From a virus, in the IMG/VR virus record IMGVR_UViG_3300028024_000015, positions 1 through 41,523 of that record: a stretch of 41,523 bases of DNA; one strand, 5' to 3'. The translations under genes and the position numbers were made by a program. Under the pieces are notes generated by a model, which searched no databases, was not told the DNA's origin, and saw nothing but the letters and a program-made list of their open reading frames with translations. Of this stretch, positions 1 through 41,523 are shown in pieces. How positions within the stretch are numbered: the first letter of the stretch is position 1; each line of letters begins with the position of its first letter.

Positions 1-304
1 AGAACAGATTTGCGAGTGCGGCGCTTGCGGCGGCTGAATTAGCAGCGGACGTCGCAATCCCCGCTTCCGTGGTAGCCGTTTCGGCTGCTGTAGTCGCTTC
101 ACCTGCGGCTGATGTGGCGGTGCCAGCCGATCCCGAGGCAGACGATGCAGCAGCAGTGGCGATACCAGCCTCAGTCGTCGCCGTCGCCGCACTAGCACTA
201 GCACTCGCCACCGCCTGCGTGATCTGCTGATTCACGGCAGCGCTGAGCGAGCCTAGCTGGATGACTTTGGTCTGTCCGTTGACCGTGATTGAAAGGGCGC
301 TCAA
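1..304 (-). CDS. Tail fibre protein, N-terminal part (runs off the left edge)
   Basis: The reading frame is open from a TTG at 304-302 to the window edge, about 101 codons. The start overlaps the stop of the upstream gene (TTGA), and AGGTGA lies a few bases before it; no ATG or GTG gives a longer open frame here. The first 30 residues look like an attachment domain (SITVNGQTKVIQLGSLSAA). Beyond that the sequence is almost pure Ala/Ser/Thr/Gly/Glu with a repeating A-x-x-A-x-T pattern (TEAGIATAAA occurs twice in closely similar form). Such A/S/T-rich repeats are typical of the trimeric shaft of phage tail fibres, where they form coiled-coil or collagen-like rods. Function and start codon are inferred; the C-terminal receptor-binding part is outside the window. 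Confidence 0.6.
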   Translation of the reverse strand, partial: MSALSITVNGQTKVIQLGSLSAAVNQQITQAVASASASAATATTEAGIATAAASSASGSAGTATSAAGEATTAAETATTEAGIATSAANSAAASAALANLF

Positions 305-729
305 ATCGTCACCTGCGGATCAAGAGAAACAGAGCCCTCAACCAGATAGCCAACTTCGCCAGCCGGATCGGTAAATTGAAGGTCATAGACGCCGAGCGCA
401 TAGACTCGAGCGCCGCCCGATAGCGAAGTGCCGGGAAGTGGCAGGCCGGATGGAGCGAGTGCCGCCGTATCAGCGTGAGCGAAAATTAGCTCGATCGTGC
501 CAGCGGTTCCGCCAAGTACGATGCGGCTACCGGTCGTGTCTGCGCTATCCAGCGTGAGCAATGCGATAGGGCTCGAAGCGTAGGCCCGGATCGTGAGCTT
601 CATGTGGTAGCCGGTCAGGTCGATCGGCGCACCGTTGTCGTCGGTCCACGTCATCGTGGGCGACCAGTCCGAGCCTTGCTTGATCACGAAAGACCAGTTC
701 GCGACGCCTGAGTTGGTCGTAGTCGCCAT
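301..729 (-). CDS. Tail-associated beta-sandwich protein (unknown role)
   Basis: This 142-aa protein has a good ribosome site (AAAGGAATC before the ATG). The sequence FVIKQGSDWSPTMTWTDDNGAPIDLTGY is followed by alternating hydrophobic strands. That resembles the small beta-sandwich modules found at the start of many phage tail-fibre or baseplate-attached proteins (LtfC/BppU-like). I do not recognise a catalytic motif. It sits between the endolysin gene and the tail fibre gene, overlapping the latter's TTG start, so a role in fibre attachment is the likely reading. Assignment to a named family is tentative. Confidence 0.6.
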   Translation of the reverse strand: MATTTNSGVANWSFVIKQGSDWSPTMTWTDDNGAPIDLTGYHMKLTIRAYASSPIALLTLDSADTTGSRIVLGGTAGTIELIFAHADTAALAPSGLPLPGTSLSGGARVYALGVYDLQFTDPAGEVGYLVEGSVSLDPQVTI

Positions 730-773
730 GATTCCTTTGGGCGTTGATATTTGTGGGGCGGGTAAAATCGCTT

Positions 774-1238
774 TTATGCGCCCGACAGATTAGTTGGCGC
801 GAGGAACAATTCGCGCTCGACAGCACGCCGCTTGATCAGCCCCGGCATGACCTTGCCTTTAGCTTTGTTCCAACGCGGAAGCTGGTCCGCCGCCGCCGCG
901 AAGTTGCCCGCATTCAGAAGGCGAAGCAGCGTGGACGATCGGAAATTGCTGGCGCCCACGTTAAAAACGAAATCTACGAGCGAGTCGAACTGGTTCTGAT
1001 TGAGATGAACGTGAACCAATGAGTTGACGATCTGAGCGGAGCGCGCAAGGTCATACTCGAGCCATTTGTCCGCTTGCGCCTGCGTAACAGTCATCCCCGG
1101 CTTGACGTCTGGACCTGTGTGGCCGAAGCCAGCGGTCCAAGGTTCGCCGCCAGTTGCCGGGTCGGGATAGACCTTGAGAATGCAGCCTTCCATTGATTTG
1201 GTCAGCGCAACGCCAGCGGGGGAGACTTGCATGCTCAT
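774..1238 (-). CDS. Endolysin, GH24 (T4-type) lysozyme
   Basis: This 154-aa muramidase cuts the beta-1,4 bond between MurNAc and GlcNAc in peptidoglycan at the end of infection. With the start at the ATG at 1238, the family residues are E17 in KSMEGC, D26 in YPDP and T35 in PWTAGFGHT, matching the Glu-(x8)-Asp-...-Thr arrangement of GH24 lysozymes. The later Q-F-D-S-L-V-D-F-x-F-N-V-G motif is also typical. A TTG two codons earlier is possible, but AAGGA is spaced correctly for the ATG and would abut the TTG. No signal peptide or SAR-type membrane anchor is visible, so a holin is needed; the membrane protein immediately upstream is the candidate. Confidence 0.93.
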   Translation of the reverse strand: MSMQVSPAGVALTKSMEGCILKVYPDPATGGEPWTAGFGHTGPDVKPGMTVTQAQADKWLEYDLARSAQIVNSLVHVHLNQNQFDSLVDFVFNVGASNFRSSTLLRLLNAGNFAAAADQLPRWNKAKGKVMPGLIKRRAVERELFLAPTNLSGA

Positions 1239-1240
1239 GG

Positions 1241-1516
1241 TCAATCCTTGTCAACCTTCCTGCGAAGGCGGTCATCGAATTTCGTATCCATCTGTTCAAG
1301 CTTGGCGAAAACGGCATTGATCGAATCACTGAGCCGATCAATAGCCTTCTCAAGCGCGCTTGATGTGACGTAGGTCTGTGCACAATGCAGCTTGAACGCC
1401 GCAAGGTCTTTTTCATTCGCCTCTACGCGCGCATGAATCAGGCGGAACGTCCACCAAGCGACTGTGCCAATCGCGGTCGCCACTGCGCCGCTAACGTAGA
1501 GAACCGTGCTGTCCAT
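1241..1516 (-). CDS. Putative holin (one membrane helix plus coiled coil)
   Basis: This 91-aa protein has one strongly hydrophobic segment at about residues 5-25 (LYVSGAVATAIGTVAWWTF). A charged helix rich in heptad-like spacing follows (about 30-91), ending RLRRKVDKD. A small membrane protein whose stop lies 2 bp from a GH24 endolysin start is most simply a holin. A spanin component or a membrane-tethered accessory lysis factor is an alternative. It is not recognisably homologous to a named holin class, so the call rests on context and topology. GGGA precedes the ATG. Confidence 0.6.
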   Translation of the reverse strand: MDSTVLYVSGAVATAIGTVAWWTFRLIHARVEANEKDLAAFKLHCAQTYVTSSALEKAIDRLSDSINAVFAKLEQMDTKFDDRLRRKVDKD

Positions 1517-1530
1517 GAAAATCCCGGATG

Positions 1531-1556
1531 AAAATGAAAAGCCCTCCGTAGAGGGC
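1531..1556 (-). terminator. Rho-independent terminator, leftward
   Basis: A 6-bp perfect stem (GCCCTC/GAGGGC on the minus strand) is closed by a UACG tetraloop, and TTTTCATTTTC follows it on the minus strand. It would stop leftward transcripts coming from the tail-fibre region just before the holin gene. This implies that the lysis genes need antitermination, read-through or a start of their own. It also lies beside the divergent higB promoter. Confidence 0.75.
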
Positions 1557-1577
1557 CAAATAATTTGTTGATATTGC

Positions 1578-1606
1578 TTGACGATACTATCCCTACGCGA
1601 TACTAT
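1578..1606 (+). promoter_or_regulatory. higBA promoter with two GATA-c-TATC operators
   Basis: The -35 box is TTGACG (1578-1583), the spacer is 17 bp, and the -10 box is TACTAT (1601-1606). The 9-bp near-palindrome GATACTATC occurs twice, at 1583-1591 and 1599-1607, 16 bp apart, so that the copies flank the spacer and cover the -10. Pairs of short dyads over the promoter are the usual arrangement for autorepression by a HigA-type antitoxin. The predicted transcript start falls at about 1612-1614, at the higB start codon. Confidence 0.75.
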
Positions 1607-1613
1607 CTTCTAC

Positions 1614-1892
1614 ATGATCTCGAACTTCAAATGCCCCGACACCTCAGCGATGTTCGCTGGCAAGCGGATCGCCCGTTTCGCCAACATCGAAACTGTCGCA
1701 ATGCGCAAACTGGCAATGCTGAACCGCGCAGCAAGCGTGAATGATCTGTGCGTTCCGCCGAACAACCGCCTTGAGGCACTTAAGGGCGACCGGAAGGGGC
1801 AGTTCAGCATCCGCATTAACGGACAATGGCGCGTCTGCTTCCGGTTCGAAAACGGGAACGCTTTTGACGTCGAGATTGTTGACTATCACTGA
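1614..1892 (+). CDS. higB: HigB-type toxin (RelE/ParE superfamily)
   Basis: This 92-aa protein begins at the ATG at 1614 (ISNFKCPDTSAMF). It has the hallmark HigB core: a central RLEALKGDRKG, then SIRINGQWRVCFRF and the C-terminal VEIVDYH. HigB proteins are ribosome-dependent mRNA endonucleases that inhibit translation and are neutralised by HigA. The toxin-first gene order is characteristic of higBA. No Shine-Dalgarno sequence precedes the ATG, and the -10 box ends only 7 bp upstream, so the message is probably leaderless. The frame stays open upstream of this ATG, but the homology begins here. The pair may stabilise the prophage or act in phage defence. Confidence 0.92.
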   Translation: MISNFKCPDTSAMFAGKRIARFANIETVAMRKLAMLNRAASVNDLCVPPNNRLEALKGDRKGQFSIRINGQWRVCFRFENGNAFDVEIVDYH

Positions 1893-1905
1893 ACGGAGAA
1901 ACATC

Positions 1906-2208
1906 ATGACGCGAGAAGTCATGTACCCAACGCCAGGAGAAATTCTGCAAGAGGAATTTCTCGGGCCGATGGGGATTACCGCCTACCGCCTCGCCAAGGA
2001 TATTGGCGTGCAGCAAGGGCGCATTAGCGAGATCATCGCTGGTACGCGCGCAATCACGGTCGATACGGGTCTGCGCCTGTCGCGCTATTTCGGCGTGAAC
2101 GACGAATTCTGGACCGGGCTTCAACTGGACCGCGACACGGCAATGGCGAGGGATTCGCTCGCCGCTGTGCTTGACAAAATCCCGCGCGCGCATCCTGCCG
2201 CAGCCTGA
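1906..2208 (+). CDS. higA: HigA-type antitoxin (XRE helix-turn-helix)
   Basis: This 100-aa protein starts at the ATG at 1906 behind GGAGAA, 13 bp after the higB stop. TPGEILQEEFLGPMGITAYRLAKDIGV begins the XRE-type helix-turn-helix, and IxxGTRAITVDTGLRLSRYFG is the classic HigA continuation (DNA-recognition helix and dimer face). FWTGLQLDRDTAMAR follows at the C-terminus. It binds and neutralises HigB and represses the operon through sites overlapping the promoter, probably the two GATACTATC dyads. Starts further upstream inside higB are open but lack homology and a ribosome site. Confidence 0.93.
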   Translation: MTREVMYPTPGEILQEEFLGPMGITAYRLAKDIGVQQGRISEIIAGTRAITVDTGLRLSRYFGVNDEFWTGLQLDRDTAMARDSLAAVLDKIPRAHPAAA

Positions 2209-2217
2209 CCGCATTGT

Positions 2218-2246
2218 TTTTGCGTCGCCTCGGGCTCTGCTAGAAT
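2218..2246 (+). promoter_or_regulatory. Extended -10 promoter of the glycosyltransferase unit
   Basis: TGCTAGAAT (2238-2246) contains an extended -10 (TGn) joined to TAGAAT. A weak -35-like TTTTGC lies 17 bp upstream (2218-2223). The ATG of the glycosyltransferase follows at 2268 behind GGGGGAAAC. This would let the cargo gene be expressed independently of the phage late programme, as for a lysogenic-conversion gene. Confidence 0.5.
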
Positions 2247-2267
2247 CGCGGCAAATTTGGGGGAAAC

Positions 2268-3293
2268 ATGAATCTGAAAACAATCAAGGCTCCGAGGCCC
2301 ACGGTCGTCGTCATCATCCCGTTTTACAACGGGGCCGACTGGGTGGAGCGCGCGATCAGGAGCGTCGTGGCGCAGACCGTTCAGCCCGACGAATTCATTA
2401 TCGTCAACGACGGATCGAAGCCTGAAGAGCGTGCGGCGCTGGGGCGACTCGCTGAAAACTATCCGTTCAGCATCATTGACAAAGAGAACGGCGGACAGGG
2501 ATCAGCACGCAATGCTGGCGTGTCCGCATCAACGTCGGACTTCATCTGCTTTCTGGATCAGGATGATTTCTATCTTGAGAACCATATCGACGTGCTAACG
2601 CGGAACATCCCGCGCGATGATTGCCGGTTTGGATTTGTGTATGCGGACCTTTACGAAGCAGATGGAGACGGCAACGTGGTTCGGATGGGCATGATAAAAG
2701 ACCATGCCACGCACCCGAAGCGAAACATTACCGATCTGCTTCGCAATGACATGTTCGTGTTGCCTTCAGCGTCGCTCATATCCCGCAAGGCTTTTGAAGC
2801 CGTTGGCGGCTTCGATCCTCAGTTTATGGGCTACGAGGACGATGATCTGTTCATGCGCCTGTTCCGCAAAGGGTACTCGCATCGCTTCATTGATAAGCCG
2901 GTGACGGTGTGGTGCATACACCCGGAAAGCACGTCATACGGAATCCGTATGGTTCGAAGCAGATTCAGATATTTCAAAAAACTCGCCGGGCTTTTCCCTG
3001 ACGATCCCACAAAGTCACGTTTTTACTTCAGGGACTGCCTCGTTCCTCGATTCGGCCAGGAATTCATCAAGGGCGCCGCCAAGGCTGTCAAGGCCGGATC
3101 GCCCAACCAGGATGAACTGGTGCAAATACTGGTTGAGTATTCCGAAATCGTCGCGTCCAATCCAAGCATCGATAACCGCTACAAGAAGCGCTTGCGTCTC
3201 ATGGCGTGGGCGCTTTCCTCGTGCCCGCGCGGACTGCTGCTGACCGCCCGGAAAATGACCGGCCTTCCGTTTGTCAGAAGGTTTATTGCATAA
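2268..3293 (+). CDS. Family 2 glycosyltransferase (GT-A fold)
   Basis: This 341-aa enzyme is probably cytoplasmic and transfers a sugar from a nucleotide-sugar donor to a surface glycan. The N-terminal Rossmann-like region VVVIIPFYNGADWVERAIRSV (about 14-34), IIVNDGS (44-50) and the metal-binding DxD-type motif LDQDD (96-100) identify the GT2 family. GGFDPQFMGYEDDDLFMRLF later in the protein matches the acceptor/catalytic-base region (ED motif). There is no membrane span. In phages such genes commonly modify the host O-antigen or capsule and so exclude competing phages. The target here is unknown. It lies on the strand opposite to the late genes and has its own promoter. Confidence 0.9.
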   Translation: MNLKTIKAPRPTVVVIIPFYNGADWVERAIRSVVAQTVQPDEFIIVNDGSKPEERAALGRLAENYPFSIIDKENGGQGSARNAGVSASTSDFICFLDQDDFYLENHIDVLTRNIPRDDCRFGFVYADLYEADGDGNVVRMGMIKDHATHPKRNITDLLRNDMFVLPSASLISRKAFEAVGGFDPQFMGYEDDDLFMRLFRKGYSHRFIDKPVTVWCIHPESTSYGIRMVRSRFRYFKKLAGLFPDDPTKSRFYFRDCLVPRFGQEFIKGAAKAVKAGSPNQDELVQILVEYSEIVASNPSIDNRYKKRLRLMAWALSSCPRGLLLTARKMTGLPFVRRFIA

Positions 3294-3304
3294 AGGAGGT
3301 AACG

Positions 3305-3559
3305 ATGGAATCGCTTGAAAGCATGTTGAAGGAGCTCGGTGCGGTGACGATCCGCTATGCGGCTGGGATGTATCAAGCCGATAGCGGATTCGTTCTGTCT
3401 CGCGGGGAATCGGCACCGGCCGCCACTGTCGAGGCGGCCGTCTGGAATGCGCTGCTGCTGAAGCGGGATATCGATGAGTTTGTGCGTCATTCATCCCAAT
3501 TACCCGCCACCCGCCGCATTGGTGCCACCGGAGAAATCCCGACTGCCGGGCAGGATTAG
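3305..3559 (+). CDS. Small protein coupled to the glycosyltransferase (unknown)
   Basis: This 84-aa protein follows a near-perfect Shine-Dalgarno sequence (AAGGAGGT, 3293-3300) that overlaps the glycosyltransferase stop. Its ATG at 3305 is therefore well supported and the two genes form an operon. The sequence is soluble and mixed alpha/beta, with an amphipathic start (MESLESMLKELGA) and ATVEAAVWNALLLKRDIDEF near the middle. I do not recognise the family. It could be an accessory to the glycosyltransferase or unrelated cargo. The C-terminal 20 residues are disordered in character (Pro/Thr/Gly). Confidence 0.75.
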   Translation: MESLESMLKELGAVTIRYAAGMYQADSGFVLSRGESAPAATVEAAVWNALLLKRDIDEFVRHSSQLPATRRIGATGEIPTAGQD

Positions 3560-3605
3560 GCTGACCGTCTCCAGGCTGCCAATCGTGCGCAGACTGGTAG
3601 CGTAG

Positions 3606-5636
3606 TTAATCAGAGTTGCATACCGAACCCAGGCAGTTTCCGGAGCCGTTATTGCTGACGTTCGTGTTGTTGTTGAAGTACGAATTCGCCTGAACGTTCA
3701 CGCCCGATGCGGCAGTGTCCAGATAGATCGCCGGGGCCATATATCGGAACACGTTGCCGCTGATAACGCCCCCTACGCCGAATGTGTTGTTGACGTAAAT
3801 GCCCTGCGCGCTACCCTGCGTCGGAGCGTTGACGTTCTGAAACGTATTCCCGATGTACGAGAAAAGCACGGCGGCGCTGTTGTAAATCCCGACGTTGCCA
3901 GCAGTGTTGAAAATGATGAAGAGGTTGTGCGCCACCATCAGATTCTGGTACTGCGACAAAATCCTGATACCTACCAGAGAGGCGAACTGGCTATTGACGA
4001 TAGTCAGTTGGTCCATTCCGGTCTCGCCGGCTGGAACGTAAATTCCCGAATAACTCTGCGCCGTGAAGTTGCACTGATTGACCGTCACGCCTTGCGTGTA
4101 CGTACCAAGAATCAGGCCACTCGCCATCGAGTAGAAGTTGCTCTCGGAGAAGTTATACTGCACTCCTGGCGCGGTGCTCGTGCTGTTGATCGTTACACCT
4201 GCTCCCAGCTGTGCCGTGCTCCCGATAATATTCATCCCCCGGAAGTTGACATTGGAAATCTGGTTCAGAACAATGCCGTTACTCCAGTAGTTCGACTGGA
4301 AGTAACCGTCCGATCCTCGAATCGTGACGTCCGTGATATCGGAGAGCGCCGTGGGAGCCGGGTTAGGAATCGTCGTGGCAAGCTGCGCGGCGACAATGGC
4401 TGCGCCGCCCGCACCAGCCCCCGTCGTAGTCAATGCCAGATTGCGGATATGAAAACTCGTGGCAGTCCCGGAAGACGAGGACGAGCCTTGCAGCGAGAGA
4501 GCAATGCCGTTGATACCGGATGCGAACTGCAATTCCGTGGTATCGGCACCAGCCCCCAGAATGCTGATAGAGCCTGCCGACGCCGGGAATGAATACGTGA
4601 TCTGGCTAGTGAATTTCCAGAGTCCCGGCCCGAAGTAGATGCAGGCCTTGCTAGTCGGAGACGCCGCAATGGCCGCCGTCGCCGCCGTCGAGTTGTCGCG
4701 AACGCCAGTATTGTCGCCACCGAAGTCGGCTACATTCTGGCAATTGCTAGGAACGATTCCTTTTCCGGTCGAGGTGACATACCATCCGTTGCCTGACCCA
4801 TTCGAGACGACGGTGACAGTCTGCCCAGGAGGAACATATAGCGTATTGGCAGACGTGCTGGCGGCGTTGATGATGACTTCAGCAGCATTACCCTTGATCG
4901 TCCCGCCAGTCACACCCCCCATGAATGTCATGGTGGAACCGAACGTGACGCCAGATAGAGCGGGCAACGTCGCAATAGCTGCACTTGCCTGGAATTGCGC
5001 TGTACCTCCAAGTTGTGAGGTTGTCAGCGTCGTATTCGCAGCGATCGCAATGATGTTTGATTGCTGATATGCAAACCCTTTCGATGCCAGAAAAGCAGTG
5101 GTCGCGACCTTCGTGGAGTTATCACCAGCGGTCGGCGTGGGCGCGGTCGCTGACGTCGTGGCCGCTAAGGTTGTGGTAGTCACGCCCTGAGCCGAGATAG
5201 CGCCAGTAAAAGTCGCGCCCGTCAGCGAAGCGGAATTCGTATAGCAGGTGAATCCGGTGCCGCTAGTCCATTGCAGCGCGCTCGTAGACGTCGAGCAGGA
5301 CGGCATCGCGAAAGCGGTAGGGGATGCGCTAGAGCCGGTTGCGTTGGCAATGACGCTATTCGCCGCCTGCGCCGCCAAAGCCGAAATCGTGACGAGGCCG
5401 GTTGCGGTAAAGCTGCCAGTGAACGTCGGTGACGCGATGGTGGGAGTCGTCAGTGCGGGCGAGCTAGACAGCACCACGGAGCCGGTTCCCGTAGACGTAG
5501 ACGCGCCCGTACCGCCATTTTCCGGCGTAAGCGGATTTTGTAGCGTCAGCGAATTGAACGTCGGCGATGGGTATGTCTGCGCCAGCGCCGGGAATGCCAA
5601 CAGGGCCGTCGCAAGAGCGGTGATGAGCTTTTTCAT
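3606..5636 (-). CDS. Tailspike/tail fibre with Sec signal peptide and beta-helix
   Basis: This 676-aa protein begins with a textbook Sec signal peptide (MKKLITALATALLAFPALA, cleavage predicted after residue 19), which is unusual for a virion protein. Residues about 85-131 form a module with C114 and C131, also found twice in the 432-aa fibre at 9612-10910. Residues 166-187 (GDNSTKVATTAFLA) are a common tail-fibre motif. From about 298 on, VADFGGDNTGVRDNSTA opens a right-handed parallel beta-helix of the pectate-lyase/tailspike type, with many Asn/Ser-rich coils running to the end. It may bind or depolymerise a host polysaccharide. Catalytic residues cannot be assigned. GGAAG precedes the ATG closely. 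Confidence 0.8.
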   Translation of the reverse strand: MKKLITALATALLAFPALAQTYPSPTFNSLTLQNPLTPENGGTGASTSTGTGSVVLSSSPALTTPTIASPTFTGSFTATGLVTISALAAQAANSVIANATGSSASPTAFAMPSCSTSTSALQWTSGTGFTCYTNSASLTGATFTGAISAQGVTTTTLAATTSATAPTPTAGDNSTKVATTAFLASKGFAYQQSNIIAIAANTTLTTSQLGGTAQFQASAAIATLPALSGVTFGSTMTFMGGVTGGTIKGNAAEVIINAASTSANTLYVPPGQTVTVVSNGSGNGWYVTSTGKGIVPSNCQNVADFGGDNTGVRDNSTAATAAIAASPTSKACIYFGPGLWKFTSQITYSFPASAGSISILGAGADTTELQFASGINGIALSLQGSSSSSGTATSFHIRNLALTTTGAGAGGAAIVAAQLATTIPNPAPTALSDITDVTIRGSDGYFQSNYWSNGIVLNQISNVNFRGMNIIGSTAQLGAGVTINSTSTAPGVQYNFSESNFYSMASGLILGTYTQGVTVNQCNFTAQSYSGIYVPAGETGMDQLTIVNSQFASLVGIRILSQYQNLMVAHNLFIIFNTAGNVGIYNSAAVLFSYIGNTFQNVNAPTQGSAQGIYVNNTFGVGGVISGNVFRYMAPAIYLDTAASGVNVQANSYFNNNTNVSNNGSGNCLGSVCNSD

Positions 5637-5647
5637 TTCTTCCAGGC

Positions 5648-5675
5648 AATAAAAAAGCCGCCTCAGTGGGCGGCT
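5648..5675 (-). terminator. Rho-independent terminator, leftward
   Basis: On the minus strand, AGCCGCC and GGCGGCT form a 7-bp stem around a 6-nt loop, followed by TTTTTATT. It lies after the 70-aa gene (5695-5907) and just before the tailspike start, insulating the tailspike gene from the fibre genes upstream. Confidence 0.85.
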
Positions 5676-5694
5676 ATTGATCGGCTATTGCGGG

Positions 5695-5907
5695 TCAACT
5701 TACGCTGACAACCCCATCGTTGTTCCATACGACGCCGGGTGTGGTCGGTGCCATAGTCGGCAGACCAGCAGCCCATGCGGTCGAACTCAGGATGGACGCG
5801 AGATGCGCAAGCGGCATCGAACATTTGGCGAGTTGGCCGTTTTGCATCTGGTAAATCGTGACAAGCTCTTCACCATTGATCGGCTGCGGCAAACCATAAA
5901 TGTGCAT
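5695..5907 (-). CDS. Small tail-fibre partner protein with WNN motif
   Basis: This 70-aa protein starts at the ATG at 5907, one base after the stop of the fibre gene upstream, so it is translationally coupled. It reads MHIYGLPQPINGEELVTIYQ and ends with PGVVWNNDGVVSVS. The C-terminal W-x-N-x-G-x-[IV] motif recurs at the end of the 297-aa baseplate protein (7217-8110), where it occurs twice. Its position suggests a fibre-assembly or virion-decorating role. I do not recognise a named family. Confidence 0.65.
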   Translation of the reverse strand: MHIYGLPQPINGEELVTIYQMQNGQLAKCSMPLAHLASILSSTAWAAGLPTMAPTTPGVVWNNDGVVSVS

Positions 5908-5908
5908 G

Positions 5909-6727
5909 TCAGAATCCAATGGCGAGATACACCAGCGCGAACGTGCCGGATGATTGCGTATAGAGGGACAACTGGACTTGCGAGAGGCCGGAGGGTGCAG
6001 CAGATGGCGCCCCGTCGATCGGGGGGGATGTTCCGCCGAAGCCGGATATATCCCACAAATGGGAATTGGGAAACGGAGTTGGCAAATTGAACGTGCTTGA
6101 AGTGTTCCCAATGCCAGAGGAAATAAGTGCTGCGGTGCCATACTGCACCAGCAGATTCCGCTTTGTGCCCGCGACGATAACCGGGATCTGGAAATAACCG
6201 GTGCCACCGAGCGAGGCGACGAACTGACCAAGGTTCACGGCATTCGTGGAGGTGGTAGCTGCGGCTACGTCGAATTTCTGTGTCGATAGTCCATCCAGCA
6301 ACGCGAAGGTCGCATCGGCCTGTCCGAGCGTAATTGCCTGACCGGAAGCAACGGCGCTCCCAACACCAACCGGATCGTTAAAGGTGTTATTTCCAGTCCA
6401 GGTGTTGTTGTCCGCCAGTTGCCCGAACGATGCCTGCTGACCAGCAGTGGGCGGGCTGAATGCGAAGTCTCCAGTCAGCCATGCGAGCGGCGATGTTCCA
6501 TCCTGTCCGCGCAACACCGACAGCGTTGCGCCAGAGATAGCCGTCGCATAGACAATCTCATAATTCCCACGCGTGGCCGCATCGTTCAGCGTGATAACCA
6601 GCACCTTGCCGGCAGGAATCGATGTCGGAAGATTCTGCGTGCTGGATAGCGTGATTGTCCCCGCGCTATTCGACACCGATCCCGCCAACGTCGTATTCAC
6701 GTTATTTACAAAAGTGAAGATTGTCAT
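5909..6727 (-). CDS. Tail fibre protein
   Basis: This 272-aa protein starts MTIFTFVNNVNTTLAGSVSNSAGTITLSS. The ~90-residue N-terminal domain includes TLNDAATRGNYEIVYATAISGATLSVLRGQDGTSPLAW, a pattern very common in baseplate-proximal fibre proteins. A shaft-like linker (TWTGNNTFNDPVGVGSAV) follows, then a Gly/Ser-rich C-terminal beta domain that probably forms the tip. GGGTGA lies upstream of the ATG. In transcription order it comes after an HNH gene that separates it from the baseplate protein. Exact receptor function is not visible. Confidence 0.8.
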   Translation of the reverse strand: MTIFTFVNNVNTTLAGSVSNSAGTITLSSTQNLPTSIPAGKVLVITLNDAATRGNYEIVYATAISGATLSVLRGQDGTSPLAWLTGDFAFSPPTAGQQASFGQLADNNTWTGNNTFNDPVGVGSAVASGQAITLGQADATFALLDGLSTQKFDVAAATTSTNAVNLGQFVASLGGTGYFQIPVIVAGTKRNLLVQYGTAALISSGIGNTSSTFNLPTPFPNSHLWDISGFGGTSPPIDGAPSAAPSGLSQVQLSLYTQSSGTFALVYLAIGF

Positions 6728-6734
6728 TCTTTAG

Positions 6735-7208
6735 TCACCCGTGATGCGCGAATTCACCATGTAATCGATCAGCCGCCTCACAATATGCGGAGTGCGCTAA
6801 TTCTGGCGTCTCGAAAAACCCAAGATCATGCAAAACGAAATTGCACATGATTCTTGTGTGCCACTTCTTCATGCCTCGATGCCAGTAGACGCCCTTGTAC
6901 CCACTCTTGTTATTGGAGGTCCTTCTTTTATTTCTAAGATTTTCCGCCCTGCTGCAAACCCGAAGATTGGTCCTTCGATTGTCCAATCTTTCGCCGGATA
7001 CATGATCGACATCATTCTTGTCGCCATACTCCAATCCCATGATTGAACGGTGCATCAAAACCAAGGGGCGCTTGTCGCCCCGCCTTCCGGGGCTTGCCCT
7101 GACGGCATATCCATTGTTGTTCAAGCACCATTTGTACTTAGATAAGTCTTCATAGTCCTCGTCATCGACTATGGCGACAGCGCCCTGCGTCAAAGGAATT
7201 TCTTTCAT
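6735..7208 (-). CDS. Homing-type HNH endonuclease with AP2 DNA-binding domain
   Basis: This 157-aa protein has an HNH nuclease core at about residues 50-95: H53, D68-H69 and N77/N81 (VDHVSGERLDNRRTNLR). An AP2-type DNA-binding domain at about 102-150 (SGYKGVYWHRGMKKWHTRI, then LGFFETPELAHSAYCEAAD) gives site recognition. Such free-standing HNH-AP2 genes are selfish elements that cut intergenic or conserved phage DNA and spread by repair. It sits in the 490-bp gap between the baseplate protein and the tail fibre, with its own AAGGT site, and does not appear to interrupt either gene. Confidence 0.92.
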   Translation of the reverse strand: MKEIPLTQGAVAIVDDEDYEDLSKYKWCLNNNGYAVRASPGRRGDKRPLVLMHRSIMGLEYGDKNDVDHVSGERLDNRRTNLRVCSRAENLRNKRRTSNNKSGYKGVYWHRGMKKWHTRIMCNFVLHDLGFFETPELAHSAYCEAADRLHGEFAHHG

Positions 7209-7216
7209 TTTTTACC

Positions 7217-8110
7217 TTACGCGATCGCAATCAAGCCACCGTTATTCCAGAGCTGGTTCGTGACACCGGGATTGGTTGTTGGCAATCCGCCACCACCGAG
7301 CGCAAGCAGGCCCGATGCGGTGATAACTCCGAAATACACTGGCGCTCCGGCTCCAGAGCCGCCCGGTACGACCGCGATAGTGCCGCCGTTGTACCAGACG
7401 TCACCCGCAGAAAGGCCGCCCGGCCCGGTCGGATAGTTCAATGGGGCCGTCATCCACAGCACGCCGCCATCATTGAAGAATCCAACGCTGTTGAACGCGA
7501 CGTTGTACTGAAACGGGAAGGCAATCAGACGCGCGTTCAGCAACTCTTGTAGAGCAGTGAATACCGTGTTATCGAATGACGCGATCGTGAACGTGTTACC
7601 CGATACCGTGATCGACGGCGGATTCTCGAGAACCGTGTAATCAGTCCCGTTCGCGCCGTTGAGAAAGCGGTTCACGCGGTTTTTTAGCCATCCGATAGTG
7701 AACATCTGACCGTCGCCACGGTACAGATTCCACGTCATCATCCGTTTGTAGATGTCGTCCGATGCGATCTGAGCGGTGCCCGATGTCGAATGCGAGAGAC
7801 CGTTATACGGCTCCATTTCGTTGTACGGGAACTCGTTATAGCCAGCGCGCGTGAAGCTTGTTTGCGTCGAAAGAACGGGGCGGGGAATGTTATAAATTCC
7901 CTGACCGATCCAGTCCAGTAACGCCCCCGAAATGTTGGGCGACGTATAAAGGCCTAACGGCGTGTTGTTGAACCAATCTAAATAGCCCTGCGACAGCGAG
8001 TTGTATGCCGCTACGAACGCCTGAAGGCTCTCGTCGTCAGAATATTGCTGGTACAAATACGACGGAATGATCTGCTGGAGCGGAGCGGTGCTGAATGACT
8101 CTATTTGCAT
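7217..8110 (-). CDS. Baseplate/tail protein gpI-like (DUF2612 type)
   Basis: This 297-aa protein follows the baseplate J-like gene directly (4-bp gap; TAAGGGC before the ATG), the position of P2 gpI or Mu gp48. The N-terminal 200 residues (QQYSDDESLQAFVAAYNSLSQGYLDWF) match the helical baseplate-to-fibre connector type often annotated DUF2612. SGALLDWIGQGIYNIPRP and MMTWNLYRGDGQMFTIGWLKNRV are also typical. The C-terminal third is different: Gly-rich, with two W-x-N-G-G-x-[IV]-x-[IV] motifs (VWYNGGTIAVV and LWNNGGLIAIA). These may be a fibre-docking surface. The protein is part of the virion baseplate. Confidence 0.75.
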   Translation of the reverse strand: MQIESFSTAPLQQIIPSYLYQQYSDDESLQAFVAAYNSLSQGYLDWFNNTPLGLYTSPNISGALLDWIGQGIYNIPRPVLSTQTSFTRAGYNEFPYNEMEPYNGLSHSTSGTAQIASDDIYKRMMTWNLYRGDGQMFTIGWLKNRVNRFLNGANGTDYTVLENPPSITVSGNTFTIASFDNTVFTALQELLNARLIAFPFQYNVAFNSVGFFNDGGVLWMTAPLNYPTGPGGLSAGDVWYNGGTIAVVPGGSGAGAPVYFGVITASGLLALGGGGLPTTNPGVTNQLWNNGGLIAIA

Positions 8111-8114
8111 GCCC

Positions 8115-9539
8115 TTACCCCTGTGTCACTGTGACGCCGGCAGAAGAGCAACTGAAATAACCCTCCGGGTCCGAAGGAACTATGCTTGTCCCTGCGGTCG
8201 GGCTGGCTACCACGCCGTTGATGGTTATCACGAACTGCAAAGTTGTGATGTTCTGCGAAGCGATAACCGACGACACCGAATCCCGAAATGCCGAGCCCAT
8301 CTCGAGCAGGTTGATCGGCTGGCCGACATAGATGGAATTAATGTACGACTGGATCGCGGGCGATGCGAGTTGCGCGACTGACGTTCCTGCCGTGAAGCTA
8401 GGCAATGTGGTATTCCACGTCACGGCAACGGTCACAGTCTGCTGCGGCGGATTTACGAACGTGACTGAGTACGTGTCGGGATTCTGGTAAAGCGAGACGG
8501 CCACATTGCGAGGGTTCGGCGTGAACTTCGCGCCGCTTGTGTAGGCTCCAAAGCCGGCACCATTCGTCGTGGTGGTAATCGTGTCGCCAGCAATCGACGC
8601 AACCGTATAGGTCAGGTTGTATGCGCTCGGCGTTGCACCCGTCACCGTGAAAGTCTGTCCAATCCCGAAACCGCTCGGCAGGTTCGTCGTGATGACAACG
8701 GGATTCGCCGCCGTCATGGTCGTGATGCCAAGTTGCGAACCCTGAAGGACCGCGATATCTGGAACGCTTTGAAGGACTGCGGTCGCCACCGAGTAGGCAT
8801 CGCCGCCGCCGCAAACGATCTGCCAGCCACCCGATAACTGATTGATCGACACCAGGCGTTGCTGAACGCCAATGATCTTGCCAAGCAGCGTTTTCACATA
8901 TGCGGGCGTGCCCGTAGACGCGACGATGCCAGCTTGCAGCACGCGCGCGCGATAGTCCTGCGGGCTTTCTGTCGTCGTTGCAGGCGTACCCGCTTCAGGA
9001 TTCGTCACCGTGACGGCGTAGGCGCTCGGAACGGATGTGACGAGCTTCGTGACCGTGCCAGCAGGAATAGAGAATGTTCCGCTCGTAGTGGCGACAGCAA
9101 ACAGTAGGGGACTGATACCGCCCGTTTCAATTACCCCGCCATCCTGCAAGCGATACTGGTTCGAACCATCGCCTACCAGAAAGCCCGGCTGGAATACATA
9201 TCCTGCTGGCCCGGAGAATTGCACATAGACGCTACCGTTTGCCGCCGAACCTTGGGGCACTCCAGCCTGCGCGCCGAGTTGCGCAAGAATAAACGCGTTG
9301 GCACCGTAAGGAGTAACAGAGTTGATGCAATCGACGCGCGCCTGATCGATCGTGATAAGTGCGCCGACGTCGGTGCCCGAAATGTCATCGATCAAACCGG
9401 CCGGCAACACCGTGTAGCCGGGCGACTGCGAGGCGACATAGTTAATCAGGTTCTGATATAGAGTCGCAGCAGGGGTAGCAATCGGCCCTGCGCTCGTCAT
9501 GACCAACGGTACGGTCGTCGGGCTAATGGTAGAAGCCAT
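8115..9539 (-). CDS. Baseplate wedge protein, gpJ/gp47 family, with inserted beta domain
   Basis: This 474-aa protein shows the gpJ/Mu gp47 pattern. Conserved blocks are LIDDISGTDVGALITIDQARVD (N-terminal), ESPQDYRARVLQAGIVASTGTP with an R near 210, and the C-terminal YINSIYVGQPINLLEMGSAFRDSV. Two copies per wedge form the ring that opens as the sheath contracts. Residues about 275-345 are an extra beta-rich insertion (IGQTFTVTGATPSAYNLTYTV) that resembles insertions in the sheath and cement proteins of this phage. The start at 9539 has no clear ribosome site. A terminator lies between it and the secreted fibre gene upstream. Confidence 0.88.
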   Translation of the reverse strand: MASTISPTTVPLVMTSAGPIATPAATLYQNLINYVASQSPGYTVLPAGLIDDISGTDVGALITIDQARVDCINSVTPYGANAFILAQLGAQAGVPQGSAANGSVYVQFSGPAGYVFQPGFLVGDGSNQYRLQDGGVIETGGISPLLFAVATTSGTFSIPAGTVTKLVTSVPSAYAVTVTNPEAGTPATTTESPQDYRARVLQAGIVASTGTPAYVKTLLGKIIGVQQRLVSINQLSGGWQIVCGGGDAYSVATAVLQSVPDIAVLQGSQLGITTMTAANPVVITTNLPSGFGIGQTFTVTGATPSAYNLTYTVASIAGDTITTTTNGAGFGAYTSGAKFTPNPRNVAVSLYQNPDTYSVTFVNPPQQTVTVAVTWNTTLPSFTAGTSVAQLASPAIQSYINSIYVGQPINLLEMGSAFRDSVSSVIASQNITTLQFVITINGVVASPTAGTSIVPSDPEGYFSCSSAGVTVTQG

Positions 9540-9550
9540 CTAGTCGGGCC

Positions 9551-9577
9551 AATAAAAAAGCCCGCCGTAGCGAGCTT
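9551..9577 (-). terminator. Rho-independent terminator, leftward
   Basis: An 8-bp stem (AAGCTCGC with GCGGGCTT, one G-U pair) with a UACG loop is followed by TTTTATT on the minus strand. It sits between the secreted 432-aa fibre gene and the baseplate J-like gene, that is, inside the baseplate operon. Confidence 0.85.
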
Positions 9578-9611
9578 GGGAATGAGGTGCCAGCGCGAGG
9601 CTGGCGCAGAT

Positions 9612-10910
9612 TTAGCGAGCGCGGCGGCAGCCGATAAATGAGTTGGTCGAGACAGTGCCAGAAGCGAAATTGGCCTGAACAACAAGGTAGACCGTCGTTG
9701 TTGAGGCGATCGAGATTCGAGTTGTCGTCAGTGGCGCAAAGGTAGATCCATAGGGCGTTCCAGATGTTGCCGAAATCTCATAGGCACCGAATCCGCTTGT
9801 AATGGCACTCAGTGCGGAAGTTGTGGTGCTGATGCCGGCAATCAGGACAGAAGCTCCGACGCTGACTGTGTACGCTACGGTTCCGTGGCAGTCCCAGTCC
9901 CCTGCCGTAAGGCTGACGGATGTCCCGTTGACCATCGTTCCATTCGACAGCGAAACACTCGAAGTGGTATTCGATAGAAATTCGCCGACCGATCCTGCAT
10001 TCGCACTGTCGTTCGTCGCCGTGCCAACGATACCGGCCGTACTTGACGGCGTAATCGTGCTGGAAGCAGTAATCGCGGAGGCTGCGAGCGTGCCAGTAAC
10101 GGTCGGTCCTGCAAGCGTCGGATTAGTACCGAATACCAAGGCGCCGGAGCCGGTCTCGTTTGAGATAACGCCAGCCAGTTGAGCGCTAGTCGTCGCAGCG
10201 AATTGCGCAAGCGTGCCGCCAGTGAGGGCGAACGTTGTGCCGCAAGCCAGCCCGGTTCCGCTAGTGAATTGCAGGGCGCTATTTGCCGTGCTGCAACTCG
10301 GAATTGCTACGGCAGTAGGCGAGGCCGTCGATCCGGTGACGTTCGCCACCATCGTATTTGCGGCTTGCGTCGCGAGGTTCGATAGCGCAACCGAACCCGA
10401 AGGCAGAGTCACCGTTCCCGATGCCGTCAGATTGGTAAATGAACCGGTCGATGCAACACTGGAGCCAATCGGTCCAGGGGCTGCGAAAGTCTGCCCGCCC
10501 AATGTCGATGCGTTGACATTGTTATTGCATATGAAACCGGCTCCATATGCATAATTCAGCGCACTGGTATTCGAGTTGCAACCGCTAGGCAGACCAACTA
10601 CCCCAGGGGACTGTGTGCTGTTAGACACGTTCCCGATTAACGAGTTGGGAATCTGCGGCGCAAGGCTTGACGGGCTGATTACACCCGATGCTGTTAATGT
10701 CCCATTAACCGTCAGATTGCTGACAATGGTATCGCCCGTCACCGTAAGGGCAGGAACGGTAAGCGGGCCTGTCAACGTCCCGCCAGCGATGCCGAGAACG
10801 TTCGCAAATGCGCTGTTCAGTTGGGCTGCGGTCAGAATCTGGCCGGGATTGAACTGTGCATGAGCCGCAGAACACGAGAACAGCAACAGGAATGCTAGGC
10901 GTCTTATCAT
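9612..10910 (-). CDS. Secreted-type tail fibre protein with two 17-spaced Cys modules
   Basis: This 432-aa protein starts with a Sec signal peptide (MIRRLAFLLLFSCSAAHA, cleavage after residue 18). Its ATG overlaps the stop of the wedge gene upstream (ATGA). After an LTAAQLNSAFANVLG segment typical of fibre N-termini come two copies of a ~45-residue module. Their cysteines lie at 111/128 and 206/223, each exactly 17 residues apart, in the context P-S-x-C-…-A-L-…-G-x-G-x-x-C. The C-terminal ~100 residues (LTAGDWDCHGTVAYTVSVGAS to FIGCRRAR) look like a jelly-roll head with one cysteine near each end. It is inserted between two conserved baseplate genes. Whether it is in the virion or exported is open. 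Confidence 0.8.
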   Translation of the reverse strand: MIRRLAFLLLFSCSAAHAQFNPGQILTAAQLNSAFANVLGIAGGTLTGPLTVPALTVTGDTIVSNLTVNGTLTASGVISPSSLAPQIPNSLIGNVSNSTQSPGVVGLPSGCNSNTSALNYAYGAGFICNNNVNASTLGGQTFAAPGPIGSSVASTGSFTNLTASGTVTLPSGSVALSNLATQAANTMVANVTGSTASPTAVAIPSCSTANSALQFTSGTGLACGTTFALTGGTLAQFAATTSAQLAGVISNETGSGALVFGTNPTLAGPTVTGTLAASAITASSTITPSSTAGIVGTATNDSANAGSVGEFLSNTTSSVSLSNGTMVNGTSVSLTAGDWDCHGTVAYTVSVGASVLIAGISTTTSALSAITSGFGAYEISATSGTPYGSTFAPLTTTRISIASTTTVYLVVQANFASGTVSTNSFIGCRRAR

Positions 10911-11311
10911 GCTAGTGTCGATGTTCCGAGAATGAACGTGCTATCGAGTTGCGGAGCGACGATTGACGAATCCACATAGGGCGTCAGGATCGCGCCGTTG
11001 TGGCAAACAGCCGTGACCTGGTAGACAGGCGGGAAAATGTTCTGCTGGCGGGTTATGGTCAGCGACGAGAAATATGGTGCGAACTGCTGCTGGATATTGT
11101 TCACGTAGAAGTCGGGCAGCACTTGCGTGACGATCGTCTGATACTGCGGGATTCCTGTATTCGAGTAAAACGGGCTCTCACCGAGATTCAGTTTCAGCGC
11201 CTGTGCCAGAGTAGTCAGCCAGCAATTGTCGTCATACCCTGCAGCATCGGTTGTTACTTCCACCCACGTTTTTGTGCCATCCTGATTGGAAATTCTTCCC
11301 CACGTGCGCAT
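10907..11311 (-). CDS. Baseplate wedge protein, probably gp25/GpW-like
   Basis: This 134-aa protein starts at the ATG at 11311, with GGGAG spaced 6 bp away. An ATG two codons upstream overlaps the GGGAG and is less likely. It reads WGRISNQDGTKTWVEVTT, then WLTTLAQALKLNLGESPFYSNTGIP. The latter resembles the L-x-T-x-x-G-E-x-P/F signature of the gp25-like wedge family. It lies between the spike gene and the J-like gene, exactly where P2 W or Mu gp46 lies. The match is partial, so the family is inferred mainly from synteny. Confidence 0.65.
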   Translation of the reverse strand: MRTWGRISNQDGTKTWVEVTTDAAGYDDNCWLTTLAQALKLNLGESPFYSNTGIPQYQTIVTQVLPDFYVNNIQQQFAPYFSSLTITRQQNIFPPVYQVTAVCHNGAILTPYVDSSIVAPQLDSTFILGTSTLA

Positions 11312-11356
11312 TGTCATCTCCCGGCGAATGCGCCATTTAAGCTAAAGAAGGGCATC

Positions 11357-11689
11357 ATGAAAAACCTGTTTGCTTCCCTGTTATTCCTCGCCGCCACGTG
11401 TGCGCAAGCGTTCCCGGCTGGCGTCCCGCAGAACTGTCAGGCTCCTCTCGCGCACGACATGGAAATGTCGAACATTCCCTATCTGCTGGAACTAGGACCG
11501 CAGTCGGCAAAAATCACGCGCATCGAGAACGTGGCGGGCACGCCTGCGTACGAATACCTTCCGGGTCTCTACAGGATTGATTGCTACGTGACCGTGCACT
11601 GGAGCAATGGCACGGTGGATTTCATGCACAAATTCAGCATGTGGGAGGATCGCTACGGTGGGCTCAAGGGCACCTATTCGGTGCGCTAG
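11357..11689 (+). CDS. Small secreted protein on the opposite strand (cargo gene)
   Basis: This 110-aa protein starts at the ATG at 11357 behind GAAGGG. It has a clear Sec signal peptide (MKNLFASLLFLAATCAQA, cleavage after residue 18). The mature part of about 92 residues has two cysteines (in VPQNCQAPL and YRIDCYVTVHW) that could pair in the periplasm. The family is unknown to me. It lies opposite to the baseplate operon, between the wedge and spike genes, and its TAG stop shares CTAG (11686-11689) with the spike gene's stop. A plausible lysogen- or infection-expressed envelope protein, for example for exclusion, but that is inference. A weak promoter-like TTGTCA lies at 11311-11316. Confidence 0.75.
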   Translation: MKNLFASLLFLAATCAQAFPAGVPQNCQAPLAHDMEMSNIPYLLELGPQSAKITRIENVAGTPAYEYLPGLYRIDCYVTVHWSNGTVDFMHKFSMWEDRYGGLKGTYSVR

Positions 11690-12342
11690 TTGATCGGCGG
11701 ATCGGTCTGAACCTTGGCGCCAGGACCAGGGAAATAGCCGTGTGTATGATCCTCGTAGCTATCACCGTTGATCAGCAGGCCCGAGCCGTTCAGCACGATA
11801 GTCTGTGATCCGAATGTCATCGTTATGCCGGTAGCGTCCAGCACTAGCGACGTCGTGCCATATGTCAGCGTCACGCCCTGCTGATTGACGACCGCCGACG
11901 AAGTAATGCCCTCTGTCGTTTGAGCGATTACGCCATTCGGCCCCTGCACCTGCGCCGCATCGGGATCAACGGGGCCGGAGCCAGCATTACTCACCGGCAC
12001 AAACACAAGGGCGCTCAGATTGCCGGGACGCGTCAGATTCGCAACGCCACCACCAAGACCGGAGACGCCGCCGAGATATGCATCGGCAGGCATCGTCACG
12101 CCCTTGTCGCCCACTTGCGTAGGCATGCGAATCCAGTTGCTCTCTGCCTTCGGGATGGTGATATTCGGTAGCGTGAGCGGTGTTGCATTCACTTCAAACG
12201 CAACGGTGACAATCGCGCCGTCTACGCTCACGACACGACACGGGAGCGCCCGGCCAGTGTTCGCAATCGCCTGCTGCGCCCGGTTGATCGCCAACTGGTT
12301 CGCGTTCTTCTGAACCCATAGCTTCGCGTAGTTATTAGCCAT
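11686..12342 (-). CDS. Baseplate central spike (P2 gpV / Mu gp45 type)
   Basis: This 218-aa protein has an OB-like N-terminal domain (GRALPCRVVSVDGAIVTVAFEV), then a beta-helical repeat region (VVNQQGVTLTYGTTSLVLDATGITMTFG), and ends in LINGDSYEDHTHGYFPGPG. The H-T-H near the tip matches the HxH metal-binding apex of P2 gpV and phi92 spikes, where a buried iron ion holds the needle point. It forms the trimeric membrane-piercing tip at the centre of the baseplate. Its start codon overlaps the end of the hub gene by 8 bp. Confidence 0.88.
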   Translation of the reverse strand: MANNYAKLWVQKNANQLAINRAQQAIANTGRALPCRVVSVDGAIVTVAFEVNATPLTLPNITIPKAESNWIRMPTQVGDKGVTMPADAYLGGVSGLGGGVANLTRPGNLSALVFVPVSNAGSGPVDPDAAQVQGPNGVIAQTTEGITSSAVVNQQGVTLTYGTTSLVLDATGITMTFGSQTIVLNGSGLLINGDSYEDHTHGYFPGPGAKVQTDPPIN

Positions 12343-13297
12343 TTGGATTCATGATGCAGTTGGCAATCGTCACCCACTGCGACGCATCGGCGGAACGGAA
12401 ATTGCCGATCTGGCGCAGTTCATTGACGATGAAATTGTTCTGAAACGTCGTCTCGTACTTGACAGTCGAGGGAGAGGCGCTTTGCCCCGTCGTCACGAAG
12501 CCCGGCAGGTTCTGCAACCCTTCCGGCATTCTGACGAGTCCGCCCATGACGAGATCGGCTCGAGCGACCATTTTTAACTGGATCGTATTGACCGCGATCC
12601 ACGTCGGCTGGCCGACGAAATCGGTAAAAACAAGCTGTATCGGTGCGGGCGAATACGTCGTATCAAACACGACTATCTTGCCGCCCTGAATCCCGATGTT
12701 CACGCGGTTATCAAAAACGCCCTCGGTAATGTCTCCAACCATTTGCGCGAGCTGGTCGAGCGTGCCGCAGACGTGAATCTCGTCATAAGCCTGAACGAGG
12801 TCCGCGCTGATATTCATCGTGATAGGCGTGTTCGGATACGCCACATCAAGCGTCTGGCGCAGGGCATCGGACAGCGACATGCCCGCGCGCCAGTTCAGGA
12901 CGAAATTCCCCGGATTATCCACCGTGTAGGCGGCCGGGATGATAACGAAGTCCAGTGTCTGCTCAAGCCCCTCCCAGTTGCCGAAGCACTGGAATACCTG
13001 GCCCCTCATGATCGTGCCAGCCTGAGCCGGATTGACCAGCGGCAACCCCGCCTTCATGCCCGCCTTCAGTTCCAGATTCATGCCCGCGAACTGCTGCGGC
13101 TGCGTCAGGTCTTTCAGCGATATGCCGTGGATGGAGACGGTCGAAGCGCCTGAAGGCGTTCCATACGGTGCGATCAGTGCGTCATAGTCAATCTGCAACG
13201 CGGCAGGATCATATATCCCGCTAGGGTGCGATGTCCACGTTCGGATTGGCGTCGTGCTGCCTTGCGGGGTGAGCGTGATTTCGTAGTAACGGCTCAC
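12335..13297 (-). CDS. Baseplate hub protein (gpD/gp27-like)
   Basis: This 320-aa protein lies between the plug protein and the spike, the usual place of the hub. Features include STVSIHGISLKDLTQPQQFAGMNLELKAGM (beta-rich hub domain), IMRGQVFQCFGNWEG and DALRQTLDVAYPNTPITMNISADL. The last is a helix-strand arrangement like that in P2 gpD/T4 gp27 hub domains. It would trimerise at the tail tip, joining tube and spike. The sequence match is at fold/pattern level, so the assignment rests substantially on gene order. Overlaps with both neighbours indicate coupled translation. Confidence 0.75.
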   Translation of the reverse strand: MSRYYEITLTPQGSTTPIRTWTSHPSGIYDPAALQIDYDALIAPYGTPSGASTVSIHGISLKDLTQPQQFAGMNLELKAGMKAGLPLVNPAQAGTIMRGQVFQCFGNWEGLEQTLDFVIIPAAYTVDNPGNFVLNWRAGMSLSDALRQTLDVAYPNTPITMNISADLVQAYDEIHVCGTLDQLAQMVGDITEGVFDNRVNIGIQGGKIVVFDTTYSPAPIQLVFTDFVGQPTWIAVNTIQLKMVARADLVMGGLVRMPEGLQNLPGFVTTGQSASPSTVKYETTFQNNFIVNELRQIGNFRSADASQWVTIANCIMNPNG

Positions 13298-13569
13298 GGT
13301 ACGATCTCAAAGTTTCCGGTATCTTCGCGATACAAAATTGTTGAACTGGAAAACACGCCCGGCGCCAGATAGATGTCATAGCTCAGCGGCGAGCCGACCA
13401 TCGCGCCCGACCATTTCACGTTTCCCGAAGAATCGACAATGGTGAGATACCAGCGTTGGCCGGTGATGTTCCATGTCACATTCCCCGCATAGCTTGCCCC
13501 GTCAAGCGTCAACGAGGCGGAGAAGGGCGGCGACGACAGGTTATTGGGCGTGAATGGGATCTTCGTCAC
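13294..13569 (-). CDS. Baseplate plug protein (Pam3 gp18-like)
   Basis: This 91-aa beta-rich protein reads SASLTLDGASYAGNVTWNITGQRWYLTIVDSSGNVKWSGAMV. This is the typical pattern of the small plug domain described for the cyanophage Pam3 baseplate (gp18), which closes the tail lumen inside the hub. It overlaps the hub gene by 4 bp (ATGA). A two-gene plus-strand cargo unit begins 31 bp upstream of its start, separating it from its probable operon partner at 14441-15181. Confidence 0.75.
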   Translation of the reverse strand: MTKIPFTPNNLSSPPFSASLTLDGASYAGNVTWNITGQRWYLTIVDSSGNVKWSGAMVGSPLSYDIYLAPGVFSSSTILYREDTGNFEIVP

Positions 13570-13593
13570 AGTGAACTCGAACGTGTGTATAAT
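13565..13593 (+). promoter_or_regulatory. Promoter of the RHH / GIY-YIG unit
   Basis: A perfect TATAAT lies at 13588-13593, with a poor -35 (GTCACA, 13565-13570) at 17-bp spacing. The -10 ends 6 bp before the ATG at 13600, so the expected transcript start is the A of that ATG. No ribosome-binding sequence can fit. The region from 13580 to 13600 is an imperfect dyad (ACGTGTGTATAATGTACGCA), a possible target for the encoded ribbon-helix-helix protein. Confidence 0.65.
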
Positions 13594-13599
13594 GTACGC

Positions 13600-13731
13600 A
13601 TGAAACGACTAAACTTTTTCCTCCCGGAGCAGGTCATCGCCGCTCTACAGGCCCTGTCAGAAAAAACAGGTTTGACGGTCAGCGAGCACATTCGCCGCGC
13701 TATCGACGCGTATCTGAAGAAGAACAAATGA
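13600..13731 (+). CDS. Ribbon-helix-helix (CopG/Arc-type) DNA-binding protein
   Basis: This 43-aa protein reads MKRLNFFLPEQVIAALQALSEKTGLTVSEHIRRAIDAYLKKNK. The strand RLNFFLP, helix QVIAALQALSEKTG, and TVSEHIRRAIDAYL form a complete MetJ/Arc-type ribbon-helix-helix, the minimal DNA-binding dimer. It ends in ATGA shared with the GIY-YIG gene, so the two are co-translated. Likely role: repressor of its own promoter, limiting expression of the nuclease. The start at 13600 is supported by homology and by the -10 box. Upstream in-frame codons are antisense to the baseplate plug gene. Confidence 0.88.
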   Translation: MKRLNFFLPEQVIAALQALSEKTGLTVSEHIRRAIDAYLKKNK

Positions 13732-14582
13732 ATCCGAATTGCGGAATTTATGCCATAACAGGGCCGAATGGCAGGCAATACATCGGACAATCGGTTTCTA
13801 TACACAGAAGATGGGGCGAACATAAGAGCCACTTACGATGTGGCATCCACCACTGCCGTTCCCTTCAGAACGCATTCAACAAGTATGGCGAGGCTGCCTT
13901 CTCGTTTTCAATAATTGCCGTAACTGAACCACGCCAACTTAACGACGTCGAGCAATTCGAAATAGACAGAAGACCAAGATACATGCTGTACAACGAAGCC
14001 TTATTCGTTGTGGCTTCCATGAAAGGAAGGCGACATACGCTGGAATCAAGGGAAAAAATGTCTAGATCCCTTCTCGGGATGGACCCGGAGAGGAAGAAGG
14101 CCTTCCGCGAAAACTTATCAAAATTAAAGACTGGATCAAAGCATTCCGCTGAAGTGCGCGAAAAAATGTCCATTTCAGCAAAAAATAGAGGTCCTCAAGC
14201 CAGGGCAAATATGGCAAGAAATGGCGAGGCGAATGCAAATTGGGGGAGAACTGGCAGCAAACACCCTAGATCCCGATCGGTAATGTGCATAAACAGCGGC
14301 ATGATATTTGAGAGTTGCGAAGACGCCGCGAAATGGTTGCGATGGAATGGTCACCCGAAAGCCCAAAAATGCGCAATAAGTTGGGCGTGCTCCGGTAAAT
14401 TCTCAACCGCCTACAAACAAGCGTGGTGTTATCTTGAGGACTACAAAGGCGACGACAAATATTGGTTGACTACTCCAGCTATGCCAGTCACGTTAGAAAC
14501 CGCATTCTGCGCGGCCGAGCCAATGGCAACAGAAGCATTTGACCATATTGAAGATCCAGCTGACGTCGCCGGGGTTACCTGA
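13728..14582 (+). CDS. GIY-YIG homing endonuclease with NUMOD3-type repeats
   Basis: This 284-aa protein has a GIY-YIG nuclease domain at its start: CGIYAITGPNGRQYIGQS (about 5-22), then R27/R28 and E31, and NKYGEAAFSF (about 52-61), with an E near 75. From about 100, repeats of the NUMOD3 DNA-binding type occur (HTLESREKMSRSLLG and HSAEVREKMSISAKN). A C-terminal helix-turn-helix-like region precedes TAYKQAWCYLEDYKGDD. The last ~44 codons lie antisense to the end of the convergent tail gene (14441-15181). This suggests that the original stop was lost or that the insertion edge lies near 14440. It is a free-standing mobile nuclease between baseplate genes. Confidence 0.93.
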   Translation: MNPNCGIYAITGPNGRQYIGQSVSIHRRWGEHKSHLRCGIHHCRSLQNAFNKYGEAAFSFSIIAVTEPRQLNDVEQFEIDRRPRYMLYNEALFVVASMKGRRHTLESREKMSRSLLGMDPERKKAFRENLSKLKTGSKHSAEVREKMSISAKNRGPQARANMARNGEANANWGRTGSKHPRSRSVMCINSGMIFESCEDAAKWLRWNGHPKAQKCAISWACSGKFSTAYKQAWCYLEDYKGDDKYWLTTPAMPVTLETAFCAAEPMATEAFDHIEDPADVAGVT

Positions 14583-15181
14583 GATCCGCTAGATAGCCGA
14601 CTCATGAGGTTGTTATAGGCCGTGGTTGCCTGTTGGCCGGTTATTAAAGGCTGCACAAAGTCCAGTTGATACTCTATCTGCTGTTGGTGACCTCCGCCGC
14701 CAGTGGCATCAGTCATTGCCACAAGAATGCAATTCTTGTAGATATATGCTGGGGTTGCTATGTGATAAGTGCCGCCCGATGCGTTATGAGCGCGCAGCGA
14801 ATTTTGCAGGCTTGTGAAAATAGCTGTTTTGCTCAAGTACCCAGCCGCGTCCTTTACCGGTGCCAGCATCCTGAGGCTGATATTGAGCGGCTGTTGAATC
14901 GTCGCGTTGGCTGCTGTAACTTGGTTAGCGAACGGATACGTCGCCACCTGCTGGGTGATCAGCGTTGAGCCGGGAATGGGCACGAAGCGCGCAAAGAAAT
15001 CGCTGCTCGAAAAGCCGTTCGACAACGCGCCTTGCAGGAATGCCGCCGACTGCCCGACAAGCGCGATGATCGGCAGCATTCCACCCAGCGTATTCGACGC
15101 GATCCCGTCAACCAGGATGATGGGGCTCACCTGGAACGCGAGGTCATAGGCGAACCTCGTAGCGTCGGCTTGTGTGCTCAT
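14441..15181 (-). CDS. Baseplate/tail-tip protein downstream of the tape measure
   Basis: This 246-aa protein starts MSTQADATRFAYDLAFQVSPIILVDGIASNTLGGMLPIIALVGQ. Residues about 90-190 (IQQPLNISLRMLAPVKDAAGYLSKTAIFTSLQNSLRAHNASGGTYHIATP) have the look of a tail-tip ring subunit. The last 50 residues are low-complexity and probably flexible. Position between tape measure and plug/hub implies a baseplate core role. I do not recognise a named family. Its 3' end overlaps the convergent GIY-YIG gene by 142 bp. Confidence 0.7.
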   Translation of the reverse strand: MSTQADATRFAYDLAFQVSPIILVDGIASNTLGGMLPIIALVGQSAAFLQGALSNGFSSSDFFARFVPIPGSTLITQQVATYPFANQVTAANATIQQPLNISLRMLAPVKDAAGYLSKTAIFTSLQNSLRAHNASGGTYHIATPAYIYKNCILVAMTDATGGGGHQQQIEYQLDFVQPLITGQQATTAYNNLMSRLSSGSQVTPATSAGSSIWSNASVAIGSAAQNAVSNVTGIAGVVNQYLSSPL

Positions 15182-15182
15182 A

Positions 15183-16781
15183 TCAGTGCGGCGCCGCGTT
15201 CATTGAAGTCGCCACATTGGCGGCCGTCGAGTTGGTGATGTTGATGTTGACGTTCTGACCTTGCCGCAACATGAGTTGGGTAATCTTCGCGATGTAGTCA
15301 CGTGTCTCGCGAGGTGCATGCGACTCCCAGTTCTGTCCGTTCTTCGCAATATCCTTGTCCAGATTGCCCATGCCCCAGTTGTAGGCAGCGAGGGCTTTGC
15401 GGACATCTCCGCCGTATCGCTTCAACAGAAAACTGTCGTACCGCCGCGCAGCATCCTGAGAATCGGCGAGATTGTTGACGTTTCCGCGCCCCCACTCCTT
15501 CCAGGTGTCGGACATGAACTGCATCGGACCCTGCGCACCCTTGGGCGACAGCAGTTTCTTGCCGCGCGCCGATTCAACCGTGTATTGCGAGTCCACAATG
15601 CCAGCGAGCGTCGGCACACCCATCGTCCCTGACTGGAACGAATCAACGGTCGCCGAAGACTGCCCGCGTAGCCAGTTGCCTAGTTGACGAAGACCGCTAG
15701 TCACGCGTCCCTCGTTAGGCTGCACAACGCCCGGATTTTCAAGAGCATCCAGCAAGCTCTTGGCTTCAGGGCCGGCAACCTTGAGCAGATTTATCGCCGC
15801 CGCTGCCGCCGCGCCACTAAGAGTTTTCAACTCCGGACTAGCTTTCGCAAGCTGACCGTTAAACTCATTCATGACCTGCGCCCAGTCAGACTTGAGCGCG
15901 GCCTTGACGTCGGACGCCTGATCGGCTGTGCCTTGATCGACCTCGTTCCGCTTGGCGTCGGCGATCTCTTTCTGCTGCGCCTTCATCCAGTCGCTATCGG
16001 TATAACTCGCGCCTGTCCGAAGCTGCTGCTGAGAAAAGAAATCGGTGAAACCATAGGCCTGTGCCATAGAGGCCGCTGGCATCCCGGACTTCTGCCAGTC
16101 ACGGTACTTACCACTCGCCGATCGAGCGAAGTCATATGTCAGTTGCTCAGCATCCTCGTTCTGGATCTGTTGCGGCGTCAGGCCAGCAGCGATCATCGCT
16201 CGCCATTTGCTGACATCGCCTTGCGCGTTTGCCACGTTGCCGAGGTCGGATGCGCCTAGGCCGAACTTTTCGAAGTTGGCAGAGAACGCCTGCGTTTGGC
16301 CGATCTTCAGGCCTAGTCCGCGAGCCTGAACATTCTGGCCCGCAAGGGTGCTCGTGGCTCCGTAGATTGCCGCTATGGTCGAACCAATGCCACTCGCACT
16401 GACCGTGCCGAGCTTGAGCAACACCGAGCCCATGCCAGAGATCGACTTGTGCATGGCCGCAGATGCCTTCTGCATCCGGGTCATCTGGATCGCGCCGTCC
16501 TTGGCCTTGGTGTTGAATTTGTCCTGCACGCCGGTTGCGCGCGCCATTGCCTTCGAAATGGCATCAGCCTGAATGGCTGCGATCATCATAAATTCTTTGG
16601 ACGACTTGGACGACTTCGAAAAGTGGTCCATGGGGTCGTTGGCATCATCAATCGCGCCAACGACCTTAGCCCAATCCTCCGGCATTCCCTCAAGCTTCTT
16701 CTGGTACTCCTGAAAGAGCCCATGAAACTCGCGGAATTTCGAGTCATCGACGTCGATCTGGATAACGCTTTTTGCAGTCAT
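15183..16781 (-). CDS. Tape measure protein with C-terminal SLT transglycosylase domain
   Basis: This 532-aa protein starts by overlapping the stop of the frameshifted chaperone gene (ATGA). It has a helical N-terminal half with a hydrophobic stretch at about 118-148 (SVLLKLGTVSASGIGSTIAAIYGATS). At about 392-500 lies a lytic transglycosylase (SLT) domain. It has the catalytic Glu at E403 in TVESARG, the GAQGPMQFM motif (415-423) and AAYNWGMGN (465-473). It sets tail length, is ejected on infection, and the SLT domain opens the murein locally. At about 0.15 nm per residue the helical portion predicts a rather short tail, well under 100 nm (inference). Confidence 0.9.
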   Translation of the reverse strand: MTAKSVIQIDVDDSKFREFHGLFQEYQKKLEGMPEDWAKVVGAIDDANDPMDHFSKSSKSSKEFMMIAAIQADAISKAMARATGVQDKFNTKAKDGAIQMTRMQKASAAMHKSISGMGSVLLKLGTVSASGIGSTIAAIYGATSTLAGQNVQARGLGLKIGQTQAFSANFEKFGLGASDLGNVANAQGDVSKWRAMIAAGLTPQQIQNEDAEQLTYDFARSASGKYRDWQKSGMPAASMAQAYGFTDFFSQQQLRTGASYTDSDWMKAQQKEIADAKRNEVDQGTADQASDVKAALKSDWAQVMNEFNGQLAKASPELKTLSGAAAAAAINLLKVAGPEAKSLLDALENPGVVQPNEGRVTSGLRQLGNWLRGQSSATVDSFQSGTMGVPTLAGIVDSQYTVESARGKKLLSPKGAQGPMQFMSDTWKEWGRGNVNNLADSQDAARRYDSFLLKRYGGDVRKALAAYNWGMGNLDKDIAKNGQNWESHAPRETRDYIAKITQLMLRQGQNVNINITNSTAANVATSMNAAPH

Positions 16782-17529
16782 TGTCGTTTCGCAGATTCGA
16801 TTAGATATCTTTGCCGGTATTCCAGCGCCGACCGGTAGGGCGTCTCATACCGCTCAAAGGTCTCGACAAACCCCTCGCCAGTGATATAGCTCAGGATGGA
16901 ATCGAGGATGCTGCCGGTCTCGTAGGTTCTGCCGGCGTCGAGTTCGGCAAGGAGGCGATGAACGCCGTAGGTGCCAATGATGTAATCGACGCACCCAGCA
17001 TGGAAGCGACTGCCCTCGCCGTCGTCTCGCGATCGGCTTTGCGGGCCATCGCTAAGTGACAGGTAAAAAAAACAATTTCCGAAAGTGCCTCCTCCCAATC
17101 TTCGGAGTCGATCTTTTCGGCAGAGATTGCGGTGTCGATGGGGAGCATGTCCCAGCCGTGTTGACCTGGGCAAAGAACCATCGTCAGGCGCCTGAGTTCC
17201 GCGAAAAGCGCGGGCGTCTCATCGTCGCGGACATTGCCGGTCTCATCGAACGAACCGCGAGCCGCCGCATCCTTCCGGCCTTCGTCGCGAAGTGTCAATG
17301 CCGCGATGCGCGGCCCCGACGACATCAGGTAATGCGATCCCCGGCTGGCTAGTGCGGACTTGGTCGCCGACAGGACGCGGTAGTTCTGTTCAAAAACTTC
17401 GCGCGAAATCGGGCTGTGGAAAGCCCAGAGCTTCACGACTTCTTCAGTCATGTCCTTGCCGTCCACTTTCTTCGTGACAGTTTCCGTCACGATCGGTAGG
17501 CAGAGGTTCCGCTTCTCATCAATTTTCAC
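16778..17529 (-). CDS. Tail assembly chaperone, -1 frameshift product (gpGT-like)
   Basis: This is the long product made by -1 frameshifting in the T8 run at 17065-17072 (frame 0 GTT TTT TTT ACC; shifted TTT TTT TAC). About 154 residues of the upstream protein are joined to ~95 residues reading YLSLSDGPQSRSRDD through DYIIGTYGVHRLLAELDAG to RQRYLIESAKRQ. The extension ends in TGA overlapping the tape-measure ATG. In lambda and most long-tailed phages this G/GT pair chaperones the tape measure while tail-tube subunits assemble. The second frame has no plausible start of its own near the junction. The frameshift is inferred from sequence and context; its efficiency is unknown. Confidence 0.85.
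16891..17529 (-). CDS. Tail assembly chaperone, unshifted product (gpG-like)
   Basis: This 212-aa frame-0 product starts at a GTG at 17529, with AAGGA 6 bp upstream. It reads MKIDEKRNLCLPIVTETVTKKVDGKDMTEEVVKLWAFHSPIS. The acidic stretch before the slip site is IDSEDWEEALSEIVFF. After the T8 run it continues TCHLAMARKADRETTARAVAS to an Ala/Pro-rich end. It lies between tail tube and tape measure, the invariant place for the G protein. The Shine-Dalgarno sits in the loop of a small hairpin (GTCAA/TTGAC) that might tune initiation. Confidence 0.82.
   Translation of the reverse strand: MKIDEKRNLCLPIVTETVTKKVDGKDMTEEVVKLWAFHSPISREVFEQNYRVLSATKSALASRGSHYLMSSGPRIAALTLRDEGRKDAAARGSFDETGNVRDDETPALFAELRRLTMVLCPGQHGWDMLPIDTAISAEKIDSEDWEEALSEIVFFTCHLAMARKADRETTARAVASMLGASITSLAPTAFIASLPNSTPAEPTRPAASSIPS
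17065..17072 (-). other. Programmed -1 ribosomal frameshift site (T8 run)
   Basis: Eight consecutive T residues on the minus strand (GTT TTT TTT ACC) allow both tRNAs to re-pair after slipping one base back. The -1 frame then stays open for 95 codons, ending exactly at the tape-measure start. The site falls in the codon region before the chaperone's final third, as in lambda G/GT. It is the longest homopolymer I notice in any late gene. Confidence 0.85.
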
Positions 17530-17558
17530 GTCAATCCTTTTTTGACCCTTAAGGAAGG

Positions 17559-17613
17559 TGCTGCGGCAGCCGGTAAGGTGCCAGCGTTTCGGGTCGCGTC
17601 CCTAGCCGCAGCA
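17559..17613 (-). ncRNA. Three-stem RNA element, copy A (after tail tube gene)
   Basis: On the minus strand, outer stem P1 is TGCTGCGGC with GCCGCAGCA (17605-17613 with 17559-17567). It encloses TA, hairpin P2 GGG(ACGCGA)CCC (17591-17602), GAAAC, and hairpin P3 GCTGG(CACCTTA)CCGGC (17569-17585). The same order of parts occurs at 22456-22511 with different P2 and P3 sequences. It lies in the 94-bp gap between the tail-tube stop and the chaperone start. A cis-acting 3' UTR element is likely. The structure is predicted by eye. Confidence 0.6.
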
Positions 17614-17623
17614 GAGCACTACA

Positions 17624-18067
17624 TCAGATGAATGACCACAGGTCGGAGTTGATGTTGAACGTTCCGCGCAACGTCAGGCGCACGACAGGATCGGTCCCGT
17701 CATACGCGCCAGGGCTGATCGTGCGGATCGCTGTATCGCTTAACGTGATCGCCGGAAAAGCTGACGTGTCGCTATGGATCGTCACATCGCCGAGAACGCC
17801 CGTAGCCTGAGCCTGAGTCAGCCAGGCAGACGACAGTGTTTGCGACCGCAGCAAACCGACCGTGATGGAGGCCATCACATACGGCTCGGGCGAGTTGACG
17901 ACGCCCGTTCCCGTTTCGACCTGGTGAACGAAATCGCCTTCGAATTCAATGTGCGCGAACGACTTGCCCATGTTCTGGGCCTGGATATTCAGCGTCGGAG
18001 TCGCAGACACAACCACATGGCATCGGACACGGTTCAGCGGTCCAGCAATGAGATAAGGATTAGCCAT
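17624..18067 (-). CDS. Tail tube protein
   Basis: This 147-aa protein (AAGGAG before the ATG) follows the sheath gene directly, the standard sheath-tube order of contractile tails. The pattern NIQAQNMGKSFAHIEFEGDFVHQVETGTGVVNSPEPYVMASITVGLLRSQ, then GDVTIHSDTSAFPAITLSDTAIRTI, is like the DUF3277-type tube proteins of myophages. All-beta character and length fit the two-sheet tube fold. Hexameric rings of it form the DNA conduit. A structured RNA element follows its stop codon. Confidence 0.8.
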   Translation of the reverse strand: MANPYLIAGPLNRVRCHVVVSATPTLNIQAQNMGKSFAHIEFEGDFVHQVETGTGVVNSPEPYVMASITVGLLRSQTLSSAWLTQAQATGVLGDVTIHSDTSAFPAITLSDTAIRTISPGAYDGTDPVVRLTLRGTFNINSDLWSFI

Positions 18068-18079
18068 TTAGTTTTCTCC

Positions 18080-19405
18080 TTAGCCCACAAACTGGATAGC
18101 GTCGAGCTGGAATGTGATGGATAGGAATCCATTCTGACCAACAACATTCGCCGAGAAGCCGTTATAGATCCCGTTGTTGTAGTCGTTCGGATTCTCCTTC
18201 GTGTACTGAGCGAACGGCACTGCATTAACTACAGCGCTCAACGCGCATCCGAACTTGACAGCCGAATCAGCGATGTTCTGCGCGACCGCCTGAAGCGTGT
18301 TGATGCCGGGCTGGCCGTACAGCAAAGGCGGGTTTGTGTTCGAGCCATTCAGGACTGCGTTTGCGAGCGCCTGTTTGACCTGGACGCGGAACCAGTCGAT
18401 GCCGTACCACCACGAAGCCTGCTCGCCATCCATGAACGTGCCCTTGAACTGCGAGGCAGTCGATACACCGCCTTCAGCGCCCGTCAGAATCAGGTTGCCG
18501 TAGTCGGTCAGGACCGTGTTGATGCTGGTCTGGTTGCCGTTCTGCGACCACGGCGTAACGCCATACACCCAGCGGAACGCCATCGGTGCGAGCGGGTTAG
18601 CCGGGCCCGGATTGTTCACCAGCCACTGATAGAAACAGGCTGCGGCCTGCTGCTCCGTACTGGCAGCAGTCGGGCTAGGCACAACCGCGAACACCGCTTT
18701 ATTCACGGCGTAGTTCGGCAGATTCGATACGGTCGTCGTGATGAAGAAATACGTTTGCCCGCCCGGGCTTTCGTAGTTCGCCGTCATCGTATTGAGTGCG
18801 GCCGACGAAGCCAGATCCCATGCGGGCGGGATCAGGTACGCGTAGAACACCTGCGGATTGCTGTTACCAGTGATCCACGTATTCAGGGCGGCGATCGACG
18901 TTGCGGCGGTGGTCGCGCTACCCAATTCAAGCACATAAACGCCGACCGTCTGACCCTGCGCGAAGAACGTCGTCGCAGACGTGTTGACGAATGCTGAGCC
19001 GGGCGGCGTGTACGTGCCCGGCGTGGTTTCGGTGCCGGGATTCGTGGCGATAGCGAACGTGAAGGTATTCGCGCCCGTCACGGTTGCAACGTAGGTGCCG
19101 TTGTATGCAGCAGGGACCGCGCCGGTAATCGTCGTGGTGAACGACTGGCCGGTTGACAGCGAAAGCGCAGCGGTCGTCGTGGCCGTGGCCGTGCCGCTGG
19201 ACCACGAGATGCCGGTCAGGGCGAGCGGCGCAGCGAGAATCGCCTGAGCCTGCGAGAGATTGCCGCAATACTGGTACGTGCCAGCGGTGAGAGTAGTGCC
19301 GCCCGCCGACACAATCGCACCACTCTGCTGAAGTTGGGAGACGGTCGGCGCGCGCGTGACGGTCGTATTGACAGTCACAATCGTCGGAGTGATCGTTGTA
19401 GCCAT
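18080..19405 (-). CDS. Tail sheath protein (DUF3383 type) with inserted beta domain
   Basis: This 441-aa protein forms the contractile outer tube that drives the tail through the envelope. Typical segments are NPQVFYAYLIPPAWDLASS and TYFFITTTVSNLPNYAVNKAVFAVV. MAFRWVYGVTPWSQNGNQTSINTVLTDYGNLI and the C-terminal FSANVVGQNGFLSITFQLDAIQFVG are also typical. These agree with the DUF3383-like sheath family. Residues about 66-135 (GQSFTTTITGAVPAAYNGTYVATVTGANTFTF) are a beta domain resembling insertions in the gpJ-like and cement proteins. No strong ribosome site precedes the ATG. Confidence 0.85.
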   Translation of the reverse strand: MATTITPTIVTVNTTVTRAPTVSQLQQSGAIVSAGGTTLTAGTYQYCGNLSQAQAILAAPLALTGISWSSGTATATTTAALSLSTGQSFTTTITGAVPAAYNGTYVATVTGANTFTFAIATNPGTETTPGTYTPPGSAFVNTSATTFFAQGQTVGVYVLELGSATTAATSIAALNTWITGNSNPQVFYAYLIPPAWDLASSAALNTMTANYESPGGQTYFFITTTVSNLPNYAVNKAVFAVVPSPTAASTEQQAAACFYQWLVNNPGPANPLAPMAFRWVYGVTPWSQNGNQTSINTVLTDYGNLILTGAEGGVSTASQFKGTFMDGEQASWWYGIDWFRVQVKQALANAVLNGSNTNPPLLYGQPGINTLQAVAQNIADSAVKFGCALSAVVNAVPFAQYTKENPNDYNNGIYNGFSANVVGQNGFLSITFQLDAIQFVG

Positions 19406-19423
19406 GTGGGCGGACTCTGGGGA

Positions 19424-19792
19424 TTAATCGAACGAGACAGCTACGACATTCGTGCCCGCCTGCACAACGATGCCTGCGAGACAAGGAAAGTTGAGGTCGA
19501 TGATCGAGCCGGCCGCCATTTGGGCCGACGTAAAAGTGGCTACGATGTTGCCAGTCGCAACACCAGCAGTCGTTGCAATGTCATTTACCGTCAATGCTGC
19601 AGCGGTGCCGCTTACTGCAACGATCTTGCAGATTCGACCGGGCGATCCCTTGACCAGAAATGTTCCGGTTTTGTTGAGGGTGTTTGCCGAACCGCAACCC
19701 GTCAGCAGATTGCCGCTGGCATCCATCTGAAGCGGGGCGCTCTTGTTCGACGTGTTGATTGCTACATTGGCCTGAAGCGGACCTTGGGGCAT
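19424..19792 (-). CDS. Small virion-type beta protein (unknown)
   Basis: This 122-aa protein has a good ribosome site (AGGAG, spaced before the ATG at 19792). It reads NVAINTSNKSAPLQMDASGNLLTGCG, then ICKIVAVSGTAAALTVNDIATTAG and VVQAGTNVVAVSFD, probably an all-beta sandwich. It resembles in style the 116-aa protein at 31468-31818 (small, Thr/Ala-rich, ending with a similar strand pattern). It lies between a neck protein and the sheath and is preceded by a terminator. It may decorate head or tail. I cannot assign a family. Confidence 0.65.
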   Translation of the reverse strand: MPQGPLQANVAINTSNKSAPLQMDASGNLLTGCGSANTLNKTGTFLVKGSPGRICKIVAVSGTAAALTVNDIATTAGVATGNIVATFTSAQMAAGSIIDLNFPCLAGIVVQAGTNVVAVSFD

Positions 19793-19804
19793 GTAAAGCT
19801 CCTG

Positions 19805-19831
19805 AAAATAAAAACCCCGCTCAAGGCGGGG
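19805..19831 (-). terminator. Rho-independent terminator, leftward
   Basis: On the minus strand, CCCCGC and GCGGGG form a 6-bp GC stem with a 5-nt loop, followed by TTTTTATTTT. It lies between the neck protein gene (19862-20803) and the small beta protein gene. It is one of several attenuating terminators inside the late operon. Confidence 0.88.
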
Positions 19832-19861
19832 TAGGTTGGTTGCAGCAGAGCGGTATGCCCG

Positions 19862-20803
19862 CTAGGTGGTAATAGAACTGAATCCGGCCGACAGGATCAG
19901 CCGGCGCGCGATCGCATCCGCCGTGGACTGGAAATACCAGGCGTCAATGTCGATCGTCTTTTTCATCGCAATCACGTTCATTTCGGATTGCGTGCGTTTC
20001 TGGTCCTTGATAGCCGGCGAGTTGCCGAAGCCGAACTCATTACCGTCCATCGAGTACTCAATCAGCGATACCAGATACTGGATTGCCTTCTGATTGTTGA
20101 AGCCATACAGCGTCAGCCGCACGTGGTCTTTCGCCAGTTGTGTGCTGGGCAGATCGTGAAGCGGAGCAGGCGATCCGGCTTCGGTCGTACCGGGCCAGCC
20201 ATACTCCGGGAAGGACGGCGCCTCTGTCATGTCGGGTTCGATGTGCGCCGTGATGTACGGAGGCACAACGTTCGCCGGCACGAGAAAGGACGGGTAGACC
20301 GGAGCGAAACTGTTCTGACCCAACCAGATCGGCAGGCTGTTCGAGACAATAGGCTCGGTCGGCAAGTCTGCCGCGCTGTCGATCAGTTGCGACGAAAGCG
20401 CCGGGTAGACGGCGTTGCCGAGGTAATGGAAAAGATTCGCCTGCTCGTAGAACGAACCGCGAGCATTGAATGCGAACCGGATTCCCTCGAACGTGCCGAT
20501 AAACAGGTCGGTCGGCGCCGCTTCGTTGAAGCTGTCGATCTGGCTTAGTGCCGTGAAGATGACGCGATTGACATTCAGCGTTTCATCTTCGTTCTGTTGC
20601 TGGTCGGTCGAGTAATGCAGCGAGCCTTGAACCGATGTTACGACGCCAGTGTTGACCCAGAACACGTAGCCGTCTGCGGGCAGCACAATCTGGCTGTACT
20701 GCGTGAATTCGACCGTCTGGTTAAGCGAGAGCGTGTTGACGCCCGCAGCCAGCGTACTCGCCAGTTGCGACTGGTTTCCAAGTGACTCGGCGATCGACGG
20801 CAT
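19862..20803 (-). CDS. Neck or head-tail structural protein (unknown family)
   Basis: This 313-aa protein starts at the ATG at 20803. A TTG one codon earlier is possible, but the upstream stop overlaps as TGATG, and GGA is placed for the ATG. SLSQNQ-like beta segments (NQTVEFTQYSQIVLPADGYVFWVNTG) are followed by a Pro-rich middle (IEPDMTEAPSFPEYGWPG) and a helix-rich end with DQKRTQSEMNVIAMKKTIDIDAWYFQSTADA. It lies between connector genes and the sheath, so it is probably a neck or tail-terminator component. I do not recognise the family. Confidence 0.6.
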   Translation of the reverse strand: MPSIAESLGNQSQLASTLAAGVNTLSLNQTVEFTQYSQIVLPADGYVFWVNTGVVTSVQGSLHYSTDQQQNEDETLNVNRVIFTALSQIDSFNEAAPTDLFIGTFEGIRFAFNARGSFYEQANLFHYLGNAVYPALSSQLIDSAADLPTEPIVSNSLPIWLGQNSFAPVYPSFLVPANVVPPYITAHIEPDMTEAPSFPEYGWPGTTEAGSPAPLHDLPSTQLAKDHVRLTLYGFNNQKAIQYLVSLIEYSMDGNEFGFGNSPAIKDQKRTQSEMNVIAMKKTIDIDAWYFQSTADAIARRLILSAGFSSITT

Positions 20804-21393
20804 CAAGACATCCAGGCTATAAAATGAGCGCTATACATGCCGGTATCCACAAATGACTCTCTGCGCGGGTTGCCCTTGGCATAGGGATGCTTCAGGCGGT
20901 GATTCACTCCCTTCATGGCTGCCTGAGTCGGCACGCCTTCGACGCCCATATGTTCGATTGCGCCGGTCGCCAGAAACTTCTTGAACATCGCCGTAATCGC
21001 GGATTCGGCAGTGGCGAACGGATTGGCGCTCGGTGCGCCGCCCATCATCAGAGTCTCGAGCGCGCCGGCCATCGACGTTTCCAGTTCCTTCGCGATGTCA
21101 GGCAAGTGGGCGAACGCGAACGTATCCATCACTCCGTACTTCGCCTCAAGGATTTCCGCGACGTCGCCGGTCGTTTGCGTGCCTGCGGTTGACTTTGGCT
21201 TGACAGGCTTGTTCGCTTTGCCCTTTCGTGGCTTTGCTACCTTTTCAGGCTTCGCCTCGTTGGCATACGGTACGTCGATAGTGCCGAGGTTCAACGTGAG
21301 ACGATGCGGTGCGTTGCGAACGAAGACCTTGGGTGCCGAATAACTGCCGCCGCCATCGGCCTGTTCTGTCGCATAGTCTCTGGCGGCTGCCAT
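20803..21393 (-). CDS. Head-completion / neck protein (unknown family)
   Basis: This 196-aa protein (AAAGGTGA before the ATG) has a Lys/Pro-rich linker at about 47-70 (KPEKVAKPRKGKANKPVKPK). A helical region follows (EILEAKYGVMDTFAFAHLPDIAKELETSMAGALETLMMGG). The C-terminus KGVNHRLKHPYAKGNPRRESFVDTGMYSAHFIAWMS resembles the 'pRxsfidTGlY' ending of minor head-tail joining proteins. Gene order supports a head-tail interface role. Its stop overlaps the start of the next gene (TGATG). Confidence 0.6.
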   Translation of the reverse strand: MAAARDYATEQADGGGSYSAPKVFVRNAPHRLTLNLGTIDVPYANEAKPEKVAKPRKGKANKPVKPKSTAGTQTTGDVAEILEAKYGVMDTFAFAHLPDIAKELETSMAGALETLMMGGAPSANPFATAESAITAMFKKFLATGAIEHMGVEGVPTQAAMKGVNHRLKHPYAKGNPRRESFVDTGMYSAHFIAWMS

Positions 21394-21402
21394 AGTTCAC
21401 CT

Positions 21403-21900
21403 TTAACTGAGGCCCCACGAAGTTCCCCATTCCGACTGCATGGCAAGCCATTGCCGCGCGTAGGGATCCTTGAGCATCTGAAGCTGGCCGATCGTGAGAC
21501 CCTTCAGGAATTCGGGAGCCAGTAGCGATTCAGATGTCGATTCGTCAGCGCTGGACTGGATTGTTCCACCGATAAATCCTGTGATATTCCACGTCTTTCG
21601 CAAGTCAGCGAAGAACGTTTGTCCCGGCTGGTCTGGGCACCAGTTGATCAGAAACGATGTCGCCAGCAGATAGACGGCGAAGCAATAAAAATCCTGCCCG
21701 ACTACCCGCAAGACCTTCAGCGTCATCTGCTCGGAATAACTGAGCGCCCACGAAAGATAGGGGCTGCTTGACGGCAGGGCAGCCGCAGGAATGCCAGCCA
21801 CGTCCATCAGGAATGTGTAGAGGTCTGTCGTGTTGGGCGTGGCCTGGGTCTGCCAGGGAGCAAGCCCACCCTCTCCAGGTAGAGGCGGAAAGGGTGGCAT
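21403..21900 (-). CDS. Head-tail connector candidate (unknown family)
   Basis: This 165-aa protein (AGGA spaced 7 bp before the ATG) starts MPPFPPLPGEGG and is helix-rich afterwards. The segment SYSEQMTLKVLRVVGQDFYCFAVYLLATSFLINW is hydrophobic enough to look like buried core helices. It ends LKDPYARQWLAMQSEWGTSWGLS. It lies two genes after the major capsid protein, where the DNA-end connector that binds the portal is usually found. The assignment rests on position and helical character only. Confidence 0.55.
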   Translation of the reverse strand: MPPFPPLPGEGGLAPWQTQATPNTTDLYTFLMDVAGIPAAALPSSSPYLSWALSYSEQMTLKVLRVVGQDFYCFAVYLLATSFLINWCPDQPGQTFFADLRKTWNITGFIGGTIQSSADESTSESLLAPEFLKGLTIGQLQMLKDPYARQWLAMQSEWGTSWGLS

Positions 21901-21902
21901 TA

Positions 21903-22400
21903 TCAGTTCCTGCGCGGGCGACCGCGCCCACGTGTTTCAACCGTGATGGTTTCGGAGAAACCGGGTTCCTTGCCGGGCGAGGCTAGCTCCTTGACCTCGA
22001 CATCGAGCGTGTTCAGACCGTTGCCCGCATCCTGAGCCACTTGCGACAGTGAATGCGTGATGACCTGAGCCACTTCCTTGCGCGTCTCCAGCCCGCGCTC
22101 CTCGAGAACCTTGTCATTGTTCTCGACGGTGTACATGATCTTGTGGACGTCGATCGGCTTGTCGAAGCTGTAGCAGATGCCAACAAAATGCTTAGTCCGG
22201 TCGATCTCGTTCACGTTGATGAGGCCATACGGCTCATGCTGCAAGATGATTGCGCTGAGTTGATCGAGCGGCGCATCGCGCCACACCATGATCTGCGAGC
22301 CGATTTCGATGTCCTGTTTCGTCAACTGCTTCTGCTCGGGAGCGTGATACAGAAACTCGTGACGTTGCTTGGTGCAATTTGCCAGATACAGCTTTGCCAT
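21903..22400 (-). CDS. Conserved-looking phage protein with AT-hook-like tail
   Basis: This 165-aa protein starts at the ATG at 22400 behind AGGGAAAATC (MAKLYLANCTKQRHEFLYHAPE). Frame-open codons further upstream run through a terminator, so are not used. It looks soluble alpha/beta: QIMVWRDAPLDQLSAIILQHEPYGLINVNEI, then KEVAQVITHSLSQVAQDAG. The last residues RGRGRPRRN contain an AT-hook core (R-G-R-P), suggesting minor-groove DNA contact. It is located between capsid and connector genes. The function is unknown. Confidence 0.6.
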   Translation of the reverse strand: MAKLYLANCTKQRHEFLYHAPEQKQLTKQDIEIGSQIMVWRDAPLDQLSAIILQHEPYGLINVNEIDRTKHFVGICYSFDKPIDVHKIMYTVENNDKVLEERGLETRKEVAQVITHSLSQVAQDAGNGLNTLDVEVKELASPGKEPGFSETITVETRGRGRPRRN

Positions 22401-22411
22401 GATTTTCCCTG

Positions 22412-22439
22412 TAAAAAAAGAAAAGGCCCGGAGGCCTTT
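22412..22439 (-). terminator. Rho-independent terminator after RNA element B
   Basis: On the minus strand, AAAGGCC(TCCG)GGCCTTT is followed by TCTTTTTTT. It is a strong 7-bp stem. Together with the terminator at 22520-22540 it brackets the three-stem RNA element, so a short discrete RNA ending here is possible. Confidence 0.88.
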
Positions 22440-22455
22440 GGTTCCCTGTATGAAG

Positions 22456-22511
22456 GCTGCGGCAACACGTACAGGGGGACGTGCTTTCAGTTGGCCCAAC
22501 CTAGCCGCAGC
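22456..22511 (-). ncRNA. Three-stem RNA element, copy B (after major capsid gene)
   Basis: On the minus strand, P1 is GCTGCGGC with GCCGCAGC (22504-22511 with 22456-22463), then TA. P2 GGTTG(GGC)CAACT (22489-22501) follows, then GAA(A), and P3 AGCACGT(CCCCCTGT)ACGTGTT with one G-U (22464-22485). The outer stem and the TA / GAAA linkers are identical to copy A at 17559-17613. The inner stems pair in both copies although their sequences differ, which is what a selected RNA structure looks like. It is flanked by two terminators. Confidence 0.65.
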
Positions 22512-22519
22512 ACAGACGT

Positions 22520-22540
22520 AAAAAAAGCGCCCTAGGCGCC
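22520..22540 (-). terminator. Terminator after the major capsid gene
   Basis: On the minus strand, GCGCC(TAG)GGCGC is followed by TTTTTTT. The stem has only 5 bp but is all G-C, and the T-run is long. It begins about 25 bp after the capsid gene stop and precedes RNA element B. Confidence 0.7.
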
Positions 22541-22565
22541 CTTGTTTTGCTTACTGCTTTCCGGC

Positions 22566-23582
22566 TTAGTACGGCGCGGAGATGATGCTGAGTGCTTCGG
22601 GTCGAACTGCCCATCCCGACGTCGCGCGAAGCTCCGACGTGATGTCGATCGCGCCGCCCGGCAGCGGGCACGGAAGCTCGCGGGGAGCGGCCATGTCCAT
22701 GTATTGCAGATTGCAGGCTGCGAGTCCCGGCGTGATCTTCGCGAACTCGTTCGTGTTGAGTTTGTTCGCGATCGGCTTCTTGACTTCAGGAACCGTGATC
22801 ATGATGACGTCCGTACCGCCAGCGCCCTTGCCAACGAGCGTGTCATCCGTCACCCAGATAATCTCGTCGCCATTCCAGCCAGCGGCGACATCAACCACGT
22901 GAGCCGGCGAGCCAGAGCCCGCGCCCGGACGCTGGAACTGCGTCAGCTGCACGATCTGATATGAGAGCATCGTCATGATGCGCTGCGTCGTGAGGATCGT
23001 GACACGCACAGGAATGCCGACCTGCATCGTGCGCACCTTGACCGCCGCAATCTGGTTCAGGACGAACTGAGCCAGTTGGCCGCTATCGTACGTGCTGACG
23101 TTCGTATTGCCGTTCGAATCGGCCGGCAGGTTGAGCGTCGTAGCGCCCTGCGTGTTCAGCATGCCTTCGCCGTTAGCCGGCGTGAAGCCCTGCAGCAGAC
23201 CGGTACGCAGTTGCTGGAAGATGCCCTGGCGCATGCCGAGACGTTGAGCCTCGACAATCGAGATGCCCCATCGGCCCATGGCAGCCGTATCGTGGTGGTC
23301 ATACTCGGCGCGCACGCGCAGCAGGTAGGTCGGCGTGCTGATCATGTCATTGGTGACCGACACGCCAGGCAACAGATTGCCCGCCGACTGACCCGCATTG
23401 ACCTTCGTGCGGATGTCCAGGTGTTTGATGTAGACCTGAAGGTCGCCATCGCTGAGGCGAACCATCGGGTCGCCACCGGCCAGAACTTCGAATGCCCCGG
23501 ATGCCTGCTGATACTGCGTCAGGATCTCGGGAACCATGTACGACGGGTTCTGGATTACATAGCTCGAGGCAACGTTAGCCAT
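22566..23582 (-). CDS. Major capsid protein (DUF2184-like, HK97-type fold)
   Basis: This 338-aa protein (AAGGAG before the ATG) has segments such as LSDGDLQVYIKHLDIRTKVNAGQSAGNLLPGVSV, DHHDTAAMGRWGISIVEAQRLGMRQGIFQQLRTGLL, and GNLNTQGATTLNLPADSNG-like loops. These match the DUF2184 group of myophage capsid proteins. The C-terminal SELRATSGWAVRPEALSIISAPY is also typical. Length and position after protease/scaffold and cement genes agree. It forms the icosahedral shell. It is followed by a terminator and a structured RNA. Confidence 0.88.
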   Translation of the reverse strand: MANVASSYVIQNPSYMVPEILTQYQQASGAFEVLAGGDPMVRLSDGDLQVYIKHLDIRTKVNAGQSAGNLLPGVSVTNDMISTPTYLLRVRAEYDHHDTAAMGRWGISIVEAQRLGMRQGIFQQLRTGLLQGFTPANGEGMLNTQGATTLNLPADSNGNTNVSTYDSGQLAQFVLNQIAAVKVRTMQVGIPVRVTILTTQRIMTMLSYQIVQLTQFQRPGAGSGSPAHVVDVAAGWNGDEIIWVTDDTLVGKGAGGTDVIMITVPEVKKPIANKLNTNEFAKITPGLAACNLQYMDMAAPRELPCPLPGGAIDITSELRATSGWAVRPEALSIISAPY

Positions 23583-23591
23583 TTTCGCTCC

Positions 23592-24470
23592 TTAGATTTG
23601 AATAACGGCAACGTTGCCGGACGTGTTCCAGTTCGCCGTCAGGAGCGTCTGGTTCCAGGCGACGGTCTTGCTGCCGCCCATGTTGATTTCCAGCACCTTG
23701 ACCGGGAGCGCTCCGATACCGTAGTTCAGTACGATCGTGCCAGTCAGTGCGCCAGTGGCGATCGCGCCCGAAGCCGCCGTGATCTGGAAGCTGAAATGCT
23801 GGTTATCGGTGAACGATGTCACGACCTGATTGCCGTTGACGAGCGCTGCGCCCGTACCCGTCACGCCGCTGATGTTGATGTAGTCGCCAACAGCGCCAAC
23901 CGGCGATGCTGCGGCCATCACAACTGCGAACGTGTAGACGCCGCTTGCATAAGACGAGGTGATCGACGTAACCGAATAGGTCGCGGTCGAAGCGTCATAC
24001 GGTTGCAGAACCTGGTTGTTGAAGTCCCACGAAACCTGCTGGTTGATCAGGCCGCCTTGCAGCGACTGGAGCGAGGCATCGCAGGCAACCGGGATGATTG
24101 CGCCCGAGCCTAGGCGGAAGAACGGAACCGTGCCGCCCTGACCAACGATGGGTACCTTGTTCTGCGGCCAGTTGACCATCGCGTGGCCTTGGTTGAACAC
24201 GCTGAAGCCCGTCAGATTGGCAATGGCGGTAGCGCGACCCACGCTGGGGCCAGTCGCATTGCCATAGCCGGGATTCGGCATGTCTTCGAAAATCGCGACA
24301 CCGCCCCACATCGGCAGGGATTCGGTGGACGCGAGCACGCCATTGACGAGTTGGTAACGCGTGGCCGGCTGGTCGTAGGCGCTGCCCTGGACAAACCCTT
24401 CCGACGCCACAGAGAACGAACCAGCAGCGTTCGTCGTCGACATCGGGTTAAACGAGACGAAGTTGCTCAT
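23592..24470 (-). CDS. Capsid cement/decoration protein (Gp24-like) with beta insertion
   Basis: This 292-aa protein lies directly before the capsid gene. The N-terminal part FNPMSTTNAAGSFSVASEGFVQGSAYDQPATRYQLVNGVLAS, then PMWGGVAIFEDMPNP, is typical of structural cement proteins (Gp24 type) that stabilise expanded capsids. Residues about 165-250 (SSYASGVYTFAVVMAAASPVGAVGDYINISGV) are an extra beta domain that resembles insertions in the sheath and gpJ-like proteins. It ends GGSKTVAWNQTLLTANWNTSGNVAVIQI. Confidence 0.78.
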   Translation of the reverse strand: MSNFVSFNPMSTTNAAGSFSVASEGFVQGSAYDQPATRYQLVNGVLASTESLPMWGGVAIFEDMPNPGYGNATGPSVGRATAIANLTGFSVFNQGHAMVNWPQNKVPIVGQGGTVPFFRLGSGAIIPVACDASLQSLQGGLINQQVSWDFNNQVLQPYDASTATYSVTSITSSYASGVYTFAVVMAAASPVGAVGDYINISGVTGTGAALVNGNQVVTSFTDNQHFSFQITAASGAIATGALTGTIVLNYGIGALPVKVLEINMGGSKTVAWNQTLLTANWNTSGNVAVIQI

Positions 24471-24473
24471 TCC

Positions 24474-26303
24474 TTAGTTCCCTTTCGAAATACCGACTTG
24501 CTTCATCGGAATGGTTTTGAACTCGCCCATCCAGGCGTTCGCGTCACCCACGAACGTGCGGACCAGTTGCCCGTTCGCGTCGCGCTTCTCGATTGCGCGC
24601 AGGGTGCCGGCAGGCAGATCGACCGGGTGCGATGCCGTAACGGCTGCATCGGCGTAAATCTGCTTTTCTGCGATTTCCACGGCTTCGGCGGGGAGGGCGC
24701 TGATATCGACGCTCTTCCAGTTCGCGCTGTGCTTCTTCAGGTTCGAAGCGAGACGCTTGCGGTACGACAGAAGGTCTTCGCCACGCAACGGACGCGGAGC
24801 GGAGTCGCCAAACGCGGAATACACGCTGTCCGCTTTCGCCTGGGCATCTGCCATTTCCGCATAATCGGAGTCCGACAGTTCCTTGGGCATGCGCGACTCG
24901 AGATCAGCAATTTTCTTGCGGGTCTCTTCGGCGTCGGCCTTGGCTGCGGCTTCTTCCTTCTCGCGCTTTTCTTCCTCTTCAGCATCGGCCTTCGCCTTCG
25001 CTTCGGACTCTTCCTTTTCCTTGGCTTCGGCGTCGGCCTTGGCCTTTTCTTCGGCGCTGAGCGATGCGTCTGCTTTCGCCTTCATGCTGGACTCAATCGA
25101 ATCCATGCGCTGCATGACGCTATCCATGAACTTCTGGAGCTTTTCATCAGCGTCGGCCTTAGCCTTGGCCTCACTGTCAGCCTTTGCTTTCGCTTCGGCC
25201 TCATTCGCCTCGGCGTCCGCCTTGGCCTTCAGTTCTTCTTCAGTCATTTGAATTTCCTGAACGATGTTGGTGGAAACGCCTGACGGCGGGCCGCCTTTAT
25301 CCCACACGCCCTGTATGCAGATCGCTACATGGTCGAGCAGGCTGGGTTTTCCCTCAATCAAGAGGGACTCACCATCCTCAAGCTTGATGGTGCTATTTAC
25401 TGCCTGGTCACGGAAAACCACGGTTGGAGACGTGGAGAGTTGGTGCTTCTCCATGATTTCCGCTGCCGTGGCGTCGTAAACTTTTGCGATTCCCCACACC
25501 TCTTTCTCTTCGAGTTTGAGATAGGGGATGAATATTGATCCGATCGTCCGTTCAACGAATTCTTTCGAATTGAGCGATGCTTTTTCCGGGTGCTCACAGA
25601 TGACCGTCAGGCCATTGCAGCGCGCCAGAAATTCGTCGTTCAGATAGAGATCGGGATTGCGGAAAACAAATTCTTTGTGCGCCGATCGGTAGGCAACCCC
25701 TGTGCCGGTGATACGGATGTTGAAGAGCCAGACGTTCTCGTATTTCTGCGGAGACGGCAATTCGCCGGCCACCATCGCACGAGCCAGATCAAGCTCATTC
25801 ATCTTTAGCGGGTTGACGGCATCCAGCGCGCCAGATTCGAGCGTCATCAGCGAACCCGGATGCATCGGCTCGGGATATTCTCCCGGCGTCGCCCACATCC
25901 AGTCCGTGTTTTCGTCGCAGAGCGTCGGCGTGAACTCGGTAACAGCCTTGCCAAACGTCGTGAAGGCAACGGCGCCATCGTCGGTGAACGACAACTGTCT
26001 GAGCGCGCCGACCGGCAGGTACCCGGTTTCCTCTGCGCACTCGCGGACTGCGGCTTGGTCGGGCGTCTCGCCTAATTCCTGTTTGCCACCAGGGAAGGCC
26101 CAATGGCCCGGATAGGCTCCGCCGTCGCCGCGTTTAAGCAGCAGCACCTTGCCGTTCGCAATGAAGGCGATACCAGCGGCGTCGATTTTCTCGGCGTCTG
26201 CCGCGACAAACTCTTTGCCTACCTTCTCAGGAATGCCGAGCGTGGAGTGCCCATGCGCCGCAGCTTCCATAGCGCGATGCTGCGCTTCACTTACAGAGGG
26301 CAT
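24474..26303 (-). CDS. Nudix hydrolase - prohead protease - scaffold fusion
   Basis: This 609-aa protein has four parts. Residues 1-36 ([28 protein letters not shown]) form a short motif common at the start of phage proteins. A Nudix hydrolase domain (about 42-165) carries a full Nudix box, G73-x5-E79-x7-R87-E88-x2-E91-E92-x-G94. A DUF2213-type prohead protease (about 185-345) has candidate catalytic H238 in CEHP and Ser in LSTSPTV, with LDHVAI near 323. A charged Ala/Lys/Glu coiled coil (about 353-470) is scaffold-like. Gene order fits protease plus scaffold. The Nudix part presumably cleaves a nucleoside-diphosphate compound. Whether it is removed by self-cleavage is unknown. Confidence 0.85.
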
Positions 26304-26306
26304 AAT

Positions 26307-27140
26307 TTATCTCTTCATTGCGGCGATCTTGGCGCGGACTTCAGCAAGTGATTCCTCGCCTTTGCGGGTGATCATTTCGGAGGGGAGGTCATGCAGATTG
26401 TATAAATATTGATACGAGCACGAACAAAAAACTTCTTCTCCCGGCTTCGTGATCTGATCGGTGTATCCGTCTGGACCGGCCTTCATCAGTCCTTTCTCGA
26501 TCGCCCAATTACCGCGAATCGCATAGACCTTTTGGTCGCGCTCTTTGTGATCTTCCCGGTAGGAATACCCGCGACGCCTCCATTGGCTCGCCCACTTGCC
26601 CGCAATCGCTCCGCCGTCGGTAGCGATAACGTCATTGAGGCTTGACACGAACTTCATGCCCTGGTCAATCACGCAGCGCTTTTCCTCGAACGGAAGCGAC
26701 GTCAACGCCTTGCGAATGTTCTCCTTGACGTCCTTCGTTTCAATCGCGCGGCTACCGCCAGCAGGCACAGACGAAGCCCAGCCAGCAAAGCGCTGTGTCG
26801 TCTTCTCGACCATCTGCTGGCGATTCAGCTTGATCAGGTTGCGTGACACCATGAGGCGCCGGTCAAGTTCTGCCTGCAGTTTTGGCTTCAGCCGCTCAAC
26901 CGTGAAGCGCGGAACGCCGGGATGCGACTTCAGGATTTGCCCATCATCAATCAAGCGCTTGTACGTGCCCATCAGAACGCGCGTCAATTCCTCATTGAGC
27001 ACGCTTTCCGGGGTGAGCGTCTGGGCGGCTGCGTGGCGGATTTTCTCGACCCAATAGTTCAGTCGCTCTACCGAATCAAAGCCAAATGATTCAAACTCGC
27101 GAATGGCCTCGCTGATCGTCTGGTAGAAGGATTGAGCCAT
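26307..27140 (-). CDS. Minor head protein (MuF / SPP1 gp7-like)
   Basis: This 277-aa protein follows the portal gene with a one-base overlap. After a helical N-terminal half (ELDRRLMVSRNLIKLNRQQMVEKTTQRFAGW), the C-terminal part carries a MuF pattern: ASQWRRRGYSYREDHKERDQKVYAIRG, then DGYTDQITKPGEEVFCSCSYQYLYNL. The D-H-x-x-R-D and C-x-C elements are characteristic. MuF proteins enter the prohead with the portal and assist morphogenesis, and a few copies are ejected with DNA. No fused toxin domain is seen. Confidence 0.85.
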   Translation of the reverse strand: MAQSFYQTISEAIREFESFGFDSVERLNYWVEKIRHAAAQTLTPESVLNEELTRVLMGTYKRLIDDGQILKSHPGVPRFTVERLKPKLQAELDRRLMVSRNLIKLNRQQMVEKTTQRFAGWASSVPAGGSRAIETKDVKENIRKALTSLPFEEKRCVIDQGMKFVSSLNDVIATDGGAIAGKWASQWRRRGYSYREDHKERDQKVYAIRGNWAIEKGLMKAGPDGYTDQITKPGEEVFCSCSYQYLYNLHDLPSEMITRKGEESLAEVRAKIAAMKR

Positions 27141-28564
27141 CAGGTTTTCGAGTTGAACGGCGCCGGTTCTTCTGGCTCCTTGGCGGGCTCAGGCGGCACA
27201 TAATTCTTCAGCGCCTCAAAATCCAGTATCAGCGGATGCTGAAGCAGGGTCTTGCATTCATTGAAGTTGTCCGCCGCCCACTTGATGAGGATGTCCTTGT
27301 TCTCAGGGTCAAGCTCGGGAGACATCACCTCGAGCATGGCGATGATCGCCTTCAGCTTGACGTCATCCGTCTTGGCTTTCTCGCTCTCGGGTTCCTCGAG
27401 CAGATTGGGCCATTCCGTGTGGAATGCGTTGATCCAGTCGTACAGGGCTTTCGTGTACGGGATGTTCTTGTATTCTGGAAACTCAGCCTGCACGCGCTTG
27501 TAGAACTCGGGATTCCACGCACGCCGCATGACCAGCGGATCGAAGAAGTCGTACAGCGGCTTCATTTCCTTGCGGACACCGCTGATATACCGTGCGATGT
27601 CCTTGGCGTCTTCCGTACCCTCGCCAAAGCCTTCGGCGTACGATTCAGCCAGCAGCAACTTGGCCGGCATCTTCGCGGCAGAGGCAATGTTCTCGATGAT
27701 GTTCTTGCGTGCCGTTGTCATTGCGACATCGGTGTTCTGCATGTTCAGCGTCTCGATCGCTTCCTCAATCGAAATGCTGAGAACGTTACCGGTCTTGCCT
27801 TCCTTGATCAGATGCCGCTTGACACCCGTCAGCATCTGCATTGCATTGTCGATAATGCTGCCAGGCGATTTCAGCTTGGCAACAATCAGCCCCGCCTTGA
27901 GCGTGACCAGATCGTCGGTGATCAGGCTTTGGATGAAGCTCTTGAGCGGAAAAATCGCTCGCTGGTAGACCGACCGGCCAACGTATCCAAATGCGGAATT
28001 CGTATAGCCGAGGTAAATCGGGTTCTCATTCATCACCACGCAGGCGCGCGAACGGTGATATGGCTGGCCGGCAACAGAGATCGCCGCGTGTTTCAGGAAG
28101 TCCGGCGCGTTGGGGTCCTGGTTCAGCACAAGGCTGCCCGCCGTGTTGAGCGGGTCCAGAACATTGAAATACACGTCCAGAGACGCTAGAGCCTTGGGGT
28201 CGATCGGCCGATTTGTCGGCACACCCTCTGCACCGACCGCGACCGACGAAACGCCGTACACGCGCGACAGCACCTTCGTATTGAAGATGAGGTCGCCCAC
28301 GTTGAGCGCGTCCCACTCGCTCTCGAAAGCCTCCTTGACCATCGATTCAGGCGAACCTGGAATCGTGACAATCCGGGGCTGGCTCATCGCCAGTTCAACC
28401 GGCAATTCGGCCATCTTCGCGCCGAGCGGGTGGTACAGATAGATCAGCTTGCATAACTGATAGCTGACGTCTAAGCCGGGCTCGATCTCATCGGACATCA
28501 TGATTTCGGCGAGCGACGATCCGAGCGACGATCCGGTTACGGTGATGGTGCTGTGTTCGCTCAT
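27140..28564 (-). CDS. Portal protein (DUF1073 type)
   Basis: This 474-aa protein forms the dodecameric DNA gate at one capsid vertex. The pattern EPGLDVSYQLCKLIYLYHPLGAKMAELPVELAMSQP matches DUF1073-family portals. IFNTKVLSRVYGVSSVAVGAEG and FKSFIQSLITDDLVTLKAGLIVAKLKSPG-type helices also fit, as does AAKMPAKLLLAESYAEGFGEGTEDAKDIARYISGVR. Its position between large terminase and MuF is canonical. The C-terminus ends in a Pro/Glu-rich tail (PPEPAKEPEEPAPF). The ATG abuts the terminase stop. Confidence 0.88.
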   Translation of the reverse strand: MSEHSTITVTGSSLGSSLAEIMMSDEIEPGLDVSYQLCKLIYLYHPLGAKMAELPVELAMSQPRIVTIPGSPESMVKEAFESEWDALNVGDLIFNTKVLSRVYGVSSVAVGAEGVPTNRPIDPKALASLDVYFNVLDPLNTAGSLVLNQDPNAPDFLKHAAISVAGQPYHRSRACVVMNENPIYLGYTNSAFGYVGRSVYQRAIFPLKSFIQSLITDDLVTLKAGLIVAKLKSPGSIIDNAMQMLTGVKRHLIKEGKTGNVLSISIEEAIETLNMQNTDVAMTTARKNIIENIASAAKMPAKLLLAESYAEGFGEGTEDAKDIARYISGVRKEMKPLYDFFDPLVMRRAWNPEFYKRVQAEFPEYKNIPYTKALYDWINAFHTEWPNLLEEPESEKAKTDDVKLKAIIAMLEVMSPELDPENKDILIKWAADNFNECKTLLQHPLILDFEALKNYVPPEPAKEPEEPAPFNSKT

Positions 28565-29842
28565 TTAAAATCCGTCTGGGCCACCGAGGCCAATGATTAC
28601 TCCATACATGAAACCATCGGCCAAATCGTCCGCACGCTTATGGGCATCCTTATCGCCAATGCGATAGCCGACCACCTGGGATATGAAATGATTCTTCGTC
28701 TGCCCTTTGTATTCCGTTACCTTGTCCAGCGCGTTTTCGGAAATTTTCACTTCTCCGCGATAGACGGCACCAGAACAAGCCATCGCGCGACCGTCCTTGC
28801 CGACGCTTGTGATATCGCCAGAAATGGGCCGCGCCGGCCATCCCACGCGGGCGGCATGCTGATTCAAGGTAATGCCGCTTGCCTTGTCTTCAATGAATGC
28901 ACCAAGTGATCCGGTTCGCGCCTTGGTGAGCTTGGCGTAATATTCAAGTTGCTTGAATACATTCGGCAGCCATGTAACCAGCAAATCCGAGTTGATCTGG
29001 ACAATTTCCCAATCCAGAATGATCAACGGATGCCCTGAATATTTCGATTTGGCGTAGTAGACGACAGCTGTTCCGTCGTTCCCGCTCCCGTCCTTCATGG
29101 CGCTGTCAATAACAGCAAAGACGCCATCGCAATGGGCGGGAAAAGGAACGCCCTTTCCACCGACGGTTAGCTTGTCTAGCTCGAAGAACGCGACGCCCGA
29201 CCAGTCGATAAACTCAGCAAGAAATTCCTGTTTGAAAACGAGCGGGTGGCTTTTTAAGCGCTCCAGCTCGAGTTCGTCTGCGGGGACATATGGGTTGCTG
29301 CTTGTGGGGGCATGGTGCTGTTTGAAGCCCAACCCTTCGTCGTGACAAATTTTGTAGAAGAAGTTGTCTTCAGCAATGCCATTTGGCGTCGAGAACACCC
29401 AAACCGAGCCGCGACGAGTCAGGAGGGTCGGCTTGATTGACCGCTCCCATATCTTCATCATCTGGCTATTTTTGGTAAATGCAGCCTCGTCAACCATGAC
29501 AAGGTCGTATTCCCGGCCGCGCCCGGCCAACTCGTTATCATTCAGCGTCCAAAGGTCTACTTTGCCGCTGGTTGTGGTCCGTACTTTCCCTTTCGATCGA
29601 TCAAACGACTTCTTGATCGGATTCAGGATGTCCGTAATCTCGTCGTACGGCTCATCAAGCTGCTTATGCTCTGGGGTGAACAAGCCAACCAGGCGCCCCT
29701 TGGCTGCGGCATCGCAGGCCATAGTGACCATCTGTTTGGTCTTGCCCCAACGGCGACCACATCGAACCGCATTCAGGCGAGCGCGATTCTTATAAATTTC
29801 TACCTGACCGCTGTGCAAGGTCGGTAACTGGATAACGGGCAT
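28565..29842 (-). CDS. Terminase large subunit
   Basis: This 425-aa packaging motor ATPase/nuclease has Walker A CGRRWGKT (28-35), Walker B DLVMVDEAAF with D118-E119, and the coupling motif FSTPNG (150-155). The RNase H-like nuclease domain has D246 in AVIDSAM, E318-D319 in FIEDKASG, and a C-terminal DDLADGFMYG acidic pair. It pumps DNA into the prohead and cuts the concatemer. No strong Shine-Dalgarno precedes the ATG, and a 47-bp gap separates it from the small subunit gene. Confidence 0.95.
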   Translation of the reverse strand: MPVIQLPTLHSGQVEIYKNRARLNAVRCGRRWGKTKQMVTMACDAAAKGRLVGLFTPEHKQLDEPYDEITDILNPIKKSFDRSKGKVRTTTSGKVDLWTLNDNELAGRGREYDLVMVDEAAFTKNSQMMKIWERSIKPTLLTRRGSVWVFSTPNGIAEDNFFYKICHDEGLGFKQHHAPTSSNPYVPADELELERLKSHPLVFKQEFLAEFIDWSGVAFFELDKLTVGGKGVPFPAHCDGVFAVIDSAMKDGSGNDGTAVVYYAKSKYSGHPLIILDWEIVQINSDLLVTWLPNVFKQLEYYAKLTKARTGSLGAFIEDKASGITLNQHAARVGWPARPISGDITSVGKDGRAMACSGAVYRGEVKISENALDKVTEYKGQTKNHFISQVVGYRIGDKDAHKRADDLADGFMYGVIIGLGGPDGF

Positions 29843-29889
29843 GAGTAGATTTCACTTCGCCGCGTACCAGCGACTTTCATTTCATTTTT

Positions 29890-30447
29890 CTAGTCAGGCA
29901 ATCCGCCTTGGATAATTACCTTGCCATCATCGATATTCGAGTCTTTATTTGCGCGCAGCAGGTTCAAGCCGATCTCGCTGGCATCGTTTGCCATGCGCGT
30001 CAGTACGGCGATGCCTTTGAGTGACGCGAGGCTCGTCTCGTCTAATGGCGTGGCGTCGTCTATCTCGGCTACCTTGTTGTGCGCGATTCCCGCTAGTCGA
30101 TGGGCCGTAGCCGCTCCGTACTCCGCCGCCGACGCAAGATGCCCGCTGATGTTCGTCAACTTCTGCGCCAAGTCAGTCACGATCTGTTGCCGAACGATGG
30201 GCAATGATGCGATCTTCTCGGAAATATCCTTGACACGCTTCTCGGCGTCAATTTTCTCCAAAGCCAATTCCCGCAAGGGTTTCCCGGCTTTTCCCTGTTC
30301 GGATCTATTCGGATTTATTTTCTTCCGAATCGTTGCTTCGTTGACTCCGTACTCTTTGGCGAGGGAGTTGACCGATTCGCCATTAACTAGATGCCGACGC
30401 TCAACTTCAGCCCACTGTTCCGGTGTAAGCGCTGATTTCCGCCCCAT
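29890..30447 (-). CDS. Terminase small subunit
   Basis: This 185-aa protein (AGGAAG before the ATG) has an N-terminal helix-turn-helix: ALTPEQWAEVERRHLVNGESVNSLAKEYGVNEATIRKKINP. This would recognise the packaging site. Helical regions for oligomerisation follow (VRQQIVTDLAQKLTNISGHLASAAEYGAATAHRLAGIA). It ends with DGKVIIQGGLPD. Its position upstream of the large subunit supports the call. The packaging site itself (cos or pac) is not recognisable. Confidence 0.85.
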   Translation of the reverse strand: MGRKSALTPEQWAEVERRHLVNGESVNSLAKEYGVNEATIRKKINPNRSEQGKAGKPLRELALEKIDAEKRVKDISEKIASLPIVRQQIVTDLAQKLTNISGHLASAAEYGAATAHRLAGIAHNKVAEIDDATPLDETSLASLKGIAVLTRMANDASEIGLNLLRANKDSNIDDGKVIIQGGLPD

Positions 30448-30491
30448 ATTTCTTCCTCAGCGCGTCCGCCTGCTCCTTGATGATTGGATTT

Positions 30492-30695
30492 CTATTCCGC
30501 GCTATCGAATGCTTCCGGCATGGTTCGTATCAGTTCGCGCACCTGCGCTAGCGTAGGACTGATGGTGATGCGGAAACGGGTCGTTAGGCCCTGATAGTGC
30601 TCCAGCCCGGTCTTGTCTATCTCCATCTCCACCGATTGAATGGTGGAATTGCCGCGCTCACCGGTATTCGGATACGTTTTCGTCGGATCGTACAT
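30492..30695 (-). CDS. Small hypothetical protein
   Basis: This 67-aa protein starts at the ATG at 30695, with GGAG 6 bp upstream. A TTG two codons earlier is too close to the GGAG. The sequence YDPTKTYPNTGERGNSTIQSVEMEIDKTGLEHYQGLTTRFRITISPTLAQVRELIRTMPEAF looks like a compact alpha/beta domain. I do not recognise the family. It lies between a secreted fibre-like gene and the small terminase, in the same operon. Confidence 0.65.
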   Translation of the reverse strand: MYDPTKTYPNTGERGNSTIQSVEMEIDKTGLEHYQGLTTRFRITISPTLAQVRELIRTMPEAFDSAE

Positions 30696-30732
30696 AGGCA
30701 ACTCCAGATTCGTTATGCCGCGACATCCGCGT

Positions 30733-31467
30733 TTAGTTGCCCACGCACTGATACGCGATAACGTCCGTGCTGGCGCCTGAGTTAAACGTGACGGACGATG
30801 CAGATGCGTTCGTGGCGCGCACGGCGCTATTCGTGGTGGTGTTCGTCGCCGTGCATACGTAAGAAGTCGTGCTGCTAAACACGGCGTTGCCGGTGAAGGT
30901 GGCCGTTCCGTTTCCTGACGCGAGCGTAACGGTGCCAGTCACCATATGGGGAGTCGTGACGGCCACGCCAGTGTCGGAATAGACGTTAAGCGTACCTTTT
31001 CCGGCGAGGAGGGTGCCGGAAACGGCCATATCTCCGGTATGAGTCCACGCTCCTGTTCCGCTATTCGAGTTGATTGCCGTAATGCCTGCTGCCTGGCCTC
31101 CCGTCACAGAAAGCGGGGTAGCTACCTGGCTATGCGCATCGTTCGCAAAACGCAGAGCAGCCGCGCCGCTCCAGAAAATCCATTCGGCGGTGCGGTTGTC
31201 CGCCGTCCGTGTCGAGTCGAACATCTGCACATCGGCGATGTTCGGCGTGGCGTTGAGCGCTACACCGGAGTTCGTCGGGCTGGCTGGTTGCGTATTGGAC
31301 GCCGAGCTAACGTTGCCCTGGACATTCACATTGCCAGTCGTACTCACCGTTCCCGTAAATGCTGCGGTGCCGCCCGTAATCTTGACGTTGGCAGGATTGT
31401 AGGGAATCGACAGTTGCGCCACGGCGAGCGACGGCAGGAGCGCGAGAAGGAAAATGATCCTGCGCAT
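30733..31467 (-). CDS. Fibre-like protein with Sec signal peptide
   Basis: This 244-aa protein starts with a Sec signal peptide (MRRIIFLLALLPSLAVA, cleavage after residue 17). Thr/Gly/Asn-rich beta repeats follow (ITGGTAAFTGTVSTTGNVNVQGNV). The C-terminal ~70 residues (GTATFTGNAVFSSTTSYVCTATN to VIAYQCVGN) resemble the globular head of fibre proteins, with one cysteine near each end as in the 432-aa protein at 9612-10910. It is coded far from the tail genes, just before terminase. Likely a short fibre or head-decorating, possibly exported, protein. Start and stop abut the upstream gene (TGAATG). Confidence 0.72.
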   Translation of the reverse strand: MRRIIFLLALLPSLAVAQLSIPYNPANVKITGGTAAFTGTVSTTGNVNVQGNVSSASNTQPASPTNSGVALNATPNIADVQMFDSTRTADNRTAEWIFWSGAAALRFANDAHSQVATPLSVTGGQAAGITAINSNSGTGAWTHTGDMAVSGTLLAGKGTLNVYSDTGVAVTTPHMVTGTVTLASGNGTATFTGNAVFSSTTSYVCTATNTTTNSAVRATNASASSVTFNSGASTDVIAYQCVGN

Positions 31468-31818
31468 TCAATACCCCACTGCGGCGAACGTGGTCCCAGC
31501 GCCCGAACCGATGCCATTCAGTGCATTGGTAGGCCCGAATGCCAGCGTTAAGGCTGCGCCGGCCTGAATCGCGATATCGGTTGTGGTGGCCGGGGCTGTG
31601 AACGAGACGTAGAGCGTTTGGCTGGCGTGCGTGTTCTGCACAGTTACCCAGCCAGTGAACTGGCCTGCGGTGATGATTGCCGCAGAGGTGGTGCCGACCG
31701 TGCCTTTGGTGCTTACGCCAGCCTGAGCGTTGGTCGGTCCCGTTGTGCCACTTTGTCCAGCGGTAATCCAGACGGGAATTGCGCCCGCAGAATTGTTCTG
31801 TGCATTCGGAAAGGCCAT
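31468..31818 (-). CDS. Small virion-type beta protein (unknown)
   Basis: This 116-aa protein reads AGAIPVWITAGQSGTTGPTNAQAG, then TGWVTVQNTHASQTLYVSFTAPATTTDIAIQAGAALTLAFGP. It looks like a compact beta sandwich, of the kind often found in phage head- or fibre-associated proteins. It has no signal peptide, unlike its downstream partner, whose ATG follows its stop without a gap. I do not recognise the family. The ribosome site is weak (GAGTAAAAA). Confidence 0.65.
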   Translation of the reverse strand: MAFPNAQNNSAGAIPVWITAGQSGTTGPTNAQAGVSTKGTVGTTSAAIITAGQFTGWVTVQNTHASQTLYVSFTAPATTTDIAIQAGAALTLAFGPTNALNGIGSGAGTTFAAVGY

Positions 31819-31890
31819 TTTTTACTCAGTAGTTTGTAGCGCCAAGGCCACCGTTTCATCCGTTCGCGCTGGTTTTGTGGCCGGAGGGCG

Positions 31891-33051
31891 TCAGGCGGTC
31901 TCGAACATTTCCGGGCATACAACCGTTCTGGCTACCTGCCCGAATCGTTCGTGGTACGTGACCAGAGCGGCTGCGCGTTCCGATATCCATCCACCACGCG
32001 CTGAATGTGCATCTCGAGCGGCCAAGGTGGGGTGTTGCGTTACCGTCATGCCGGCGTATTCTTTCTCGTCAACATGGTGGCGGTGGCCGCAATGGGCGTA
32101 TCGCTTCACGGTATTGCCCCATACCTTGGGGAATTGAGCCGCGAATAGCATCGGTAACTGTTCGTTCGAAACCTTGTGGCCGTGGTGGAATGCGAGCATT
32201 ACCTCGCCATGCTGGTGAACGTAGAACGGGAGTTCCGAGTCGTTCACCGTCAGGCGTGGCTCGCCCTCATATAGCGCTGCGAACATCTGACGAAGCCACA
32301 CTGAGCTTGCCTCATCGTGGTTGCCCTCGCAAATAACCAGGTGGACGCTTTCGTGCTTGATCAGTGCGTGATCCACCAGGCGGCGAATGACGCGGATAGC
32401 GGCGGCGACGATCTTTGAGAACCGGCCATCAGCATCGAGGACGTTTTTGTGTGCCGGGGTAAGCGGCAAAAGTCCGTCTGTATGGAGCAGGTCACCTTGA
32501 AGCGTCAGCACGCACGATCTGGCTTTGGGCGCTGCCTCCACCATATGCACGAAGCTGGCGAGCAACAGGCTCTCCGCGATCTTCAGATCCCAGTCGGCGC
32601 CTGTCTCACGGCCCCATGAAAGCTGGCCTAGGTGGTAGTCCGTGAAAACGATCAGATTGCACAGAGCATCAATCGTCTTTTCCGGCTTCGGCGCAGCCTT
32701 CACGCGCGGCAGCGTCTCCGCCATCGCCGCGCAGGCTTCGCGGAATATTGCCTCCTGGCGATCCTTGTTCGCGCTGGCTTTTACCCACTGCGCGGTAGGC
32801 TTGCCATCGGCGTTGTAGTACGTCGATACCCCATGAGCCACAAAGCCATCAGGAACCGGATGTACGAAGTCGTGCGCGGGCGCATACCCCATCTTCGCAG
32901 CCCGCCTCTCCAACGCCTGCATCGCCTTGTTGACGACGCTCTTGTTCAGGCCCATCTCTCGGGCCGCTGCGGCACCGCTGCCGTGCTTCTCAATGGCGTC
33001 CAGAAACTCGCACTCTCGCGGCGTGGCCCACTGCCGAAGCTTGTCGTCCAC
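31891..33051 (-). CDS. Helix-turn-helix plus metallophosphoesterase protein
   Basis: This 386-aa protein probably starts at a GTG at 33051 with AAGGGG 6 bp upstream; a TTG at 33147 extends the frame but lacks a site. Residues 8-55 (ATPRECEFLDAIEKHGSGAAAAREMGLNKSVVNKAMQAL) form a helix-turn-helix. Beyond ~130 comes a calcineurin-like phosphoesterase with the metal motifs D-x-H (FTDYHLGQ), GD (LTLQGDLLHTDG), GNHD (ICEGNHDE), H (LAFHHGHKV) and G-H-x-H (AHCGHRHH). It would cut phosphodiester or phosphomonoester bonds of nucleic acid. It lies just upstream of the virion genes in a late transcript. The substrate is unknown. Confidence 0.85.
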   Translation of the reverse strand: MDDKLRQWATPRECEFLDAIEKHGSGAAAAREMGLNKSVVNKAMQALERRAAKMGYAPAHDFVHPVPDGFVAHGVSTYYNADGKPTAQWVKASANKDRQEAIFREACAAMAETLPRVKAAPKPEKTIDALCNLIVFTDYHLGQLSWGRETGADWDLKIAESLLLASFVHMVEAAPKARSCVLTLQGDLLHTDGLLPLTPAHKNVLDADGRFSKIVAAAIRVIRRLVDHALIKHESVHLVICEGNHDEASSVWLRQMFAALYEGEPRLTVNDSELPFYVHQHGEVMLAFHHGHKVSNEQLPMLFAAQFPKVWGNTVKRYAHCGHRHHVDEKEYAGMTVTQHPTLAARDAHSARGGWISERAAALVTYHERFGQVARTVVCPEMFETA

Positions 33052-33113
33052 AGAAGGCCCCTTATCGCGCCAAATTTGCGCGCCAGAATCGGTTATTTGT
33101 GCCAGAAAAAATG

Positions 33114-33317
33114 TCACGAATCGAGTTTTGGAGCGAATTCTCCGCAAGCATCGGTGACGTGAACGACCGGCCAGCAGCTATCCACGTGTCTACCCTCTGC
33201 GTCGAATGATGGGATAGGTGGATACCGCCGACAGTGGATAATCTCTCCGAACTCGGCGTGCCGGCATTGCTTGCAGGTACTCGTTGGCTCTTCAACCATT
33301 GCTTTCGGTTTGCGAGC
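33114..33317 (-). CDS. Small cysteine-rich (zinc-binding) protein
   Basis: This 67-aa protein starts at the ATG at 33317 (MARKPKAMVEEP). The pattern STCKQCRHAEFGEIIHCRRYPPIPSFDAEGRHVDSCWPVVHVTDACGEF has a C-x2-C, an isolated C after RR, and two later Cys. This is the 'C-x-x-C…R-x-P-P…W-P…C-G-x-F' layout I associate with small phage zinc proteins. Upstream in-frame codons cross a terminator and are excluded. The ribosome site is not clear. The function is unknown. Confidence 0.65.
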   Translation of the reverse strand, partial: ARKPKAMVEEPTSTCKQCRHAEFGEIIHCRRYPPIPSFDAEGRHVDSCWPVVHVTDACGEFAPKLDS

Positions 33318-33331
33318 CATCTGGGTACCGG

Positions 33332-33357
33332 AATAAAAAGAGCCGCGCGAGGCGGCT
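33332..33357 (-). terminator. Rho-independent terminator, leftward
   Basis: On the minus strand, AGCCGC(CTCGC)GCGGCT is followed by CTTTTTATT. It ends the gene-poor segment to its right, just before the Cys-rich protein gene. It is placed at the entry to the late structural genes, so it is a candidate target for Q-type antitermination. Confidence 0.82.
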
Positions 33358-33360
33358 TCA

Positions 33361-34200
33361 AATCTCGCGGAGGAAACGAGAAGGGGAAAGGCGAGGGAGT
33401 CCGCTACGGCGATCCGCATACAGCGCGGTCATTGCTCACGGATATTCTGCGAGCCCGCTTTCTCGCGGCGGCACAATCTAGTGAGCCACATCATATGTGG
33501 CAATGTCCTCAACCCGGCGCCCGCACAGTGTGCGGATTGTTCTGGGATCGCTGCGGACATCAATGGTCGATTGCGGCTTGTCACCCTCAAGGAAGGGCGC
33601 TGGCATGCGGTTGCGCACAAAACCACCAGCGCAAGTACTGTGCGCTTCCTTGAAAGCCGTCCGTTGTGCCGCAGGGGTGGACGAAGCCCGGATGTTTTCG
33701 GCGGTTTTTAGCGAGAGAGGCAGCGGAGCTTAAGACGTAGTCACCGGTTGACCTTCGCGAAGGTATGGGCGGGCGTACGCTACTGGTTTTTCATCTGCTG
33801 CGTCCCTCACTAAACCAATCCCAACCCGTTCGCCGCGCGGGCGCATTTGTCGGCTCTGGCCGCAGTCTGGATTGGTTGAGTGAAGCGCCTCACCCACTGA
33901 GGCGATTAGCGTGCTTAATCGACTTAAGCTGTCCGGCGACATTTCCGCCGGTTTTCGCATCCGGTTTAGCTGGATAGCGACATTCGTTCCCGCTCGCGCT
34001 CGAAACGCCGTTTATCAGCCGGTTTGACTGGCGGCGTATCCGGGCGGGTACGGAGCTTTTATGGGTGATGGCTGGCAGCTGCGCGACGTACGGGCTAGCC
34101 GCGTCCACCGGGTGTCGAACCCTGCAACCACCACCACTAAAAGGCTCCCGCGCCCGTAGTCACGCTGCCAAGCCAATTGGCTGGCGCGGGAAGCGGGGGA
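33361..34200. other. Gene-poor structured region (about 840 bp)
   Basis: No reading frame here has convincing homology or a good ribosome site. What I see instead is secondary structure. A 15-bp inverted repeat with one mismatch lies at 33807-33821 / 33869-33883. There is a dyad CGATTA-N7-TAATCG (33903-33921) and a palindrome CCACAT-CAT-ATGTGG (33486-33500). A 9-bp stem with an internal 12-bp palindrome lies at 34146-34191. Short frames exist on both strands (for example 33730-33960 minus, 33481-33711 plus) but cannot be supported. It lies between the putative late promoter and the terminator at 33332-33357, so it would be transcribed leader-like RNA or hold regulatory sites. Confidence 0.4.
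34146..34191 (-). terminator. Large hairpin after a small gene, possible weak terminator
   Basis: On the minus strand, TCCCGCGCC pairs with GGCGCGGGA (9 bp). The 28-base loop begins with the perfect palindrome AGCCAATTGGCT. The 3' arm is followed by GCCTTTTAG, a short T-run set back a few bases. It starts 10 bp after the stop of the 58-aa gene. It may be a terminator or a structured regulatory site. Confidence 0.4.
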
Positions 34201-34377
34201 TCAGCCTATGCGCCCAGACCGACTCGCGGCCTCCATCATGTCATTCCCGACCTTGGCAGCGGCATTGGAAGCGTGACGGAACGCGCGTTCGGCGTGCTTC
34301 ATCATGAAGTTACCGCCCTTGCTGCTCTTTGCTTGTCGGCAGCCGCGACAGGAGCATGATTTCGGAGTCGCTTTCAT
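34201..34377 (-). CDS. Small cysteine-rich protein
   Basis: This 58-aa protein starts at the ATG at 34377, with AGAGAA upstream. It reads MKATPKSCSCRGCRQAKSSKGGNFMMKHAERAFRHASNAA. C-x-C-x2-C near the N-terminus suggests metal binding, and the rest is a basic amphipathic helix. I recognise this S-C-S-C-R-x-C-R…K-x-x-E-R-A-x-R-H-A layout from small phage proteins of unknown function. Upstream in-frame codons overlap the next gene and lack homology. Confidence 0.65.
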   Translation of the reverse strand: MKATPKSCSCRGCRQAKSSKGGNFMMKHAERAFRHASNAAAKVGNDMMEAASRSGRIG

Positions 34378-34385
34378 GGCGTTCT

Positions 34386-34598
34386 CTAGTGATGCGTGGC
34401 AAACAGCCCAGCCGCAGCCTCGCCGGGCGTCAATCCAGCCTGAAAATACCCGCGCAACCGGCGTATGGTGGCATCGTCCGGACTCCACCGGTTCTCGATA
34501 TACCCGACGTGAAACGCCAGGGTGGTCACTGACCTGGTGAATTCGAACAACATATCAGTCTCGCGCGTGCTCATGTCGTCAGCAACTACGAGTGCCAT
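34386..34598 (-). CDS. Small hypothetical protein
   Basis: This 70-aa protein has GGAAG before the ATG at 34598, overlapping the upstream stop. It reads MALVVADDMSTRETDMLFEFTRSVTTLAFHVGYIENRWSPDDATIRRLRGYFQAGLTPGEAA. It is probably helical and soluble; SPDDATIRRLRGYFQAGLTPGEAAA could be a small helix-turn-helix. No family is recognised. It belongs to the cluster of tiny genes between the putative late leader and the structural genes. Confidence 0.6.
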   Translation of the reverse strand: MALVVADDMSTRETDMLFEFTRSVTTLAFHVGYIENRWSPDDATIRRLRGYFQAGLTPGEAAAGLFATHH

Positions 34599-34600
34599 GT

Positions 34601-34780
34601 CTACTTCCGCCCAGCAGGAATATCGAACAGCGCCTCAGCCGCCTTACGCGCCGGGCTCCAGTTCTTGCAGTCGTCGCCTTCGATGATGCGTTTCTTCTGG
34701 CGAGCTTCACGCGCCTGTTTGGCCTCAAGCACCTTTTCGGGATTGCCGTAAAGGTAGGATTCTTGGGCGTGTGAGTGCAT
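34601..34780 (-). CDS. Small hypothetical protein after the leader terminator
   Basis: This 59-aa protein is taken from the ATG at 34780 (MHSHAQESYLYGNPEKVLEAKQAREARQKKRIIEGDDCKNW). Longer in-frame starts would place coding sequence across the terminator hairpin at 34793-34827, so they are unlikely. It is highly charged and helical, with one cysteine. No clear ribosome site was found, so the start is uncertain. The ending NWSPARKAAEALFDIPAGRK is plausible coding sequence. The family is unknown. Confidence 0.55.
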   Translation of the reverse strand: MHSHAQESYLYGNPEKVLEAKQAREARQKKRIIEGDDCKNWSPARKAAEALFDIPAGRK

Positions 34781-34792
34781 GGCAGCGGAATG

Positions 34793-34827
34793 CAAAAAGC
34801 CCCGACAGCGTTGGCTGGCAGGGCTTT
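34793..34827 (-). terminator. Terminator of the putative late leader RNA (tR'-like)
   Basis: On the minus strand, AAAGCCC pairs with GGGCTTT, and inside it CAGC(CAAC)GCTG forms a second stem. TT and GCA follow, so the free T-run is short beyond the stem. It is located about 105-140 bp downstream of the promoter at 34936-34963. A short leader RNA would end here unless antitermination occurs. Confidence 0.7.
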
Positions 34828-34833
34828 GAATGA

Positions 34834-34935
34834 ATTTCAGGGTGAGTTCTGCCATCGAAGGCTGAACTGGAGCTTTCGCTCGATCGTCAAGCGTGGTCTC
34901 TGTTTCGCCCACACCACTACGACGACTAAGTTTGC
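34834..34935 (-). ncRNA. Putative late leader RNA (6S/tR' leader analogue)
   Basis: This is the stretch between the promoter and the terminator on the minus strand, without a credible gene. It contains a GNRA hairpin GAGC-GAAA-GCTC (34870-34881) and a GTGGT…ACCAC pairing upstream of it. By analogy with lambdoid phages, Q would load at the promoter-proximal pause and let polymerase pass the terminator at 34793. The existence of a discrete RNA is inferred only. Confidence 0.45.
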
Positions 34936-34963
34936 AGAATACACCATCCGTTGTGCTTGTCAA
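34936..34963 (-). promoter_or_regulatory. Putative late promoter (pR'-like), leftward
   Basis: On the minus strand, a perfect TTGACA (34958-34963) is separated by 16 bp from TATTCT (34936-34941). The predicted start is near 34931. It overlaps the stop codon of the zinc/HNH gene and lies downstream of the Q-like gene. A terminator follows about 105 bp later. The order Q - promoter - short leader - terminator - late genes is that of lambda pR'. Confidence 0.65.
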
Positions 34964-35748
34964 GCTGCGATGCGCAATATTTTGCGTGTCGCCCGAACTT
35001 CTTCTGGCATGTCAGGCCACCAGCGGTTGCCCTTGCAAACATTATCCCTGGCGGGAATCACTTGTAGATTTCCCTCCCAGTGCAGTCCAAACACAATCCG
35101 CATGCCTTTGAATGGACCGTAGGTGGCTACTGGGCCTTGAAGTGGGACGATATGATCGACATGGTGCGGGATTCCCGTTTCGGCGGTAAGCCGCGCAGCC
35201 TCCGCATAGATTGCCGCGATCTTCTTCGGGTCGGCCCATGGTGGCGTCGCCCGAATCTGGGCGGCCTCGCGCTGGCGACCTTCCTCAGACAGTCTCTCGA
35301 CCATACCATCAAGCGAATACTCGTGTGCCCATTGCGCTACCTTGTCTGCATTTTGCTCCCACCACAATTCTTCTTTGCGCCGCATCTCTTCGGCTTCAAA
35401 CTGATTTCTTTCGTCCCGCTTTTCCGTCCACCGCGTATCTTCCGTCTTAGCCTCACAGAAGACGCAAGTTGTGTTCTTCATGCATGCGGGGTATTGATCG
35501 TGGCGTCTACCTCCGAAGAATCTATTCGGCAATTCGACGCGACAAGTTTTGCAAATCCTTAACTTCGGCAGCGCCCCTAATAGATGGGGATGACGTTCGC
35601 ATGACTTGCACGTATCGCTATCAGTGGCAAACTGGGAAATGGTTTTTTGTCGATTGCATTCAGTGCATCGCCGGCAATTTTTTTGAAAGCTGTCTGCGTA
35701 GTCCATCCACTCTTGGAGACAAGAGAACCCCCAGAACCATGTGCTCAC
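34960..35748 (-). CDS. Zinc-ribbon HNH-type nuclease, coupled to the Q-like gene
   Basis: This 262-aa protein is taken from a GTG at 35748 that overlaps the Q-like stop (GTGA), with GGAG upstream; upstream codons are the Q gene read in another frame. The N-terminal ~100 residues have several C-x2-C pairs (CRRCTEC, CKSC, CKTC, CVFC), like stacked zinc ribbons. A charged helix comes next. The C-terminus TGIPHHVDHIVPLQGPVATYGPFKG…GLHWEGNLQVIPARDNVCKGNRW shows the HNH-like order D-H-I…L-H-x-x-x-N…N-x-x-K. It is probably a DNA nuclease. Whether it is a homing gene or a host-directed nuclease is undecided. Confidence 0.72.
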   Translation of the reverse strand: MSTWFWGFSCLQEWMDYADSFQKNCRRCTECNRQKTISQFATDSDTCKSCERHPHLLGALPKLRICKTCRVELPNRFFGGRRHDQYPACMKNTTCVFCEAKTEDTRWTEKRDERNQFEAEEMRRKEELWWEQNADKVAQWAHEYSLDGMVERLSEEGRQREAAQIRATPPWADPKKIAAIYAEAARLTAETGIPHHVDHIVPLQGPVATYGPFKGMRIVFGLHWEGNLQVIPARDNVCKGNRWWPDMPEEVRATRKILRIAA

Positions 35749-36245
35749 GATAGCAAACTCCGCGCGCGACCTGTCGTATGCGCCACCGAAGCCATCATAC
35801 AAGTCATCACGCCGTCGAATTTCTTCTGGTGTTTGTCCCACGATTCGACCGGCAGCCCAGCAGCCAATGCGCGCTCTGAATCTGAGTAGCGCTTGGCTCC
35901 TGTTCCGCCGCATTTGTTGCACTTGGTGGAGTGACCGGATTCCATCGTGTATCCGGTTCCGTGGCAGGTGTCGCATGTATCAATGAGATATTCCTTGATG
36001 CATGCCGTCGCCAGTCTCTGTGCGTACGTCAACTCGACCCTAAGCCGCTGGGCCGCCTTGTTGGCAAGAAGATGAAGGGCGCGCTTGCCAGCAGACCGGT
36101 CATTGGCGAACTTGAACCGCAAAAGTGCAGAGCCGAGCGCATCGGACATACCAAGCGCAGTGATGCGGTCAATCGACTTTTCCTCGCGCTCGTTCCATGC
36201 GAGATTTGACGAATGCACATCACTTGCAATCTTCTCTCGAATCAT
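35745..36245 (-). CDS. Antitermination protein Q-like (zinc finger)
   Basis: This 166-aa protein starts at the ATG at 36245 with GGGG upstream. The middle part has DTCHGTGYTMESGHSTKCNKCGGTGAKRYSDSERA, that is, two C-x2-C-x-G-x-G motifs of the DnaJ-type zinc finger seen in phage-21-like Q antiterminators. The N-terminal helix GMSDALGSALLRFKFANDRS and the basic helices before the finger also fit. Position at the end of the nin-like block, before a promoter and terminator, supports the role of binding late-promoter DNA and RNA polymerase. The family assignment is by pattern. Confidence 0.65.
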   Translation of the reverse strand: MIREKIASDVHSSNLAWNEREEKSIDRITALGMSDALGSALLRFKFANDRSAGKRALHLLANKAAQRLRVELTYAQRLATACIKEYLIDTCDTCHGTGYTMESGHSTKCNKCGGTGAKRYSDSERALAAGLPVESWDKHQKKFDGVMTCMMASVAHTTGRARSLLS

Positions 36246-36273
36246 CACAAACCCCGCTTGATTTAGCTTCGAT

Positions 36274-36301
36274 ATTCTACCAACAAATAAAATAAGCACA
36301 A
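36274..36301 (-). promoter_or_regulatory. Putative promoter of the Q-like gene
   Basis: On the minus strand, TTGTGC (36296-36301) is separated by 16 bp from TAGAAT (36274-36279). A perfect TTGACA also lies at 36319-36324 but lacks a matching -10. The -35 overlaps the 24-bp dyad at 36298-36321. The segment is strikingly AT-rich compared with its surroundings. Confidence 0.5.
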
Positions 36302-36321
36302 CTACAAATGTTTGGAGTTGT
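36298..36321. promoter_or_regulatory. 24-bp operator-like dyad upstream of the Q-like gene
   Basis: The plus strand reads ACAACTACAAAT followed by GTTTGGAGTTGT. The two halves match in 20 of 24 positions as ACAACTnCAAAnnTTTGnAGTTGT. It sits between the NinX stop and the Q-like start, overlapping promoter elements. It looks like the binding site of a dimeric repressor, though no repressor gene lies in this window. Confidence 0.6.
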
Positions 36322-36338
36322 CAATCGGCAAGCTGCAA

Positions 36339-36683
36339 TTATTCGTCCGGCACTTCCTCGCCATATCGACTAGCGACAAACGTCCGCATTGCCGCTACCA
36401 ATGGCGTAGGTCCATTCATCCTGTGATGGCTCGGGTCGCGCTTCGGATTTGTCGGGTGTGTAACCGGGAACGTGAACTGCGCTGCCCATTCGCGCTGCCA
36501 TGTATCTAAGCCGATCTTCTCGCGCTCGATGATCGGGCCAGCTTCACTCCACCGCGTTGATGGGCTCCACTGATACGTTGCGACAATTACGTAGGATCGA
36601 TCAGAGCAATACCGAACATCCAACCCTTCGGCTTGTGCCGCCCAATAGTCGAGTTGCGCGCCAACAAGTTCAGATACTTTCAT
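36339..36683 (-). CDS. NinX-like protein (DUF2591)
   Basis: This 114-aa protein starts MKVSELVGAQLDYWAAQAEGLDVRYCSD. The beginning M-K-V-S-E-L-x-G-x-x-L-D-Y-W-x-A-x-A-E-G is the standard opening of DUF2591 (phage NinX). The middle SPSTRWSEAGPIIEREKIGL and the end HPTNPKRDPSHHRMNGPTPLVAAMRTFVASRYGEEV also fit. Function is unknown. Its position in the block before an antiterminator is as in lambdoid phages. It overlaps the upstream gene by 4 bp. Confidence 0.82.
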   Translation of the reverse strand: MKVSELVGAQLDYWAAQAEGLDVRYCSDRSYVIVATYQWSPSTRWSEAGPIIEREKIGLDTWQREWAAQFTFPVTHPTNPKRDPSHHRMNGPTPLVAAMRTFVASRYGEEVPDE

Positions 36684-36907
36684 TTGTCTTCAAGTCCAGT
36701 CAGGTTGATAAATCGGTAATCCACGCCTTCCTCCTTCGCCCAATCCGGCACGACCTCCGGCACCGGCTTATCCCGCCATTTCCGGTTGTGCCGCGTCGGC
36801 GCTACATATCGTGGGCGGTGTAGGAGGAATAATGCAGCTAGGGCGCAGACGGCGAACAGGCCGAGGAGGAAGCCTATTAGGAGGCCGGGGATGAAGTAGG
36901 AGGTCAT
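36680..36907 (-). CDS. Small single-span membrane protein
   Basis: This 75-aa protein has one transmembrane helix at about residues 5-29 (FIPGLLIGFLLGLFAVCALAALFLL). A basic linker and a polar C-terminal tail follow (HNRKWRDKPVPEVVPDWAKEEGVDYRFINLTGLEDK). It is coupled by 4-bp overlaps at both ends (ATGA). The function is unknown; it probably sits in the inner membrane with its C-terminus inside. Confidence 0.7.
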   Translation of the reverse strand: MTSYFIPGLLIGFLLGLFAVCALAALFLLHRPRYVAPTRHNRKWRDKPVPEVVPDWAKEEGVDYRFINLTGLEDK

Positions 36908-37128
36908 TTAGCACCTCGCTCGACGGTCCGCCCGCATCGGGTGCAAACGTCACAAACGTAGACGCGTCTCGTGCGCGCCTGGATTTCGGATACCAACATA
37001 AATCCGTCCGCAAGGATATCGCCTGTACGCTGCGGAGGAAGCCGATCATATCTAGCTTCAAAGTTGCATCCTCCGATCCAGCGACCGGCACGCGGGCAAA
37101 TACTTGTGTTCTCGGTTTCGTCGTGCAT
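36904..37128 (-). CDS. Small cysteine-containing protein
   Basis: This 74-aa protein is taken from the ATG at 37128, just after the stop of the upstream gene; a TTG five codons earlier is possible. It reads MHDETENTSICPRAGRWIGGCNFEARYD. The C-terminal VYVCDVCTRCGRTVERGAK has a C-x2-C-x2-C zinc-knuckle-like cluster. The sequence is otherwise soluble. No family is recognised. Confidence 0.6.
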   Translation of the reverse strand: MHDETENTSICPRAGRWIGGCNFEARYDRLPPQRTGDILADGFMLVSEIQARTRRVYVCDVCTRCGRTVERGAK

Positions 37129-37130
37129 GG

Positions 37131-37358
37131 TCAGTGTCCGCAAGGTACGTTGCCATCGTCATCGGCGCTACGTCCGCATTGGATGCACGTGAGTGGATTC
37201 CCACCTTGATATAGGCCGGCGCGCATACGGACGCCAGCAGCGCGCAAATCCTGCCCGACGACGTTGATCTGATCGAAGATATATTCGCTAAACGGACGTG
37301 CGCCTAGGCGCGAACGCTTGGGCCATGCCGGGATAGGGCTGTCGGGGAAATAATTCAT
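37131..37358 (-). CDS. Small protein with C-terminal Cys motif
   Basis: This 75-aa protein has AAGGAG before the ATG at 37358, which overlaps the stop of the Ea22-like gene (ATGA). It reads MNYFPDSPIPAWPKRSRLGARPFSEYIFDQINVVGQDLRAAGVRMRAGLYQGG and ends TCIQCGRSADDDGNVPCGH. The ending provides a C-x2-C and a further C/H for zinc. The function is unknown. Confidence 0.65.
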   Translation of the reverse strand: MNYFPDSPIPAWPKRSRLGARPFSEYIFDQINVVGQDLRAAGVRMRAGLYQGGNPLTCIQCGRSADDDGNVPCGH

Positions 37359-37870
37359 GTTTGCTCCTTGCGCGCGGCATCAATGGCTGCGAGTGCGTGC
37401 GTAACCAGCATCCCAGTCGGATTGAACTCGTCGCTCGTTCCGGCGAACATTTCCCGGTCGTGGCGAATGGCGCTCTCAAGTTCCAATAGCGCACCCATCA
37501 GACCATAGGCGCGAACCCGCTCAACCGGAATATCGCCGCGCTCAATGAGAAAGCGGGCACGCGATACCTGGTTGTCGTGGTTGGCCTGCCAGTGGTTGCG
37601 CTCTACGGTCAGAGCCGATGCATGCTCGACGGCTTCTTGCCAGCGTCTCTTCCAGTCGGCGCTATCCTCCCGCAGCGCCCGCACCTCAGCGATAAGGGCG
37701 AGGATTGCGGCGGGGTCAATCGCTGATAGCGAGCGCTTTTCGTAGTCACGATCGCTCACATGCGTCGGCTCGCCGTGGGATATTTCCCAATCCTCCGGGT
37801 AGTGCTTCGAACGGTATTGCCACAGATCAGGCGCCTTCGCCAGCGCTTCCAATTCGTCGATGTCGATCAT
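37355..37870 (-). CDS. Ea22/Ead-like coiled-coil protein
   Basis: This 171-aa protein (AAGGAG before the ATG) starts MIDIDELEALAKAPDLWQY. It has the D-P-A-A-I-L-A-L-I-A-E-V-R-A-L-R-E heptad block typical of phage Ead/Ea22 proteins (about 52-68). A coiled coil with W residues (WKRRWQEAVEHASALTVERNHWQANHDNQV) and the end GMLVTHALAAIDAARKEQ follow. The role in phage is unknown. Its start overlaps the stop of the frame overprinted on the methyltransferase (ATGA), a sign that that frame is translated. Confidence 0.75.
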   Translation of the reverse strand: MIDIDELEALAKAPDLWQYRSKHYPEDWEISHGEPTHVSDRDYEKRSLSAIDPAAILALIAEVRALREDSADWKRRWQEAVEHASALTVERNHWQANHDNQVSRARFLIERGDIPVERVRAYGLMGALLELESAIRHDREMFAGTSDEFNPTGMLVTHALAAIDAARKEQT

Positions 37871-38697
37871 TTCGTCTCCTTATCCTCGTGAGAGTAGGGT
37901 GAATGCTGCTGCAGCCACTCTTGATACTTGCCCGTTTCCAAGGCCTTTAAGTCTGTGTGACCTATAGGCCACCCCATGAGCCATTCGACCCAATCCGGAT
38001 TCAGCGGGCCACTCTCCGTAGCGAAAACGAAGTGGTCCAACCGGTCGTAGGTTCGGTCTCGTCCATCTTTGCGGGTCAGTGCTTTGATGGACGACGCCTT
38101 GTGCATGGATGCCGTTGGCGTCGGAATACTGCGCTTCTTCACCGCGGTCGCCAGTCCGTCGCCACTCGATTTGCTCGCACCCTTCCTGTTGTGATTCCCA
38201 CAGACGGTTGGAGTGGGCCAGAATCCAGATCCTTTCTCGCTCGTGATCGGCGCCGCAATCGCCCGCGGAAAGCACTCCCCATTCCGCATGGAACCCCATC
38301 TCGGCCAGGTCTCCAAGTACTCGTCCGAGTCCTCTAGAAGTGAGCATTGGGCTGTTTTCCACGAAGACGATTCGCGGTCGTACTTCGCGAACGATCCGAG
38401 CCATTTCGACCCAGAGACCGCTTCGCGCGCCTTCGAGACCGGCGCCGTTTCCAGCGGCACTGATGTCCTGACAGGGAAATCCGCCAGCCACGACATCAAC
38501 AACTCCTCGCCAAGGTCGTCCGTCGAAAGTCCGAACGTCATTCCAAATCGGGAACGGCGGCATGGTTCCGTCGTTTTGCCGCGCAACGAGGACGGCTTGG
38601 GCGTAGGGATCAAATTCAACGGCGCAAACGCATCGATGCCCGAGCAACTGACCTGCGAGAATTCCTCCACCATGGCCCGCGAAAAGATGAAGCTCAT
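37867..38697 (-). CDS. Overprinted gene: phage protein sharing DNA with the C5 methyltransferase
   Basis: This 276-aa protein is read in another frame across essentially the whole methyltransferase gene. Its own hallmark segments are SWLADFPVRTSVPLE (69-83), YLETWPRWGSMRNG (127-140), FWPTPT (159-164) and LNPDWVEWLMGWPIGHTDLKAL (232-252). Protein patterns like these are familiar from annotated phage genomes, though function is unassigned. Its ATG lies 4 bp after the methyltransferase TTG behind the same GGAGGT, at the better spacing (7 bp). Its stop forms ATGA with the next gene. These features argue for real translation. Confirmation needs codon-constraint or proteomic evidence. Confidence 0.75.
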   Translation of the reverse strand: MSFIFSRAMVEEFSQVSCSGIDAFAPLNLIPTPKPSSLRGKTTEPCRRSRFGMTFGLSTDDLGEELLMSWLADFPVRTSVPLETAPVSKAREAVSGSKWLGSFAKYDRESSSWKTAQCSLLEDSDEYLETWPRWGSMRNGECFPRAIAAPITSEKGSGFWPTPTVCGNHNRKGASKSSGDGLATAVKKRSIPTPTASMHKASSIKALTRKDGRDRTYDRLDHFVFATESGPLNPDWVEWLMGWPIGHTDLKALETGKYQEWLQQHSPYSHEDKETK

Positions 38698-38701
38698 TCA
38701 A
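37880..38701 (-). CDS. DNA cytosine-C5 methyltransferase (Dcm-type)
   Basis: This 273-aa enzyme methylates cytosine C5 using S-adenosylmethionine, probably to protect phage DNA from restriction. Motif I is LFAGHGGGI (6-14), motif IV GGFPCQ with catalytic C77, motif VI VENSP (114-118), motif VIII HERERIW (153-159), and motif X RLKGLGNGQVSRVAAAAF near the end. The start is a TTG at 38701 (MNELHLFAGHGGG is the usual opening), and it overlaps the upstream stop as TTGA. The target-recognition region (about 165-225) is short. The DNA also encodes a second protein (37867-38697). Confidence 0.92.
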   Translation of the reverse strand: MNELHLFAGHGGGILAGQLLGHRCVCAVEFDPYAQAVLVARQNDGTMPPFPIWNDVRTFDGRPWRGVVDVVAGGFPCQDISAAGNGAGLEGARSGLWVEMARIVREVRPRIVFVENSPMLTSRGLGRVLGDLAEMGFHAEWGVLSAGDCGADHERERIWILAHSNRLWESQQEGCEQIEWRRTGDRGEEAQYSDANGIHAQGVVHQSTDPQRWTRPNLRPVGPLRFRYGEWPAESGLGRMAHGVAYRSHRLKGLGNGQVSRVAAAAFTLLSRG

Positions 38702-39165
38702 GCGACCTCCAATTCTTGTTGTTCAACCAATCCCATTTTCCGGGCGCGTACCGGCTCCCACTCTGCGTACGCGCGATCCCAGATGTCGAATTTATTCTCT
38801 TTCGGCGCCCCAGACTGGTCGATATATCTGTGACAGAAGACGCAACCTGGCACGGTATATCGATGGTCCGCCTTGATACCCATCCCCTTCCCATGCACCG
38901 CCTGATTGGAGTGGCACGGCACGACCGAGACATCGAATTCAAGGCGCCAGCACACGTCAGACACTTGGAGAAAACACCTTTCCCCTCTGCAAGCCGCCAG
39001 ATACTTCGCCCCTTCCTCGGCGGTCGGCCGCTTCGCCTTCCGCTTGAGACCGACTCTCTTCTTCGCCTCCTGGTTGCGCTCGAATTGCTGGCGGGTGGGC
39101 GAGAAGGGTGAGCCTTTGCGGGAGAAGGGCGAGCGCTGCATGGGTTTTTTGCGGGTGAGGGTCAT
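38698..39165 (-). CDS. YbcO-like HNH nuclease (DUF1364 type)
   Basis: This 155-aa protein starts at the ATG at 39165, with GGAGG 8 bp upstream, and overlaps the homing gene by 4 bp (ATGA); a GTG five codons earlier is possible. A basic N-terminal linker (TRKKPMQRSPFSRKGSPFSPTRQQFERNQEAKKRVGLKRKAK) is followed by CRGERCFLQVSDVCW. VVPCHSNQAVHGKGMGIKADHRYTVPGCVFCHRYIDQSG then supplies the Cys4-type zinc site and H-N-H residues of YbcO-like phage nucleases. Its position in the nin region supports a recombination or DNA-processing role. Its stop lies inside the TTGAATG that starts the next two genes. Confidence 0.78.
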   Translation of the reverse strand: MTLTRKKPMQRSPFSRKGSPFSPTRQQFERNQEAKKRVGLKRKAKRPTAEEGAKYLAACRGERCFLQVSDVCWRLEFDVSVVPCHSNQAVHGKGMGIKADHRYTVPGCVFCHRYIDQSGAPKENKFDIWDRAYAEWEPVRARKMGLVEQQELEVA

Positions 39166-39710
39166 GCGACATGCCTCCACGTTGTGCCATTCCGAGCGCG
39201 CCGCACCATCTGCTCGGAGATGCCCAACTCCCCCGCTAATTCATGGTTGCTCTTTTCGCTGTCCCTGATTAACCTGACTTGAGACTCGGTCATCTTGGAA
39301 CTCGGATGCGCATCGCCTCTAATGCGCGTGCCATGAATATCCATGTCTTTCAGATTGCCGTTGCGGGTATCCCATCGAAGGTTATCCAGACGGTTATCTG
39401 CTCTATTGCCGTTGTTATGGCAGGAATCCAAATCACGCTCATTGATTGCCGGGCGAAACACCTGGAGCATGGCGCGATTAACGCATAACGTCTTACAGCG
39501 ACCTTTGTCGTGCAGAGTCACGGTCTGATACCCGTCATGCAGTCTCAATGCCTTTACCCGCCCCTTGGTGACTCTCGTTGATCCTAGGGGGCCATTCGTG
39601 ACTCGATCAAGTGAGCGGATTCGGCCATGAGTAGAAACCTCATAAAGACCACACCACCCGACTACCGGCCTCCAGATTTCAGTATCCAATTCCAACCCCC
39701 ATCGCTTCAT
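39162..39710 (-). CDS. NUMOD4-HNH homing endonuclease
   Basis: This 182-aa protein is taken from the ATG at 39710. The N-terminal EIWRPVVGWCGLYEVSTHGRIRSLDR is a NUMOD4 DNA-binding motif. RLHDGYQTVTLHDKGRCKTLCVNRAML, then DLDSCHNNGNRADNRLDNLRW, is the HNH core. The C-terminal MTESQVRLIRDSEKSNHELAGELGISEQMVRRARNGTTW is a helix-turn-helix. This is the layout of free-standing homing nucleases. It lies between ninB and the YbcO-like gene. Its 5' end overlaps the last 32 bp of ninB, and the exact start is uncertain (TTG codons follow GGGGG a few bases later). Confidence 0.88.
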   Translation of the reverse strand: MKRWGLELDTEIWRPVVGWCGLYEVSTHGRIRSLDRVTNGPLGSTRVTKGRVKALRLHDGYQTVTLHDKGRCKTLCVNRAMLQVFRPAINERDLDSCHNNGNRADNRLDNLRWDTRNGNLKDMDIHGTRIRGDAHPSSKMTESQVRLIRDSEKSNHELAGELGISEQMVRRARNGTTWRHVA

Positions 39711-40098
39711 AGCCCTGTTCGACAGGCTCGCTCCACTGCACATCACGCTCGGCGCCAAAGGCGCTCATCAACTCCTGCAACTCCGACATTTCCGCCTTCG
39801 TCATCTTGCTTGTCGATTGACCCAGCACTACAAAGCCACCGTCGAGCCCAGGAACCGCACGTTGCTTTTTGAGTCCAGCGCTGAAAATGTGCTTCCAGTC
39901 TTCCGGCGCGAGCTTCAGGCCATGCCACTCGACCTGACGCGAAATGTCGGTCAGCATGGCCCAGAGGCGCGCATTCTGAAGAATGGAGCGTGTGGCGGGC
40001 TTCACCTCGACGCAAAATCCGTCAGGCGCGCACTTAATGGCCTCAATGGCTTTTGAGCGAGCGACGGCATGGGACAAAACAAACGCCTGCTTATCCAT
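39679..40098 (-). CDS. ninB: NinB-like recombination protein (intact)
   Basis: This 139-aa protein starts at the ATG at 40098 with GAGGAGG upstream; the stop of the HNH gene overlaps it. RSILQNARLWAMLTDISRQVEWHGLKLAPEDWKHIF, then AVPGLDGGFVVLGQSTSKMTKAEMSELQELMSAFGAERDVQW, matches lambda NinB (Orf). Orf is a single-strand-DNA- and SSB-binding protein that substitutes for RecFOR in phage recombination. The N-terminus DKQAFVLSHAVARSKAIEAIKCAPDG is parallelled by a truncated second copy upstream (40609-40713). Confidence 0.9.
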   Translation of the reverse strand: MDKQAFVLSHAVARSKAIEAIKCAPDGFCVEVKPATRSILQNARLWAMLTDISRQVEWHGLKLAPEDWKHIFSAGLKKQRAVPGLDGGFVVLGQSTSKMTKAEMSELQELMSAFGAERDVQWSEPVEQGYEAMGVGIGY

Positions 40099-40609
40099 GG
40101 GAATCCTCCTCAGGCCAAACTGCACCCTTAGAAACACGGCAGGCATGAACCTGCGTAATCCCAAATTCCAGCGACAACTCCTTGAGGGATGCGCCGTTTT
40201 CCCTCATCGCCCTTAATCGAGCAGCTGATTCAATGGTGAGCTTTGCCTTGCCGTTCCGCGTTAGCGCCGGCTGTCTGTTCTTCTTTACGCAGTCTTTGGC
40301 GTTGTCGAGATAAGTGCCAATAAAGAGATGATTTGGATTGACGCATGCAGGTACATCGCAGCGATGACAAATAACCATTCCCTTGGGAATTTCCCCATTG
40401 TGGGCCTCAAATGACCGGCGATGTGCAAAGCCCTGTCTGCCGTTCGCTTTCATAAATCCGTATCCTTGCGCATTGACGGCTCCCATCCATATCCAGCAAC
40501 CACATTCAGGGACGCGCTCAATATTCATTTCGATCCGAACTGAAATTGGCGCCCGGTAAGCAAGTTGCGCGCGACGCAACGGCCCGACTTGTTTTCTCTT
40601 TCCGCCCAT
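40091..40609 (-). CDS. HNH homing-type endonuclease inserted beside ninB
   Basis: This 172-aa protein is taken from the ATG at 40609 behind GGAGGA, overlapping the stop of the ninB fragment (TGATG). GCWIWMGAVNAQGYGFMKANGRQGFAHRRSFEAHNGEIPKGMVICHRCDVPACVNPNHLFIGTYLDNAKDC carries the HNH_3 pattern (HRxxxE…G…VCH-x-C…C-V-N-P-x-H-L). The C-terminus KLTIESAARLRAMRENGASLKELSLEFGITQVHACRVSKGAVW is a helix-turn-helix like that of the NUMOD4-HNH gene. It appears to have entered a ninB gene. Start codons further upstream would overlap two other genes. Confidence 0.9.
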   Translation of the reverse strand: MGGKRKQVGPLRRAQLAYRAPISVRIEMNIERVPECGCWIWMGAVNAQGYGFMKANGRQGFAHRRSFEAHNGEIPKGMVICHRCDVPACVNPNHLFIGTYLDNAKDCVKKNRQPALTRNGKAKLTIESAARLRAMRENGASLKELSLEFGITQVHACRVSKGAVWPEEDSHG

Positions 40610-40713
40610 CAGTAGTTTCCTCCGCGACCATCCGGCGCATTGATAACAGCCCGGCTTGCAAGTTGGCGGGCGGTGGCGTGGACTAGGCGAAAAACCATTT
40701 TGTCGCCGCTCAT
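40609..40713 (-). pseudogene. Truncated ninB 5' fragment
   Basis: This 34-codon frame starts at an ATG at 40713 that overlaps the upstream gene's stop (ATGA). It reads GDKMVFRLVHATARQLASRAVINAPDG, then RGGNY and a stop. This aligns residue for residue with the first ~27 amino acids of the intact NinB (39679-40098) but with many substitutions. It is therefore a diverged relic rather than a recent duplicate. The break occurs just where the HNH gene's ribosome site begins (GGAGGA). Confidence 0.72.
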
Positions 40714-40886
40714 GACGTCGCTCCAAAAAATCCGCCCGCATGCAGCAACCAGATAAGTACAGCGCAGTCGATGCATTTCATCCACACGTTGTGCGGTTCG
40801 CGTGGTTCCCCATGTTTCGCTAGATTGATACCCATCTCCAGCGTTATCAGAATAAGCAACGTAATTTGCGGCCAATGAAGTGTCAT
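40710..40886 (-). CDS. Small membrane protein
   Basis: This 58-aa protein starts at the ATG at 40886, overlapping the upstream gene's stop (ATGA). It reads MTLHWPQITLLILITLEMGINLAKHGEPREPHNVWMKCIDCAVLIWLLHAGGFFG, with two hydrophobic helices (about 5-20 and 38-55) and a short polar turn. This layout (W-P-Q-I…G-I-N-x-A-K-H-G-E-P…L-x-x-A-G-G-F-F) is one I have seen in small phage proteins. The function is unknown. Confidence 0.72.
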   Translation of the reverse strand: MTLHWPQITLLILITLEMGINLAKHGEPREPHNVWMKCIDCAVLIWLLHAGGFFGATS

Positions 40887-41125
40887 ACCGCCCCCGCATT
40901 GCTTCGCACAATCCAATGCCCGTAGAAACCGCGCAACCATGAGAACATGTACAGGAAGCACAGTGCGAAAATCCCGTACTGCTGCGCATGCCACGTCGTG
41001 TAAAGCCAAAAAGGCTGCGATGCCAGCCCAAACAGGCAGGCGTACCGACGACGTGATTCGCGTTTGTCCTGCGAAAGAAAGACGGCGGCGACGCCACAGA
41101 GGCCTATAGCTAGTTGATCAATCAT
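40883..41125 (-). CDS. Small multi-span membrane protein
   Basis: This 80-aa protein starts MIDQLAIGLCGVAAVFLSQDKRESRRRYACLFGLASQPFWLYTTWHAQQYGIFALCFLYMFSWLRGFYGHWI. It contains about three hydrophobic helices separated by short charged loops. The SQPFWLYTTW…WLRGFYGHWI portion recalls short PnuC-like or lipid-facing phage membrane proteins. Its role is unknown. Both ends overlap neighbours by 4 bp. Confidence 0.72.
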   Translation of the reverse strand: MIDQLAIGLCGVAAVFLSQDKRESRRRYACLFGLASQPFWLYTTWHAQQYGIFALCFLYMFSWLRGFYGHWIVRSNAGAV

Positions 41126-41349
41126 CGGTGAGCCCCCGCCGCTGCGTCTCTCTGCGCCCGCTCGCGCGTCTCCTTGGCCTGACGAACAAGGTCATACTCC
41201 GACTCGGCTTCCCACCGCAGCATGTGGGCGACGCCCGCAAACCTCGCGACTTCCAGAAGAACAGAGTCGTCTTTCATCCCCTTGGCTGCCATTTCCTCGA
41301 TGCGGGCCAAATGCGCCTTGCAGCGCACAATGAGTTCCGATGTGTTCAC
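41122..41349 (-). CDS. Small hypothetical helical protein
   Basis: This 75-aa protein starts with a GTG at 41349 overlapping the upstream stop (GTGA), with GGGAGAG upstream. It reads MNTSELIVRCKAHLARIEEMAAKGMKDDSVLLEVARFAGVAHMLRWEAESEYDLVRQAKETRERAQRDAAAGAHR. It is an all-helical, charged protein without recognised domain. Its position in the early operon suggests a regulatory or accessory role. Confidence 0.65.
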   Translation of the reverse strand: MNTSELIVRCKAHLARIEEMAAKGMKDDSVLLEVARFAGVAHMLRWEAESEYDLVRQAKETRERAQRDAAAGAHR

Positions 41350-41523
41350 TCCGTCTCTCCCTTCACTTCCTCAGTAACCTGTGTATGCGCAATGGCGCGG
41401 CGCTGTGCATCCTGGAGGATTCGACAGAACCGATCCGGTGAGCAGAAAATTCCGGCCTCAGCCATCATGTCAAGCATCTGCCGATGCGAAATCCCCGCGA
41501 GAAGGGATGAGGTTGTGGGTTCG
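41346..41523 (-). CDS. C-terminal part of a gene running off the right edge
   Basis: This is an open minus-strand frame from the window edge to the TGA at 41346. It reads SSLLAGISHRQMLDMMAEAGIFCSPDRFCRILQDAQRRAIAH, then TQVTEEVKGETE. The helical SHRQMLDMMAEAGIFCSPDRFCRIL portion resembles short DNA-binding helices in small plasmid/phage accessory proteins. The start and most of the N-terminus are outside the window. Its stop overlaps the GTG of the next gene. Confidence 0.6.
   Translation of the reverse strand, partial: EPTTSSLLAGISHRQMLDMMAEAGIFCSPDRFCRILQDAQRRAIAHTQVTEEVKGETE

Follow-up and report, generated by a model that had tools for sequence, protein, structure and literature searches.

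Two int-alpA RNAs behind phage structural genes and a proposed cis-acting translational switch with two exclusive loop pairings

Two RNA elements on the minus strand of a viral DNA record (IMGVR_UViG_3300028024_000015; the window is the whole stretch of 41,523 nt that was analyzed) belong to the int-alpA RNA family (RF02996), and the loop of their third hairpin, L3, has two mutually exclusive partners. We hypothesize that int-alpA is a cis-acting intercistronic translational switch and not a free sRNA, a role that comparison among its relatives makes probable. At the level of sequence, covariation shows the fold, both L3 pairings, their exclusivity and a further hairpin, P4, and the position of the element is shown likewise. 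The elements had been noticed in an earlier sequence-only reading of this DNA; that observation is confirmed and its interpretation is partly supported, while both the int-alpA identity and the two exclusive partners of L3 had been missed.

When the whole window was searched with cmscan, a comparison with Rfam that the earlier reading had suggested, both copies matched RF02996 above its gathering cut-off of 35.8 bits (Table 1), and the full model, positions 1-71, is aligned in each. A gathering score passed twice places both copies beyond chance. Because they match RF02996, the family is one already known; its first description is reportedly that of Weinberg and colleagues (2017). Its hallmarks, three stems in a junction, conserved linkers and a conserved 3' tail, are present in both copies, as are the UA linker and the GAAA, and the alignment marks two non-canonical pairs in copy A and none in copy B. 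The copies lie exactly where they had been placed (A, 17559-17613; B, 22456-22511) and share the outer stem, the TA linker and the GAAA between the inner stems, while the inner hairpins are unlike in sequence yet pair. RNAfold alone returns the described three-stem fold for both, at folding-energy z scores of just -2.83 (copy A) and -1.50 (copy B), so that folding energy alone is no proof of an element. A link to Mu-gpT-DE RNA (RF03012), which the sequence-only reading had raised, is not seen, as the Rfam scans report int-alpA only; RF03012 gave no gathering-level match in the whole window and no match up to an E of 0.1 in 17400-22700.

Table 1. Coordinates of the int-alpA copies, their parts and neighboring genes in the window
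Feature	Position	Strand	Evidence or remark
Copy A, int-alpA RNA (RF02996), P1 to tail	17546..17612	(-)	cmscan 51.4 bits, E 6.4e-8
Copy A, P1 5' arm	17605..17612	(-)	one further pair possible, 17613 with 17559
Copy A, P1 3' arm	17560..17567	(-)	RNAfold fold
Copy A, L3 loop CACCUUA	17574..17580	(-)	
Copy A, tail UAAGGG, proposed L3 pseudoknot partner	17546..17551	(-)	duplex -7.2 kcal/mol
Copy A, P4 hairpin GUCAA/UUGAC, loop holds Shine-Dalgarno AAAAGGA	17530..17546	(-)	RNAfold
Gene downstream of copy A, 212 aa	16891..17529	(-)	GTG start; phrog_11810
Gene upstream of copy A, 147 aa	17624..18067	(-)	phrog_6566; tail tube from gene order only
Copy B, int-alpA RNA, P1 to tail	22444..22511	(-)	cmscan 46.4 bits, E 1.3e-6
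Copy B, P1 5' arm	22504..22511	(-)	RNAfold fold
Copy B, P1 3' arm	22456..22463	(-)	RNAfold fold
Copy B, L3 loop CCCCCUGU	22471..22478	(-)	RNAfold fold
Copy B, tail UACAGGG, proposed L3 pseudoknot partner	22444..22450	(-)	duplex -11.8 kcal/mol
Copy B, second UACAGGG, Shine-Dalgarno of next gene, alternative L3 partner	22407..22413	(-)	duplex -11.9 kcal/mol
Terminator-like hairpin between copy B tail and Shine-Dalgarno, then U tract	22422..22439	(-)	pattern tool
Terminator-like hairpin between capsid stop and copy B	22520..22541	(-)	read directly and script
Gene downstream of copy B, 165 aa	21903..22400	(-)	phrog_6737
Major capsid protein gene, upstream of copy B	22566..23582	(-)	phrog_6671 and phrog_264, major head protein

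About 200 related elements were compared overall. The main set comprised 178 hits, of which 163 were unique, 160 could be parsed and 150 were kept under the rule that a start codon lies 20-110 nt after P1. A later set of 61 hits, reduced to 54 by dropping one unparsed, three without a start, two too far and one seen before, took no part in forming the switch idea. Three overlapping samples of genomes contained int-alpA in 40/369, 52/398 and 60/250 cases; a scan of viral contigs with a DNA pattern gave no match, the pattern being too strict. Further copies with compensatory changes, on which the earlier reading had staked itself, do occur in related phages: alignments fitted to the fold model show both-sided changes at 15 of the 17 pairs for A3 (51 distinct rows) and at all 17 for A5 (92 rows). 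The covariation score for P1-P3 is 0.593 against a shuffled mean of 0.207 in A3 and 0.657 against 0.156 in A5; sliding the partner columns by 1-3 lowers it to 0.05-0.10. Across relatives, then, P1-P3 covary strongly.

L3 pairs with the tail just past P1, forming a pseudoknot, and the same bases fit the Shine-Dalgarno (SD) region of the next gene, a site that itself lies in the P4 hairpin. Column counting of the pseudoknot was dropped because A-type and B-type tails had been aligned in different registers, and permutation tests were used instead, in which the energy of an element's own partner was set against that of permuted partners (one element per downstream-protein cluster, 1000 permutations). 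Among the 78 clusters from the 150 elements, own and permuted energies were -10.27 and -7.64 for L3:tail (z -12.1), -10.29 and -8.43 for L3:SD (z -8.4) and -8.08 and -6.12 for the arms of P4 (z -9.1), and in each case none of the 1000 permutations reached the own energy; P4, in other words, covaries too. The later set (54 elements, 44 clusters) gave z of -10.1, -8.2 and -6.8, respectively. Conserved pairing with the SD of the adjacent gene (L3:SD), as expected of a translational cis-leader, was found in both sets. At least 3 nt of L3 are common to both pairings in 142 of 150 elements and in 48 of 54 in the later set, and 40 of the 78 cluster representatives carry, in the tail and in the SD region alike, an exact word of at least 5 nt complementary to L3, where permutation yields a mean of 5.2 and never more than 11. 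In the main set the mean strength of L3:tail (-10.60) is close to that of L3:SD (-10.47).

These tests model descent incompletely, and z falls to -3.5 (L3:tail) and -3.0 (L3:SD) under the harshest thinning, to 12 clusters; with the sets merged and thinned by leader similarity as well (47 clusters), it is -10.3 and -7.6. A first version, which truncated the tail where leaders were short and whose chained-identity clustering lumped 133/149 and then 146/149 elements, gave just -1.7 and -1.5 with 146/149 in one cluster and was replaced. Controls of L3 against coding or upstream windows gave z from -1.6 to +1.3. Reversed L3 against the SD window gave -3.3, -1.9 and -2.4, so some of the complementarity between L3 and the SD is of a generic anti-Shine-Dalgarno kind; L3 resembles such a sequence in most copies. 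Loops unlike an anti-Shine-Dalgarno keep both partners, for example in the elements L006 (loop UUGAACA, tail GUUCGA, leader UGUUCAAGG) and L237 (loop CGUUAC, with GUAACGG present twice). In copy A the L3:SD duplex is weak, a 4-bp pairing of only -3.8 kcal/mol. The consensus line of cmscan for RF02996 displays no L3 pairings, and that line cannot show pseudoknots. In the accessible part of PMC7657543, database structures of 314 RNAs are reported to have missed supported pairs; int-alpA may be listed among them with this pseudoknot.

A single L3 loop that can take either a nearby decoy or the ribosome-binding site of the next gene suggests a switch over the translation of that gene. Under this hypothesis the element would be transcribed with the rest of the operon mRNA, in the gap that separates a stop codon from the start of the following gene. 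P1, P2 and P3 form a three-way junction, and L3 can pair either with the tail after P1, a pseudoknot decoy, or with the SD of the next gene, which is displayed in the loop of the small P4 hairpin. With L3 on the tail, the SD would be free and the next gene translatable, making this the presumptive ON state; with L3 on the SD, translation would be lowered and the gene shut. The choice may be biased by the finishing ribosome of the upstream gene, by a protein, or by a ligand bound at the junction. The UA at the P1-P2 junction, conserved in 141 of 150 elements, is compatible with a putative ligand-binding site and proves none.

Rfam types RF02996 as 'Gene; sRNA', whereas the evidence here favors a cis element. 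Our literature search found int-alpA merely listed among predicted sRNAs in genomes, in the part of PMC12370729 that was available. A trans-acting sRNA, freed from the mRNA or bracketed by terminators, would use a CCU-rich L3 to bind the SD sites of other mRNAs, which would suit the Rfam type, the anti-Shine-Dalgarno-like loop of most copies and the terminator-like hairpins flanking copy B on both sides. From these hairpins the sequence-only reading had suggested a discrete small RNA for copy B. Both exist on the minus strand according to a script, while the pattern tool lists just the second there and not the one at 22520..22541. However, only 6 of 150 relatives show terminator-like hairpins on both sides (script), so that such bracketing is no feature of the family, and no sigma-70-like promoter was found in the 601 nt around copy A or copy B. 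The element also keeps short, fixed distances to its neighbors, with a median of 12 nt from the upstream stop to P1 (at most 100 nt in 135/150) and of 33 nt from P1 to the start codon. L3 tracks the SD of its own downstream gene better than those of others, and this covariation with the directly adjacent gene indicates control in cis. Because of this tracking, and because two-sided terminators are not conserved, we rejected a free sRNA as first choice and consider it improbable; the earlier suggestion for copy B is not supported.

In place of integrase and alpA, the neighbors of the element in this window are capsid, tube and following structural genes. Both copies had been described as lying behind genes for abundant virion proteins. 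For copy B this stands, its start being 54 nt past the stop of the capsid gene. The open reading frame upstream of copy A comes after the tail sheath gene and ends 11 nt before the element; it may encode the tail tube, judged by gene order only, as phrog_6566 carries no function annotation and its best phmmer hit against the PDB (E 0.3) is uninformative and leaves the tube identity unsupported there. The gene downstream of copy A is, from its position, a candidate tail assembly chaperone. The element belongs to the following gene as much as to the preceding abundant one, a point that the earlier reading had also missed. In this phage the proposed switch would tune the output of the genes that come after capsid and tube against the level of these two abundant proteins.

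Placement right behind capsid, tube and integrase genes would also fit an element that acts on transcription or mRNA stability, whether by stabilizing the 3' end of the abundant mRNA upstream, by terminating in part, or by allowing polymerase to read through terminators, as the put sites of phage HK022 do. Other hairpins fill the same boundary in relatives without int-alpA: among 54 classified capsid/next-gene boundaries, 13 have a terminator-like hairpin, 20 a plain hairpin and 21 none. Pyrimidines are abundant past P1, where an 8-nt window holds 5 T or more in 35/98 general and 4/52 phage copies. Terminator-like hairpins adjoin copy B, one of them between tail and SD, which puts that SD beyond a possible transcript end and counts against the switch there. 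Such a hairpin downstream of the tail is rare (9/150), however, and a role of this kind has no need for L3 to match the SD or for P4 to covary. We regard it as rather unlikely, although it and the translational switch could both hold. In 34 of the 54 relatives the next gene persists with another arrangement or none at the boundary (in 21 of them no hairpin was found), so that gene order does not require the element, a further point against the switch.

An integrase gene precedes 30 of the 150 copies, with 23 different downstream protein clusters there. Few of 68 downstream proteins match Pfam (six families, one member each), and copies accompany inserted homing endonucleases. These features would fit a site acting as DNA, such as a recombination or insertion site that places variable genes behind integrase or structural genes. 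Against this, the 63 hits at related phage loci without exception have the sense orientation (33 separate the capsid gene from the conserved gene that follows, 24 occupy the second site, that of the tube, and 6 precede homing endonucleases), the start codon is tightly spaced from P1 (31-37 nt for the middle half), and the L3:SD and P4 pairings are meaningful only as RNA upstream of a start codon. A DNA-level site is thus very improbable. Defence cargo was also rejected, as PADLOC found among the 68 downstream proteins just homing endonucleases and two marginal matches.

The preQ1-II RNA is a pseudoknotted translational riboswitch, and riboswitches of its type resemble int-alpA in their compact junction, pseudoknot near the SD and alternative pairing; int-alpA differs in being intergenic within an operon and in duplicating the SD with a decoy tail. 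Flavivirus exonuclease-resistant RNAs have the same layout, a three-way junction in which the loop of the third stem reaches sequence 3' of the first, and no counterpart of the SD pairing. Hammerhead ribozymes also have a three-way junction with GAAA between two stems, but their core box, CUGANGA, is absent from all 150 int-alpA elements examined, and that identity was rejected. Hammerheads, too, are reported near integrase genes in prophages (PMC3088659, in the part available). Also comparable are the leaders that sequester the SD of T4 e, soc and 49 and of the homing endonucleases I-TevI, Aeh1 mobE and T4 segB (PMC3014915, in the part available). As described there, phage genes, free-standing homing endonucleases included, have their ribosome-binding sites masked by RNA structure in a longer transcript. 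Those leaders are simple hairpins, whereas int-alpA is a three-way junction with one loop for two exclusive partners and, unlike them, a single module serving many unrelated genes.

Until now int-alpA has been an RNA family without an assigned role, typed as sRNA. It is possible, though doubtful, that int-alpA is a general sensor-switch of mobile elements, in which the conserved junction responds to a metabolite, to a protein of phage or host, or to the terminating ribosome, and L3 moves between decoy and SD. It would thereby gate genes, among them homing endonucleases, that lie after integrase, capsid, tube, toxin-antitoxin or other resident genes. If true, int-alpA would form a class of signal-responsive RNAs that serves the accessory genes of phages and islands. 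If the translational switch is right, a common RNA would control the translation of the variable, mostly unnamed genes behind the core genes of mobile elements, and would help phages to set protein ratios at capsid and tail boundaries. The switch reading points to the genes directly after each copy as the places to look.

Copies A and B, the two elements in the window, both belong to the int-alpA RNA family, for which the Rfam type is 'Gene; sRNA'. Each consists of an 8-bp outer stem, P1, identical in sequence between the copies, then a UA linker, inner stem P2, GAAA, inner stem P3 and the returning strand of P1. The 41.5-kb virus record is a myovirus in which sheath, baseplate, portal, terminase and capsid genes were detected. 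Copy A is flanked by the gene after the sheath, by position the tube gene, and a 212-aa gene, and copy B by the capsid gene and a 165-aa gene. At 16778-17529 (minus strand), in the interval from the tube-position gene to the long lytic tail protein, ORFs overlap in different frames, which suggests a putative frameshift-made tail assembly chaperone. A structural-region protein (24474-26303, minus strand) has a Nudix-like N-terminal part fused to the large conserved phage family phrog_6216.

Positions of int-alpA RNA copies in the window and of endonuclease gene insertions in related loci
Feature	Sequence	Positions	Strand	Rfam match
Copy A	window	17559-17613	minus	RF02996
Copy B	window	22456-22511	minus	RF02996
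Endonuclease + int-alpA insertion	L022	15881-16932		
Endonuclease + int-alpA insertion	L037	15922-17043		
Endonuclease + int-alpA insertion	L044	7837-8882		

Base-pair counts gave 94.4% and 93.5% standard pairs in two model-fitted alignments, and their covariation far exceeds that of shuffled and slid versions, bearing in mind that alignments fitted to a model lean towards its structure. L3, the loop of the third hairpin, is complementary to a conserved tail just after P1 (CCCUGU/ACAGGG, CCUUA/UAAGG, CCUUG/CAAGG), and is complementary a second time, to the Shine-Dalgarno (SD) region of the next gene. All matches in phage loci and sampled genomes were parsed by script for P1, P3, L3, tail and start codon, and thinned to one element per downstream-protein cluster (150 elements, 78 clusters). 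For every L3, the best helix formed with its own partner was then compared with those formed with the partners of other elements. None of 1000 permutations was as good, with z of -12.1 for L3:tail and -8.4 for L3:SD; the arms of P4, a hairpin around the SD, gave -9.1. Control windows pairing L3 with the coding region or upstream sequence gave -0.1 to -0.6. Reversed L3 gave -1.1 with the tail and -3.3 with the SD, and there is therefore a composition effect in the L3:SD signal, which explains part of it, not most.

A later set of 60 regions with previously unused matches (61 model matches, 54 usable, 44 clusters) gave z of -10.1 (tail), -8.2 (SD) and -6.8 (P4), with controls at -1.9 to +1.3, and contained new word pairs, such as UCCGC with a GCGGA present twice in locus L262. 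When the sets were merged (204 elements) and thinned by protein homology and leader identity, z was -10.3 (tail) and -7.6 (SD) in 47 clusters at a threshold of at least 75% identity, and -3.5 and -3.0 in 12 clusters at 65%.

The two pairings overlap by 3 nt or more of L3 in 142 of 150 elements (48 of 54 in the later set), and their mean stacking energies are nearly equal, at -10.60 (tail) and -10.47 (SD). In copy B the same heptamer, UACAGGG, serves as both partners of L3 (-11.8 and -11.9 kcal/mol); for copy A, L3:tail has -7.2 and L3:SD -3.8 kcal/mol. Such exclusivity and balance are as expected for a two-state switch, equal strength being no proof of one.

A same-strand ORF of at least 60 aa stops within 100 nt upstream of the element in 135 of 150 cases (median 12 nt), and P1 lies a median of 33 nt from the start codon (middle half 31-37). 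The upstream gene is an integrase in 30 of the 150, with 23 different protein clusters downstream of these; others include capsid, tube, toxin-antitoxin and HTH proteins. The downstream proteins scanned represent 68 clusters out of 78, excluding ten ORFs that were short or doubtful; Pfam recognized six families with one member each and NCBIfam three. Several otherwise unrelated downstream proteins (e.g. from L161, L172, L185 and L221) have a similar N-terminal stretch, leucine-rich with 'EAA...L' and continuing into a short strand-like region; this may be a DNA-binding domain that Pfam lacks. In locus L231 the element is followed by a 338-aa ORF and a short protein that, from its motif as read by eye, we take to be AlpA, an order that agrees with the family name. 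That locus (1911-3707) has two tandem copies before paralogous ORFs, for the first of which no open frame was found, and then the short AlpA-like protein. Locus L230 (G468:C33) has three copies in 2.5 kb, two of them within one longer shared repeat and with altered tails; these two look decayed.

Related loci comprised 80 in IMG/VR from a capsid search and 13 in bacterial genomes reached through an alignment of 23 capsids. The Rfam model matched in 23 of 50 records and, in a further scan, in 10 of 39 genomes or records (nine over the cut-off). A model built from 23 copies gave 63 matches at E of at most 0.5, those 23 matching by construction, with 37 of 97 sources positive in 1.75 Mb; all 63 lie on the sense strand. 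Model scans did not find the element in enterobacterial relatives or in three named phages fetched (L003-L005). Thirty-three matches fall in the interval separating the capsid gene from a phrog_6737-type gene, most beginning some 8-12 nt past the capsid stop codon and others behind a terminator-like hairpin or extra ORF, and 24 lie at a second site some 5-6 kb beyond. The remaining six (L006, L022, L037, L038, L044, L063) stand in front of genes, every one of which matches a homing or HNH endonuclease PHROG. In three of these loci (see table) the next gene has retained its int-alpA copy, and the space from the tube gene to that copy is occupied by an inserted GIY-YIG homing endonuclease gene carrying a further one. 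Because the inserted gene brings its own copy, the RNA seems to travel with it.

Among 54 classified relatives lacking the element, 13 have a terminator-like hairpin in the capsid-next gene gap and 20 a hairpin of another kind; the hairpin search, which allowed loops of up to 9 nt, detected none in 21, a class that includes larger-looped hairpins. Because relatives without the element carry other hairpins or none and the next gene is mostly unchanged, the element is one among several arrangements that serve this boundary. This agrees with a part in adjusting how much of the next gene product is made; it is compatible with transcriptional attenuation as well.

The int-alpA family is already known, and in the literature searched it occurs in one paper, as a list item among sRNAs predicted in genomes (PMC12370729). 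The literature searched (alpA, integrase, Rfam, pseudoknot) held no account of its mechanism and no earlier report of a two-partner L3; our claim of novelty is limited to that literature because the founding paper and supplements lie outside its scope. In the mechanism that we propose, L3 would pair either with the decoy tail or with the SD of the downstream gene, never with both. Because the distance from the upstream stop codon is short and steady, the terminating ribosome of the upstream gene would be an attractive candidate trigger; this would not hold for copies that, like B, have terminators in between. Through this exclusive pairing, sequence comparison leads us to think it quite probable that the int-alpA RNA controls translation of the downstream gene in cis.

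Follow-up and report, generated by a model that had tools for sequence, protein, structure and literature searches.

Lee, Kam and Shaw are said to have described in 1995 that the beta chain of the bacterial methyltransferase M.EcoHK31I is read in another frame inside the alpha gene. PMC3404938 assigns motifs I-VIII and X of this enzyme (YGGCCR) to the large chain and motif IX to the small chain, with the target-recognition domain (TRD) predicted in the large one. The beta chain of M.AquI carries motif X as well, as it does in Andrew gp44, Zaka gp90, Dylan gp6 and the contig L147. Actinophage enzymes such as Gordonia phage Ailee gp4 have everything in one frame and one chain, in the order motifs I-VIII, PTP-type variable stretch, EWMMxxPxGWVTD (motif IX) and LKAIGNGV (motif X). 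Escherichia phage K1H (ORF29/ORF28, 'Mte8-like') and Paenibacillus phage Bloom (Bloom_56/57) have a same-strand ORF of PHROG 1008 nested inside a cytosine-5 (C5) methyltransferase gene; in the records and papers found, these pairs are annotated without explanation or link to split enzymes. Literature searches for dual coding of phage methyltransferases returned nothing.

Here, we describe a pair of ORFs, F1 (alpha) and F2 (beta), that is present as a single copy in the window, the 41,523-base IMG/VR virus record IMGVR_UViG_3300028024_000015. Like M.EcoHK31I, with which it was compared by description, the pair appears to have a two-chain division, with motifs I-VIII and X in F1 and motif IX in F2, read in the other frame. 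It differs in the TRD, which selection and homology point to in beta and which is predicted in the large chain there, and in its beta chain, which starts 4 nt after alpha, spans the whole gene and is not smaller (276 versus 273 amino acids). From M.AquI it differs by having motif X in alpha (F1) and by the full overlap of the two genes; a beta chain with both IX and X is seen in L147, Andrew, Zaka and Dylan. The overlap in K1H and Bloom is 230-235 amino acids, compared to the whole gene in the window. The one-chain actinophage enzymes share the order of conserved regions with the window pair.

Results

Organization of the locus

The features are given below; all are on the minus strand.

38698..39180, minus: upstream HNH endonuclease-like gene (phrog_131, 2e-27)
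38705..38710, minus: GGAGGT, Shine-Dalgarno sequence common to both starts (sequence; spacing in relatives)
37880..38701, minus: F1 (alpha), catalytic chain of a C5 DNA methyltransferase, motifs I-VIII and X (ORF, TTG start, 273 amino acids)
38465..38485, minus: F1 motif IV, GGFPCQD, residues 73-79 (sequence; alignment A2)
38015..38206, minus: F1 residues 166-229, linker between motifs VIII and X, neutral; the same DNA is the constrained, putative TRD stretch of F2 (two-frame omega; pLDDT)
37925..37954, minus: F1 motif X, RLKGLGNGQV, residues 250-259 (invariant residues; pLDDT)
37867..38697, minus: F2 (beta), nested ORF in the +1 frame of F1, probable TRD and motif IX half (ORF, ATG start, 276 amino acids)
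38002..38223, minus: WPTP-type stretch of F2 (residues 159-232); its homologue in one-chain enzymes is the TRD segment that separates motif VIII from motif X (profile A5)
37948..38001, minus: F2 residues 233-250, NPDWVEWLMGWPIGHTDL, putative equivalent of motif IX (conservation in 150 relatives; actinophage methyltransferases)
37355..37870, minus: downstream gene, function not known (ORF; phrog_7582, 2.6e-15)

The original prediction, made from the sequence, was that two genes are overprinted here over 0.8 kb, a Dcm-type methyltransferase in frame 1 and a recurring phage protein in frame 2. Its description of the locus was accurate. One GGAGGT precedes the TTG of F1 and the ATG of F2, 4 nt apart in TTGAATG, which also contains the TGA of the HNH gene (38700-38698); the F2 stop and the ATG of the downstream gene overlap as ATGA (37870-37867); and the GGFPCQDIS core of F1 is read in F2 as ADFPVRTSVPL.

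From the end of the Shine-Dalgarno sequence in its AGGAGG register, the distance is 4 nt to the TTG of F1 and 8 nt to the ATG of F2, and this 4/8 nt spacing is also the mode across relatives. The first two bases of the F2 ATG are supplied by the second codon of F1, which encodes Asn. Among 202 distinct loci this codon is AAT in 190 and AAC in none, although AAC makes up 62% of the other Asn codons in the same F1 genes. Thus, the F2 ATG is preserved by synonymous codon choice in F1; it is the start in 196 of the 202 loci. The equivalent F1 start position lacks ATG, GTG or TTG in 16 of those loci, nearly all of which have an in-frame F1 start further upstream.

The F1/F2 gene (window 37876-38715) is 98% identical to positions 1665-2504 of contig L001, whereas the flanks are at most 69% identical, indicating that the pair moves as a sharply bounded cassette.

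Frame 2 is open beyond chance

Relatives were collected in three ways, by searching viral contigs with F2, viral contigs with F1, and bacterial genomes with F2 (342 matches). As null model, synonymous codons were shuffled within F1, leaving protein and codon usage unchanged. Frame 2 of the window stayed open in 1.2% of the shuffles, and 91 of 92 relatives are open in frame 2 where 1.4 were expected; the third frame of the relatives has about 15 stops per gene. Relatives with low GC content (gene GC 0.43-0.50; L106, L107, L108, L111, L114 and L279) are open as well, with P(open) ≤0.0006 for each; the shuffles of L282 and L284 had incorrect F2 borders and are left out. Stop counts in the viral and bacterial sets chosen by F2 favour F2, because those loci were selected by it; the set chosen by F1 and the two-frame test described below are free of that bias. 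Stops in frame 2, which would have spoken against dual coding, are rare: when loci were chosen with nothing but the F1 profile, 76 of the 80 had both ORFs at full length.

Full-length pairs were found in Pseudomonas, Acinetobacter, Halomonas, Burkholderia, Verrucomicrobiota and others, in phages of Acinetobacter, Salmonella, Microcystis, Vibrio and Klebsiella, and on a Leptospira plasmid. A Methanomethylovorans plasmid carries a short form.

Both frames are under purifying selection

For a two-frame dN/dS analysis of 33 independent pairs, each possible change was classed as synonymous or nonsynonymous in each frame. Omega of F2 was 0.36 (0.29-0.43) at changes nonsynonymous in F1 (NN/NS) and 0.27 at changes synonymous in F1 (SN/SS); for F1, the same two measures gave 0.34 and 0.26. 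The corresponding values were 2.2 and 0.74 for the third frame of the pairs and 1.06 and 0.98 for a +1 pseudo-frame of 30 flanking genes. As omega is low in both frames compared to these controls, both are under purifying selection. The distribution of substitutions over F1 codon positions 1/2/3 in close pairs was 0.45/0.16/0.39, versus 0.22/0.15/0.63 in 30 flanking genes of such pairs. F2 is therefore a real second gene with its own purifying selection and no chance ORF, the latter being ruled out by the synonymous-shuffle, start-codon and two-frame tests. In this respect the original prediction held: the dual coding is genuine, and selection on F2 independent of F1 was detected in the 33 pairs, against the flanking-gene control, as well as in the 56 pairs used next.

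The hundreds of existing copies make it possible to follow selection region by region in either frame and to see directly where constraint passes from one to the other. This was done with 56 pairs, the borders being given in F1 numbering of the window. Over F1 residues 1-165 (motifs I-VIII), omega of F1 was 0.19-0.30. Over residues 166-229, the site of the TRD in one-chain enzymes, F1 was neutral (omega 1.22, 1.07-1.38), whereas F2 was constrained in the same DNA (0.45, 0.34-0.58). After residue 230 both were constrained (F1 0.58, F2 0.56). The N-terminal 150 amino acids of F2 are weakly constrained by one of the two measures (NN/NS 0.54-0.93), and upstream of the point at which the constraint switches frame SN/SS of F2 was about 0.3 in every region. 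Constraint thus changes frame along the gene: it is on F1 over motifs I-VIII, on F2 over the putative TRD stretch and on both at the end.

F1 is a catalytic chain with motif X

The assignment of frame 1 to the C5 methyltransferases was borne out by a match to PF00145 (9.7e-33), which covers residues 3-168 only; PDB profiles, like Pfam, match F1 only up to about residue 168. The match to phrog_363 had an E-value of 5.5e-68. F1 has motifs I-VIII, including PCQ, EN and RxR. G73, G74, F75, P76, C77 and D79 are invariant in alignment A2 and Q78 nearly so; E115, N116, R155 and R157 are invariant too, as are R250, G255, N256, G257 and Q258 of motif X. The AlphaFold model of F1 is confident over residues 1-171, falls below a pLDDT of 50 over residues 172-255 and has a C-terminal motif X helix with a pLDDT of about 93; the best Foldseek matches of the core are M.HhaI and M.HaeIII. 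A TRD and motif IX were not found in the F1 chain, in which Pfam ends at 168, residues 166-229 are neutral and residues 172-255 are unmodelled. The neutrality of 166-229 together with the low pLDDT of 172-255 argues that F1 consists of a catalytic domain and motif X with an unconserved tether in between.

The C-terminal half of F2 corresponds to the segment between motifs VIII and X

F2 is a member of a recurring phage protein family, as had been proposed, and matches phrog_1008 ('DNA methyltransferase') over residues 58-223 (2.2e-29); other beta chains match PHROG 1008 with 5e-28 to 9e-86. F2 had no match among Pfam, NCBIfam and PDB sequence families. Its most conserved part is LNPxWVEWLMGWPxGWTD, downstream of WPTP-type stretches, and within it LNPxWVEWLMGWP is near-invariant in 150 relatives.

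Positions 159-247 of the F2 profile A5 match the enzymes of Gordonia phage Ailee and Mycobacterium phage Leperchaun, between motifs VIII and X and in one frame. In one-chain enzymes these matches fall exactly between the motif VIII and motif X matches of the F1 profile. In Ailee gp4, motif VIII is followed, without a change of frame, by PTP stretches, AFAEWMMMLPAGWVTD and QQLKAIGNGV, and NPDWVEWLMGWPIGHTDL of F2 corresponds to xxFxEWMMGxPxGWVTD, which precedes motif X in actinophage methyltransferases. We take xxxEWMMGxP to be motif IX, also from its place before motif X and from what is known of the C5 family (motif IX of the LxPRECARxxGYP type).

In favour of the original prediction, homologues of the C-terminal half of F2 that are not overprinted exist as well. 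In the split pairs Zaka gp91/gp90, Andrew gp43/gp44 and Dylan gp7/gp6 the first ORF ends after motif VIII; the second ORF overlaps it in another frame and has TRD, IX and X in one frame. Each of these second ORFs is hit by the F2 profile, Dylan gp6 with 7e-26, Andrew gp44 with 5e-18 and Zaka gp90 with 2e-17, and PHROG 1008 groups F2 with all of them. On the one-chain PHROG 116, F1 maps to positions 211-378 and the second ORFs map to 381-495. In L147 (2497-3667, a Spirochaetia contig), F1 terminates behind motif VIII, and from there on stops crowd its frame; F2 is open for 389 amino acids and runs on into motif X. Taken together, the one-chain, split-pair and L147 settings and the PHROG mapping indicate that F2 carries TRD and motif IX. 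Similarity between the F1 and F2 profiles, as an artefact of their shared sequence, was looked for and not detected; the alignment of distant F2 sequences (A3) was too divergent to serve as scan profile.

The AlphaFold model of F2 alone had a mean pLDDT of 59 and a pTM of 0.30. It gave no useful match to PDB folds and matched a viral structure library at low TM-score only. A poor model of F2 on its own might be expected of half a domain. The N-terminal 150 amino acids of F2 have no counterpart in ordinary methyltransferases.

L147 looks like a natural M.AquI-like split form of the same family, in which the second half of F1 has decayed. In PHROG, the beta family is labelled 'DNA methyltransferase' or its C-terminal pieces are left as unknown (phrog_1008, phrog_26627, phrog_35493), and this labelling hides the two-chain arrangement.

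Discussion

The conserved regions are divided between two constrained frames. Because F2 seems to carry the TRD and motif IX that F1 is without, F1 (alpha: I-VIII, X) and the nested F2 (beta: TRD, IX) very probably are the two chains of one split cytosine-5 methyltransferase and not an unrelated pair, a relation that the original prediction missed. Two independent lines, selection and homology, point to beta as the carrier of the TRD. F1 would supply the AdoMet-binding and catalytic motifs I-VIII and motif X; the target-recognition region and motif IX would come from F2, whose start in the +1 frame is 4 nt further on. Both chains would be translated behind the HNH gene from one mRNA, with a single Shine-Dalgarno sequence serving the two starts in TTGAATG, and would associate into one heterodimeric enzyme. 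Such an enzyme would methylate the DNA of the phage itself, presumably against host restriction; its activity, target sequence and protective role are presumed.

Seven relatives run counter to this (L062, L121, L128, L134, L181, L184 and L191): they have a single in-frame stop in F1 and an intact F2. In L062, L121 and L184, and also in L147, the F1 stop is just after motif VIII. The two-chain model explains the seven stops only as decay or as re-initiation, in which alpha may end early and motif X be translated from a new start.

One alternative, which is very unlikely, is that the methyltransferase is complete and F2, overprinted on it by chance, is a phage protein in its own right, such as a regulatory or anti-restriction factor. 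That F2 alone has no Pfam match and that its N-terminal half is unlike anything known would fit such a protein, but F1 is without a conserved TRD or motif IX and evolves neutrally in that region, and the C-terminal half of F2 is homologous to exactly the segment missing from F1. Moreover, F2 was seen only with an F1-type catalytic frame beside or under it.

Also very unlikely is a programmed +1 frameshift near the end of motif VIII that fuses the catalytic part of F1 to the TRD and motif IX of F2 in a single working chain. The functional switch of frame at about F1 residue 165 is what it would predict, and some phage methyltransferases are indeed annotated as joined or broken (Ailee gp4, in two pieces; Llama gp74/75). 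A fusion, however, needs neither the F2 ATG, which is kept in 196 of 202 loci by way of an Asn codon that is only AAT, nor a Shine-Dalgarno sequence 8 nt from it, nor the constraint on F2 upstream of the junction that SN/SS (about 0.3) reveals everywhere; and it would be without motif X, which is in frame 1. Finally, the idea that frame 2 codes for nothing and only mirrors the codons and amino-acid motifs used in F1, in line with the many conserved F2 peptides opposite conserved F1 motifs (FPVRTS opposite GGFPCQDIS), is already refuted by the synonymous-shuffle null (91 of 92 open versus 1.4), the F1 codon-position pattern (0.45/0.16/0.39 versus 0.22/0.15/0.63 in flanking genes), the start codon (AAT 190, AAC 0), the constraint on F2 where F1 is neutral and the open low-GC relatives.

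The split enzyme probably arose from a one-chain enzyme. After a frameshift near motif VIII, the C-terminal half would have been read in another frame from a start within the first gene, the situation seen in Zaka and Andrew. The nested form would have followed when the frame shifted again ahead of motif X while frame 1 stayed open across the tether. Distant relatives lack the first ~60 residues of F2, so the overlap may have been extended upstream at a later stage, to where F2 starts today.

The family of the window is widespread and unrecognised, and of a known kind by analogy with M.EcoHK31I, which has the same division of motifs. New here are the breadth, the near-complete overlap and the evidence for a TRD in beta; the placement of the TRD and the full-length overlap may set the family apart as a variant of the M.EcoHK31I arrangement. 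We consider it likely that C5 methyltransferases of this type form a large and old class, so far unrecognised, which extends over phages, bacteria and at least one archaeal plasmid, with the catalytic and recognition halves in two frames of the same DNA and with frame 1 freed from selection where the recognition domain is in frame 2, there being only a tether to motif X. If this is true, many genes annotated as complete 'Dcm' are half enzymes whose recognition chain is absent from the annotation, and an inactive half is what one would obtain by cloning or modelling only the annotated ORF of such a phage or prophage methyltransferase. Except in small viruses, it is rare for two genes to overlap over their full length on one strand and for selection to have been measured in both. 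For targeted methylation, a natural split methyltransferase has already served as scaffold (PMC3439449), and the window family would add many more candidates.

Rearranged relatives were also seen. In L109 (1305-2064; Mycobacterium phage Llama gp74/gp75 and sister phages) an indel has shifted the frames, and one ORF now runs from the first part of F2 into the second part of F1. The methyltransferase gene of Gordonia phage Ailee, annotated as two joined pieces, is interrupted by a gene for an HNH endonuclease (L286, 177-575); the insertion is intron-like. At about 578-880 of L286, a second F2-like reading (SETLPTSGMTRNG...LPTPRATDGTKGG) runs in the third frame over the one-chain enzyme of Ailee, as if the PTP modules had switched frame more than once.
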